The translations under genes and the position numbers were made by a program. The notes beneath the pieces are model-generated. The model was not told where the DNA came from and searched no databases. It saw nothing but the letters and a program-made list of their open reading frames with translations. 64,000 bases of DNA from Ulota crispa. Lineage: Eukaryota; Streptophyta; Bryopsida; Orthotrichales; Orthotrichaceae. Location: assembly GCA_963920765.1 (NCBI GenBank), contig OY987245.1:7146727-7210726 (forward strand), read 5' to 3'. Shown here one piece after another: positions 1 through 64,000 of this stretch (position 1 is the first letter of the stretch; every line of letters begins with the position of its first letter).

Positions 1-25
1 TTTTCTTCTCCTGTATGATCTTTAA

Positions 26-670
26 CCCCTCACTGCCCAAGGGGCCCGAATTAGGCCCCTCTGAATTTTATATAGAGACGTGCAACATTTCTTCAAGATT
101 ATTTTTAGTGATTATTATTATTTTGAAATTCTTATTGAAGTCTAGTTTCAGCATTAAGAGTTTGATTTTGAAAATGAATTAAAGTGATTCGTCTATTCAA
201 AATTTTGTGCAAGGATGTCCACTGCAAATCTTCACTTTCTAGTGTTGAAGGCCCTTGGAAATGAGCCTCAAGTACACTAGAACTTGGAGGAAAAATCACA
301 TTAAAAATTCAATTTAAAAAATTGTAAAATAGATTTTGAGAAGCCGTAAATTGATTGGGGTTATGCATGCTAGACTTTACATACTCATATTTTTTTGGTA
401 CCCTCAATTTTAGGTTTGAGATGCCAAAAGAGGATTGAAAGACTTCAAATCACTCACAATTTTTAACACCCTCATGATCAAACATTATAATCTTTCAATC
501 CACAAGTGATATTGTTGTGATTTCTTTTCCTATGTGATCTATAACATGTCCACTTTGAATTTGTACGGTTGGGCTTTAGAGAAAATTGATAAGATTGATG
601 AAAATGCTGGCATTTTGTTCACTTTCAAGTGAATTTTGAAATACTCAAAAATACCTTGGGCGGTGAGGGG
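26..670. mobile_element. piggyBac-like TTAA element
   Basis: The element is flanked by TTAA on both sides (22-25 and 671-674). Its ends are inverted repeats: CCCCTCACTGCCCAAGG on the left, and a right end that reads CCCCTCACCGCCCAAGG on the opposite strand. TTAA duplication with CCC...GGG ends is the hallmark of piggyBac-type transposons. No transposase frame is visible, so this is a non-autonomous copy. Confidence 0.65.
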
Positions 671-1137
671 TTAACATATCTAGCTTGAATATGTATGGTA
701 GGCCCACGGCCAATCACAAATTTTTAAATCATACTTTAAATGACTAAGACACCACTAATGGAGACTAACACACATCCTAATCTATTATATAGATAGAGTA
801 GATATATGAGTAAGTAAATGAGCGTGACCACAATATATTTTGAATGATTGACAATAGTCATAGGAACCCGTCATTCTGACGGGACTCAAAATCATTTCAA
901 GCCCAACTACCCAAAACATTCCCCCTAGAAGCAAATAATTCTTACTTTTTATCTGCGCACTCCAATTTCAAACTTTACCCATGCAGCAAAATATTTATCT
1001 TTGTTTATTTTTTTTGTTTTGTACTTACATGGTTTTTTACCCACACATTGAAAGGAACATCACGGTTTTCTCACGCATAAAAATATTATTTATTTTTACC
1101 TACACAATTATTTTACCCACATAATAATCATTCATGC

Positions 1138-1138
<1 letters not shown>

Positions 1139-1230
<92 letters not shown>
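1139..1230. repeat. (TA)n microsatellite
   Basis: About 46 uninterrupted TA dinucleotides. The short frame crossing it is an artefact of the repeat and is not a gene. Confidence 0.97.
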
Positions 1231-1231
<1 letters not shown>

Positions 1232-1466
1232 CCCAAGCAATTTCTTTACACATGCCATTTTCTACTCATGCAGCAAGTTTTTCTATAGGGAATTTTTTTT
1301 ACCCATAAGTTTCTATTATGCTGCAACTAATACAAATTGACAAACAAACCAATCTATTATTCATACACATAAAAATATTATTTATTGTTTACCTACACAA
1401 ATGTTTTACCCACGTAGTAATCATTCAAGTTATTTTTTTATTTTTTAGTTTTTTACCCATGTATTT

Positions 1467-1666
1467 NNNNNNNNNNNNNNNNNNNNNNNNNNNNNNNNNN
1501 NNNNNNNNNNNNNNNNNNNNNNNNNNNNNNNNNNNNNNNNNNNNNNNNNNNNNNNNNNNNNNNNNNNNNNNNNNNNNNNNNNNNNNNNNNNNNNNNNNNN
1601 NNNNNNNNNNNNNNNNNNNNNNNNNNNNNNNNNNNNNNNNNNNNNNNNNNNNNNNNNNNNNNNNNN
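1467..1666. other. Assembly gap of exactly 200 N
   Basis: The run of N is exactly 200 long, which looks like a placeholder of unknown true size. It is bordered by related repeats. Confidence 0.99.
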
Positions 1667-2144
1667 CTAATCACAAACTTTTAAATCATACTTTGTTTGC
1701 AACTACCTTAACTAATAGAGATAAGACTATTATAGAAATAAGATAGATATAGAAAATAACCAATGAAATCTAGTGAAAAATTGGTTGAAAATGAAAAATA
1801 CGGAATTTAAACTGATGAAGTTAATATGTCTCTTCAAACATTGATACAAACCATTATTCATTAAAGCAAAAAGGCTCCTCTGCATAAACATCAGAAAGTG
1901 AATATGGGGTTTCAAACATAAAATCTGGCCTTTGAACTTCTTACTTCACAAGATTTCCGCTCACTAGTGAATTGTTTTTGTTCCCTTGCACACGCAAAGT
2001 TTGAGACACCTGTGAGTTTGCGGAAGTTTTTGCGAAAGAAGTTTTGGGGTTTGAGGACGTAGGTGAATGAGCCTTGCGAAACCACAAAAGTGAGTTTTTG
2101 AAGTTCACTCCTCAAGTGAACCACGTTAGGAGTGAGGTCCACAG

Positions 2145-2225
2145 GTGAGTCACCTTGCAGTTCACTAGTGAATTCACAAAAGTGAGTCACCTCGCAGTTC
2201 ACTAGTGAATTCACAAAGGTGAATC
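2145..2225. repeat. 37-bp tandem repeat
   Basis: Two near-identical 37-bp units start at 2145 and 2182 and contain 'ttcactagtgaattcac' and 'gtgagtcacct'. A partial degenerate third unit follows. The surrounding 1920-2250 stretch is rich in gtgag/ctcac words. No coding signal is evident. Confidence 0.8.
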
Positions 2226-3107
2226 GCATCGTGAGTCACCTAAAAAAATTGATGTTTGAAGCTCCCTAATGGTAGAGGCAAAATATTCTCTTGTATTTTC
2301 AAAAGTGAAGAGGGAAAGGGAAGTTGCCATCATGCATGTGAGACAATTTCTATGGTGAATATATGATAAAATAAAGTGTTAACCTCTCATGCAAATTATC
2401 TAGTGAATTTCTCTACTTTAGTGAATAAAATGGTTCTTTCAACAAGAAGCCCAAAGGCACTTTGCTTATATTGTCAAAGAAAGCCATTTCTTCTACACCA
2501 AATAATTTCTTTAGGTTGCTCCACTATAACTTGCTTACTTTGGAATTCACACTATCTTTTGAGTCGCAATCAGTTGGAAAAATCTAATTGGTTGAAAGGT
2601 TGAAAAGTGGGACAATACATTCTAGGTTGTAAGTCTCAACGCACTTAGCAATGCCCACAATGACAAAACTTTTATGAGGATTAGGTGCTAAGAAAATGGA
2701 ACTTCCTTGGGGTGCAGTAGAGGAGGTGAAGTGAGGAGAAGGCTTTGTGGATGTAGGGCAAGAGAAGAGATATAGGCAACATGGAGTGGTGCACAATGAA
2801 AGCAACTCTAAATGTAGACTAATTGACATTTAGAATAAGTGAAGTAAAAGTGCAAGTAACATTATTAATATCATATATAACACTTTATATCATTATTATT
2901 GTACTTTGTTTTACAAGTTCAGCTTGGCTTGCATGGTTTGATATCTCATCAGCGAGTCTTTTGTTGTTTGGGCTTCCATTGTTGTAGCAAGCATACGCAT
3001 CTGTGACTCCACAGACAAAATCTGTGAACACTAACATGGAAAGAGGTTTAGTCGGCTTGGTGTACTATGCAAATGTGTTTGTGGGTTAGGGTGAAAAAGC
3101 TCCTTAA

Positions 3108-3332
3108 TCCTTGGGAGCCCCAATGACGAGATCCTGTCGCTAGGATTGAAAGTAGGTTTAAATTAGGTTACACAATTGTACTATTGCAGGTAGGGTACAG
3201 GGGAAGAGGGGGAGAGGAATGGTTGTTGATTGTGCTATTGTCACTTTTTTTATTGTGATTTTTTAGGCACTCATGCCCATTTCTGTGGCCAAATCCCCCA
3301 TCAGGTCAAAACATGAGTTGGGGGATCTAGGA
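3108..3332. mobile_element. Possible TTAA-bounded insertion in R1
   Basis: Bounded by TTAA at 3104-3107 and 3333-3336, with ends TCCTTGGGAGCC and GGGGATCTAGGA. Copy R2 has a different insert at the same TTAA (14418-14668). The ends are only weakly inverted, so this may instead be a diverged part of the host repeat. Confidence 0.35.
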
Positions 3333-3443
3333 TTAAGTCCCATTTGCCAAAAAATGTAAGAGTTTAGAAATTAATTAGCAACTAATTGGATTTGGGAATT
3401 TTTGAATTCATATTTGGAGTCAAAGTTCAAGTTTTAATCTTAA

Positions 3444-3585
3444 CCCCTGAGCTGCCATTGGGGTTTGGGTATGGGACCGTATCTGTACAATGCGGTGCAC
3501 AGATATTTTGGAGAGCCTTGACGGCATTTTCAATACGTACATGGAATGCCATACGGCCACAGAGGGCATTTGTGACGTTCAAGGG
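3444..3585. mobile_element. piggyBac-like MITE with empty site visible
   Basis: A 142-bp insertion starting CCCCTGAGCTGCC and ending GACGTTCAAGGG, flanked by TTAA at 3440-3443 and 3586-3589. The homologous repeat R2 has a single TTAA at 14777-14780 in matching flanks ('attaatc-TTAA' on the left, a diverged 'ac(c)...gagga' stretch on the right). The duplication of TTAA on insertion is therefore seen directly. Confidence 0.8.
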
Positions 3586-3669
3586 TTAAACCGCAAAGGA
3601 GAATGCTATTGAACAACTCCAAAATAGGTGCAAACTATTAGTTTACTTTTTGATTTTGTAGAGTATGCT

Positions 3670-3893
3670 AAGCTTTTTCACCCCAGCCCACATCAATCCG
3701 GTCTCTCCAAATTTGTGCTTATTGGGCATAACTTTTGCTCCCAGGCATAGATTGGAACAAAAATTATATTCCCCAAAAGCAAATGTGTTTTGCTATCTTC
3801 AAAAAACTTTCAAAAAATTAGGAAAAAAATTGAGACCGTAGGTACCTACCCAAAATCCCATTTGTCCCCCAAAGGAATAATGGTTCTTTAGAG
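3670..3893. mobile_element. Truncated copy of the large TTAA element family
   Basis: Shares 'gggcataacttttgctccc' and the terminal 'ttctttagagattaat' stretch with the elements at 18427-29210 and 29215-29723. Only the 3' part of the family is present. Confidence 0.55.
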
Positions 3894-4539
3894 ATTAATA
3901 GGTTGAATAAGCAATGATGAAGATTCTATTTACTTTTTCAAGCAAGAAGGCTTGTTATTGGTTAAGCACTTTTTTGCCTACTTGCACAGATTAGGGAAAT
4001 TGCTAATCAATATAAGAAAGGAAGATAACTGTGTTTCCCCCAGGATGGTTTCCAACTAGTGTGGTGGAGATGCTCTAAAACTTGCCATGTTTCCAAGTTC
4101 CATTGATTTTTGCCAAGAATGTTTCAAAGATTTCCTAAAATGATACTCTTCTAGAAAATCTGATCAATTTTTTTTTCTATTTTTCAAGTTTCAACTAATT
4201 TTTTCTTTTGTCTTTTTTTTCTACAGTTTCAAATAATTGACTGTATCTTGATAGTTTAGTTAGGGTTCTTTTTTTCAGCAAAAAATTGCCTAAACCTCAC
4301 CTGAAATCATCATTGGCATTTGTAACACTGAAAAAACTTGTTGAAAAAATGGATGAAATTGCCAAATCCCTCCTCCAGCAAATATCAAATAAGCTGATTT
4401 TTGGATGAAACTTACTAATATTAGTATAGCTTATGGATGAACATCCACATGCTGATGATTTTGTCCAATTTTTCCTTGCTTATGTTGCTGGGTGCCGGTC
4501 AGCCTACCAACGAAAGAACAAAAAAAACCCTGAGCCTGG

Positions 4540-4710
4540 TCATCACGGTCGTTACTCTCAAGCATCTCCGAGACCCCGGTCTACCGCATGCACCACCGCC
4601 CGCGTGAAGCATCTTTCCACCAACACTACACTTCCGCTGTCGGATTCTTCCAGAATCGAAAAATGCCGTTGTCGAACTCTCCGAGAATCGAATAAAGACG
4701 GGATGGATCC
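4540..4710 (+). other. GC-rich conserved segment upstream of P450 copy 1
   Basis: Closely matches 34355-34500, upstream of P450 copy 2 ('gagaccccggtctaccgca', 'cgcgtgaagc', 'tctttccaccaac', 'ccgctgtcgga'). Its GC content is well above its surroundings. Both copies contain an ATGCACCAC start, but the frame is broken here and short in copy 2. It could be a promoter or 5' exon remnant of the duplicated locus, or a captured gene fragment. I do not recognise a product. Confidence 0.5.
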
Positions 4711-4764
4711 AGGGTTTAATTTTAGATTTTGTCAGGGTAGAGCGACCCGGTCACCCGCACCCAA

Positions 4765-6178
4765 GCCTGCTGGCTCGGTTTACTGCACATCCGTCGATCT
4801 GGGCTCCGCCCTGTCAGGGCTCAAAATAGAGGAAGTTCTTTGGCTGCCCCCTCTAGACAAGCTGCCCTGCGTAAGCCCCAGCAAAATTTGTCTAACTGCT
4901 CGGTTTGCAATATAACATTAAGGTAGCAACACTCATAAGTGCGAAATTAAGGATTTTATAGTAGGAAAATCAATTGATGAACATTGAAGAAAATATTGTG
5001 AAGCTAGCAAGAGGAAACCAAAAATATTGACATCAATTTCAAAGTTCCAATTACAAGTATTTGTTCACAAAGATTTCTCAAAGTCCTAAATTAATGAAAA
5101 GGTATAGTTGTGTGTACAAGATGTCTTCGATGTGGTCATACACTCATAATACTAACTTGAGGAGTTCTTAAGTAGTGAGATGAGACACTCAAAACTGTCA
5201 TGCCAATCACCCAAAATCATCACTTGGTCACCCATAACCAATTTTTTTTGTGTTTGTGAGTCACTGACAATCTGTCACAAGAGTAGGTAACCCCATGGAG
5301 ACCCTTGTGAGCATGGGTGTTCCTTTAGTTGCAGGTAGGTGTGGTTTCAAGGTATTACGGTAGAACTCCTCTAAATTGATATGGTTGGGACCCCAAGAAC
5401 TAGATTATTTTAATCAAGTTATTAGTTAATTTTGTGGAAGTGTAAATGAAGTGAAATTGAGATTAGTGCCGGGATAACACCAGAGAACATTACTACTATT
5501 GAATTAATTTTTTTGGTTTATGACTGACGTATAGTCTCACATTGAGATTTGTGTTATGCATTAGATTACAGAGGATATCAGTTTAGAGAATATTGGTGTA
5601 GAGGAGTTCTATTGTAGCACCCATGCTCACGAGGGTCTCCATGGGGTTACCTACTCTTGTGACAGATCGTCAGTGACTCACAAACACAAAAAAAATTGGT
5701 TATGGGTGACCAAGTGATGATTTTGGGTGATTGGCATGACAGTTTTGAGTGTCTCATCTCACTACTTAAGAACTCCTCAAGTTAGTATTATGAGTGTATG
5801 ACCACATCGAAGACATCTTGTACACACAACTATACCTTTTCATTAATTTAGGACTTTGAGAAATCTTTGTGAACAAATACTTGTAATTGGAACTTTGAAA
5901 TTGATGTCAATATTTTTGGTTTCCTCTTGCTAGCTTCACAATATTTTCTTCAATGTTCATCAATTGATTTTCCTACTATAAAATCCTTAATTTCGCACTT
6001 ATGAGTGTTGCTACCTTAATGTTATATTGCAAACCAAGCAGTTAGACAAATTTTGCTGGGGCTTACGCAGGGCAGCTTGTCTAGAGGGGGCAGCCAAAGA
6101 ACTTCCTCTATTTTGAGCCTTGAGAGGGCGGGGCCCAGATTGACGCATGTGCAATAAACCAAGTCCAGCCTGCTGGCA
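4765..6178. repeat. Large inverted duplication, arms about 560 bp
   Basis: The left arm (about 4765-5323) is the near-exact reverse complement of the right arm (about 5616-6178). They share 'gacaagctgccctgcgtaag', 'aggaagttctttggctgccc' and 'ggaaaatcaattgatgaaca'. The arms also hold a TA-type MITE end ('TAAGGTAGCAACACTC' at 4919 and its mirror near 6015). The 290-bp spacer is almost entirely a pogo-like MITE. Confidence 0.9.
5358..5614. mobile_element. Emigrant/pogo-like MITE at the centre of the palindrome
   Basis: Terminal inverted repeats are CGGTAGAACTCCTCTA on the left and CAATAGAACTCCTCTA on the right (opposite strand), with TA on both sides (5356-5357 and 5615-5616). The end resembles the Emigrant/pogo MITE terminus that I recall as CAGTAAAACCTCTATAAA. 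The interior is non-coding. Confidence 0.75.
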
Positions 6179-6270
6179 GGTAAGGAAAATTTGGCTAAAA
6201 TAGGAACAAATGAATGATATACAAAAGTTCATCCAAAAAATTATTATTATAAACTACTTTTATCTAGAAT

Positions 6271-6342
6271 TTGGCAAATGGGGATTCTCCACTAGGAAGA
6301 ATTTGGCAAATGGGTATTCTCCACTAGGAAGAATTTGGAGTT
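6271..6342. repeat. 33-bp tandem duplication
   Basis: Two copies of a unit containing 'gaatttggcaaatggg' and 'attctccactagg'. The wider 6160-6440 stretch also has a diverged relative at 7330-7590 in P450 intron 1. Confidence 0.75.
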
Positions 6343-6505
6343 TTCATCCATTCTTTCACATTGATTTCTTTGTATAAAGGTAGCTAGTGCAATTTTGAGG
6401 TAAGATTTAGGCAAAATTTTGCCAAGAAATTAAACCCTAGGTGGATTTGCATATATATTGAAGGTGCTTTGTGCGAAGAACGTGTTAGGAGTCAAACTAC
6501 TTGCT

Positions 6506-6773
6506 CCCTTCATTTACTAATTTGACTCCTGATTGTGTCACAAATGAGACAAAAATGTTATATGTTTGCAGCGCTTGTAAACACAGATGTACGCTAAAAT
6601 ACTGCTTTGATTTTATTTCATATTTCAATGTAGTAATAATCTCAAATTTATCTTGATGGAATATCAAGAGATTCACCATAATTCACAAAATGATTCTCAC
6701 ACATGCAAAATTCAATATCCTCAAAATCTGTTTTGGGAAAGTTAGTGTTTTTCCCAAATTAACAAATATAGTG
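6506..6773. mobile_element. AACA-family MITE abutting P450 copy 1
   Basis: The right end 'cccaaattaacaaata' matches the end of the 4-bp-TSD MITE family. A weaker left end is seen near 6506 ('ttcatttactaatttg'). The size (about 270 bp) fits the family. It stops within a few bases of the first codon of the P450 homology. The same element lies upstream of copy 2, so it predates the duplication. Confidence 0.45.
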
Positions 6774-8882
6774 TCTAAGTGCATTTGAGGAAAGAAGAGC
6801 TAGAAGAATTACGATTTGTGGAGCATGGTTTGATTGATGACATTGAGCCTGCAAATTGGTGCATGCATGTTGTGGCAGTAGCGTTGCTAGTGATTCAAGT
6901 GAGCAGGCTGCTATGGAGCCAACCCAAGCTGAAGCTATCACCAGGACCGAGAGTGTGGCCCATCGTGGGGTCATTGCACCTGCTTGGCACGCAATCCCAA
7001 CCCCATCGGAACCTGCAGAGTTTGGCCCAGAAGCACTGGGCGGTGATGTCGATGTGGTTCAGGCGGCGCCTCTATATTGTGGCCACCTCGCCTGAGGCTG
7101 CCAAAGAGTTTCTCAAGATCCAGGATGCCAACTTCTCTTCACGCTCGCCGCTCCAATTTGGCAAGCCCATATTGCTTGGAGGTACGTGTGTAGTACCATA
7201 TGTCGCCTCCAATTCCTATATTGAAGCCCTGTTCAAATTGGGAATTGGACAAGATGTAGGATCATTTCATGGCTGATGAGAGGGTTTTGTCAAGCGGAGC
7301 TTTCACAACAACTTTTGAAGTTTGCTTTTTTATATTAGTCGCACAACAGGAATGCCAGCAAGTAAGGAACATTTGGATAAATTTGGATAGAAATGGATAG
7401 ATCCATAATGCATGCGTGTTCATTCATAAAATATACTAATTTTAGTTGCTTTCATACAAAATTTGGCAAACCTTGTGTTTGCTGCAGGAGGGGCCTAGCA
7501 ATTTCATCCATCTTTTCACTTGATTATTCTAGTTTAACTGTAGCTAGTTCCAAATTGAAGTAAGCTTTTGGCAAAAAAATTGCCAAAAATTTAAAGACTA
7601 TATCACAATGAAGCGGACGGCTAATAGGTATTAATGCCATGTCATCACCCACTCCTGCCAAAATTGAAGAGGAGGTTAGTTATGGTGAACAAGATTTGGG
7701 GTCATCCTCCCAAGGTGACCCCAAAGCTGTCCAATGGACAAAACGCTCCCTCTCTCTAGTTAATTTAGTCTTTTTTCACCTTATCTCCACAGGATGACTA
7801 GTTACTAATCTGATCCTTCCACTGGACACACATAAGGCAATTTCCCACCAAATAAAAGAGAGCAAAACACGAGATAAATCATTTTTTCAACTAGAACGTC
7901 CACTTCAGGTCTGAACCGGTCCTGAAGAGAATAGCGCTCATGAGGGGCAAATATGTGACAATGTATATCTTCCGGAATTTGTACCAATTCTAATAACCAT
8001 AGGCTTGAAACGGGTTCCACTTTTACATGATTAAAATTGGGTAATGAAAGTAGACACTGAAAAAGCACTCACTGAACATACCTCTTAGTAGGTCCTGGTT
8101 TTAGTTCCAGAGCACATATTGACAATCATTTAAGTGAGAGATTTTCTAGTCAAAATTTCCTATAGTAGTTTTAAGCTGAGTGTATACTTGCCGCCGTGGT
8201 TTGGCGATTTTTGCATCACAGACATAATAGTTCAAGACATCACGCCTGTGACTCGGCAGCTCCAAAAAATCCTAGTGGCAGAGCTGATGTCTGGCAAGTG
8301 CTTGGACACGTCTTGCCACATTCGAAGCAACAAAATGGCGTCCACGCTGCAGAGATTGTTCCGAGAGGCGCTAGCTCCGACCCAACTCAACATGCACCTG
8401 AACATGTCCTCCAACATGATATCACGCTTGGTCCTCAACATACGGTTTTTAGGCGAGGAGGAGGACCACAATTCAACCCAATGATCCAAGTACCAGCCAT
8501 GGTTCTTGTTATCTTGCTTTTCCAAAGTTTGCTACTTGCTCAATCATGGTTGTCACATTGGGTTGCTCATCCGCTTGCCCATATGTTCAAAGTGTTCAAT
8601 TAAGGTCATGGTCCATTTGATGAAGTCAACCCAGAGTAGATTTCAAAAAACGGTACAAAATGGTAAATAGTCTTACTTTGTACATGTTGGTGGCACTCAT
8701 GGTTGTCAACATGAAGTTAAAACATGAACTCAAAGCCATATCATGGAATAAAAATGAAAAATGAGAATTTGATTCTTCCATTTCTAGGTCAAAAATCCTG
8801 AAAATGCACCAAAAAACACAAGAGGGCGGACTCTGACAATCAAAACTCGCCCAAAGTAAAACCAAGGCTCAAATATCAATTA

Positions 8883-9101
8883 GGGTAGGAGCACCCAATA
8901 CCAATAGTGTACCTAATGGTGTCACTCTCTACATAAGATAACCATTTTAAAACTCAAGTCTATGTAGATCATAGATAGCTTATTGCTGTTGACAAAATTG
9001 ATAAGCTATCTATGCTGTATCTAGATTTAAGTTCTAGAACAACCACCTAGTGTTGAGAGTGATGCCATTAGATACACTATTGGTATTGGGTGCTCTTACC
9101 T
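8883..9101. mobile_element. AGGTAG-family foldback MITE
   Basis: TA flanks on both sides. The ends are GGGTAGGAGCACCCAATA and its imperfect complement at the right. The whole element folds back on itself through a 'atagatagcttat...ataagctatctat' core. It shares this core with 15208-15419. It sits in intron 2 of P450 copy 1. Confidence 0.8.
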
Positions 9102-9271
9102 TAATGTGAAATACAACCTTGATTGTTTGATTTTTCATTACAGGTAGTCACCCCTTCTTCACCCCATTTTAAATCTCCGGAAAATGGAGTTGTAAATGAC
9201 TTACTTGATTTTTGGAGATCAACACATTATTTGTTAAATTGGGAAAAACGGGTGTCCCATTTTGTACCCAC

Positions 9272-10182
9272 GGGTGATTGCAAGAATGACCTGTACTACA
9301 TTCTATCCCCCTCACCTTTTGCGGCTTGTTTTTTGCTTGTAACTTTTGCAAAAGAAGTCATATCACTAGTAGAAAATTGCATTAGAATTTACTAAAAATT
9401 GTAGGTAGTTTTTGATGAGTTCCATGTTTCCAAAGCAAAATTTTGTTGAACAACAAAAAAATTTGCATTGGAAACATGGAACTCAACATAAACTACCCTA
9501 CAATTTTAGTGAATTGTAACGCAATTTTTTTCTAGTGTATTGACTTGTCCTTTTAGAGTAATGTGAACATGCAAGTTATTGACGTTCAGTGATTTTTTGG
9601 TGTTTTTTAAAATTATTTTGCTATTTTTAAGCAACCCCCAAATAGGTATCTACCTTGGCCATTTTGGAGGTTTTTAGTGCTATTTTGGGTCCAAAAAATC
9701 TTTTCTAGGGCTATAAATCAAGGATATTGTTTATGGAGCATGCTTACACGCACTTGTAGAAGGGTTTTGCAAAATTATAAATTCCATGGCATCTACATTG
9801 TCTCAAAGTGGACATCCTATCTCCCTTCATTGGCAAAATGCAAAGAAAATTCCTCAGCAAAGCAATTCTACCATGCAAATGTGTTTAATGGGTTCTCAAA
9901 TGGCCATTTTTTATTTTTATTTTTTTGAATAATTTTACAATTTTCTAAAAAGCAAGAAAGAAATTGGCTTTTTGTTGGTGATTTTGTTTTGTGCATAATT
10001 TTTAGAATAAAATTTTTCTAGGTCTAAATATTCACAAGTAGGCTATTTTAAGTGCTCTACAAATTTTTCATATTTTATTTTATTTTTTAAAATTTTACTT
10101 CAAAAGCTCATAGTACTTCAGAGTACTACATAGTACTAAAAGTGTTTGAGACAAAATTGGCAGGTCATTCTTGCAACTACCC
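9272..10182. mobile_element. GGGTGATTGCAAGAA-family DNA transposon, nested copy
   Basis: Starts GGGTGATTGCAAGAATGACC. The right end is its approximate inverted repeat (GGGTAGTTGCAAGAATGACC on the opposite strand). A second copy at 32047-32776 shares a long interior, including 'ggagcatgcttacacgcact'. With the inner CACTA MITE removed the two are 734 and 730 bp. No transposase is visible. The target duplication is ambiguous (possibly CCAC). Confidence 0.75.
9364..9537. mobile_element. CACTA-type foldback MITE
   Basis: Begins CACTAGTAGAAAATTGC and ends GCAATTTTTTTCTAGTG, with a 3-bp TAT duplication (9361-9363 and 9538-9540). The interior is a long hairpin around 'gttccatgtttcca'. CACTA ends with a 3-bp TSD are diagnostic of the En/Spm superfamily. 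Confidence 0.85.
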
Positions 10183-12271
10183 CCACCTTACACCCTAACA
10201 ATTATCTTAAACCAGATTCAAAGGTATCAAATTCTGTTTGAGCCACTAAGATTTTCCCTCGCAAATTCCTCCTCTCAAGTGAGGCCATGTGGACACGGTT
10301 TTAGGAGTACTCTGTACTTTTGAAAGTTCACTAAAACCTTCAAAAATCCAATAGTCTCACTTTGTAAGCAAATTCCCAAATTAACAGATAACGTGTTGAT
10401 CCCATTTTTTGAAGTTTGAGAAATTCTTCTCTTGAAGAAATCTTCACACATTAGCTTTAACTCACACTTGTCTTGTTTTTAGCTTGGTTGGTTTTTGTGT
10501 ACTGTCATTTTTTTGTATTTAACAATATTTTTTCTTATTTTTAGAAGTTGCTCCTCTTGCTTTCACAATATCTCCTCATACTTAAACCATTCTCCATTCT
10601 CCCTTCTTCACCACCCACAAAATAGGAATTACACCTTCTTCCATGAAGAAGTGCTCTCATTGGCTCATATTTTCACGCCACTACTTCTCATTCTTTTGGG
10701 AAACTTCATTATTGGAGAAAATGTGACTATCCCTACTTTTTTAAAATCTCTACTTTTTTAATAATAGTGAAATTGCATTACAAAAATATGTGTTGTTTTA
10801 CTTGCACGGAACTCATGTAGAGAGATTGATAGTCCAAATTTATATGATAATACGGTTTTAATGAGGAAACAATGTCAACCCAAGCTAGTAATGTGACTCA
10901 ACTAATTCCGCTTAGATTTTTTAGCGGAATCTTCTTTCTTGGAATTCTTTTCTCTAATTAAGAGTTGAAGTAGTAGAGAATTAGACTGAGATTTTCTTAA
11001 TGTTGACTTTATGTTAATCTAATAGCCAACAATATAATACGAAAGATGGCTGGTGTCACATTAAAATTCCACAACATGATTTATTCTGCAAAATTATAAA
11101 GTTATATAAATTTATCTTGGTCAATAGGCCACGACATGAATCTAATGTTTCTAAATTCACATGAGATACATTATCAAGTTTGTAAAGAGGTCTTTTGTGA
11201 CGAACAATCTTTAATCTTTGTGTAATTTTGTAGACTGAGTCTGAAAAACAAAATTAGGAAGTGGTTGAAAGTTTCGAACCATATTACCCAATGAATCCAA
11301 TGCATGTTTGTCCAAACAATACTCTTTATAAGGGTATCCGTGGAACCTGAAAAGAATAAATTACAAATCAAGAAAGGTGAGATTGTTGTGATTGGGATGT
11401 AACTTCACAAGTAAGCTTAAATTCCTCAACAATAATGGTGAAGCTTTTATTCTTTTAAAACCATGTTTTATGGGCCACCTTCTATATTGCTTTGGAATTG
11501 GAGAACAACAAAAACAACAAAAGAGTTATAAAAGCCATGATTGGAAGTGTTCTGAAAAACAACAAAATTGGAAATTGGAAATAGTCTTCCAATAAGTTTC
11601 TTGCTAGAAGCACGTACCAAGATCTGTAAGCATACAAGTTTTCTGCCACTTATGGTGCAACATGGAAATTTTTGTCTAGTTGTTGATTCCCCCATTTGGT
11701 TAAAAGGCTTATTTAGTTTTGTTTTGCGTCCTTGTTGATGTAGGAATTTGTGGAGATTATAGCAGAAATGTTGGCATGCTTCAATGTGGTTGACCTTGGC
11801 GACTTATTCAAGACTTATTCAACTTGCTGGAGTGGTTTGACCCTTAAGAGATGCACAAGCAATTCAACAGACTACAAGGTCATATGGGTCGGTTTTACGG
11901 GAAGATAATTGATGAGTGTCTTGAAGAGTGCCGGAGGAAGCCCATCGAGGACGATGAGCAAAAGATGCTCCTTGATCTTTTATTGGAGCAACAACAAAAT
12001 CTGGAGACCAGAGTTACCAAAGGTAATGTTCAAGGCATCATTTGGGTATAAAATCCACAAAGCCTATAGCCCAAGCCAAACAAGTATGCCTCTCTTTAGT
12101 CACTTCTTTGTAATTAATATATATTGGTTGTGAAATTGATGTCAAGAAACACTTTGTTTTTGTAAACCACCACCGCAATAATGTTTCCAATTCATATCTT
12201 AGGGAGGATTCTTTTGTAGAATTTGGGTTTTGAAGAGCTTGCGTAGTCCAAGGTAGTTTATGTCAAGTCAA

Positions 12272-12377
12272 GTAATGTTTGATGAAGAGAGCACCTTGTG
12301 GAAATGGGCTACCTCGGACTATTTTGCTGTGTGCATCAGCCCATTTTTCCTGCAATGTTCTCTTCATCAAACATTAC
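12272..12377. repeat. Hairpin in P450 intron 3 (copy 1)
   Basis: Inverted repeat GTAATGTTTGATGAAGAGA / TCTCTTCATCAAACATTAC. A diverged version occupies the same intron position in copy 2 (about 40786-40900), so it predates the duplication. Probably an old MITE. Confidence 0.6.
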
Positions 12378-12383
12378 CATGTA

Positions 12384-12708
12384 AGGTAAGAGGCTCAAAC
12401 TTTGTAAGGGCACTAATTCCGCTCACCTCCCCAAATGAACTCCATAGGTACATGCCTTAATCATAGCCTTTCAGAAATGTACAGTAGGCGTACATTTGAG
12501 GAAGCAATCCATTTTAGAGCCCTATGACCTTTCCACTTCAAAATTTCATAAGTAATTCTACATTGCTCTGAAAAATACAAAATAACTTGAGTTAGATGCC
12601 AATTCCTCTTGTCTTTCAAGGAAAATTTACTGAAAAATATATCAAGAAGTTCCACCTCCCAAAATTCAATTTCAGCTCTTAGATGGTCGGTTTACAAGCC
12701 TCTTACCT
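12384..12708. mobile_element. AGGTAG-family MITE, TA empty site known
   Basis: Ends AGGTAAGAGGCTC and GCCTCTTACCT, flanked by TA (12382-12383 and 12709-12710). P450 copy 2 has 'catgTAcgtattgg' near 40900 with no insertion, which shows a TA target duplication. A relative (37388-37716) sits elsewhere in copy 2. Confidence 0.85.
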
Positions 12709-14218
12709 TACTTATTGGTAGAGAAAACTGAGGAGAATATGCAAATCAAAGTTGAGATGTGACGGAACTCTAGAGTTCTAAATCCCAAAATATTGGTTTG
12801 CTTTGAAAGAAATTGTGCCCTGAAAGGCGCCGGATGGTTGAGTTTCTGTCGTGATGTTGTGATGGGTTGATTTTTGTCTTGGATTAGGATTTGTTAATGG
12901 TGGGAACGGCACAACAACAGATACAACAGAGTGGGCAATATCAGAGGTGCTTCACAACCCAATGGTGGCAAACAATGTGAGATCCGAGCTTGATCGAGTC
13001 CTGGGCTATGACCGTGCAATGCAAGAATCTGACATTCCCAACCTCAAGTATTTGCAAGCAATCATCAAAGAGACATTGCGCAAGCACCTGCTAGTGCCAT
13101 TACTCATTCCTCACCAAAACCAGACTGCCACCACAACCTTTGGCTATGACATCCTTGCGCACATGCAATTACTAATGAATGTGTGGGCCATTGGACAAAG
13201 CTAGGAGAGGCCATTAGAGTTTATCTCGGAGAGGTTCTTGGAGGGAGTTGTGACTGCCACCACGACATTCCAAGGCCAGTATTACAAATTTCTTCCATTT
13301 GGGTCTGGGCAACGCATGTGTCTGGGCATGGGACTAGGTATGGTGGCGGTGCATTTGCAGGTGGCAAGCTTGTTGCATGCTTTTGAGTGGGTGGCGGAGG
13401 GGTTGAATGTGACAGAGGCACGTCCTACCATGACACTGCCAAAGCGTAACCCCTTGGTTGCTGCCTTGACTCCTTGGTTGCCACTCCATTGCTACCAGGG
13501 CTAGCTCCTCTCATGTTTGAACCCTAAAACCCCTCCCGCCCTTGCATTACATGTTTGCACTCCTTAGTGCTAGATCAGCTTTTGTGGAAGAAAATCTCTT
13601 GGGGAGATGTTATGATATGTAGATTAGTGTGAAGTTCATAGAATGATCATGTATATAGTGGAAAAGATAGTGAAATAATTAAGAGAACTTGAAAGTGCTA
13701 CAAATGAATATTTGTATAGGGAAAGAGGAGGTGTCTTTGTGTACAATGAGACCCTCTAGAAGGTAAACACTACTCTCTTTGTCTCTCTAAAAACGTCCAA
13801 AAAGCTTCCTTGCAAAGGATTAATTGTCTTTTTTGTCCTTGTGCTATTGACACATGCATTCTAGAATCAATATACCATCTACCAAATGTATGCAAAGTCT
13901 CCAACTTTGATATTGCCATTTGGGTATTCAAATTCCATGCAAAAAGTACCTTATTTGTGCATGCTGCTAGATCCTCATTATTGATGATTTAAGGATTAGT
14001 AGCACAATGGTACCTCATATGGGCAAGGCCAAGCTTACTTGGAGAGGAATGCTCTCTAATTGCTTAACTTGCCCCCATGAGATTGATCATTGAACATTGT
14101 AAACACTTTCTCATCATTTGAAAGCAGCGAAAGAGAACTTCTTAGTGGTACAAGAAATGTGTTTGATTTGAACGTTTTTAGAGAGACAGAGGGAGTACTT
14201 TGTTTTGGAAAAGGTAGG

Positions 14219-14850
14219 TACAAGTTCAGCTCGGCTTGGACTGTTTGATTTCTGATCAGCGAGACTCTTGTTGTTTGGGCTTTCACCGCTAGAACAAATT
14301 TATACATCTCGTGACTCCACAGACGGAATCTCTGTGAACACTGCCTGTGTAGAGAGGTTCAGTCGGCTAGGTTTACTGTGTATACGTGTTTGTGGGTTAG
14401 GATGGAAAAGCTCTTAACCCCTAACGGCCGTAAGCACCCATAATTGAAACCAAAAAAGTCCGACCTACTTGCAATCAAAGTGCCCCTATGAATTGAAAAC
14501 TAATAATTTATAAGATTGAACCATACAAATTGTTCCTAGAAAGCATCTCCATTGTAATGGGCTTGATTGAAGGTGGTTTCAACAAAAGAGCAATGAGATT
14601 ACATCAAATAAGCTTGGGTTGATCAAGCTTTTGGAGAGACAGTATATTGCCTCTTGAGCGCTCATGGGTTAAGTCCCATTTGTCAAAAAATGTAAGAGTT
14701 TAGAAATTTACCATCAACTGATTGGATTTGGAAATTTTTGAATTCATGTTTGAATCTCAGAGATCCCGTATTAATCTTAAACTCCGTAGGAGGATACCAT
14801 TGAATGATGCCAAAGGGGCAAACTATTACTTTGCTTTTTGATTGTGTAGA
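14219..14850. repeat. Dispersed repeat, copy R2
   Basis: Relative of R1 (2917-3666). It keeps an unoccupied TTAA at 14777-14780 where R1 has an insertion, but carries its own insertion at 14418-14668. The right boundary abuts the MITE at 14854. Confidence 0.7.
14418..14668. mobile_element. piggyBac-like TTAA element in R2
   Basis: TTAA at 14414-14417 and 14669-14672, with ends CCCCTAACGGCC and GCGCTCATGGG. 251 bp and non-coding. The inverted repeat is short and imperfect. Confidence 0.5.
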
Positions 14851-14853
14851 GTA

Positions 14854-15166
14854 AGGTAGGACACCCATAAGCATCAGTTTAAGGGTTTTGAACATGATGA
14901 GTATTATTGAATAGCTAGCAAATAATAGGATCCTATTAGGAACAAAAAAATAATGAGTCTGCACTTTTGAATGTATTATTTGGATACTTTGAGAATAAGT
15001 TGTGAATTTTCAAAAAGCAAACTGCCCTTGCACCCATAACCAACACTAAGGTTTCATGTTCACACGTTGTACATCCTTGTAATTACATCTATTCATTTCC
15101 AAAGATTTTCCAAGATTTCAAAAGTGACGATTATGGGGACACTAACGCTTACGGGTGTTCCTACCT
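14854..15166. mobile_element. AGGTAG-family MITE
   Basis: Ends AGGTAGGACACCCATAAGC and GCTTACGGGTGTTCCTACCT. Left TA at 14852-14853; the right flank is TG, probably a mutated TA. Related to 43104-43499 and to the arms of the palindrome near 4.9-6.0 kb. Confidence 0.75.
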
Positions 15167-15207
15167 TGATTATGCTCTGCTTTTCCACCTTGGCCCACAT
15201 TGATGTA

Positions 15208-15419
15208 AGGTAGACACACCCAATATGGAGCATGATCCTAATGTGGTGCATATGTGCATGGCTAGTACATTCTAAAATCTAGGCAAATCATAGATAGCTT
15301 ATTTTTTGTGACATAGAAAATAAGCTATCTATGACTTGCATAGATTTTAGATCCAAATGTACTAGTTGTGCACATATGCATCACATTAGGATCATGCTCC
15401 AAACTGGGTGGGTCTACCT
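15208..15419. mobile_element. AGGTAG-family foldback MITE
   Basis: TA at 15206-15207 and 15420-15421. Arms of about 100 bp are nearly perfect inverted repeats (AGGTAGACACACCCAATATG...). The loop is only a few bases long. The core is shared with 8883-9101. Confidence 0.88.
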
Positions 15420-15452
15420 TATGTGCAATAAACTGAGTCAGCTTAAGCTTAA

Positions 15453-15810
15453 CCCCTAAATGTCGAGGAGGACAAAAAACGTCCTCCAACTATAAAAAAA
15501 GATTCTATGATTAAAAAAAAAGTTTTTTTTATCCAATTTTTTTTCAAAAGTGACCATAAACACATGGTCCATCATGGAAGACAAAAAATTACCTCTTGAG
15601 ATGCATTCATTTTTTTTATAACCCAAATTGTGATAAGATTCAGAAACATGGTGTTAGCTCCCAAGCTACCCATCTTGCAATTTTCATGAGGGCACCATGC
15701 ACTGTTGACTTTTCCAACTTTTTGAAGCAATACTACTAGTGCCCATGTGCAAAACATTGTAGAATGCTACAGACAAGGCAAGCCACGGTGATCCATCCGT
15801 CCTTTAAGGA
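15453..15810. mobile_element. Possible piggyBac-like TTAA element
   Basis: TTAA at 15449-15452 followed by CCCCTAAATGTCGAGG. A candidate right end (CGTCCTTTAAGGA) precedes TTAA at 15811-15814. The inverted repeat is weak, so the right boundary is uncertain. Confidence 0.4.
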
Positions 15811-15813
15811 TTA

Positions 15814-16416
15814 AGGTAGTTTGCTCAAATTCTGTCCATCCATTTGGAACAGACCATGTAGGGTCACAAAAACAATGCACAAAGGTTCTTAATTGGATTA
15901 CATTTTTTATGTTCAGAAATTGTACTTATGTATGTACCATTTTAGGAACTTAAGAGAGTGACATGAGCCATTGTTGTGTATACTTATTGATCATAATTGT
16001 GTTCATATTTGTCTTTCAATAAAATATTGATATATGTCGTATTAAAATAAATGAAAACTCATTCTCAATCATGATTTGAGTATTAGAATATGGAATGGGT
16101 GCTTGCACGCTTTAAAAGCCTTATTGGAGCATTCTTGGCTTTATAGTGGTCGCTTTTAGGACTTGTGTGCGCCATTTACAAGCAGCCTTTGCATCATGAA
16201 TGCTACCCACCTATGATCAAGAATAACTACCCTATACACTTTTGCTTTGATAAATTGTAATTACTTCATATTAACTCAAAAAAATTCAAAATAAATGACC
16301 ACACAACTGTCTCTTCTTTAACTTTCTACCAAAAATATTTTCATTTTACCAAGTTGCCCTGATTTTCCATAGAAGCACACTTTTGCTTAGATGGTCCATT
16401 CACGAGCAGACTACCT
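15814..16416. mobile_element. AGGTAG-family element, long form
   Basis: Ends AGGTAGTTTGCTC and GAGCAGACTACCT, with TA at 15812-15813 and 16417-16418. About 600 bp, non-coding. Its left TA lies inside the TTAA that ends the preceding element. Confidence 0.7.
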
Positions 16417-16649
16417 TAATACACTGCCGTGCCAAGTTAAGTCCACTGGTTTGCAGCAGGAATCCTGGCTTTTGAGAATCTCTTTTCTGTCCACCTGCCA
16501 CATGTTCCACCCAAACCTTGTGTAGTCCATGGGCCGTTTTGATATACTGCATAAACTATGATAAGAAAAGGGAGTTGATATTTGCACACTCAAGGTTTGA
16601 TATGTGCACAGCCAGGCCGTAAATTTTAGATATTTATCAATATAGTTAA

Positions 16650-17268
16650 CCCCTAAAGGACCAAGTCCTCTTTTTGAGGATAAATGAGATTTTGGGCATG
16701 TACCTATGGCTAAATTACTTTGCGTGATTTTTTGAAAGTTTTATGGATGATGGGGAATTTAAAGATTTTATGTGGGCATCTATTTTTTTCTTCATTATGG
16801 CATCTACTGAAGATTTGAAAAATGAATTTCTAGAAAACGGGCAAGACCAGGCAGCCCAAAAACTTCTTTAAACATTGCATTTAAGAAAATTAAAATATGA
16901 AATAGGTTCTTTAGATTTATATATACATAGGGAGCATTGAGCCATTCAATTTTCATTGATGCGATGAAAATTGAATGACTCAATGCTCCCTATGTATATA
17001 TAAATCTAAAGAACCTATTTCATATTTTAATTTTCTTAAATGCAATGTTTAAAGAAGTTTTTGGGCTGCTCGGTCTTGCCCGTTTTCTAGAAATTCATTT
17101 TTGATTTCTTCAATAAATGTCAAAATGAAGAAAAAATCAGATGCCCACCTAGATATTTGAATTCCACGCCTTCAATAAAAGTTTTGAAAAATCACAAAAA
17201 ATAGATTAGCCGTAGGCACATGTACAAAATCCATCTGTCCCTCGAGGGGACAATTGGTCCAGTAGGGG
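16650..17268. mobile_element. Giant foldback piggyBac-like element
   Basis: TTAA at 16646-16649 and 17269-17272, with ends CCCCTAAAGGACCAAG and TTGGTCCAGTAGGGG. The element is almost wholly palindromic: two arms of about 305 bp meet at 'attgatgcgatgaaaat'. Shared words include 'cccgttttctagaaattcat' and 'ataggttctttag'. Non-coding. Confidence 0.85.
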
Positions 17269-17656
17269 TTAATGAATGCCCAGTGGAAACTTTAAATTTT
17301 TTATGAATAAGGGTAAAAGTAGTAATTTACTCCCTAGTTAAGTTTTTCCATTAAACATTGTTCAATTGTAACTGCCTTTGTGGTCCTACACTAAATCAAG
17401 ATCTCTAAATCCAAATGTGAATCCAAATTATCCAAATTCAACTTATTGATGATAAATATCTAGAATTTACCCCCCGGGCGGTGCGCATACATCAAACCCA
17501 AAAAAGTAAAACTAAAATGCAAAGATTTGAGATGAGTCTCTTCTTGGCTTCCATTTTGTGGCAAAGTTGATAATTCCATCAATCTCATAAGTCCTCATGC
17601 CATTCATATTCTCATCTAGGGCTTGAAACGGTTTCTACACATTCATTTATAATTAA

Positions 17657-18422
17657 TCCATTAAGGACCGTGGTCGTTCTTGGGGTGGGCAAGGCCTTTT
17701 CTAAGCCTAAGGGGAAAATCATAATAACAATTGCATACAGGTAGATACCGGAAATCTAACCGTATGGATTGAATTATCTTGCATGATTTTGGGTTTAGAG
17801 GTGAAATTTAAGGTGTCTCTAGGACGTGAAGGAGGAGTATTTAGCACATATGTGTGTCTGGATGCATTTTTGTATTTATGGAGGGTAGTTTCTATATTTG
17901 TAGCCGTATTTCATTACGGTTTCTTCTTTTGCCTGATTACGGAGCCACGTCATCGTTTCTTTAGCATGTAGATGGAAACCCTAGGAGATGGGTTGCTCTC
18001 GGAAACGCTGGCCTAGAGGTTCCCACAAATACCTCCTTCCCACGCAAACTAAATACAAAGATAGGGACTCGCTGGCATTTCTCAATCGGGAACAAAACCG
18101 TTCCCAAGAAAGCTCCCAGATGTAGTAACGCCACGTTGTCAAAAGTAAAGGCCCTCTCAGTATGTATGTGATACTTTATCTTTACCGTTCACAGTCATCT
18201 TTATACAGCAATTCTTGTATTCTCAGCCACAACTATTTTGGTTTTTTCAATCCCCTAAACACATACCAGCTCGGATTGGGCTGATTTTTGTCCCAAAGGC
18301 TATTTTTTCAAATTCACCAGATTCGTCCCCTTTGAGTAAACCCCAAATTCTTAACCAAACTCTGCCTACATTGGAAAAAAGGGCCGGATTGACCACAAAG
18401 TGGTCGATTGGTCCTTAATGGG
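17657..18422. mobile_element. piggyBac-like TTAA element sharing a TTAA with its neighbour
   Basis: TTAA at 17653-17656 and 18423-18426. The ends are TCCATTAAGGACC and GGTCCTTAATGG (the outer C is T on the left). The next element starts with CCCC directly after the same TTAA. The interior has one short, unconvincing frame and no recognisable protein. Confidence 0.65.
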
Positions 18423-19683
18423 TTAACCCCTAAAGGACCATGGTCTTTATTTTGTCAAAAGACACTCAAAACTATCCCATCTATGGCAAAGAGTAAAAAG
18501 GTTTGAAAATCAGTCATTTTGCATATCTAGCCGTAGGATCTTGTACTAAATTACAATAAAAATGTGTCATACAAAACTCAAGAGCTTTGACCGCATAAAT
18601 TGGAAGATATTTGCATATAAAGTGTAAAAAGTAACTTTTTTTGCACCTTATTTGACCATATTATTTAACTTTGAACTATTTTAACATAAATTTTTTGCAC
18701 CATAGAGTTTAGAGTTCTAATTTTTGTGGTGGGAAGTTGAGTTGGGAATCTTGGGAAAAAAATTCAAACAAAAAAATTTAATTTTCATCCTTTAAAAAAT
18801 AAATTAGGTAGAAGAAAGTATGAGATTGAAGAAAAACTTATATTGTTGATAACCGTGCAATGGAATTGAAACGCAGTAGTTCCAATGGTAATATTGTTCT
18901 AGAAAGCAAACTTCACCCTCTCCAACAAATTTTTTTGGAAAGATGTTAAAATTGCATTCTAAAATGAAGTTTATAAGTTATTTTTTCAAAAAGATTCTTA
19001 AATTGCCCAAAAACAAGATTATCTAAAACTTTCTCATTACTAGTCCAAATGGAATGAATCAAATCATCAGATGTAGACAAATGTATAATCTATGAGAAAA
19101 AAAATTCAAGTTGTTATGAGACTTTTTTTTGCTGCCCAGAGTTTCCAAATTTGTACTTAAGTGGGCATAACTTTTGCTCCCTTGTTGTGTAAATAAAGAT
19201 TGCTAAATACAACACATTGTGTACTATCACTATCAACAGATAAAAACAAATATGTAATCCAAAAACATATATACAAATATGCTCTCAATTGCCCCCTTTA
19301 GCTTGCTAATAGAGACCCGCGGGTCAGCTAGGACTATACTAAAAGTATAGCTAGATCCAAATGTTAAGATGAATGAAAGTCCTCAAGATCTATCTACACT
19401 AAAGGTGATGTTGTTGGCGGTCGACAATGTCAAGTGAACATGATGAAAGAAAGTATGAAAGATTGTAGGTTGAGTGCAATGATGAGCCCCATCGTTAATT
19501 GCCTTTGGCAAGTTTTTAGTATCAATTTTTTATTCAAGCTCCCATTAGTCTAACCTTATACTCTGCAAATCTGGCGCTTAGTCAACAAAGGTGGCAATGC
19601 TATCATCTCAAACATAAGAGGCTTGACCTCAAGAGATTATCAACGCTTGTCCGGAGACGTAGCATGGCCTAAAGATCTCCTAC

Positions 19684-19816
19684 AACAAAAATAAATCCAA
19701 CCTCTTGGAGGCAGAGTCAATAAGGGCGGAACTAAGCATGCTATATGCCAACCACGTTGGCGTTGGTCACATAATAGCATAGTAGCCGCGCCTTTCTTCT
19801 CTCCACAAACAAAACA
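19684..19816 (-). pseudogene. PHD-finger-like C-terminal domain of the retroelement
   Basis: Read on the minus strand (frame start 19954): CFVC, then MLLCDQRQRGWHIACL, then PPLLTLPPRGW and FCC. This matches the PHD pattern C-x2-C ... LCD-x-C-x2-GWH-x2-C ... W-x-C-x2-C. Arg replaces the fourth ligand and the last Cys pair is disturbed, as expected from decay. It follows the integrase, the place where many plant gypsy elements carry a chromodomain. A histone-tail reader role in target choice is inference. Confidence 0.7.
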
Positions 19817-20099
19817 AGGTAATCCTTTTGGCACCACTGCCGACACCAAGTGCAAGGTACTATCAATGGGCAAGTGACAAAGGACACAATTTTTAGAATG
19901 CTTCCTGCATTCTCGCCCATCTTTGTCTTTCAACAAGAGAATGTCACTAGGCAAGACGTTTTCACGCGAAGAATGGTACGTCCTGCTCTGACATCCAATG
20001 TAGTAGGCGCCTCACACTGTAAATACACATAATCTCTTTGAGAGAACCTTTGCAGTTGAGGTAGATAAGCGCCACTACAAATGCGCGCATAACACAAAG

Positions 20100-20960
20100 A
20101 ATCTCAATGTTGAGCTATAAGCAAGTTCTCCAAAGCCATAGGCATGGCCCTCTTGAAGAATTCAGCCCAATCATATAGGCATTGAGTCCAAACATCTGGA
20201 CTATCCACGTCCACAACTGAAGTCAGCTTCTCCTGCATAGAGCTAGGCAAAATAGGCTCCCTTCCATATAGCAACTGGTAAAAGCTGTAAGAGGCTAAAG
20301 AAGCTTGCTTAAATAAACAATAACCCATGGCAATCCATGGCAACATCAAATTCCAATTTCGATGGTTCCTACAAAGCAATCCATACTTGCATAAACCACG
20401 TTTGACTCTTTAAACAATCCGTTCAGCCAAACCATCAACCTCTCGGTGATTTCTAGAGGTGGTGCGGTAATCAATCAAAGCCTTGGTGAATAGAGTCTCA
20501 AAAGTCCCTAGAAACTTTTGGCCTTGATCTATCAAGACTTCAGCCGATATTAAAAAGCATGCCAATACTTGGTCAAGAAATGCATTATCTGCCAACTCTG
20601 AAGAGTTTTGAGGTATAGCAACAAACTCAATCCACTTGCTAAAATGCTCTACCATCACCAACACGTATGCGGCTCCATGTAGTGTGACTACAAGCGGCCC
20701 AGCAAAGTTCAAAGACCAATGATAATTTAAATCCATGATTGGTAAAGGCCTCAACTGTGGTGATAAGGTGTTAAAACTTGATCTCACTCGATTACACACC
20801 TCACATTGAGAAATATAGGTGGAAACTTCTTGGTACATGCCACTCCACCAATATTGATTGCGCAATATAAAATGCATTTTGCGCACTCTAAAATGATAAA
20901 GCTCCTCATGCACTTAGCGTATCAAAAAAGCTCTCTGATCCAATCAAGGAACTATGCGCT
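20100..20960 (-). pseudogene. Retroelement integrase
   Basis: Zinc-binding part: HEELYHF, then YWWSGM and CEVC (HHCC type). Catalytic core: NFAGP, where the first aspartate of DFAGP is Asn; the second aspartate in LIDQGQKFLG; and the glutamate in GLAERIV. A C-terminal piece (LYGREPILP) follows after stops. The missing catalytic Asp and the stops make it non-functional. Confidence 0.85.
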
Positions 20961-21239
20961 TAGCTCTATCTGGCCAAATTCAAATCAACAAGCCGTTATC
21001 CCAATGGAACCTTGCTTTTTGATAGTAAACTTTATCTCGTTCCATGGTAGAATATCCAAAAGAAAGGATCTATGCTGAAGCTTGTGCAAGTCCACTGAAT
21101 CTTTCCACACATCTCTAATATTATGAGACTTATCAGACTCATCATCCAAATCTAAATCAATCGCCTCAGCAGCAGAGCTTGACATAAAAGTCAAATAAGC
21201 AACTGCGTACCGGTCTGGAATTGCTTCCCTATCATAATC

Positions 21240-21620
21240 TCCATACCATCTAGCACCAGTTAAATCCTCATCAGAGGGACTTGGATTACAAGAAAGCCCG
21301 TTCGCATTCAAATTAGTGATACCAACTCGGTGAACAACCTCAAAGTCATACTCTTGAAGCAATAGAGTCCACTTAACAAGCTTGCCAGTGAGTTTATCTG
21401 ACTCCATATGTCACTTCAAAGGTTGATGATCTGTTACCAATGTAATCTGCTGCCCATACAGATAAGGCCGAAAATGTAAAATGGCTCATATAGCAGCTAG
21501 AGCTTCCCCCTTATAAGACGAATAATTGGACTCTGCCAAGTTGTTACTCTTTGAAGCAAATGCAATAATATACTCTTGTCCTGCATCATCTATCTGAATA
21601 AAAACTACACCTAATCTCAC
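21240..21620 (-). pseudogene. Retroelement RNase H domain
   Basis: Minus-strand reading gives FASKSNNLAESNYSSYKGEA (cf. the gypsy pattern 'YASR.L..AE.NYS..E.E'), then VVHRVG and LNANGLSCNPS (cf. 'N.NADALSR.P'). It directly follows the reverse transcriptase. Broken by stops and frameshifts. Confidence 0.8.
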
Positions 21621-22039
21621 TGCACTCTAATTTGTGTGCAATTACAAATGCGTAGTAACATCAGGACGTCAAAGCATGAGTGCTGAGTCTAACTTTTACT
21701 TCAACGTATCAAAAAACAACTGCTGCTCACGGTTCCATGTCCAAATTTGATCTCTGCAAGTGAGCATAGTCAAAGGCTTAGCAATCAAGCTGAAGTTTTT
21801 GACAAAGCGGTGTTAATAATTTGCTAAACCAAAAAATGCACGCAACCTTGGAACATCACAAGGTGTTGGAAGCTTTTGAAGAGCATCCACATTTGCTTGC
21901 TATATGCCAAGTCTCCATGGAACTATCATATATTCCAAGTATAACAACCGGTCATGAAAAAATTTGCACTGGCCATGATGCAAACGTAGTCCCTACTCAC
22001 GCAACCGCTCAAAAATGGCTTGAAAATGCCTTATATGCT

Positions 22040-22500
22040 CCTAAGATGAACTACTAAAGACAATAATATCATCAATGTAGCACCGAGCAAACGACAATCC
22101 AGTCAAAACACGGTCTATCATCTTCTAAAACTCAGCAGGTGCGTTTTAAGACCAAATGAAAAAAATTTCCAATAATAGAGTAGATCTCTGTCATCATGAT
22201 TTACTCTCCAAAATACAGTCTTCACACAATTTTCCAATCGAAGTGACAACTGGTGGTATCCACATCTCAAATCCAATATACTGAAGATTCGAACCAATCC
22301 CATTGAATTAAATAACTCCTCTAGCGTTGGCATAGGATATTGGTATGATTTGGTTTTTTTATTGATCGGACGATAATCTCCACACATCTTTTTCTCAATC
22401 CAATTACAAAAAATATCATTCTTAGAAAGCATCACTATAGCACAAACATACTCGCCATTTGATAATTCAATCAAACCTGCAGCTAAAAACTCTTGACATC
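22040..22500 (-). pseudogene. Retroelement reverse transcriptase
   Basis: Contains CGDYRPINKKT, YPMPTLEELFNSMG and FSILDLRCGYHQL (first catalytic Asp), then FSFGLK. After a frame change it has FARCYIDDIIV near 22065-22100, which is the YxDD active site. This is a clear Ty3/gypsy reverse transcriptase. Lesions lie between the two catalytic blocks. Confidence 0.92.
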
Positions 22501-22994
22501 AAGCTTGAACACTAGATCTCCCAGAACTACCTAGCTTGTAAAGACCTCTGAAGATCAGATGACCATCCTTAAGCTGAATTTAAATGAATTTGCTTTTATA
22601 ACCCTCAAAATCATAAAGATTAAAAACAAAACAACTCTGGTACAAATGGATAATTGCTCACATCTCATGTGCCTTAACATCTGTGAGATGATGACTTCAA
22701 TTCAAAAGCCAATCATCAAACTCCGTGGTAGTCTTCTCCATCAAAGAACCACCATTAAATATAGACACAATCAGTGGTTGCTAATCAGAAAAGAGAGGGA
22801 CAATATCACTGCCTGCAGCATCGCCATTTAAGGCCAAAGTAGCAAATGCTTTTTAAACTTGAAGCTCATTCAATATTTGCCACTGAAAATGAAAATGATG
22901 CTCAGAATCCTCTCCAATTGTAGCGATTGATATTCCCATTGCTCTCTGACCATTGTCCTCTGTTTCCAGAGTAAACAAATGGCTATATTGCTGC

Positions 22995-23985
22995 TAAACA
23001 GCAATGCAACTGCCAACAATCCAAATCATGCTACAAAGATCCATAGTCTGATTCAATACAAAGTGTCATTGACCTTCAGTGAAATCATGAGCTGCTATAG
23101 TGCCAATAGAAAAATCCATGGCACGTTCTCTCTCATTTGCATTGGGTTTTTTATAAGTGTGACTATGAGAATCCTACACCATGTCAGGTTCACGTGCTCG
23201 GAATGCAAAGGATTTAGGATATATAACAAAGGTCAATAATGCCTCGCAAGGCTTTCCAATCTTATTGACTAAAATAAAAGAAAGTGAATCATCTTTGGTC
23301 ACAACCAAAAGTTCCCTATAGTCATGCAAAATATCCTTCACAACACGTCTTGAAAGTCTGATAATCTATGAAAAAACCTTAGCCAACATGAAATGTGACA
23401 TCATATTGGTTCAAAACCAACATGGTCAATGGACAAACGACCATAATGCCGCGGCATCCACAAAAGTAGGAGAGCCAAGAATTTGGCAAATATAATGGCT
23501 AACATCTATCATTTTTCGCCGATCATCGCCCAACGGAGGTACATTCTCAAAAATATACATAGATGGAATGGTTTGTTGGTTATACCAGCACTGTGTAATC
23601 CTCAATTCCTCACCAACTCTATAAAAATGTTAGATATTGGATCATCTAACCTTTGATTTGCACTAACTTGTGAGTGACCTTGACAATGCCATTCTACTAC
23701 AAACAAATCAACGTGGCCCAACCTCCTCAAATCCTCATCATTGATAAGAGTAATGTCTCTGGGAAGGTGGCTAAAACATCCATTCATGGATGATGGAGGC
23801 AATTGTTTAGAAAATTGAGCCATCAATCTCTGAAGATGATGTCGGGCTGCTCTGGTAGGCACATAATTGTTATCAATATAAATGTATAGCCGAATCATGA
23901 GCCCAGCCTCTAAAATGGTTGCCAATCTAGTGCTAACACCTCAAAAAAGCTCCGCAATTGTGATTCCGTTTAGAGATGGACGTCA
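22995..23985 (-). pseudogene. C5 cytosine DNA methyltransferase domain inside the retroelement
   Basis: Lies between the protease-like and RT regions. Blocks in canonical order on the minus strand: an AdoMet-binding motif I (GITIAELF, stop, GVSTRLATILEAG) near 23975-23930; motif IV VDLFVVEWHCQGHS near 23680-23715, where the catalytic Cys is kept and PCQ has become HCQ, followed by LDDPISNIFIELVR; motif VI YIFENVPPLGDDR near 23525-23555; then LGSPTFVDAAALW and a decayed H(R)PRWFWTN-like block; finally NERERAMDF and a motif-X-like VLNQTMDLCSMIWIVG near 23020-23150. The style is DNMT3/DRM-like. Known role of the family: methylation of cytosine C5. It has several stops and frameshifts, many at codons explained by C-to-T or G-to-A change. 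The substrate of the ancestral enzyme is unknown. Confidence 0.82.
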
Positions 23986-24489
23986 ATGAACAAGTTGTCC
24001 AAATATAGAGCTTATGGGAGTAAAAGCTAAAGAGCCAAAAGGTATAGCAACTGCAATGTCCCTACATTGTTGGGACAACTTTTCATAGCTAGTCTAAGGT
24101 GGTAAGGCATCTTTAGAATGCTGAGGTGTAATCATCAAAATTGACAACTCTCGTCGGTCCTCTGAAAATGCGGCAGTAAACGCCAAAGATTCCTCCACAA
24201 ACGAAGGATTAAATCCAAGGCTCTCCAAAAATACAGAGCATCCAAACATAGCGTTAGCAACCATAAACAGAGTCAATACTGCAAATGCAACTAGAATCAG
24301 CTTTTTCTGGCCATCCCTAAAAGACCATTTTGGTCTAATCCACGCCTCTTTGGTCTAGTTATCCATATTAAAACCAAGAGGGTAAAGCGCCTATTGACCA
24401 ACTAAAATATCATAGTTGATCGCATTGGTAATAACGCACCTCAAAGAAAACTGAAAATATGTAGGTCCTTCCACTTATTCAAAAAATCA

Positions 24490-24690
24490 ACTGTAGAGGC
24501 TCTTTGTTATAGCGTGTAGCATTTTCCATGTCCCCAACTGAAATGACAATAGCAAATGGACAATGCACAAAATCCTTAACAATCAAACCAAGTTCTGCCA
24601 CCAAATGTTTGCCAATCATAACTGGCTGGGCACCTAACTCCATCATCATTCTGAGTGGAATAGCTCAATGACCCTGCTTTTTACCACGTA
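24490..24690 (-). pseudogene. Retropepsin-like protease domain of the retroelement
   Basis: Minus-strand reading gives RMMMELGAQPVMIGKHL, AELGLIVKDFVHCPFAIV and GDMENATR. The LGAQPVMIG block corresponds to the D-S/T-G-A active-site loop of retroviral-type proteases, but the catalytic Asp is not evident (ELGA), either by mutation or by family divergence. Confidence 0.6.
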
Positions 24691-25269
24691 AAATCACAAA
24701 CACTTCATTGTCGTTTACTAAACAAACAACACATGGATGTATTGCTTATCGCTCTCTAGCGAATCTAACTAATATATCTGTAAGATAAGCTCCTTTCGTC
24801 GCTAGAGGTGCATCTATTGAAAAATGATGTGGTGTGTGGCTATTCACATGCGTACAAAATGCTGTAATAGCTTTAGCTACAAGCTTAGCTAGTAACTTTG
24901 CTTGAGCTTCTAAATCATGAATTGAAAAAGTCTCAACAATAGTCTGAGAAACCTGAAGAAATGGCATGTCCGTCTTCCTTTTTGAAACACGTCTCACTAT
25001 ATGAAAGACTTCAAAAACTTGGAAATTAGGTGCCATCAACTTTGAATTAGAAAATATTGACATATGCATAATCTTGTAAACCACGATTTGCAATAAATCA
25101 GGTGAGGCAAGACTTTGATAATGTAGAAGTAAAACAACTGGGCGTGTGTCTGTGACAGCACCATCAGCCAAACCAAAAGATAATAGTAAACGCGTCTAGC
25201 CAATAGAATCAGCAGGACTATCGTAGTATGCGGGTGAGACAACAATAACATCTGGCACTGGAGAACTAA

Positions 25270-25760
25270 CTAATCCTCTAGTGGTCTGAGATCAGGTAGC
25301 AGCTGCAGCTCCCAATGCACCAGATGCGCCGAATATATATAATGCTCAGAGCTTGAATAATCAGCTGTCTTTTTGGAAGATGTCCCAGAATCAGAAGCTT
25401 GAGCCAATGATGCAGAAGTCTTGAACTTCTGCTCTAGCTCTACTACATTGGCATTAAAAATTTTCTCTTTTTGTAACTTAGCAGCCACAAAATTAGTTGA
25501 CTTCATCTCATGATGAAATTGAAAGCAGGGATCCTCATTATGGTTAATGCCACTACAATGATTGCACTTTAAAGCTTTCTTCTTGGGCTTAACTTCACTT
25601 TCACATTTTCTTTCATAGTAGCCTTGGATGGCTGAGAAGGATTTTTCAGTTTTTCTGGACAATCTTTCTTAGTATGTCCATCTTGCTCACATTTTTAACA
25701 ATGCAAAATCATCTCTGGCTTAGTATCCGCCAGACTGCTAATGACAATAGAGGTCTTCTT
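25270..25760 (-). pseudogene. Retroelement gag, two zinc knuckles
   Basis: A CX2CX4HX4C knuckle is intact: CNHCSGINHNEDPC. A second, further upstream in the protein (HC, stop, KCEQDGHTKKDC, about 25670-25720), carries a TAA inside its CxxC. Lys-rich sequence links them. Gag-like but unalignable sequence continues to about 26780. Confidence 0.75.
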
Positions 25761-26553
25761 AGATTTGGAAGAATCTTTCATGAAAGAGATCATATCTGTG
25801 GCGTCATGATGATAAAGAACTCGGTGACACTTCTCAACCACAACAAAAGTTTAAACTAAAATAACTTTACCATCATAATCATAAGATAATCCGAAAAGAT
25901 GCTAAATCTAATAATCACTTGTCGATCTTTGACAAAAAGATCTTTATGAGTTAACTCTTAGTAAAAACTTCACCAAACTCGACAATAAACCGTGCCAAGC
26001 GAGCGTACATAATGCACGACATATCTTCATTTTCCCTCTGTAGGTCCTAGACAAACTGCATCTGACCACGACGAAATCTGCTATACTCCACCTCAAAATT
26101 TGCAATTAACTGCGCTAGTGGATCAAACTAAAATATGAAGACTAATTATGACCATTGCCGTCTGAGTAGCATGAGCTGTGCGCGATATGATAAATGGTGT
26201 GGCATTCTTTGTCTTTGGTCCCAGAGCTATCGCTTTGTTCTTGGAATTTTCAGATACCGATGCGTCACCTTTGCTAGACTTCTCCTCTACCTTCACGATT
26301 GAAGAGACTAAGGCAGCTACTGCACCATCCTTGAGAGCTAAAACAAACTCTATTCGCGTGTCTCAAAAAAACTGCACTTCAAAAAACTCAAGCTGATGAA
26401 CATGAGTCTACTGCTCATAGGTCTAAAAAGCTTTAAATTCCAAATGTTAAGATAAAAACTCAAAGGCAAACCAGTCGTTGAAACTAGGCAACCTCTGGCG
26501 CTTCTCCTAGACCTATAAGCGGAAGCAAATCTTTCAATCGGGAAAAAAAATCT

Positions 26554-26784
26554 TCATACTTGTCCTAAGAAACAATCATGCACCGATCTACAGTGATTGT
26601 CTTCTATCTCGTCAAACGTACCTACACTCAAGACCCAAAGTCTACTAATAGTATTCAACGTCAAATCATGTTGAAAAGTTTTGTTGATATCTACCATTGA
26701 CCCAAAATCCTTGGTATTGTCAACTTCTAAATAGTTTGGTAAAGAAGACCGATAATATTGGCTTCTAGTCTGCATCATAAACAA
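26554..26784 (-). pseudogene. N-terminal part of the retroelement gag (unidentified)
   Basis: A 76-codon minus-strand frame with no recognisable motif. It is placed in gag only because it lies upstream of the zinc knuckles in the same orientation, and neighbouring frames between 25.8 and 26.8 kb look like broken continuations. Confidence 0.35.
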
Positions 26785-27067
26785 ACTACAAGGATACTTG
26801 CAACTATCTAAAGACTTAAGACAATCTGTAACTATCTAAAGGCTTAAGACAATTTGACTTACAATCACCAGCAAGCTGTGTGGTTCACTGGTAATAACAT
26901 CCGGTGAGCACAAGTTTAAGACATATAAAAAGATTTCGTCGGCAATTAATCCGACCTCACTTTCACAATACGCCCACCCCCAACAAAAACACAAAACAAG
27001 ACAATATCCGCAAACAAAGAAGATACCAAAAGATAGAATCTAAAATACAAATCTTGAATCATCTTTT

Positions 27068-27175
27068 CACTACGGGAAACCATTGTCATTTTGACAAAAA
27101 AATGTGACATAATCCACAATTACGGTAGACTAGGTCACATTTCTTTGTCAAAAAAATCATGATTTTTTTGTAGTG
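27068..27175. mobile_element. CACTA-like foldback MITE within the retroelement leader
   Basis: Begins CACTACGGGAAACC, ends TTTTTTTGTAGTG, and folds through 'gtcattttgacaaa' and 'tttgtcaaaa'. The flanking trinucleotides (TTT, TCC) do not match, so the TSD is decayed or the boundary is slightly wrong. Confidence 0.65.
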
Positions 27176-27719
27176 TCCCTAAACAACAAATAAGCAAAAG
27201 CAAAACTTACACAACCAGCCAACATCTAAAAAATGGACTATGTCGTTTTACAGCGAGATTCAATCTTGTGACCCTTGACTGCTATTTTAAGAGGTTATCG
27301 TCATCCCATCAAAAGGTTACGTATAAAATGAATCTTGTCATCCATATGTGCTCATTTTTTCTAGCCCAAAACTATCATCCAACAACAGATAAGCAAAAAA
27401 AAAAAATCACACAATCAACACACGCTTGCAATTGGTGATAAATGGCAAATTAAAATGCAACAACCTACAAATTCAATGCCCCCAAATCCAATGTCCAACA
27501 ATCTCATAAGAAGTTTTGACAATGTTCTGTAAAATTAGTTGTAGCATTTAGGTTATGAAAATCCAATGGATTGCTTTTAAAATGTTTAAGTGATTAATCA
27601 AAAATCCGAATTTTTAAGAGCTCCAGCCGATAATTCTAGGCTTAAACTCTGATCTGATGGGTGAAAAACTGAAAAGGGAAGAAGATGGTACTCACAACCG
27701 AATCTGGCTGCAAGTGTTG

Positions 27720-28680
27720 GTTGTTGAAAATAAGATGAAAATTTTAAAGGATAAGTGGGAGGTGATAGGTGCTCAGCAGGTGGTCTGAGGAGCTGCTCCG
27801 GCTTGCTGCAGCTCCCTGGCTGCAGGCCTGGTCCGGCCCTGGCCGATGCTTCTTCCCGGAACCCTAATTTTTGGGCGTCCTGGCTCTTTCCGGCGGCCTG
27901 CTCCGTCGTTCAGCCCCCGTCGACACCTGCCGCCGTGCTGTAGCTCCAAGCTTGCGCTCCGCGCTGTACTCCCGATCGAAATCCTAATTTGTGGTCGTCT
28001 TCGTCTTGCTGCAGATCTGCTGCGACGTCGCCTCCGGGCCCCAGCCTTCCGGCCGCTCTAGCTCCTCGTCCCCGATCGACGTCGCCTGCTGCCGACGCGT
28101 GGTCACGCGGCGTCCAGCTGCTGGTCCCGGGACCTTCCCTTGTAGACCCGAAACCCTAGCAGGAGACTCGTCGCTCCTGCTCCGCTCCGCTGCCCCGATC
28201 CGGCGCCGCGCCTGCCCTCGTCGATTCACGAGCTTCCGAAACCCAGGCGCCGGACACATTTGGAAAGTCGTTCGCTCACGCAGCTCCGACTTCAGCCGTT
28301 GCTCCCGAAACCCTAGTCGGATCTGTTGAAGCTACTGATCGTTCTTCCGGCGTCGCAGCTCTCCAGCTTGTGATCGAGAAATCCACACGCGTGTTCACGC
28401 TGGCCGGCCACTGTTAGGGTTCATCCACCTCCGGCTCTCCACGTGAACTCACAATCCAGCAAAGCAAAGAACCTGCACTCACAATCACGTTCACCACCGG
28501 TAATGCACCAACCCCGTCAAACTCTCCGGAATCAAACCCTAAGCGGCAGCAAGCGTATGCAACTCCCGCAACTGCTCCACAGCCCGGAATCAAAACCACC
28601 GGCTCCGTACTCCGGTAAAGCTCACACCAAGCTCCAAAATACTCAAACGACAAGTCCGAAACCAAAAACTTAAGAACAGA
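27720..28680 (-). other. GC-rich 5' leader or LTR of the retroelement
   Basis: An island of strongly elevated GC in AT-rich surroundings. On the element's sense (minus) strand CTAGGGTTTC and related AGGGTTT words recur, resembling the telobox found in many plant 5' leaders. Several overlapping open frames on both strands are a by-product of high GC and match nothing I know. Probably promoter and leader sequence. Confidence 0.5.
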
Positions 28681-29214
28681 AATAAGAACATGATTCTTTG
28701 TCAGGTGATAAGATACGAAATCTAAGCACTTAAGCGTCAGCCAAGCTACCTCTCACTCCGCTCACGAGAGAATCCAAAAGTGTAAGAAGAAATGTGAAAG
28801 ATAATATAAAACTCAGGAAAATACAGCAAACGTACTTTCTCAAAAACACCTTACAAGACTTGATTTGGCAAAAAATGTCAAGGTAGGGAAGTAACGTGCC
28901 TTAACTAATCTCAAACCCTAAGCGGCCTCAAATGAGGTGCCAACTAGAATGAGGTGCCAAAGGCCCCTAACCTTCCCCAAAACTACTAAAAACAAAAATC
29001 ATTCACTAATGACATACATCCAATGTAGCATAGCCATGATCACATCACATGACACCTTGGCATCAACTGAAATAAAGATTGTATTTTTCAAAAGCTAATG
29101 TGATTTTTTATTTTCAAAAAAAGCTTCAAAAAATTAAGACAAAAATTGAGGCCATAGGTACTTGCCCAAAATCCTATTTGTTCCTTGTAGGGACAATGGT
29201 CTTTTAGAGATTAA

Positions 29215-29723
29215 CAAAAACTTAAATTGCTAATAACCCTACAATGGAGTTGAAATGCAATGATCCCAATGGTGAGATTGTTCTAGAAAACAAACTTCAC
29301 ACTCTCCAACAATCTTTTTTGAAAAAATACTAAAATCGCATTCAAAAATGAAGTTTATAAGTTATTTTTTCAAGAAGATGCTTGAACTGCCCAAAAAACA
29401 AGATTGTCCATAACTTTCTCATAACTAGTTCAAATGGAATGAATCAAAATTTCAAATGTAGACGAAGATATAATCTATAAGAAAAAGAATTAATTTTTTT
29501 TTAAGTTGTTGTAAGAATTTTGCTTTTGCTGCCCGAAGTCCCTAAATTTGTGCATATTTGGGCATAACTTTTGCTATCTGGCATCAATTGGAATAAAAAT
29601 TAGATGCCCACGCAATTCCCCATCTTCAATAAAAGTTGCAAAAAATCATGCAAAATAGTTTGGCTAGAGGTACATGCTCGAAATCCCATTTGTCCATTGT
29701 ATAGACAGTTGGTCCTTTAGGGG
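29215..29723. mobile_element. 5'-truncated copy of the large TTAA element
   Basis: Aligns closely with 18860-19180 and then with the part that family copies carry further on, ending GTCCTTTAGGGG before TTAA (29724-29727). The left part is missing, and it starts exactly where the previous copy ends. Confidence 0.65.
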
Positions 29724-29822
29724 TTAATATCAAATTTAAATTATCATTATTCCAATATCATTTGAACTAATATTAGTCATATGATTTGGGAGACAGTCAC
29801 TTTTTGGGGGGTTGAAGCAATC

Positions 29823-30132
29823 AACAAGTCATTTGTTAATTTGGTAAAAGCATGGGTACCATTTTGTACCTCACCTAAATCTGAAAAGGCCTCCTGAATT
29901 TGAATTCAAGAGGTCACTTGAATCCTAGTTAATGAATTCTGTCCAAAATTTCAAAAGTTAATGAAATTTTTGTCCAAAAAGAGTATATTTATGGATGATA
30001 TGGATGATATATATCTCATTTCATAGGAAAACAATTAATAGATTCCCAATTCAATGAATATGACGTTCTTTAGAAAAAAAAGCCAAAAGTCTCACTTTGT
30101 ACACTTTTTACCAAATTAATGAATAACACGTT
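29823..30132. mobile_element. AACA-family MITE
   Basis: Ends AACAAGTCATTTGTTAA (left) and AACGTGTTATTCATTAA (right, opposite strand). Flanking tetranucleotides AATC and AGTC are a one-mismatch 4-bp duplication. 310 bp, non-coding. Confidence 0.75.
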
Positions 30133-30140
30133 AGTCGCTA

Positions 30141-30367
30141 TGGTAGACATACCTTATTCCACGGTTTCCACCCATAGTGCTAATACCGCGCGTTTGTACC
30201 TGGCGTAAGCATTTTACCCCCAAAATCTAGGGAGGCTGTAGATGTCTTATTTTTTGGGTCCAAAAAATAGGACATCTACAGTCTCCCTAGATTTTGGGGA
30301 TAAAATGGCCACGCCACGTACAGACGTGCGGTATTAGCACCATGGGCGGAATAAGGTATGTTTACCT
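30141..30367. mobile_element. AGGTAG-family foldback MITE
   Basis: TA on both sides, ends TGGTAGACATACCTTATTCC and GGAATAAGGTATGTTTACCT. Arms of about 100 bp are near-perfect, with 'aaaatctagggag' facing 'ctccctagatttt'. It sits 8 bases from the preceding element. Confidence 0.85.
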
Positions 30368-30420
30368 TAACTAAAGACCACAACCTAACAATTGAAGCAA
30401 GACAACAGTGCTGAAATGCA

Positions 30421-31650
30421 AAGCTGCGAGGTTTTTCATTCAAGTTGTGAAACAAGATAGACTCTTATCAAATTGTAATTCACACACATTTTCTTGTTAG
30501 CACTGAATAGATATTGTAGATTGTCAACCCTGACCCACTATGTTTTTACCACCCTCATCTCACCAGTGATCTCTATTGTGATTTTTATACTTAGCTGAAG
30601 TTGCTGAAAGCATTGCTAAACGTACTCAGTAACTCAAATTTAGCACACTGTTGTTCACATTTATTGTAGCTGTAAAAATTATTGGGTAGAAATTTTCCTA
30701 GATTTAACTTGGTCTGAACAATGTGCATCTCGTTGTTAAACATGACTCCGATAACTTACTTCACAACCTACCTTCCTTCACAACGTGATCAAAGACGCAT
30801 CTGCTTTTGAGAAATCCCTCCCAAGCATATGGTAACTTGTAAGTAAACTTAAATTGCCCAATTCCTCGAGTTAATGACACCTGAACCTTTTTATTCTATA
30901 CTAAGAGCATCATCAATGTGGGATAGTGGATGGGCCTCCAACAACACTTTTGCTAGTGGGGTTCAATATTTTGGGAGTTGGAGGTATTTTTAGGACTACA
31001 GTTGGTACCATGGCAATGTGAAACTTAGTCAAGGCATTGTCAAAACAATGTCCTTGCATTGCAAATATGCTTGTTTCCCAATGCCCTCAAATTCACCTAA
31101 TAGCAAGTTTGTAGCAAGTGCTCAAATACCACAATGACATCCACAAACCACACTCCTATGGAAGGGAAGAACTTTTGTCCCAAGGATAAGCGTGAACCAA
31201 TGTCAAAAGTGGGCAAAATCCATTTGCAATTGGCACTTGAAATTAACTAGACAAGGAAAGACATAAGAATAACTTGTTTACCCGTGAGTGCGTAGGCCAT
31301 ATTCACCAAAATGCAGACCTAGTCACACTCAGTCCAATTAATCTGTCATGACAATCAAGATCCATAAAATCCAGCCATATGGATTGGTAGGGGACATAGG
31401 CCCAGAAGTACAAGAAAAAATGACACATGATTTGTCTTTATTGATGAAAAGATTATAACAGTCAAACATGGAACTTTTTCAATTGTGAGAGGCGATATTT
31501 GGGGCTGTGGGGCGCTTAGGGGTTAGTTGGCCCTAATCTTGTGTTTGGATTAATGATGCCCCAAAGGTATGCGCTACGCATGTAGTACACATGCCCAAAA
31601 TGTTAAATCCAACTCGTTGTATGATGGTGGGTGCATAAAAAAAATTGGAA
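30421..31650. repeat. 3' flank of P450 copy 1, duplicated at 41.8-44.4 kb
   Basis: Collinear with 41770-44430: 'tgacccactatgtt', 'gaaagcattgctaaacgtac', 'gcatcatcaatgtggga' and 'ggatgggcctccaacaacac' occur in the same order. It is the continuation of the copy 1 3' flank that breaks off near 13585. No gene is recognised. Confidence 0.8.
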
Positions 31651-31737
31651 AGTCCTTAGAGTAGAGCAGCTCAAATACGTCTATACATACGGCCATACTT
31701 ACAATTGCAAAGGGCTTTTGTGACGGTTAGGGGTTAA

Positions 31738-33889
31738 AGGACCAAGCCCTTTTTCTAGTGAAAACCACTGAAAACAGCCACATTCATTAGAAGAAATATG
31801 AGCCCTCCATAAGGCCCTAAGAACTTCATTTAAGCGGTCTTCTTAATTGTTTTAATTTTTACTTTGGGATAACAAAAATTCCTTACACTCTACTATGCCT
31901 TTGACGACAATCATGTCTCACATTGGCATGTCCAGTCTTCATTGGGTGTCACAATTACATGTACATATTACCATGGTCTTTTTTCTCTATATTAAAATCT
32001 TCAACCTAGTACTTGTAAGGGTAATATTTAGTTATGATAATGTATAGGGTGATTGCAAGAAACACTTGTACTATTTTTTGTCCCCTTCACCTCCCGCAAG
32101 TGCTTTTTGGCTTGTAACTTCTGCGCAGCAAATTCTTTTGAGTTGAAATTTCAGAGGAAGGTGTATGTCATAGTTACAAATCTTTTATAATTTTTGCGGT
32201 TTTTTTAAAATTATTTTACTATTTTTGAACAACCCCCAAATAGGTATCTACCTTGGCCATTTTGGAGGTTTTTAGTACTATTTTGGGTCCAAAGAATCTT
32301 TTCTAGGGCTATAAATCAAGGATGTTGTTTATGGAGCATGCTTACACGCACTTGTAGAAGGGTTTTGCAAAATTATAAATTCCATGGCATCAACATTGTC
32401 TCAAAGTGGGCATCCTGTCTCCCTTCATTGGCAAAATGCAAAGAAAATTCCTCAGCAAAGCAATTCTACCATGTGAATGTGTTTAATGGATTCTCAAATG
32501 GCCAATTTTTGTTTTATTTTTTTGAATAATTTTACAATTTTCTAAAAAGCAAGAAAGAAATTGGCTTTTTGTTGGTGATTTTGTTTTGTGCATAATTTTT
32601 AGAATAAAATTTTTCTAGGTCTGAATATTCACAAGTAGGCTATTTTAAGTGCTTTACAAATTTTCCATATTTTATTTTATTTAAAAAAACTATTCCAAAA
32701 GCTCATAGTACTACCTCATATTACCAGTACTAAAAGTGTTTGAGACAAAATTGTGAAGTGTTTCTTGCAACTACCCTACAATAGTAGGAGAATAATTTTA
32801 AAAATTGTGACATAGTACTAAAGTGCCATTTTCTATTCATAGTTTTTGTGATGCACAATAGGAAAGTCATAGAGGTAGAGACACTTCACACAAGTCTCAC
32901 ATGCTACTAATGTACCCAACCTAGGCTCAATAAATGTTAAGAGTGCCAATTCTTAAAGGCCTTGTGGAGGGTTCAAAATTTTGCTAATGCGGGGGAATGA
33001 GTAGAAATGTATGAAAACAAGTTTTTTTTTTTTAAATCCAAATATAGGATCTTGCCCTAGACTATGGGAGGTACTTGTGGGAAAAAAATCAACTCATTCT
33101 AGACGTAGAGGAGTGAGATATTGACATTTGAAGTGAAAAGAAAAGATTTTTTCCTTGTTGCCCAGAAATTTCAAAAGCCTTTGACTACTCCTAAATAATA
33201 AAAAATTGCTCTACACAAAGTTGAGGTTTATTTTTTCCATGTAGATGACCAAGTTAGGTAAGTGTGGGAGAATTTTCAAAAGAATTGGAGGTGTGGATCA
33301 TACTTTGTAAAATTTTGCAATGCCGTAAAGCCATGAAATTTGCATATACACTAGGCAAAGTTGGAGGGTTTATTTAAAATTCAAAGATCTGAATTACTTT
33401 GATCCAAATGGTGAAAAACAAGGAATCTTAGTCTAATACAACTTGGAAAAAGTAAAAGTAAAAAAGCAAATACACAAAGAGCTCAAAAAAGTAAAGCACC
33501 AAATTTTACAAGGGGCAAATGGAATGGAGGTTTGGGATTCCCATCCTTACCTGCAAACTAAAACTTCTCCCTCATCAATCAAAGTTGAATGATTCAAAAC
33601 TTCTCACATATATTGAAGTCTAAAGAACCACTTTTAGGTTTTTCTTTCAAAAAAATGCAATTTAAAAGAAATTTTTGAGCTGCCCGCCCTCCCCCATTTT
33701 TCAAAAATTCAATGCATAACTTCGTTAATAAATGTTGGAATAAAGACAAAATTAAATATCCACATAGATCTTTGAATTCGCCATTCTCTATAAAAGTTTT
33801 AAAAATCATACAAAGTAGTTTAATTGTAGGTACATGCTCAAAATTCCAGCTGTCCCATGCCCCCCAAAGGGACAATGGTCCTTTAGGGG
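31738..33889. mobile_element. Large TTAA-type element, interrupted
   Basis: Starts AGGACCAAGCCC after TTAA 31734-31737 (the preceding GGGG is the right end of a small element like 3444-3585). It ends GGTCCTTTAGGGG at 33889. The right part resembles the right arm of 16650-17268. It contains the insertion at 32047-32776. Confidence 0.45.
32047..32776. mobile_element. GGGTGATTGCAAGAA-family DNA transposon, second copy
   Basis: Ends GGGTGATTGCAAGAAACACTT and, on the opposite strand, GGGTAGTTGCAAGAAACACTT. Flanks TATA and TACA. 730 bp, closely matching the interior of 9272-10182. Non-coding. Confidence 0.8.
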
Positions 33890-34354
33890 TTCAAATTGTA
33901 CTCTTTTTTAGAAAACCTAGCTAGTTTTTTCCTTTTTTCAAGTTTCAACCGGTTTTTTCTTTTTTCTTGCAATTTCATGGCCTATTCCCATCCGCACGTC
34001 CATCTACAGATTTGTTAGCCACAAACACTGTTTGAAGCGGATGACCAAAAAATTCATTCTCATTGACAAGGAGCATTTCAAGAATGAATGCAAATAATAT
34101 AACACAAATAAAAACTAAAAGCAAAAAAAAGTTTAGAACCCAACCACTTGGAAGGTTCCACGTCATTACTATCACTTTTTGGAGTCATGCATGAAACCTT
34201 CCCATTTATTACTTATAATGGAAGAATAAGTCACTTTAAAGAACTTGATTTACTTACACATTCCAAATATGTCAAAAAGAATCATTTCAAACCCATGTTG
34301 GGTGATCTCAGGGAAGAAGACAAAAAGATTCTCACCCAAACACATCCAAAAGAC

Positions 34355-34500
34355 CGGGTCATTCCGGTCATTGCTCTCGAGCATCTCGGAGACCCCGGTC
34401 TACCGCAAGCATGCACCACGGCCGCGTGAAGCTTCTTTCCACCAACTCTTCCGCTGTCGGAGTCTCCGACAATAAAGACGGAGTCGATCTGCATTGAAGG
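34355..34500 (+). other. GC-rich conserved segment upstream of P450 copy 2
   Basis: Homologue of 4540-4710. From ATG at about 34409 a frame reads MHHGRVKLLSTNSSAVG and stops after 28 codons. Another frame stays open to about 34645 and includes LGWNLRNLHYGAEIL. I do not recognise either product. It may be the 5' exon, leader or promoter of the duplicated unit. Confidence 0.45.
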
Positions 34501-34832
34501 TACTTTGTCCGAAGGCGCCTGCACCTTGCCAGAGCTCGGCCTTGCCTCACAACTTGGGTGGAATTTGAGAAATCTGCACTACGGAGCTGAAATCCTCAAC
34601 TGCGTGCATGCCGGGAGTGTAATTGTTGACAATGGCATTCACCGTTGAGGCTCTCATTGTGGTAATTCACTCTCTTCGTCCTTCCCTTTTTGATCAAGTT
34701 TTCTCCAGCCTCCGATAAAGCAAATCTTCAGTCTGTTGTTTGATCGCCGGTTAATACTCACTTCGTTTGTACTTTGAAATGGCTGAAGATGCTTCTGGAT
34801 AGTGAACTTATAAGGGGAATACTGCTAGTCCT

Positions 34833-35033
34833 TTGGTGTACCATGTACATATTGTAGACGATCTGGCTTTTAGAACAGAACATCCCTTTTGCAGTTGTGA
34901 GAAACTCGTCTTTCTTTATAGTAAATTGCAACCAGAATATACTCTGAGGTTCAGCACGCATGGTGCTCAAGATCCTGAGTCAGTGCACTGTCTGAATTGG
35001 TACCTCTCATCTCAGACGCGCGCAAGGTGGTGA
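34833..35033 (+). other. Unidentified open frame, possible gene fragment
   Basis: A 66-codon frame (…HPFCSCEKLVFLYSKLQPEY…) without an ATG at its start and with no family I recognise. Lies between the GC-rich segment and P450 copy 2. Could be chance or a remnant exon. Confidence 0.2.
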
Positions 35034-35370
35034 TCCAGAAAAACAAAGGGAATCTAGACAATATTCTATAAGGGTAGTGGGATCAAGTATACTTCAGGAC
35101 GAAGGAGAGCCAAACCAGCCAACATCTATAGTTCTTTAGTGTTCATCGATTTTTCACTTTGGGGTCATTTAGTGTACTTTCACTTGGACTAGAGCTCTTG
35201 AAACATAGTATTCTCGAATCGTCATTCCAGGAAAATGGATCGACATGCTAGCTAGCTGGTTGTACACTAGCCACCAACTCTTCTAGGAGATTGGTGTCTA
35301 CGAAGGTGGTTCTTCAAGAATGTGGAATGAAGGGAGTATCAGAACTGCAGTTTCAAACACTAGCAGGGGT

Positions 35371-35630
35371 TAGACAAGCGATATTCGTTAATTTGGAAAT
35401 ACATCTGATATTGGGACTTCTGATTTCTTCATTTCTAAGATTTTTTTAGGTGATTTGGCGTGAGTTTTATGATGATTATTTGAAGACCTTACATCAATGA
35501 TGAAGTATCTTGATGGAATATCAGGAAATTCACTATAATTCACAAAATGATTCTCACACCTGCAAAATTTAATATCCTCAAAATCTGTTTTGGGAAAGTT
35601 AGTGTTTTTCCCAAATTAACAAATAGTGTC
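35371..35630. mobile_element. AACA-family MITE abutting P450 copy 2
   Basis: Left end 'gatattcgttaatttgg', right end 'cccaaattaacaaatagtgt', about 260 bp. It ends directly before the stop codon (TGA 35631-35633) that closes the P450 frame on the 5' side. Same position as in copy 1. Confidence 0.55.
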
Positions 35631-35633
35631 TGA

Positions 35634-38600
35634 TTGCGTTTGAGGAAAGAAGAGCTAGAAGAATTACAATTTGTGGAGCATGGTTTGATTGATGACATCG
35701 GGCTTGCAAATTGGTGCGTGCAGGTAGTGGCAGTAGCATTACTGGTGATTCAAGTGAGCAGGCTGCTATGGAGACAATCCAAGTTGAACATGCCGCCAGG
35801 ACCAAGAGCGTGGCCCATCGTGGGGTCGTTACACCTGTTGGGCATGCAACCCCATCGGAACCTGCAAAAATTGGCCCAGAAGCACGGGCCAGTGATGTCG
35901 GTGTGGTTTGGGCAGCGCCTCTACATCGTGGCCACCTCACCTGAGGCTGCCAAAGAGTTTCTCAAGATCCAAGATGCCAACTTCTCTTCACGTCCGCCGC
36001 TCCAATTTGGCGAGCTTGTACTCCCTGGAGGTACGTGCTTAGTACTACTACCCTTCTTTGTGCCTCAAGAACGCTGCCTCCAATTCCTATAGACAAGATT
36101 TAGGATGAAAGTGTTTTATCTAGTGGAGTTGTTACAGTGGAGCTGTTACAGTGCAGCGGATGGTCAGTAGGTGTTAATGCCATGTCGACACCCATTCCCA
36201 TCAAAACTGAAGAACAAGATTTGGGATCATCTTCCAAAGTGATCCCAAATCTTGTCCAATGAACAAAACACTTCCTTTGTTATTATTATAGTCATTTTTT
36301 CACCTTATCTCCATCGGATGTCTAGTTCCTAATCTGAAACCTTCCATTAGAAGGACATACTCAATGATGAAAAGGCAATATCCCACCAAATGAAGGCAAA
36401 CAAAACATTGGACAAATCATTTTGTGTCCACTAGTTTGTCCACTTCATGTCTGAACCGGGCCTGAAGAGAATTGCGCTCATTAGGGGCAAATCTAGCTAT
36501 GACAATATATATCTTCCGGAATTTGTACTGATTCTAATAATCCTTGATACGAGTTCTACTTTTACATGATTCAAAGTGGGTAATGAAAGTAGACACCGGA
36601 AAAGTATTGAACATGCGTCTTGGTTTTAATTCCAAGGCATCATTAATATTGATAATCATTAAAACTGCTAAATTCTAGTCAAAATTTCTTAGTTTTAAGA
36701 TGAGTGTGTACTCGCCGCTATGGTTTGGCGATTTTTCACCGCAGACTTGGTGCTTCAAGACATCACGCCTGTGACTCGGCACCTCCGAAAAATCCTGGTG
36801 GCAGAGCTAATGTCCGGCAAGCGCTTGGACTCGTCTCGCCACATTCGAAGCGACGAAATGGCCTTCACGTTGCAGAGACTGTTCCGAGAGGCACCTGCTC
36901 TGACCCAACTCAAGCCGCACCTGCACATCATGTCTTCCAACGTGATATCACGCTTGGTCCTCAACAGACGGTTTTTAGGCGAGGAGGAGGACCACAATTC
37001 AACCCAAATGATCCAGGTTCAGTACTAGCCATGGTTCTTGTGTTCCTTCTTTTCCAAAGTTTGCAAAACTTGCAACATGCTATTCATTAAACTGGGAAAA
37101 ATGTAGGTACCATTTTGTATTCCACCTGAAACCCAAAAAGTTACTTTAAGCGAGATTCAAAGGTATCAAATTGAGTCTGAGCCATTAAGATTTTTTCCCT
37201 CGCAAATTCCTCTTCTCAAGTGAGGGCACGTGTACCCAAAAAAAATGTTGTGAGCTAGAATTTAGGTGATCACCTAAATTCTTGAAAGTCCCAAAATATA
37301 TTGTTTTTCTCAATTTAACAAATAACATGTTTTGCTCAAATATCAGCTAATGTGGAATGACAACCTTGATTATTTGATTTTACATTAGGGAGTAGGAGGC
37401 TCTAATTTGGAGCATGCCCTAAAACAAAGCATCTCCTCAAATGTACATGGTTTGTACATGTTGTTTTTCACAACCCTTCAACAATGTTCTTACTATGTAC
37501 ATTTGAGGAGGTGGTCAGATTTAGAGCCCTATGGCCTTTCCACTTCAAAATTTCATATCTAATTCCAAAAAAATTCAAAAAACGTGTAACAACTTGGGTT
37601 AGATGCCAATTCTTCTTGTTTTTCAAGGAAAATTTACTAAGAAATATTTCAAGAAGTTTCCCCTCCCCAATATTTAGTTTCAGCCCTTAGATGCTCCATT
37701 CATGAGCCTCCTACCTTAGTCACCCCTTCTTCACCACATTCTCAATCTTCAAAGAATGGGGTTGTGAGTATAGTGTCAGTCTCTACTTGATTTTTGAAGA
37801 TCCCAATTTTGAAGGTTGAGAAGTTTTTCTTGTGAAAAAAATCCTTACACATCAGTTTTTACTCACTCGTCTTATTTTCACCTTTGTTGGTTTTTGTTTA
37901 TCGTCATTTTTTTTGTTTTTAACAAAAAAAAATTGCCTATTTCTAGAAGTTGCTAATTTTGCTTCCACAATAGCAACCTCTTACTTTAACCATTCTCTCA
38001 TCTCCATCCTTCACCACCAATAAAATAGGAGTTACACCTTCTTCCATGGAGAAGTGCTCCCATTGGCTTCTATTTCCAATTCACTACTTCTCATTCTTCA
38101 CGGAAACTTCATCATTAGAGGCGTGATTACTCCTATAAATCCCATATTCAATCAATATGAAGTTGTTAGTTATATATGGAGTGTATTAGGACTTTGTGTT
38201 GGCCAAGATACACTCCATATATAACTGACAACTCCATATTGATCAAATATGGGGTTTATCGTTTTACCCCTATTGTTATTATAATAGTGAAATTGCATTA
38301 CAAACATATGTGTTTAGGTACTTGAATGGAACTCATATAGAGAGATTGATAGTCCAAAATTATAGAGAGATGGATAGTCCAAGTTTTGTATGATAATATG
38401 GTTCTAACCCCTAAACCACAAAAGTTTGTTCAACAGTCAATTGAAAGTTTGGGTAGGTTCCTAAAAAGTCAATTTTTGGTAGATGTTTCTAAAATTTGGA
38501 GACGAGGTGCACACAATGAATATCTTTGTGTGAAAAAAAAAACTAAAATAGGATGCTTGAGTAAAAAGTCATGCTACCCAAAAGAATTTGGGCACCTTAG

Positions 38601-41600
38601 GCAAATTGGGCAGCCATCTTTGGAGAATCTTATGCTAAAACTCCCATAAACTTTTGAAACTTGGCATGTATGTATCTAATAAAATATGTTACACAATTGT
38701 CAAGAAAAAAAAATTTGAGCTCTCACATCACACTCTAAGAGGAGTCAAACTTAGTTAACTATGTTTAGGCAATTTCAAAAATATGTATTTTCTTCTATTT
38801 TCAGGCCCTATTATCTTTCAATGTATAAACCTAATGCTCCAAAATTTTTTTTGTATATTCCTGATGTTTTTCTTTGACTTTTTACCATTCAAATTTTGAA
38901 TAAAAAGACTTTTCTACCTCACAAGAAATCATGAAAAAATGACAAGTGTATTGCCAATTCACTAAACCTCCTTGCATTGCATGGTGATTCAAAATAAGCT
39001 AGATTCTATATTTGCTTTTGAATTCTTTTGTGAGTGAATGTAACATCAGACACTTGTGAATGGTCAAAAATCTTATTTTTGTGTAGAGAAAAAATTATCC
39101 TTTAGGAGAGCTTGAAGTTTGCTGACCTTATTTTGCAAGAATGAAAAGAAATTGTTTTTCTCACTTCAAACATTATAACCTTACAATCTACACTATCAAA
39201 TGGGCTGAAATTTTTTTTCACACATTGTCTTACTTATATATTGCATGTTTGTACAATTGAGACTGAAAAAAAGTTTTTATTTTGAATTTTAAACAAATCA
39301 TCAAAAAATGGCAGTTTTGGTCTTATTTTTCTCTGCCAACACCAGTCAGGTTATACGGGTTTATGTGGAAACAATGTCAACCCAAGCTTGTATTGTGACT
39401 CAACTAATTCCGCTTAGTTCTTTTAGTGGAATCTTCTTTCTTGCAGATGTTTTCTATAATTGAGAATTTGAAATAAGCTTAGTAGAGAATCAGATTGAGA
39501 TTCTGTTAACGTTGACTTTGACATGTAAACTTAATAGCCAACAATATAATATGAAAGATGACTTATGTCACATTAAAAATTCCACAACGTGATTTTAAAA
39601 ATTCCACAACATGATTTGTATTGCAAAATTGTAAAGTTACATAAATCCATCTTGGTCAATAGGCCACGACATGAATCTAATATTTAGTAGATTTCACATG
39701 AGACACTTTGTCTTGAAAGTTTGTAAAGAAGTTTTTGGTGACAATCTTTGACTTTTGTGTAATTTTGTATAGTCTCAAAAACAAAGTTAGGAAGTGGTTG
39801 AAAGTTTCTGACCATATACCCAATGAATCCAATGAATGTTTGTCCAAACAATACTCTTTCAAATGGTATCCATGGTATCTAGAAAGAACAAAATACAAGG
39901 AGGGTGAGATTGTTGTGATTGTCATGTAACTTCACAAATAAGCATAGATTGTTCAACAATAATGGTGAAGCTTTGTTACTTTTTAAACCATGTTTTGAGG
40001 GCCATCTTTCATATTGCTTTGGAATTGGAGAATGACAAAGACAACAAAAGAGATACAAAAGCCATGCTTGGAAGTGTGTTGAAAACAACAATATTGGAAA
40101 CTAGAAATGGTTTTCCAACAAGTTTCTTGCAAGAAGCATCAAGTTTTTTGGGCATATGAGTTTTCTGCCAATTGTGGTCACTTGTGCAACATGAAAACTT
40201 GCCCAGCTCTTGATTCCTCCATTTGGTTAAAAGGCTTATCTAGTTTTGTTTTGCTTCCTTGTTGGTGTAGGAATTTGTGGAGATTATAGCAGAAATGACG
40301 GCATGCTTCAGCGTGGTTGACCTTGGCGACTTTTTCAACTTGCCAAAGTGGTTTGACCCTCAAGGGATGCGCAAGATATTCAAGGGACTACACGGTCGTA
40401 TGAGTCAATTTTACGGGAAGATAATTGATGAGCATCTTGAGGAGCGGCGAAGGAAGCCCATCAAGGACGATGAGCAAAAGATGCTCCTTGATCTTTTACT
40501 TGAGCAACAGCAAAACCTGCAGGCCAAAGTTACTAAAGAAAACGTCCAAGGCATCATTTGGGTATAAATCTGCATACCCTAAAGCCCAAACCAAACAAAT
40601 TTGCTTCTCTTTAGTTGTTTCTTAACCAAAACATATTTGTTATGAAATTGATGTCAAGAAACACTTTGTTTTTGTAAACCACCACCGCAAGGATGTTTCC
40701 AATTCATATTTTGGGAGGATTCTTTTGTAGAATTTGGGTTTTTGGAGAGCTTGCATAGTCAAGGTAGTTTACATCAAGTCAAGTAATTTTTGATGAAGAT
40801 AACACCGTGTGGAAAATGGGCTACCACGTTTTGTTTTGCTATTTGCATCATCCCATTTTTTCTTGCAATGCTCTCTAACTTCATCAAAAATTGCAGACCA
40901 TGTACGTATTGGTAAAGAAAACTGAGAATAATATGCAAATAGAAGTTGAGATGTGATAGAACTCTAGAATTCAAAACCCCTGATTGTTAGATTGCTTTGA
41001 AAGAAATCCTGCCTTCAAAGGCGCCAAATGGTTAAGTTGCCGTTGTAATGGGTTGATTTTTATCTTGGACTAGGATTTGTTGGCCGCAGGGACGGCCACG
41101 ACAACAGATACGATAGAGTGGGCAATATCAGAGGTGCTTCACAATCCAACAGTGGCCAGCAATGCAAGATCAGAGCTCGATCGCATCGTGGGCCGCAATC
41201 GCGTAGTGCAAGAATCTGACATTCCAAACCTCAAGTACATGCAAGCGATTGTCAAGGAGACATTGCGCAAGCACCCGCCAGTGCCATTGCTCCTTCCTCA
41301 CCAAAATCAAACCGCCACCATGGCCTTTGGCTACGACATCCCTGCGCACACGCGATTATTGGTGAATGTGTGGGCCATCGGACAAAGCTGGGAGAAACCA
41401 TCACAATTCACCCCGGAGAGATTCTTGGAGGGAGCTATGACTGCCGCCACAACATTCCAAGGCCAACACTATGAGTTTCTTCCATTTGGGTCTGGGCGGC
41501 GCATGTGTCCAGGCATGGGGCTGGGTATTGCGGAGGTGCATTTGCAAGTGGCAAGCTTGCTGCACGCTTTTGAGTGGGTGGCAGAGGGGTTAAATATGAC

Positions 41601-41691
41601 AGAGGCACCTCTAGCCGCGACTCTGCCAAAACGCAACCCCTTGATTGCCGCCTTGACTCCGCGGTTGCCACTCCATTGCTACGAAGGCTAG
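35634..41691 (+). CDS. Cytochrome P450 (CYP71 clan, A-type), copy 2
   Basis: Predicted exons 35634-36030, 36745-37016, 40271-40561 and 41074-41691 join in frame (phases 1, 0, 0) to about 525 codons, normal for an ER-anchored plant P450 monooxygenase. Seen: membrane anchor about residues 29-45, hinge PPGPR 54-58, ELMSGKRLD in the C-helix region, K-helix ETLR 382-385, PERF 434-437, and haem loop FGSGRRMCPG with the Cys ligand at about 465. Odd: the I-helix motif reads AGTATT (about 325-330), lacking the usual acidic residue of AG-x-D/E-T. There is also no ATG before residue 53; the frame begins with TTG just after a TGA and a MITE end, so a start could lie in an unseen upstream exon, or the gene may be dead. 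Substrate unknown. Copy 1 is about 29 kb upstream. Confidence 0.8.
37074..37331. mobile_element. AACA-family MITE, TTGC target duplication proven
   Basis: Ends AACATGCTATTCATTAAA and AACATGTTATTTGTTAAA (opposite strand), flanked by TTGC at 37070-37073 and 37332-37335. The same intron in P450 copy 1 reads 'ctacTTGCtcaatcatgg' near 8535, with a single TTGC and no insertion. Confidence 0.9.
37388..37716. mobile_element. AGGTAG-family MITE in intron 2 of P450 copy 2
   Basis: Ends GGGAGTAGGAGGCTC and GAGCCTCCTACCT, with TA at 37386-37387 and 37717-37718. Close relative of 12384-12708. At the same point copy 1 has TACAGGTA (9139-9146). Confidence 0.82.
38136..38258. mobile_element. Foldback MITE
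   Basis: Two 50-bp inverted arms (TAAATCCCATATT... and ...AATATGGGGTTTA) around a short loop, with 'gttatatatggagtgta' facing 'tacactccatatataac'. Absent from the aligned intron of copy 1. TSD unclear. Confidence 0.75.
38408..39359. mobile_element. piggyBac-like TTAA element with empty site in copy 1
   Basis: A 952-bp insertion starting CCCCTAAACCAC and ending TTATACGGG, flanked by CTAA and TTTA (each one change from TTAA). The aligned intron of P450 copy 1 has intact 'ggttTTAAtgagg' at 10858-10861. Non-coding. Confidence 0.7.
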
Positions 41692-41881
41692 CTCCTCTCA
41701 TGTTTAAACCCTAAAACGCCTCCCAATCTTGCATTACATGCTTGCACTCTTTAGTGGAAGATCAGCTTTTTTGCATTCAAAATGTGAAAAGAGACAGATT
41801 CTTACCAAGTTGTCATTCTCACACATTTTGTTGTTGGCAATGAATAGATATTGTACACTAAATATTGCGCTTAGGTAGTTA

Positions 41882-42118
41882 GGTTGCCCTACACTAGTTT
41901 CTTGACATTTCACACTATATAAATATTTATTGCTGCTATAGTAATTTTCATCAAAAATCACTACAATAAATAGTTTTTAAGGGGCATGTCAACAACAATG
42001 AAGTTGCAAAAAGACAAACTACAAACTTCCAAGTCATAAATCATGTGTTAGAGAGTTGCATGCGCCTCCAAGTAGCATAGTAATGAGTCATGAGGTAATT
42101 TACTAGGATAAGGCAACC
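41882..42118. mobile_element. GGTTGCC-family MITE 3' of P450 copy 2
   Basis: Ends GGTTGCCCTA and TAAGGCAACC, TA on both sides (41880-41881 and 42119-42120). It lies in a stretch that is absent from the copy 1 flank near 30510. Confidence 0.65.
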
Positions 42119-42361
42119 TAAATGCAGAATTCAATGTAGATTGTCAACCTTGACCCACTATGTTCTTACCACCCTCATCTCACTATTGATTCTTATTGTG
42201 ATTTTTATACTTAGCTCAAGTTGTTGAAAGCATTGCTAAACGTACTCAATAATTCAAGTTTAATACAATGTTGTTCACAGTGAATGTAGCTATAAAATAA
42301 TTTGGGTAGAATTTTTGTAGATTTAGTTAGATTTCTAAACGTTGTGCATCCCTTTGCTTTA

Positions 42362-43040
42362 ATGTAGAAGCACCTTAATATGACCCCATTTAATTTGCAA
42401 CATCTCGAAAGAATGCATAACTAGACACGATAGACACCCAAATCAGACATGCAGGTTAACTTAAGTTGTTACCATAACTGAGTATAGGAACACAAATTAT
42501 GTAGGTGGCAAAGAAGCTATGTATGTGGCATGATCTTTTTGATGTTGCTATTTTGTTTTTATATGAGCATTTCAATGAAGGTTTAGTATTGACAATAGGT
42601 CAATCTAGGGAGTTACCTTTAACAATTTGTAGTTTATTTGTACAATCTCAAAAAAATCCAATAAACACCATATTCATTAAATTGGGAAAAATAGTACATT
42701 TTGGGACTTTTTGAGGTTTTAGTTAATCCCCTAAAACCGTGTTTGCAGCATTTTTTGGGTACACGTGCCCTCACCTGAGAGGAGGAATTTGAGAGGGAAA
42801 AAATCTTAGTGGGTCAAACCAAATCTGATAGCTTCAAATTTGGTTTAAGTTAACCCTTTGGGTTTAAAGTGAAGTTCAATTTGGGAATTACGTTTTCCCA
42901 ATTTAATGAATACGGTGTTATTAACAAATTTTCAGCAATCTTTGTTGGTTTCCTAACCCTCCTACAATCTCAGAATTTCAATGCACACTCCCAGTGAATT
43001 GATTTAACAATTTAAGTGCCACATTAAGGTGCTTCTACCT
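42362..43040. mobile_element. AGGTAG-family element containing an AACA MITE
   Basis: Right end reads AGGTAGAAGCACCTTAATG on the opposite strand; left end ATGTAGAAGCACCTTAATA. TA at 42360-42361 and 43041-43042. The copy 1 flank has the uninserted 'gttgttaaacatgac' near 30733. Confidence 0.75.
42664..42919. mobile_element. AACA-family MITE nested in the preceding element
   Basis: Ends AACACCATATTCATTAAA and AACACCGTATTCATTAAA (opposite strand). Flanks AATA and ATTA, a one-mismatch 4-bp duplication. 256 bp. Confidence 0.75.
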
Positions 43041-43103
43041 TACATGACTCCAATACTTCACACACAATCTGCAAAACCCCTCCCAAGCAAATGGTAACTT
43101 GTA

Positions 43104-43499
43104 AAGTAGCAGCATCCATAAGTGTTGCGTCCTCATGTCCGTCACTTGACAGTGGTAGGGCTAATCAATAAAAAAACAATTGGTTGTCGGTGATTGAGTG
43201 ATGGTTATGAGTGATGAAATGATGGTTGTGGGTGACTAACATGAGGTTTTGAGTACCCATCTCACTATTTAAGAACCAACAAGCCTTGTTTTTAGCATCT
43301 CTTACACATGATTCCTACAATTTCAATGATTTTGGACTTTGAAAATCTTTGTGAACAAATGCTTGCAGTTGGAACCTTGAAATTGATGCCAATATTTTTG
43401 GTTTCCTAACTTACTAACTTACAATATTTTTTTCAAAGTGAGTCAATTATTTTACCTACTCCAAAATCCTTATTTCCACGCTTATGGGTGCGCCTACCT
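43104..43499. mobile_element. AGGTAG-family MITE, TA empty site known
   Basis: TA flanks (43102-43103 and 43500-43501), ends AAGTAGCAGCATCCATAAG and CTTATGGGTGCGCCTACCT. The duplicated flank of copy 1 has 'aacttgTAagtaaac' at 30840 without it. Related to 14854-15166 and to the 4.9-6.0 kb palindrome arms. Confidence 0.85.
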
Positions 43500-43755
43500 T
43501 AAGTAAATTCAAATTGCCCAAATTCTTTGAGGTACTGATACTCTTGGATCTTTTCTTGCTGTACTAAGAGCATCATCAATGTGGGACAGTGGATGGGCCT
43601 CCAACAACACTTTCGCTCATGGGAGCCAACTTTTTGAGAGTTGAGGTAATTTTAGGACTCCCATAGTCCCATTGGTACCACACGAACACGGCAATGTGAA
43701 ATCTGCCTTGTCAAAATAATGTTTTTGCATTGCAAATTTGTTTGTTTCCAATATA

Positions 43756-44089
43756 GTGGTGCCTTGTTAGGATGAACCTATCCGGACATAAAAACTTTTT
43801 TCTTAGGGTAGTATTCATAGTAGCAGTTGCTCATAGTAATGGTAGTGACGGCGCAAAGGGTACATGGGACAACGCGAGCAAAATGACAAAGGCAAATTTT
43901 TCACTTCTGTAGACACGTTTGGTTTGGAAACTAGCCACCTGGGCATTCATGTAAAAGGTGCATTTTTCTTATGGAAACACTTTTTATTACTCAAGCAGAG
44001 AACACTTGTTCCTACCCCAACTGAGACAGGGAGAGTCATATTAGGCAAGCCTTTCTCTTACAAGGGTTAATCCTAACAAGGCACCACTG
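43756..44089. mobile_element. pogo/Tc1-mariner-like MITE
   Basis: About 24-bp inverted ends: GTGGTGCCTTGTTAGGAT on the left, CAGTGGTGCCTTGTTAGGAT on the right (opposite strand), with TA at 43754-43755 and 44090-44091. Absent from the duplicated flank near 31080. A 68-codon frame inside has no recognisable motif. Confidence 0.8.
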
Positions 44090-44486
44090 TACCATCAATT
44101 CCCCTAATACCAAGTTTGTAGCAAGTGCTCAAATGCCTCAGTGGCTTCCACAAACCATGTTTCCAAATTCTCTTGAAAGGGAAGAACTTTTTCAAAGGGC
44201 TAGCGTGAATCAATGTTGAAAGTGGGCAAGGTCAGCTTTTGGATGGCACTTGAAATCAATTGGACAAGGAAAGACGCAAAGAATAAGAATAGCTTGTTTG
44301 ATGGCCCTAATCCTGTGTCTAGGTTGATAATGCTCTAAGGGCCTTCCCTATGCATACAACGTACTGTACATGCCCAGTATGCTAAATCTTACTTATTGAT
44401 GGGTGGTAAATAATACTTTAGAAAAAAAAATTAAGGGCACTAAACATTTTGTTATGAAAATTCTATAAAATTCAAATTTAGGAATG

Positions 44487-44699
44487 GGATGATTTAGATA
44501 CACTCCATCATAAGTTAACTAATTTTGGAAAAAGTTAGAGGACTCTTCATATCAAGCCTCAAAAAGGAAAACTCAACTAAGCTATCAACACAATTGCCAT
44601 CCCTTTGGTGAATGTTCCTTATTGAGGCTTGATTTGGAGAACTCTCTAATTTTTCTTAAAGTTAGCTAACATGTCAGATGGGGTGTATCTAAATCATCC
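44487..44699. mobile_element. Foldback MITE
   Basis: Imperfect inverted arms of about 80 bp: GGATGATTTAGATACACTCC at the left, and GGATGATTTAGATACACCCC read on the opposite strand at the right. Inner words 'tcaagcctcaa' and 'ttgaggcttga' also pair. Target duplication not clear. The remaining 44.7-45.2 kb shows nothing. Confidence 0.72.
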
Positions 44700-45221
44700 A
44701 ACATCTAAGAGCATTTGCACCTACACATATGCAAGGCTCCTCACATGTAATACTTGGATGACAATTGCTTAGGGTCCCTCAAAATGTTCTCTTGACACTC
44801 AACTTGAGCGTATCAAGCAATGGCCCTTGAAATTGTTATTCATTCTAAGTTTAGTAAGCTCTATCTTCTTCTCCATTTGATGATTGGTCAAATAACTACT
44901 TGTGGGGCCAAATTACTATTTGTAGAGCACAATTGAAGAGCAAGGGTGGAGGACAAGAATTTTGAGGACTCTCCAAAAACAAATGGAAAAACTTGATTTG
45001 TTTGAAATTGCATGTAAGGGTGTTGTTGCTCTAAACCCTTATTTTCTTACATTTTCACAATAAAATTCTCAATGCCCTTCAATTTTTTTTTTCATGTTAT
45101 TGTTTAAAGTCTATTGCTGAATATGATTCCAAGCATGTATAACGCTTGCATAGCAGATGCTCTAAATCCCACCCAGACAGGTTTGACCTGTGACAACTGG
45201 GCAAGACCAGTGATACCAATG

Positions 45222-45337
45222 GTATTTTTTTTTTCTGGCGACAAGCTGCCTTTCTTGCCCACTGTATTCTCTTCCCGCCACGTATGCACCAATGTGGATG
45301 CGACATAGCAGCACTCTGTCGCCAGAAAAAAAAAACC
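45222..45337. mobile_element. Poly-T/CTGGCGACA inverted-repeat MITE
   Basis: Begins with ten T then CTGGCGACA and ends TGTCGCCAG then ten A. A relative lies at about 56936-57080. Non-coding. Confidence 0.7.
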
Positions 45338-46271
45338 CTACACATACCATATATAGCTCAAGTGGCTAAAAAATACTGCTAAACGTGCTAAATACTCAAA
45401 ACTCACTCCGATGTTCATATTTCCGTAGCTAACTTACTAATAAAAATTGATTAAAATTTTGCTAAACATACCCGGCTAGGAGGGTCAGACTCTCAGTCTC
45501 CCAGAATGAGCTGGCAATTGAAAGGTGCGACCATTGCCGTGTTCAGTTCATCAGACACGAGCTCTAGCCTAAAAACATATCAAACTTGGGAATCTGGGGT
45601 GAGAGCCATGAATCATCAAGCACAAGCCTGAACTGACGACGGAAACTAAAACTCCAGGTAAAGCACCGAATCCAGTCCCCCGCTCAACTCAACACTTCTT
45701 CCAGCTTCTGCGACATTTGGTTTTAATTCCCAAGTCCGTGCATATTTCCCTCGCAGCGATTTTGTGGGCGCAACTGTCGGCAGTACTGTCAACTCAAACC
45801 TGGATAGCGAGGCTGACTAGATACATCATCACATGGTCTCGTGCAGGACGCCACTTCGTGTGAGCTCGGTAGTAGTCGTCCATCTGGTTTCTAAGCTACT
45901 CATTTACGATAAGTTACCAAACAGAAACTAGTGATTTGTGCCTGGGAGTTGACGAGCTTCTCCGAATGCGGTGCTTTGTGTACAAAATTACTAGCTGGTC
46001 CGTGTCCTGGAGCTATTGTATCTACCCTTCTGTGTATTTGCAGCCCTTACAGAGTAGCTTCTGGTAACTAGAACGAGAGACCAGGAGTAGCTTACAGGTC
46101 TTCTGACCTAAAACGGAGAAGAGAGAGAGGGTACCACTACCACAGCTACATGTGAATGTGATCATCTTACGCAAGCTAGTGAGCTCCACAGCGTGTTCCA
46201 TTGTGTGCACGTTTCGAAGCAGGTCGGTGGTGAGACACTCCGTGAAGAAGCGCAGTCCGAAGAGGGCAAGC

Positions 46272-49200
46272 ATGGCAGCAGCAGCGCCGGAGGCTGACGG
46301 TGCAACACAGAATGCGGCAGCGGTGGTGATCCAGAAGTCGTATCGCGGGTATGGAGCACGACGCAAGCTCGCCGATGCAGCCATCATGGCCAAGTCCTTT
46401 GGCTGGTACGCGCCCCTTTAATTTGCCTTTGTAGGGCTTGTCTGTTGATTTGTCTGTCGAGACCGCCATGGTCGAGCAGCTCTTCTTCGGCGCCTCGGCA
46501 ACAATAATCTAGAGTGAAGCAGTGAAAGCCTTTGCTTTGTCTTTTCTCTCGTGAGCTGTGCACTCTTTCTCCTCTACATTGTCTGTCAAGCTTTTGATAT
46601 TCTACACACGATTTTAGATATTCGGTATCATGAGCAGTGAATGGCTTTGTTGTTACTCTACACCTTTATGCCATTTTTGCGCATTTGTAACATTGTAAAG
46701 TAGTGGTTGTAAAAAGATGTCTTTCCGGTTCATGGAAGGAAAAAGTAATTTATTTATTATTAACATGGAGAAATAATTAGAGTATCTCCACCGGTGCTTG
46801 CCACACCTGGCTCGTTCAGAGGTTTCCATCTATTTTGAAGTGCCCTCAAGTTCCTTGATCTTCACCCATGCTTTTTAACCCCTAAATGCCCAAGGCACCA
46901 AATTTTGGTGGTTTTTGCATTAGAATTTGGGGCCTTAGGCATTTAGGGGTTAAAAAGGTGGCCTTGCACTTCAACATGTCTCATAAATAATCATGTTAAC
47001 TTTTACCAAGGAAAGTAGAGGATAACGTTCATTAAACTTAAGATGAATAGTGTTTTGAAGGGTCATTGCTAGACACGCTAGGATGGAGTTTCTTGAGAGG
47101 GTTTTGAAAGGGAGCACTTTTCATCCACTTTAGGCAAGTGTCAAACCTTGGGAGGACACTGGTGGAGATGCTTTTAGGAGAGAAAATCATTTGCAATTGG
47201 TGTTAGATACTCCTTTGGTATAGATACTTGTTGCTTGATTGCATGATGTTAGTGTGGCTTTTTTCTATTTGCTTCTTTGTTGGATATTGTGTTTGTTGCA
47301 TTTTTTATTGAATAATTTCCTTTTACCCTATTGAATAATGTTATGTCATTAAACCTCAATTATGTATTTACTAGGGTGAGTCTATGTCTTCCTAATTTAG
47401 GAGTAGAATAAAGCAAGGTTGGTGATTGGTGATTGCAATAATCTTGACTCTCCCCCTATCATTTACAATCATGTCTGTGGATAGGTCATTGTGCCATGGT
47501 GGTTGTTATGACACTCTAGTTCAAAAACAATTTACCACATTTGCAATGAAAGAGTCAAGTTTAAGTGAGATGAGTAATATGATTGCTGTAAAGGGGAAAA
47601 AAGAAATATTTTATCACCCATAGAAGATTATGTGCTTAAGGAGATCAATTGATTCTGGTTGTGGCTCTAATTGTGGGTTTTTTGATAATTAGTGTTAGGT
47701 CAAAGGATTACTTAAAGCAATGCATTAAATACCATGTTGTATCATAGATTGACTAATTTTCTTAGCAATGAATGAGCCTTGTACTCTAATGAAGTTTTTT
47801 TTCAAAATAATTGACAAGATTGAGTTTGCATATAAACAGGTGGAACTTATTGGACTCAGTGGGTCTCCAAGCATATACTGAGCATTATTATGCACATTCT
47901 GATTCTTGGAAGGCTAGGGACAATTGGAAACGTTTGAATCGAAAAGCTGCAAAGGTGAAGAGCTCTCTCCAATCAACTCTTTTCTTTTCAAGTCAACTTG
48001 CGGGCCATGGCCTACTATTGAACCCTCTATATCCCAATGTTGCACTCAATATTCCAAGTTTATCATGCTAGTTCTATCAAATATGTACATATAGTCTAAA
48101 TGTTGACTTGTCACCTTGGTGTTAATAACTTTAAAAATGCTTAGCAAGAAATATACAAGAATACAAAATAATATTTTGAGGTTCAAAGACCCCATCATTC
48201 TTAGACTAGTCATATTAAAATGCAGTTTTGGAATTCTAACTCCTATTCTCAGAATAAACGATGCAACCTTTAATGAGCTATTACATCATGTCTCTCTACA
48301 CCAAAGTCCTTCAAGCCATTCTTTGTGAAATAAGTCCTCTACCCTAAGCCCTAAACCCTGAACCCTAAAATTCTATCCTCAGCCTTCTTCCTGCTCCCTG
48401 TTCCACTGGCTCCAACATTATCAGGAGTAATGCATCCTGAGAAATAGCTGTTGGTGAAGTGCAGGTTGGCAAAGGATTGTCGAAAGATAGCAAGGGTCTC
48501 AAGCTTGCGCTCCAACATTGGCTTGAAGCTGTGAGACACTCTTCCTTGCACTGCTTTCGTTTCCTCAGAGCAAGAATTTATGTGCAACATCAAAGTAGTT
48601 ATATTCCTTCCCATAGAAATTGCGGCAAAGTTCTTCATCACTTTTCTATCAACAGGGTTTTCTGTAAACTTCGACAACATTAGGAACTTTGACATCATAA
48701 GGTCCCATGCTGATTCGGAGGCCAATGAGTTATGGAGAAGACTGTTTTTGTGATGCTGTCTAATATTTCTTAAGACAGTCCAATTCTACTGGAAAAAAAA
48801 AATTCTGTTTTGAATCCATACTTTGCATACCTCTTGTGGGTTGAAGTACTCCATGTATTGATGGACATGGCTGGCCGTGACATGCAGGTGGACGCAAGGC
48901 ACAGATATGGACACAACTTGCGCCCTTATTATTCCCATTGGCTTCAACTCGACACTCACGAACCGTTGTTCTATTGGTACTAGTCATATTATGCTGGCTT
49001 TCTTCGTTGTACCGTTATGTAAGCTAGGGTTTAGTGAGTTGGTCGAATGCACTTGTAAACATTATTGTTTCGTGTTTGGCAGGTTGGATGTTGGAGAAGG
49101 CAGGCACATTGAATTGCCAAAGTGCTCTCGAGCCAAACTTGCACAGGAAATGATCGACTATCTTGGTCCTGTAAGCCACTTTTCCTATATGGCTTTCAAA

Positions 49201-51131
49201 ACAGAGCATCTAATGTAACATTCTTCAGTAGTATTAGCATATCACCTCTCTGAGACTAGTGCCAGCGAAGAGTTTATTTAGGGCAAAGTCATGCTTAATA
49301 TAAAAAAACGGTGTTTGGCATGCTTGCACATGTGAAGAGAATGGCTCATCGATTTGAAGGGCTTTCACTTGTACAAACGGTGCTCAATTTTGCAAAACAA
49401 GGTGTCAGGAGTTCTCTTCATGTCAGTTCAGAGAGTGCTCCATTAGGGTTCTCTGGAATGCCATGAATAATTGAGAGGGTTTCTAATCCTCATTTCAGAT
49501 CTCCAGCGTATCCTCCCCTTCAGAAATGTTGTTCATGTCAGTAGCCTAACAATTTCAAGTTTTGTTTTTTATTCTTTTGTGCTTGAATTCGCAGGAGCAG
49601 AGAAAACACTATGAGGTCGAGATTTACGATGGCAAGTTAGTTTACAAACTAACCGGGGAGCTTCTGGACACTGGCGTCTCTGACAACAGTGACGACCGTT
49701 GGATCTTTGTGATGAGCCCGTATGGGAAACTCTACGTTGGCAAGGTATACTTGTTATAAACACTTCTCATGCTTGATTGCAAAGGGTTATTAAACTCCAG
49801 TTTTGTTGACTTCTAACTCACATTCGCTACAGATCTGTTCAATTACTTAGTTGTACATTGTTGTACAGAAAGCAAAAGGGGGGTTTCAGCACTCCAGCTT
49901 TTTAGCTGGAGGTGCCACAATTGCTGCTGGCCGGCTCTCCGTTCGCAACGGGACCTTGCAGGTTGGTACACACTCTCAATATCAAACTTGTTCTGAGTGT
50001 TGAAGATTAATGGGTTGAATATTTTAGGATGTTCATTTAAGTTATAGCTTGTTTTGGAACTTTTGGATACCATGAAAGAGAACGTATTCCACAATTCATG
50101 AAGAAGCCTCCTAAAGTGATCATGTGAAGGCCTCTCCATGACACAAGAAGAGGCTTGTGATTACTCATTGTCACCATAACATTATCTGCTCATTATAACT
50201 AGTAAATGGTGCATTTCTCTTTGCGATGAAGCGCAAACAACAGAATGTGATTTTAAACCCTCTTCGTAAGCTTTAGGAGTCAAAGTGGTGTTCTTCCAGA
50301 GTAAGGTTGAAGTAGAAACATCCTTTTTCTACAAGCATCTCTGAGCTAAATCTATATAGTCAAAACTGAGTGAATGAAATATTTCCTACTAACTGGGTTG
50401 TGGTGGCTCTGTGATTAGCTTATGGAGGCTCACAGTGGACACTACCGACCAAGCGCAGAGAACTTTGAGTCACTCATTCGATTGTTAATTGAAAAAGGAG
50501 CTGATCTATCATTGGCCAAGGTAAAGCCTTCCCTCAAATGGTTTTATCTTTTGTTTTAACCGCAAGTTTCTTACTGATTGTATCAGCCAGCTGCCTCGTA
50601 AATGTTACGGAACGCAGTCCTGTTGCTTTGTCTCATATGGAGCATTGTGGTTGAAAAAGAGGAGGGTGTACAGTACAGTCCTCTTTCATGCTCAAAGACC
50701 CGTAGATGTGCAGGATCTGACGGTATTGATGTAGTACATGTGAGTGACAAGAATTGGGCACGGTGTGTTATCAGGTGGATTTGGTGTCCGAAGATGTTGT
50801 CCAGAAGAAACACGGGAAGGAAGTGGCAGGAGCAGTGCGGACCGTCATTGAAGAAGGCGACAAAGATGACCATGTGGCAGTGAAGGTTGAAAATCAAAGC
50901 CTAGTTTCTGTCGGCAGTGGAATAGAGCTCGTCACAAACTTGGTTTTTACCCAAAGTGCTGCAGAGAAGCCAAAGTTGAGCAAGGAGCCAATCGTCGCAG
51001 CATCTGTCGTCCCGGATAAGTCTCCAGGGTTTTCCAGAAATTCCAGCTTGGCCGCTTTGCAACCTGACAATCGTCAGCAAGCCTTGCAAAAAGTACGTTT
51101 TGGAGGCCCTAAAACTGCGGTGGTCAGTTGA
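46272..51131 (+). CDS. IQM-like IQ-motif (calmodulin-binding) protein
   Basis: Nine coding exons join in frame: 46272-46405, 47840-47954, 48465-48530, 48888-48976, 49083-49170, 49595-49744, 49869-49961, 50419-50520 and 50775-51131, all with GT/AG introns, giving about 397 residues. Start: 46272 is the first in-frame ATG after a TGA. One IQ motif ([17 protein letters not shown], about 16-32), then the IQM core: [89 protein letters not shown] and [12 protein letters not shown]. The family binds calmodulin and acts in plant stress, hormone and growth signalling. The N-terminus is shorter than in Arabidopsis IQMs and the C-terminal tail is low in conservation. No lesion seen. Confidence 0.93.
46879..46949. 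mobile_element. Short piggyBac-like hairpin in IQM intron 1
   Basis: 71 bp between TTAA 46875-46878 and 46950-46953. CCCCTAAATGCC at the left pairs with GGCATTTAGGGG at the right, and almost the whole element folds. The smallest member of the TTAA class here. Confidence 0.8.
48340..48370. repeat. Short telomere-like CCCTAAA cluster
   Basis: Four degenerate CCCTAA(A) words in about 30 bp within IQM intron 2. Too short to imply a telomere relic; possibly a repair filler. Confidence 0.6.
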
Positions 51132-52390
51132 AATCTTGTCACTTCTACTTAGTGCTCACAAATGTGGCTACATTTAGCAAACCCAAACAGCTACAAAAGG
51201 TACCTACCACAACTTTGAATTTGATGGCCCCATGAGACCTATCATTATATTTTGGAATAAAAAACTCACAATTACAATTACCTAAAAAAATGTGTGCAGT
51301 TTTTGTGAATTTTTTTTTGCTTTTCATGAGACCATGTCAAAATCAAATGAAAAATGGTTTTTCTCTGTCCTACAAAGTGTTTTTTTAAAATCAGCAGACA
51401 AAACTATTTGCCTTGGCATTTAAAGGTTAAGCTTATTTTATTTCAACAAGTAAACTTTATGACCCTGAGGTTTCTCAAACTTTAGATTTAGAGGCAATTG
51501 GAGAGCATACTAGTTCTTTATCAATGACCACGTCTTTTTTTAGTGCCAACTCTAATGGTCATAGTGGAATAATTGGAATCCTCCACTCATCAACCTTTTC
51601 AGGTTGTATTTTCAATATTTTGATTAATAGAGAGATTGAAAGGGGTACTACATTTTGATTTTATCAATCTCTAAATTGCTTGTTGATTTGGATTCTATTT
51701 GTGTTCTTTTTGAACTCGTGCTTTGCCATTCATCTCTTAATTTGTACAAAACTGTGAATTTGTAATTCATCTCCTTGACTATTTTTAAATTTAGTTTTGG
51801 GATGCTTTTAATCTACTAGTTTAAGAATATTTTAAAAGTAGTCTTGGGAAAGAGTCCAACACACCTTTCACGGTCATAGGTTCCTCACTAAATAAAAACA
51901 AAATCTCTGCTCACATGCTCTTTTGCTTACACCCTATGCTGACATAATTGCATTCTTTCTCCACAGCACAAAGTCCTTATTGAACTCATATTCTTTACTT
52001 CCAATCTGAAGTGCCCTTGTTTAACGTTATTGGATGGGTTCAATATGAACGAACAGTTTTTAGCTTCTATTGCCTCTGAGACTGACATGTTCGTAAACCT
52101 CTTTAAACACATCAACAACAAACTCTTAAACGAGTCGACAATGCAACACACAGACATTCGTGAAGTGTCTTCAAAAACCGTTTATCAAAAAGTTTTGAAT
52201 CTATACAAGCCAGGCACTCTGCCACAAAGCTTTTTATAACGTAAATAGATATATAAACAATCTCATCCACAATCCTTATTTACATTTTCCAGGTGCGCAT
52301 TTTGACAACTGGGCATTGCAGTGAGACTATCATAATAATGTACATAAGCTACTTACACAACACATTTTTACAGAGGAGGTTGGTTAGCTA
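51132..52390. other. Intergenic space between two convergent genes
   Basis: 3' flanks of the IQM-like gene (+) and the PPR gene (-). AT-rich with poly-T tracts and a possible decayed MITE at 51170-51430. Open frames here are short and without motifs. Confidence 0.5.
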
Positions 52391-55300
52391 TCACAACATC
52401 CTGATTATACACAAATTAAGAGCATCTATGTAGAAATAGAGTAAGCAGGGCTCGATCATTCCAACTTTCGCCAGTGTTTTGCACAAGTGCAGATACTGGG
52501 ACACCAAACCAGTTTTCTGCAAAGACCGGAGAACTGCAAGCATGACATGAGAATCAGGACGCAATCCACGGCTCAACATCAGCTCCAGTGCTGCCGAAGC
52601 CTCTGCAACGTTTCCTCCTTTCAAAAACCCTCCAATCAAGACGGTGTAGGTTTTCTTCACAGGCATGGGACCCATATCCTTCATTCTGCAGAAATCAAAA
52701 CCTCTTCTATCAGAAGTTTAGAGATTAAGGCAGACACACCCATTCCCTATCAGTCCCCAATTCCGCACCCTACTTCTTAGGGTTTCACCACACAGTGTTG
52801 AACCCATAGTGGAGCAGTGAACTCTACTTGTACAAGCAAATTTGCCACATGTCAATTGCTAAGTTAGTTTGGGAGGGTTGGGATTGGGATTGTCAAGTGC
52901 CACTATAGGGACACATCCAAGCAATTTCAAGGTTAGTCTAGAGTTGCTAATAGGGACCCTATGAGTTGCAACTTTGCCCTCTAATATAAAATACTCTACA
53001 ATACTTTTTTTCCACAAAAATTAAATTGCGTTCCATGATAGCTTGTTGAAAGGCTACCCCTACAAAAAAATTTCCTGAATTTTCCAAGACCTTGAGGTAC
53101 CCCAAACCCCTAAACGGTAGGATATGGGTCTGTCTACGTTAGAACAAAGTGCAAACATATGACGGTTTCCAAACACTAAGTTAGTCTGCTCTAATTGCGA
53201 CCCTCACATTTAAAGCGTTCCATAGCAAGTCCAAGAATGGATATGAGATGGTTCTTGAATGGACCTTTCTTAGTATTAAAAAAAAGGTGTATTTTATTGC
53301 AAGAGCCAATCATACTCCTCTATTCACTTGATCTCTTTACAAGTTGCAAGGGGACGCTTTATGGGAGACCTAGAGTCACAAATCGGTGTCTACTACAAAA
53401 ATCTTTGAAAATTCATCAACAATTCAATAATGCTTCAAAAAATATGAAAAAAATTGGGTTACATTTAGCATCCATTTCTCTTTGACGGAAATTAGGCAGA
53501 AAATCTTCATGTCTTGAAAAGCCCATGAAAATCCAGAACAGCCCTTAAAGTGACGGTTTTAGAGCGACTACCTTAGAACTGAACAAATCTATAAATAATG
53601 GTGTAACATTCTTCTTTTAACCCCCATTTTGAATACATGCATCTGATGGAATAATAAAAAGGGTAATTCAAATGAATAACTTTAGTATAAAAAAAAGCTT
53701 CAATTCTGGAGTACTTAGGAGTTAGAAATTGAGACTTACCGACGAAGAATACGAAAGGCAGCCTCTCGATGGCTTCCATACCCACAAATGCCGATAACCG
53801 TGTTGTACATTTCGACAGGTGGCTCCCGTCCTGAGAATTTCATCTGCCAGAGGGCCCGCTCTGCATCCAGACCCTTCCCTGCAATGCAATACATGGCCAA
53901 GAGACGTTCATAGAGGCCTGGAATTTTATCAGGAGTCCCTGTTTTCTCCGCCCACTGGACAATCTCCTCGGCCTCTCGGTGGAGGTGCTCTTCGTAGGTT
54001 GTGAACGCTTCATTTTCATGTTTTTCCAAATCCTGTAGTGCTCCACTCTGGATGAGCATCCTCACGTGTCGTTGGACCCTAGTGAACTGCACAAACAAAA
54101 AATATATATATACACATCCATTACACCGATGAAATTTGACACCATATAATACAATCTGATTAATTGAATCGGTTATTTCTAAGCCATGAATCCTTGATCC
54201 TTGAGGAGTTAAAACCCAAAGAAAACTCTCCTAAACAAGCACTTGATATCTACAGCATTTTAATATAATACAATATTGTGCAATAAGATTCATGAAAGTT
54301 ACTGAATTCTTCAAAAAACATTCAAGCATTGAATTGTGACTAAATATTGAGACTGTATATGGTAACTCCAAGATCAAAAAGGCAACAGAAGGAAAAAGGA
54401 ACGTACCTGCTCCTGTTCTTTGACTGTAGCAAGCAGTGCCGCACTGTAAGCAGAAACACAGAGCTCAAACCCACATTCCCGCAAAGTACGCACTAGCTCA
54501 ACAGCCTCCTTTTCCTCTCCTATTCTCACCATCTTCAAGAGTAGAAACGCCACAGGATCTTCCGAGTCGTCATCCACCCCTATTTCCAGCATTTTTTTCA
54601 CGAAACACAGCGCTTCCACCTTCCTACCTCTGTCAAAATATGAAGATATGATGGCTTGTATAATGTGAAACTCTGGTTTCAAACCCACGCAATGCATATC
54701 CTGCAGCACATTTATCAATTTCATCAGAAACAGAACTTGCAAGTTCTGGATTTACCCCCTCAAGTGCCTAAATGGCCAAAATTGATTACTTCCTTATCAA
54801 CAAAAGCTTGAAAATGGATCCAAAAAAAGTAACAGAATGCACCAATTCCCTCCGTTTTTCACCGACACAAACGTGTATAAAAAGTGCACAAAGCGGTCAC
54901 AAACTCGAAGCATAAAGTTTGAAAAAGTTTGGAAATTGAAATGGCTGACCTGCAGCAGGCTCTTCACTTCCTCCACAGACCGTTCACCTTCGACTAATTT
55001 CATGACCCATTCGTACATGATGGACATCATCAGTTTCTGAGTCTCGTCTCGAACACGATTCTCCTTTTGCATCCACTCGTAGACTTCGAGCGCACACCAC
55101 GAGTCTCGCCCTTCCTGAGCAAAATACGAAAGCACGAGTTCCAAGTCCTTGGCAGACAACCGTTCCTGCATGCCTCCCAGCACCTCCGCCGGCTCTCTCA
55201 CCATGATTTCCAGCTCAAAAATGGCTTCTCTGAAAGGCTCCTCAGATCTGTGTTCCGCTGCATCACAGCTCCCTCGGTCATCTCGTGAGCAAAGTACGAT

Positions 55301-55510
55301 CCAGGTGTCTCCGGATGTGACCTTGGACGTTGGTCTCAGAACTCGATCACTGCTCTTCATACAAAAACCCTTCCTGCATCCCTGCTTCACAACCCTTGCC
55401 TTGCTCAGAGCTGATACTGCCGTGGCAAGGGCAGCGGTCTTGTCATAGTTTTGAGCACATGGTCGCAGAGATGCACCATGGGATATTGGATGGACGGCGC
55501 AAAAAGCCAT
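52391..55510 (-). CDS. PPR protein, At2g30100-like, probably plastid-targeted
   Basis: Four exons on the minus strand, 55510-54950, 54700-54407, 54086-53740 and 52685-52391, join in frame with GT/AG introns to 498 residues. The start ATG is at 55508-55510. The N-terminus is rich in Ala/Ser/Lys/Arg, fitting a plastid transit peptide. Conserved blocks I recall from Arabidopsis At2g30100 and its relatives: LSAKDLELVLSYFAQEGRDS, WCALEVYEWMQKENRV, DMHCVGLKP, YERLLAMYCIAGKGLDAER, LWQMKFSGREPP and a C-terminal IEPCLLYFYID...IIRML. Helical PPR-like repeats of about 35 residues are visible in the second half. The family binds RNA in organelles; the specific target is unknown. No lesion seen. Intron 3 holds two MITEs. 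Confidence 0.9.
52728..53139. mobile_element. AGGTAG-family element in PPR intron 3
   Basis: Ends AGGCAGACACACCCATT and ATGGGTCTGTCTACGT with TA on both sides (52726-52727 and 53140-53141). About 410 bp, non-coding. Confidence 0.65.
53184..53573. mobile_element. AGGTAG-family element in PPR intron 3, second
   Basis: Left end GTCTGCTCTAATTGCGACC. The right end on the opposite strand is AGGTAGTCGCTCTAAAACC. TA at 53182-53183 and 53574-53575. It lies 44 bp from the previous element. Confidence 0.65.
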
Positions 55511-55945
55511 TGCTTCGTAGGTGGGGATGTAGAAAGTACTACATCAGAATGCAAAGCTCCACAGGTTTTCCTCACACTCAAAAGATCCTGCAATCAAATA
55601 ATTTGAAAAATTTCATCAAAATGTGACTTTGACCTAAAATCGAATCTAAGGTGAGTGAACCAACAGTTTCCTAAAAAAGACCTAAGTATGTGCAGACTAT
55701 AAATCGAGTTTACAACAACATTTGAATCTCTTTGTTTCAATTCAACAAGTGCAATCCTGCAAATCACAAACACTGGTCCATGATGTGACAGCAGTTTTCT
55801 CTAAATTTCAATGAAAATCCGGCCATTGAATCCATAAGGCTCACCAACTCGCCAGTTCCCGAACAAGTTTGCTCAACCCCGGTTGTGACCGAAGCAAACC
55901 CTTCCGAATATCGAAACACAAAGGGTCACAAACAGATGACTAAAA

Positions 55946-55984
<39 letters not shown>

Positions 55985-56700
55985 TCGCCGTCCGAGCGAA
56001 CCCTCGAGTGTCAACAATTCTTCACATCCGAAGAAATCAACAAAAAAAAAGACTATAACAAATGGTGATGGCAAAACGAAGCCATCCAAGGTAGAAATTT
56101 ACACACTTTTTGAAAAAGGTAGTAGATATACCAGGTACCGCACAAATTACCTGCAAGCATGAAAAACACCGTCGTAATGATTCTCCCGAATTCAGCTCAT
56201 CCGCCCATCGAGAGAGTGGAGATTTGAAATGGGAAGTGAGCACCGCATCGCTTGAACAGGGCAACGATCCATGAAAGCTCACCCGGGCCCTCTGTTCTTA
56301 CAACAACGCGCCTCGTCTCATCATCGCAACTCCTCCACACCGCCCCGAGAAAAGGAAAAGGAAAAAAATTAATAAAAAATCGGTGACCCCACCCATGCAA
56401 ATTCCAAAACTCCCAGTCTCCCTCTCTCTCACTGTGTCTGTGTCTGTGAATGGGCCTCTCTCGCGTCTTCTACTACGTCCACTGTCCACCGTTCTGACAG
56501 TCAACTGAATTGAGCAATACGGTATTGCTGCACCGTCTGATGCTCTCGAGCGCTCGGTCAGGTCTACAAGCAGTCGCGTGGATGCGGTAGATCTGCTATC
56601 AGGGTCGATGGTGGAGGCTGGCAGGGCTGGTTTCTTATATTTTCCCTGTTTGTTTGTTGGGTGTCAGTATGTCTGAATAGGGGATTAGGCCATTAGGGGC
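55511..56700. promoter_or_regulatory. 5' flank of the PPR gene
   Basis: Contains a (GA)n tract at 55951-55982, a common feature of plant leaders and core promoters, and GC-richer sequence to about 56500. No exact transcription start can be read. Frames here are short. Confidence 0.4.
55951..55982. repeat. (GA)n microsatellite
   Basis: Sixteen GA dinucleotides, in the presumed leader or promoter of the PPR gene. Confidence 0.95.
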
Positions 56701-56935
56701 AGGTCAAGCCTCCTCAAGGTGCACACCGCGATCTTTCAGGGCGTGGCACTCAATGGTAGTGGTCCATATTGGGGCGTGTCTTACAGTAAGCCGTGCATGC
56801 AGAACAACCGTACAGAGATACCCGTATGAATGGCGCATATATGTATATAGGATGGGTAGGCGGTTTATGCTGGATTCACACTTGGACTTAAGAATTTGCA
56901 AAGAGCGGGGAAGTAAGGGTTTGGTGAAGGGCAGG

Positions 56936-57080
56936 GTTTTTTTTTCTGGCGATAAATAGCCAAATTTGATACAGTAAGGTTCGAAATACACAAATGCAAT
57001 GCAGTCCCTCAAGATTTCCACCTCACTGCAGAGGACACGTTTGTGTATTTACTATGCAGCTACAGTGCAAAAAAAAACCC
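56936..57080. mobile_element. Poly-T/CTGGCG inverted-repeat MITE, second copy
   Basis: Starts GGGTTTTTTTTTCTGGCG and ends GCAAAAAAAAACCCT. Relative of 45222-45337. Confidence 0.55.
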
Positions 57081-57590
57081 TAGTGAAGGGTGTGTTCGCA
57101 CCAGTTGCTAATTTAGTCCACAAGCCTGGCTCACAAGTCTGGTTTCAGGGTCGTAATAGCTGTTCCTAGCAAAATCAAGAGATAAGATTGTGTACTTTTT
57201 GGAAAAAACTCATGGTTTATCTTATCGGTAAATCTTTGCAATATTGAAGATGTGAAAGATCATCGGGATTGTTAGGGGGGTTTTTAGTATTCTCCCATGC
57301 CATGCTCGATTACGGTAGACCCAATTGACTAAAATCGCCCAACTTTTGGGTAATGGGCCCCGCTGCTAACGACAGCTGCTTTGATTGCGCCAACGTCAAG
57401 GGCCTTGCACATCTATGAACTTAAATATAGAGGCACCACTAGTCTTGAGCATTACCACCGGAGCATGAGAATTGAGGTATTGTTTTGAGTATTATGAATT
57501 CAACATCAACATCTTCCATAGTATCAGGTATGTTTCCCTTGTCAAATTCTCATGTTGTGTTGCTGTTGTGCTTTTATTGAATTCATACAG

Positions 57591-57662
57591 TGTACTTGTG
57601 AGATACAATGTACTTGTGAGATACAATGTACTTGTGAGATACAGTGTACTTGTGAGATTACT
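57591..57662. repeat. 18-bp minisatellite, four units
   Basis: Four copies of 'tgtacttgtgagataca' plus one base at 18-bp spacing (57591, 57609, 57627, 57645). The unit is a multiple of three, so an open frame across it repeats LVRYNV; there is no other sign that it is coding. Confidence 0.92.
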
Positions 57663-58653
57663 TTCAGGTAAGAATCTCACTTCAAAGTTCATGCTTAAAT
57701 TTCAGCCTTGCTTGCACTGAAGTTGTAGATGTCAAAGCTCTTATTGAACAGAAACTTCACAATTCATGTATGTTTTCTTTTTGGCATTCCAAGTGAGGTA
57801 ATCAGACATGGTAGTCATGAATCAGTACAGATTGTATATATTGCAAGTGTCATTTGATACATTCCAGCCTTCATAGGAAAATGGGGGGAATCCGAAGTAC
57901 ATGGTACAATTGTATGTGGAAAGCTATGCTGACAATTCAGCTGTGGCTTCTAGTAGATTTCAAGGGAAGCCTATGATGGAGAACAAACTTCTACGCCGCG
58001 TCTTACAACTCGCCTCGCCGACCACCTGCACTGTCGCTAACAAGTTAGTAATTCCTTGTCTAGTTAAAACATCAACATGGAGAGTAATTTTTTGCATGAA
58101 ATGAACAATGCAAGAGTGTTGAAGTGTTCAATTGTACCTGCAAACTCAGAGAATACAAGAGGGAATAGAGTTAAAGAGACATGGAATTCAGCACTGTCTT
58201 TGCTTGTTCCCAAAAACAAATGTCACGGGACTAATGCTACCCTCCCATACAAATATCTTTGTCTCCTCACACTCATAACCTGCAAAACGACCACACACAC
58301 TCCGATGCTTGAATAAGTACCCTCCCAAAAGAATGTACATTGGTGAAGTCATGTGTAGAGATTTACCTCATTGCTGTGCTGATCATGTTTGAGGTGATGT
58401 CATGCTTTTGTTTTGTTCATGAATGTCTCTCCCAAATGTATAGTTCGTGGTGTAGTCTTCCAATGCCCACTCCATACAGTAAAATTGTACACTGGTGTCT
58501 GTTTTAGCTGTTGGCGGTCTACCTTTGCGGACTTTTGGGTACAACCAACCTCCTACACAAGTGAAGGGTCACTCCAACAGCGGTCATTCCGCACAAACAA
58601 CGCCTGAAGTGTCCTAGATGGCTCCTTCCGTCGACAATACATGAGCTGTTAAC

Positions 58654-59829
58654 ATGTCGCTCTCCACCAGCTCAGGGCCTGGAAGTGTATCGCGCATGGC
58701 ACCATTGACTAGCACGCCTGTTGCACAGATGTCGCCCTCCATCGGTCCTACAGCTGCATACATGACATCCCCACCATCCTCCAACAACAGCACCAAAAAA
58801 GGGTGCAAGGACCAAAACCCAAACTGGATTGAGGCTGAGGTGTTTACGCTCATCTCGGCGAAGCGTGATTTATTCATTAACGAGTTGGACTCGATTGATG
58901 GACGCAACCTCATGACGGTTGAGTCGATGAAATGGCTGCGCATATCACAGGAAGTTATGCGAGCACAAGTCTCAGCTATTTTGCGCAATGGGGCTGTATG
59001 CAAAGCTAAGTGGAATCTTATAATCTTGGATTATAAGAAGTTATCTAATTATTTGAGCCGCACTAGGGGAAACGTCTTTGATGATTGGGACCTTTCATGC
59101 GCTCAATAGAAAGACGAAGGCCTCCCCAGACACTTCTCCTACAACATGTACCACTCCATCGACGAGTGGTTTGGATCAAGACTTCAGATCCAACTTCCAC
59201 ACATCCGCAACCTGTTGTCACCCACCGACTCCAACATGAGAAGAATTGAACAAGTAAAAGCAGGCGGAGGTAACAAGGGAAACTTCTAGCCCTCAGATAC
59301 GGAGATGGATGTTGCCGAGGGAAGAGATACAAAAGGAGGAACGCCACCACTCAGCCCACCCCGTTTTCCAACAACTCTTGCATCGTCTACTCATACTATT
59401 CATTCGATGCCTGCTCCAGTATCGCGACTTTTTGTTTCTAAAATGACACCACCACTCTGCAGGTAACCTAATGGTCATTCAGTTGGAGTCACGTCACATA
59501 TCATTAGTTTGTCTGGCACCTCATTGCACTCTGTTGGAAAACACATCGAAAACACGGGCGTGAAACGGAAAAGCGTATCCGGACATACCTTGCTAGCGAA
59601 GGCAACGAACGCAACAGGTGAAGCCATGGCAAGGCAGATACAAAAAATAGCAAAAGCCCAATATAACATGGAGAGAGCTAAAATAGATATTCAATTTAAA
59701 ATCTTTGAGGAGAACATGTCATTTCTACGGACAAAGAACAAGCGCATACAACAGAACACATCAGAAGTAAATGTCTTTGTTAAGATGACAATTGAAAAGC
59801 ATAGTGCCATAATAGGCTGCCTCTTTTAA
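58654..59829 (+). pseudogene. PIF/Harbinger ORF1, Myb/trihelix-like DNA-binding protein
   Basis: Ser/Thr/Pro-rich start, then NPNWIEAEVFTLISAKRDLF ... AKWNLIILDYKKLSNYLSRT ... FDDWDLSCAQ, which fits the Myb/SANT-trihelix domain of plant Harbinger accessory proteins. The same frame continues after a TAG at 59107-59109 (KDEGLPRHFSYNMYHSIDEW), after a second TAG and after a TAA into a charged helical tail (MARQIQKIAKAQYNMERAK). The accessory protein normally binds the element ends and helps transposase act. Three in-frame stops make it a relic, two of them plausibly CAG to TAG. Confidence 0.72.
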
Positions 59830-60034
59830 CTATCGGATGTGCTGAGTAGCTACCTCGGCCGTAGGGACAGCTCTAAACCACAACTTCAATGTACCAGCAA
59901 TCTCTCTTCAAGTATAGAGCATTGCACCAAGAAGAATGACCATGAAAGTTCTGGATCCTCAGGTGTCTAAATGAAGATCCCTCCATCGTATAGATACTCG
60001 TTATTTATCTATGTTTGTGTTGATTTCAATAAAT

Positions 60035-60300
60035 CAACAATTGTGGCAAAAGGGGTAGTCGTAAGGACCACGGTTTGGTAACAGCACAGCGGCCATAGAT
60101 TCCAGTGCACTGCGCCATCTTGACACATGCACAGCTTAGGAAGGTAAGTAGCGGATTGGCTGGGCCAATTTCCTGCCTCACTAGTTGCCAAGCCATGAAC
60201 CGCCATCACCGCTCAACGAATCCAATGGGATTCGAACCTAGACCGGCGAGCGGCCAGAGACGATCGCTTTTCCAGCCAACCAAATCCACTACTTGACGAC
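60035..60300 (-). mobile_element. tRNA-derived SINE-like element
   Basis: On the minus strand an A-box-like stretch (TGGTTGGCTGG) at about 60280 is followed some 45 bases later by a good B box (GGTTCGAATCC) at about 60230. Non-tRNA sequence continues to about 60035. The arms do not fold into a full cloverleaf by eye, so it is a SINE head and not a tRNA gene. Confidence 0.5.
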
Positions 60301-60559
60301 TGAAAATAAACGTTTGATGTTATTATATACCCACAAGAACACGTTGCAACTTTATGGTGGTATTTATTTTATAATTTAATCATTTTTATATGTTTATCTA
60401 GATATTTTAGAAGGCTCATATATTTTTCCTTTATTTGAATAAAAAATATTAAGGATTTAGAAGTGAATGGGAAAGGTGTGAAAAAAAAAATGTTTTGGCA
60501 TCTATAGTGAGGTTAAGATAAGGAGGGGCATGGGCTGATGTGCTCCACCTCCCTACTTT

Positions 60560-61500
60560 AGATAAGGTCAAAATTATGGAAGAAAGATTCCTTAATAGTT
60601 GGAAGTTAGTATATAAATGTTAGTGAAAAGAGGAAAAAAATCCTGAAACTTTGATGCGAGAGAATTTTTGTTTAAATATGATTTTGAATTGAAATTTAGA
60701 GAGGTTGTTTTTTATGTGATTATCTTTCCAAAATGAATTTGCAAGTTTGATTTGAAGTTGTGATACAAAAATTATGAGTGTTTGAATTTTGAAATCAAAA
60801 ACCAAACTATGAAGAAAAGCTGAAACTTTGACAAGCCATAGTTTATGATCTGTATATTATTTTGCAACAAGATTTGGAGGGAGTATTTATCTTAGTCTTA
60901 ACTCTTTAAAAGGTCTTTAAACTCAAAATTTAAAATTTGAAAGAGAAAGTTATGAAAGTGTGAAGAATTAGAGATGGCTGCCATTTTGTTATGAGAAGGC
61001 CAAAACTTTGAGGAGCTACAACTTTTAAACCGTCTAAAATTTTTTTCTCAAAATTATAGAAGTAATAGTTTGTTATTATAGCTTTTCAAATTGTCTTTAA
61101 TCATTCCATTTGAAATTATATTGAAGAAATTATAGTGTGTAAGAGCTGGAAATTTGGGTGCTCTTTAAAAAATTGAGACCCACACTTTGATTGACTAGAA
61201 CTTTTGGACAGAATTTATTTTGAAATGAAAATTTTATGGGTTGTAGCCAGTGGTATCATTTTTTCAAATTGATATCATGTTTTTATGAGTGATGTGTAGA
61301 ACAAAAATCATAGAGGTTTATTGAGGCAGTGTTTAGTTTGCAAGAAGGAAGAAGAGCCTCTACTTTGAACCGGCATAATTTTTGGACAGTAGCTTAGATT
61401 GAGTTAAAATTTGAAAGAATATTAGAAGATTATAAGAAATTTTTAAATTGCTATTACACTTAGCATTTGAATCTTTGAGCCATCTGTGGCACTAGATAGA
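60560..61500. repeat. Degenerate satellite with a period of about 179 bp, five units
   Basis: The anchor word 'actttga' recurs at about 60649, 60825, 61005, 61184 and 61362, a spacing of 176-180 bp. Each is followed by related words ('agctacaacttttaaac', 'actagaacttttggaca', 'cataatttttggacag'). AT-rich and non-coding. Confidence 0.7.
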
Positions 61501-61739
61501 AGGTTGCAGCCTTTCTAGAACTTGTTATTTGTGATTTTCTTCATTACTTTTATTAAAACATGAAGACTTGAAGATTTGAAAATATGAAGACTTCAAGAGA
61601 AATTTTTTGGGTTTATTTTTTATATATGTATGAGATGTGTGGGATGTGGCTTTATTATTCTTATCCAATTTTGGAGGCTTATTTGTCAATTCATTTCTAT
61701 TCTGTTTTGTAAACCTTGTTGCGAGTAGTTTGAATTAAA

Positions 61740-62760
61740 CCAAACTTAACTCCATTTATTGTTGTGGCAAGGAAGTGGGATTGATCACCCACATGATCAA
61801 GACTTGCTCTATTTTCACAATCTGAAATTTTGGCCAACAAATCGTGAATTTGAATTTAGGATCCTGTCATACGGACGGCGGCTCGTGTCTGCTGTTCCAA
61901 TCTACCCATCTCGTATCCAGTGGGCTCTTATCCCTACCTTGACCCTCATACCCTTAGAGCTAGCCACAAGATTTGCCAACGGAAAATTGAAAATTGAAAA
62001 TCTGAAAAGTGAAGATTAAGACCGAAGACAATTTTAGTCAGCAACGCATGATCGCAATAAGACACCATGCGTATTTCCAAGGCGCGCTCCTCTTAACTCG
62101 ACAGCGGTAGCAAAGCCAAGAGAGCCAGCGACACATTCAACGGCTGCTTCTGCCGACACTGCAATGATGAAGTTGGAGGCAGAGGAAACGGTTGTAGGAA
62201 AAGCTGACGGAACAGAAAATCCTACGAGCCTCTGAGCTTAAGTGTTGCAGTGTAGCGCACTTGTAGGCAATGTGGCAGGTGATGTTAGTAGCTTCATTGC
62301 AGAGAGTAGGAAAAAATTAGTGACAGAAGCACTTCTATGATTGATGTCGTTTTTGGAAAAATTGGTACGGGAGGGGTCAATTTCTAGTTCCTAGCACATA
62401 GTATGGTTTGTTCTATACATGGCATCCACGTGTAAGTGACCTCTCGGACCATATCCAAGAACTATGTACATACGCAAAATTTCAGCAATTGTAAGGGACT
62501 AGAGGAAGCTTTTTGTCATTCATTTTTCTACTAGTGCTATGGCTAGTTTTTAATGTGTAATTCTTGTGTTTTAATTTCCGTTGCACTCAACCGCTCTGTT
62601 GGTCATACAACAGGATTATATGTATAGGTTGATATATTGATTCATAACAATTGACATAATGAACTGTACACAACTCAACAAATTTCTATACATGTAGTAC
62701 AAAAATACTTGAATTCAACAATTCAATGCATTGAATAGTATTGGAAGTACTTACGTGCAA
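61740..62760. other. Interior of the Harbinger region, no gene recognised
   Basis: An 86-codon frame at 61759-62019 has no recognisable motif. The rest is unstructured. It separates the satellite from the transposase. Confidence 0.4.
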
Positions 62761-62762
62761 TG

Positions 62763-63854
62763 CTATGGAAGTTGCGGTCTTTGCGTCAAATGCACGCCAA
62801 AGAGTCGCATCTTCTCAGTTGTTGCAGCAAATCCTGCTGTCTCAGGGAATTCTAATCCTATTGCATCTCCATCCACATCTCCGTCACCTCCACCATCATT
62901 GAATACTTGGCTATCTAATCTTTTAGTATAAAGGATGCCAAGCAAGTTTTGAACCTCCTCCTCCGACTGACCTAGCAACATGTTTTGCAAGATTGCACAA
63001 CAAAGTACAACATCCGGTAGAAAAGTAACATCTAAATCAGACTTTGTTAACAACTCTCTTAATGTCTGCTTCAAAATACTAAAAGTATTTTCTACTACAC
63101 ACCTACCTTTCCTGAATCTCTTATTGGAAAAAGCGTCAACCATAGATAGTTGGGCATTGCTAGGATAGAGAATTATGAGGCATGGGAGCAAGGGGTACCC
63201 TTAGTCATCGAGAAGGTAAAAAGAAATACCTTCTAATGCTACCTGGTTGTTAAAGAGATTGTCATGCGTCGCCATATTGTAAAGCGAGGACCTCCGCAGC
63301 ATCCGTAAATCGTTAGTGGAACCAGGCATCCCAGAATAAAGGTCTAGAAAACACTTGTCGCCATCCACAATTGCTTGGTAATTCAACGTATATCCACCCA
63401 ATTTAAAGTAATAATAATCCGCAGGAACATGTTGAGGCTTTGCAATGGATACATGAGTACCATCAATAGTGCCAACAACTCCAGATAAACTGCATAGGTC
63501 AGAAAGCTTCTGCTGTGTCAGAAGTAATCTATCACCTGTAAGCCAACTAATGTGGTGGCGCAGTGTCACATTAATAGCGTGAATGACCTCTTGGATCATC
63601 ATGCAAACGGTACTCTTTCCAATGGCAAACATCTCAGAACAAGTGAAATAAGGAACTCCATGCATAAACTTAAATAACGTGCACGTAAGACAAACGATCA
63701 TTAGAATCGCAAGGCAGTATTTTGTGTCCTTCTTGCGCACTTCTGAAGCCAACAGGTCAGCCAACGCAAAGACAGTGCGCTGAGGCATTCTGAACATCTC
63801 AACCCACCTATTGTTGTCGTATTCAACCATGACAAATTGGGAGAACCAAGTCAT
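62763..63854 (-). pseudogene. PIF/Harbinger (HARBI1-type) transposase
   Basis: DDE endonuclease of the Harbinger superfamily. First Asp in GVVGTIDGTHVSI, second in MPGSTNDLRMLRRS, and the Glu in VENTFSILK. Also FYLLDD followed by GYPLLPCL, the usual block before the third motif, with a TAA between them (63201-63203); everything downstream stays in frame. Apart from that one nonsense codon the frame is about 360 codons, near full length. The N-terminal side may extend toward 63.9 kb. Convergent with the Myb-like ORF at 58654. The stop makes this copy inactive unless read through. Confidence 0.88.
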
Positions 63855-64000
63855 AGAGCAGGGTTTAATCCAATACCTTAGATCATCGTTCAGCAGAAAG
63901 GATGGGGTACTGACCCAATAAGCATGAAGGCTTGACTAAATTGTATCAAGCGGATCCTGCATCGACTGCCAAAATGTTTCTAGTATTCCGTCAACAATAT

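Follow-up and report, generated by a model that had tools for sequence, protein, structure and literature searches.

A DNMT3-type methyltransferase relic in a dead Ty3/Gypsy element of Ulota crispa points to a green-plant retroelement family with its own DNA-methylating enzyme

We found that the locus under study is the relic of a C5 cytosine methyltransferase (MTase) on the minus strand of a dead Ty3/Gypsy element, which extends over positions 19183-29054 (from repeat A1 to repeat B1; Table 1) of the window, i.e., the whole 64,000-nucleotide stretch of the Ulota crispa genome that was analysed. This locus is probably the MTase domain of one dead copy of a green-plant family that encodes its own DNMT3-type MTase. 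The family has the layout A1-Gag-protease-MTase-UAG-reverse transcriptase (RT)-RNaseH-DDE integrase-PHD finger-B1, followed by A2-B2 in three of five copies. The initial annotation had described a DNA methyltransferase built into a Ty3/gypsy-type retroelement of what looked like a land plant; the host is a land plant, the order of protease, RT, RNaseH and an rve-type integrase with the MTase inside was found, and the reading is supported, if anything having understated the finding.

Table 1. Mapped parts of the element, in its own 5' to 3' order, and the repeat that touches its right end (positions in the window).
Feature	Position	Strand	Basis
A1, left (5') terminal repeat of the split-direct-repeat set	28707..29054	-	likeness to A repeats of other copies
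Gag part with CCHC zinc knuckles	25270..25700	-	pattern C..C....H....C in translation
Retropepsin-like protease	24334..24619	-	tblastn E 1.2e-25
DNMT3-type C5 cytosine methyltransferase domain, decayed	22988..23982	-	tblastn E 2.7e-93; motifs
In-frame UAG CAA CCA at the MTase/RT junction, CARYYA-type context	22775..22783	-	MTase upstream and RT downstream in the same frame
Reverse transcriptase	22047..22657	-	tblastn E 3e-32
RNase H	21282..21605	-	tblastn E 7.7e-29
DDE integrase (H2C2 zinc domain and rve core)	20410..20988	-	tblastn 1.2e-29
C-terminal PHD finger	19640..20011	-	PF00628 E 9.3e-6, 26 bits (cut-off 24)
B1, right-hand repeat, 107 bp	19183..19289	-	87.9% identity to B1 of L011
R1, abundant unrelated repeat touching B1, outside the element	18822..19178	.	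partner R2 at 29207-29575, 81%

The span first proposed for the enzyme (22995-23985) nearly coincides with the MTase domain mapped by tblastn, which is flanked, as had been suggested, by the protease-like region and the RT. The MTase motifs likewise have the order and strand that were first read, but motifs I and IV are damaged in the window copy: motif I contains a stop (IAELF*GVST) and motif IV reads WHCQ in place of WPCQ, with the Cys retained. Motif VI (FENVPPLGD) is undamaged, and ANERERAMDF is found in the IX/X block. The reading frame shifts close to 23605 and seven stops lie within aligned codons, so this MTase-bearing copy is dead. The window piece 23602-23940 (minus strand) alone scored E=0.023 and 14.6 bits against Pfam DNA_methylase, short of the cut-off of 22 bits. 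Residues 1-592 of a 637-aa metagenome protein (P0001), however, align to the minus strand of the window in three pieces (24619-24452, 24468-23608 and 23605-22832) with E 3e-144, and this match together with the genomic relatives described below places the identity of the window MTase beyond doubt despite the sub-cut-off Pfam score.

The other parts of the window copy are also worn. One zinc knuckle (CNHCSGINHNEDPC) lies at 25566-25525 and a second (C*KCEQDGHTKKDC), with a stop inside, at 25700-25659, both on the minus strand, and no Pfam gag domain was matched in the Gag part. The active-site motif of the protease has decayed to MMELGAQPVMIG (it is MLDSGAQPVMIG in the related locus L054), and Asp_protease_2 (PF13650) was matched above its cut-off in homolog P0023 and below it in L054. 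RVT_1 matched the window piece 22118-22498 below its cut-off (E 0.0073); for the integrase, Integrase_H2C2 was found at 1.1e-12 and rve at 1.9e-6 (28.5 bits, below the 32.6-bit cut-off). The PHD finger was recovered in a whole-genome search as a match at 19646-19840. Between A1 and Gag, the segment 27598-28660 has a G+C content of 57.6% and a CpG observed/expected ratio of 1.02, compared with 38.6% and 0.53 in the remaining internal part of the element; it is shared with other copies only in part and is perhaps a younger or foreign insertion.

The element is one of many in its genome. A 112-aa piece of the window MTase has at least 96 matches in the 274.8-Mb assembly (some being halves of one copy), and 85 of the 96 listed contain stops. 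We mapped 13 copies by protein-guided comparison, namely the window and 12 fetched 10-kb loci (L009-L020) picked for carrying the MTase. Protease, MTase, RT and RNaseH were found in this order in all 13, and integrase and then PHD followed RNaseH in 10, the series being interrupted or running beyond the fetched stretch in L009, L010 and L017. In L009, a diverged direct-repeat array (8798-9762) lies to the right of RNaseH at the expected place of the integrase, with a PHD match farther to the right (C5:6857523).

The genome was also searched with the RT of a relative, which avoids choosing loci by their MTase. The 150 scored matches (out of 707 first-look candidates) were sorted into 95 separate family matches (52-84% identity), 42 others (32-48%) and 13 split second halves that were left out. 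An MTase was found upstream on the same strand within 6 kb of 86 of the 95 family RT matches (median distance 1168 bp) and of none of the 42 other Gypsy RTs, so that its presence in a Gypsy element is no one-off. The initial annotation had made its reading depend on a C5 methyltransferase profile match and on this segment being present in genomic relatives; besides these 86 relatives, PF00145 matches genomic copy L009, which has a 384-aa open frame, at E=1.7e-8, and homolog P0126 at 1.9e-14. No MTase was detected within 6 kb of the remaining nine family RT matches; at four of them (two on contig C11, one on C7 and one on C1) an MTase lies 6.6 to 16 kb away on the same strand, distances that would fit insertions in between. 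A PHD match was found downstream of 89 of the 95 within 10 kb and of 82 within 3 kb, based on 93 of 112 PHD matches after weaker, unrelated-looking ones were dropped. An RT on contig C45, 47% like the family, was set aside by eye as an ordinary Gypsy element without MTase.

Each of the 18 genome copies with a largely readable MTase has 1-13 stops in that domain, meaning that no copy examined in the host genome is active now. Pairwise dN/dS among the relics was 0.52 for the MTase, 0.54 for RT and 0.49 for the integrase; since wrong-frame MTase controls gave 0.62 and 0.88, these ratios are weakly informative and carry little weight. Two pairs of copies in opposite orientation have identical match scores (C3:32753934/32773896, 20 kb apart, and C4:9403135/9413291, 10 kb apart) and are either large inverted duplications or an assembly artefact.

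An intact relative was found in a scan of prokaryote genome contigs, where a tight MTase alignment returned a single locus (L054; contig CADCWO010000201.1, 9285 bp), labelled as the metagenome-assembled genome (MAG) of a Synechococcales cyanobacterium. The ends of this contig are identical across 127 bp, which indicates a circular assembly, as expected if direct repeats collapse or the DNA is circular. It contains two long open reading frames that share one frame. The first, from the contig start to 3491, holds zinc knuckles (identified by eye), a weak protease match and the MTase; the second, of 1047 aa from 3492, holds RT (4e-31), RNaseH (2e-38), H2C2 (1e-17), rve (1e-13) and PHD (4e-10), and a Pfam search of it at E 0.01, which listed the PHD finger, found no chromodomain at the integrase C-terminus. 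L054 is evidently eukaryotic DNA in a bacterial bin, and both it and P0003, a protein named 'DNA cytosine methyltransferase' of Candidatus Obscuribacterales, probably come from plants, their MAG labels being likely contamination. Caution is thus advisable with 'bacterial' DNA methyltransferases of MAGs, which can be eukaryotic retroelements.

The two frames of L054 are separated by TAG CAA TCA. UAG followed by CARYYA is the tobamovirus-type (type I) readthrough signal. At the homologous place, 13 alignable copies have a stop codon (TAG in 11, and TAA in L011 and L012), followed by CARYYA in 12 (L002 is off by one base). TAG-CARYYA at the MTase/RT junction was likewise found in L014, L015, L016 and L005 and was not found in L006 and L007; overall, 16 of 19 copies have a stop with CARYYA at this place, two of them with UAA. 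In both copies checked (L054 and the window) the stop is in frame with the MTase before it and the RT behind it, and 7 of 21 homologs whose ends were printed terminate in the tail ...(N/D)AL(S/A)AT(K/Q), as L054 does before its stop, the rest ending otherwise or being cut. The placement of the stop and the shared tails suggest that the MTase is probably part of an abundant Gag-side product and RT, integrase and PHD part of a readthrough product. The likeness to the tobamovirus signal extends to the stop and its 3' hexamer (L014 has CAA TAG CAG and L015 has CAA TAG CAA), but the putative signal described here lies inside a retroelement, at an MTase/RT junction.

The ends of the element also depart from the Ty3/Gypsy pattern. 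Two full LTRs are absent; in their place we found a repeat of about 350 bp (A) on the left and one of 107 bp (B) on the right. Among the five copies with both ends seen, three (L011, L012 and L016) have the form A1...B1-A2-B2, with no B found before A1, and two (L019 and the window) have A1...B1 only, no A2 or B2 having been found beyond B1 of the window copy, where they were expected. L013 has the right end B1-A2-B2. The split-repeat form is therefore not universal. Recombination between B1 and B2 could reduce the long form to the short form, and for the A...B ends of L019 and the window such loss and a second inserted form are the alternatives. A1 of the window is 79-88% identical to the A repeats of L011, L012, L013, L016, L017 and L019, and 40 of its 172 first-look candidates in the genome were scored, at 84-100%. 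A1 and A2 have diverged by a K80 distance of 0.127, 0.167 and 0.137 in the three long-form copies, with 117 transitions vs 15 transversions, an excess as expected from methylated-cytosine decay. A purine-rich tract was seen by eye just before B1, and a check of the copy flanks for target-site duplications showed no clear common 4-6 bp at the insertion sides. Repeats of the DIRS/PAT-like A...B-A-B kind are thus present in three of five two-ended copies; no Phage_integrase match that would indicate a DIRS/PAT-like tyrosine recombinase was found in the three L054 ORFs scanned, the integrase being of the rve DDE type. Split repeats combined with a DDE integrase in one retroelement are a puzzle for integration models.

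An earlier guess at LTRs (18822-19178 and 29207-29575) was rejected, as both belong to a repeat that is unrelated to the element and abundant, roughly 360 bp long and with 2193 first-look candidates in the genome (40 of them scored), and the true termini are A and B. That such repeats flank the window element on both sides, R1 directly adjoining B1, may be a coincidence or a recombination product. Around the element, the window also holds imperfect inverted repeats at 16646-17272, 33573-33891 and 29614-29728, which are related to each other, and separate ones at 15206-15421 and 30139-30369; these are possibly hairpin-forming non-autonomous elements (arm identity 81-85% in gapped alignment for 16646-17272, 15206-15421 and 30139-30369). 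Pieces of cytochrome P450 lie on the plus strand on both sides of the element (6779-7276, 35634-36092 and 41074-41691; Pfam p450 3e-9, 6.5e-14 and 1.5e-53), a Myb/SANT-like piece below cut-off lies at 58645-59109, and a DDE_Tnp_4 transposase occupies two adjoining frames at 62763-63935 (minus strand). Elsewhere in the genome, 46 of 48 matches to psaA/psaB fell outside the chloroplast contig C157, some of these fragments being long and open (e.g., C1:39701403 and C8:3239066).

The MTase of the element is nearest to DNMT3 both by sequence profile and by fold. PF00145 was matched above its curated cut-off in L009 (34.8 bits), P0001 (45.9) and P0126 (54.3, the best among the homologs scored), and in aligned homologs motifs I, IV (PC), VI (ENV), VIII and IX/X follow in sequence order. 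The catalytic P, C, Q, E and N columns are at least 90% conserved among 55 homologs with identities down to 34%. In the MTase tree, which is shallow evidence (249 columns, some rows partial), the 21 element MTases are all separated from host DNMT3, DRM, DNMT3A and bacterial enzymes (UFBoot 91). Being nearest to DNMT3 yet outside the group of host DNMT3, DRM and DNMT3A, the enzyme is best called DNMT3-type, not a host orthologue. An ADD domain, which is PHD-like, lies next to the MTase in DNMT3. No Pfam match to it was found beside the element MTase, and the PHD finger sits at the far end of Pol. The profile and the I-to-X motif order rule out a DRM origin or type (DRM has VI-X before I-IV).

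The host is most likely a moss: among PDB entries, PsaA of the chloroplast contig is nearest to 8htu (1733 bits) and to 6l35, 7ksq, 7kux and 7xqp (1713), structures from Physcomitrium patens, with 9lut next (1698) and further entries at 1651 or lower. It has enzymes of both kinds. The translated exons, read by eye, show canonical multi-exon DNMT3 genes (two or more) and permuted DRM genes (likewise two or more), the joined exons of one DNMT3 gene matching PF00145 at 2.8e-29, and six more PF00145 places lie outside the family; DUF3444 as a tail of host DNMT3 had no Pfam match in the pieces tried. Host DNMT3 resembles the element MTase in its collinear motifs and in the PCQ of motif IV (VDLVVGGFPCQDLS). 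The element MTase differs from the host enzymes in lying in an uninterrupted frame (L054), within Gag-Pol, and in branching outside them, and DRM differs further in being permuted. Canonical DNMT3 is reported, in the part of the source available to us, to be missing from angiosperms and to occur in gymnosperms as well as non-flowering streptophytes (PMC6453930).

Relatives were sought more widely with two profile searches. The MTase search gave 186 homologs; among the best 120 of these, the plant-named matches listed were from two liverworts, Calypogeia fissa (P0033, on an 8.8-Mb contig) and Marchantia polymorpha (P0048). The integrase-PHD search gave 395 homologs, of which the best 120 were analysed, many of them fragments; the organism-named matches listed were from two chlorophytes, Haematococcus lacustris (P0132), with no MTase detected, and Volvox reticuliferus (P0169), with a degraded MTase (i.e., matched by the family profile and not by PF00145 at E 0.01). 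The architectures in these 120 (RH: RNaseH; INT: integrase; MT: MTase) were INT-PHD (35), RT-RH-INT-PHD (30), MT-INT-PHD (23), RT-RH-MT-INT-PHD (17), RH-INT-PHD (8), RH-MT-INT-PHD (3) and one each of MT-RT-RH-INT-PHD, MT-RT-RH-INT, RH-INT and RT-RH-INT, so that 45 carry the MTase in the same ORF. The absence of MTase from the 30 RT-RH-INT-PHD ORFs fits a second ORF behind a stop.

The integrase tree (n=121, FastTree, midpoint root) falls into two clades, one with 41 members (support 0.999) and one with 80 (support 0.866). None of the 43 proteins with the MTase directly before the integrase is in the clade of 41, which includes L054 and both types with MTase before RT; all 43 are in the clade of 80, which by exclusion also contains both named chlorophytes. 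Of the 41 proteins in which the integrase follows RNaseH directly, 4 are in the clade of 80 as well. The position of the MTase thus follows the integrase phylogeny, indicating either one domain move or two captures. To read these as a streptophyte and a chlorophyte clade is a guess from four named hosts. The PHD finger is nearest to those of CHD4, PHF12, UHRF1, KDM5 and PHF21A, several of which bind H3 tails unmethylated at K4.

Several other origins of the MTase can be considered. The window piece by itself scored below the Pfam cut-off, as it might if the likeness were due to chance or if a lone MTase pseudogene had dropped into this one copy; given the P0001 match and the 86 of 95 family RT matches with an MTase, we rule this out as having next to no probability. 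A bacterial, phage or giant-virus source is suggested by the PCQ of motif IV, as in bacterial enzymes, and by phage-type C5 MTases at 28 loci of viral contigs (best segments 29-58%). PCQ also occurs in the host's own DNMT3 and therefore does not mark an enzyme as bacterial, the viral contigs gave distant matches only, and profile, fold and tree all place the enzyme elsewhere, so we reject this source as very improbable. It is harder to decide against repeated capture of a DNMT3, in which several Gypsy lineages of green plants (charophyte, bryophyte and chlorophyte) would each have acquired it on their own. The two MTase positions (before RT, or between RNaseH and integrase) that track the integrase tree favour this, as does the description of the Klebsormidium nitens case as an independent acquisition in the text seen of de Mendoza 2018 (PMC5890265). 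Since the 21 element MTases, including P0093 and P0123 of the other architecture, lie on one side of the MTase tree, we nevertheless consider several captures rather unlikely.

As to function, the conserved catalytic residues and the long open frames of L054 and several homologs argue for an active MTase in living relatives. Most translation would end at the UAG, yielding Gag-protease-MTase at the dose of particles (i.e., of Gag), and a minority of readthrough would add RT, integrase and PHD; judging by the layout of the stop, we give this scheme roughly even chances. The packaged MTase might then methylate the DNA of the element itself, either at the cDNA stage or right after insertion. The element would thereby reach the genome with a mark of silent or self chromatin, one that host maintenance enzymes can copy, and the PHD finger on the integrase C-terminus might anchor the complex at the target by way of histone H3 tails. 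Self-methylation combined with such tethering is a tentative proposal, which we rate a little short of even. A writer (MTase) and a reader (PHD) together are functionally, though not by descent, comparable to DNMT3 and the PHD-like ADD domain it carries. Alternatively, the MTase could act in trans on host DNA, competing elements or RNA, its Gag-side dose reshaping chromatin: an enzyme encoded before the stop would be made in excess over RT, and de Mendoza 2018, as far as its text was available, discusses both undesired genome-wide methylation by Symbiodinium retroelement enzymes and possible RNA methylation by the LINE type (PMC5890265). The fusion to Gag and protease suggests capture in particles, however, and the enzyme is DNMT3-type rather than DNMT2, which makes action in trans unlikely. 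It is more unlikely still that the MTase is kept for a non-catalytic job such as particle assembly, nucleic-acid binding or SAM sensing; the degraded MTase of some relatives (e.g., Volvox P0169) would agree with this, but the catalytic columns are conserved across the 55 homologs.

We also put forward a broader scenario, which is possible but doubtful: one Ty3/Gypsy lineage would have gained a DNMT3-type MTase together with a PHD finger prior to the split of chlorophytes and streptophytes, kept this kit since and moved the MTase within Pol once. Its land-plant members would make the enzyme at Gag dose by means of a leaky stop of tobamovirus type, combine split repeats like those of DIRS elements with a DDE integrase (implying a circular or permuted intermediate) and arrive in a pre-methylated state. 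Transposons are usually the targets of methylation; here, a large family brings its own methylating enzyme, and does so in land plants, a lineage with elaborate methylation. This makes it testable whether an element gains from being silenced at birth. DNMT3-bearing Gypsy elements may be no peculiarity of K. nitens and may be widespread in green plants, whose mobile DNA may long have carried DNA-marking tools.

Plant chromoviruses are Ty3/Gypsy elements with a chromodomain on the integrase. The family described here shares with them a chromatin-reader domain at the integrase C-terminus and differs in having a PHD finger for the chromodomain, as well as an MTase. Land-plant hosts, the PHD finger, the readthrough layout and the second architecture were not found in print among papers open without subscription, preprints aside. 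The initial annotation had pointed to a report by de Mendoza and colleagues (2018) of MTase-capturing retrotransposons in dinoflagellates and a charophyte, and the accessible text of that paper confirms this: retroelements with captured C5 MTases are KnitGypsy-Dnmt3 of the charophyte Klebsormidium nitens and SymbioDIRS-Dnmt3 and SymbioLINE-Dnmt of dinoflagellates (PMC5890265). As described there, SymbioLINE-Dnmt shares the captured C5 MTase with our element and differs in being a LINE, not a Ty3/Gypsy element with a DDE integrase. SymbioDIRS-Dnmt3, whose enzymes methylate CG de novo and for which the A-coding-B-A-B pattern was described (PMC5890265), shares the captured DNMT3-type C5 MTase and the A-B-A-B ends, and differs in its DIRS RT and tyrosine recombinase, in place of the Ty3/Gypsy RT and DDE integrase found here. 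KnitGypsy-Dnmt3, to which the same DIRS structure is ascribed (PMC5890265), is the closest counterpart: compared by its published description, it has the same Gypsy domain set, an intronless DNMT3-type enzyme in Pol, conserved catalytic residues and A-coding-B-A-B ends, and the family described here differs from it in its land-plant host, in the MTase placed before an in-frame stop of leaky type and in the PHD finger that ends Pol (the word PHD is absent from the main text of that paper). Our element thus belongs with a known kind, the DNMT3-bearing Gypsy elements (de Mendoza 2018, PMC5890265).
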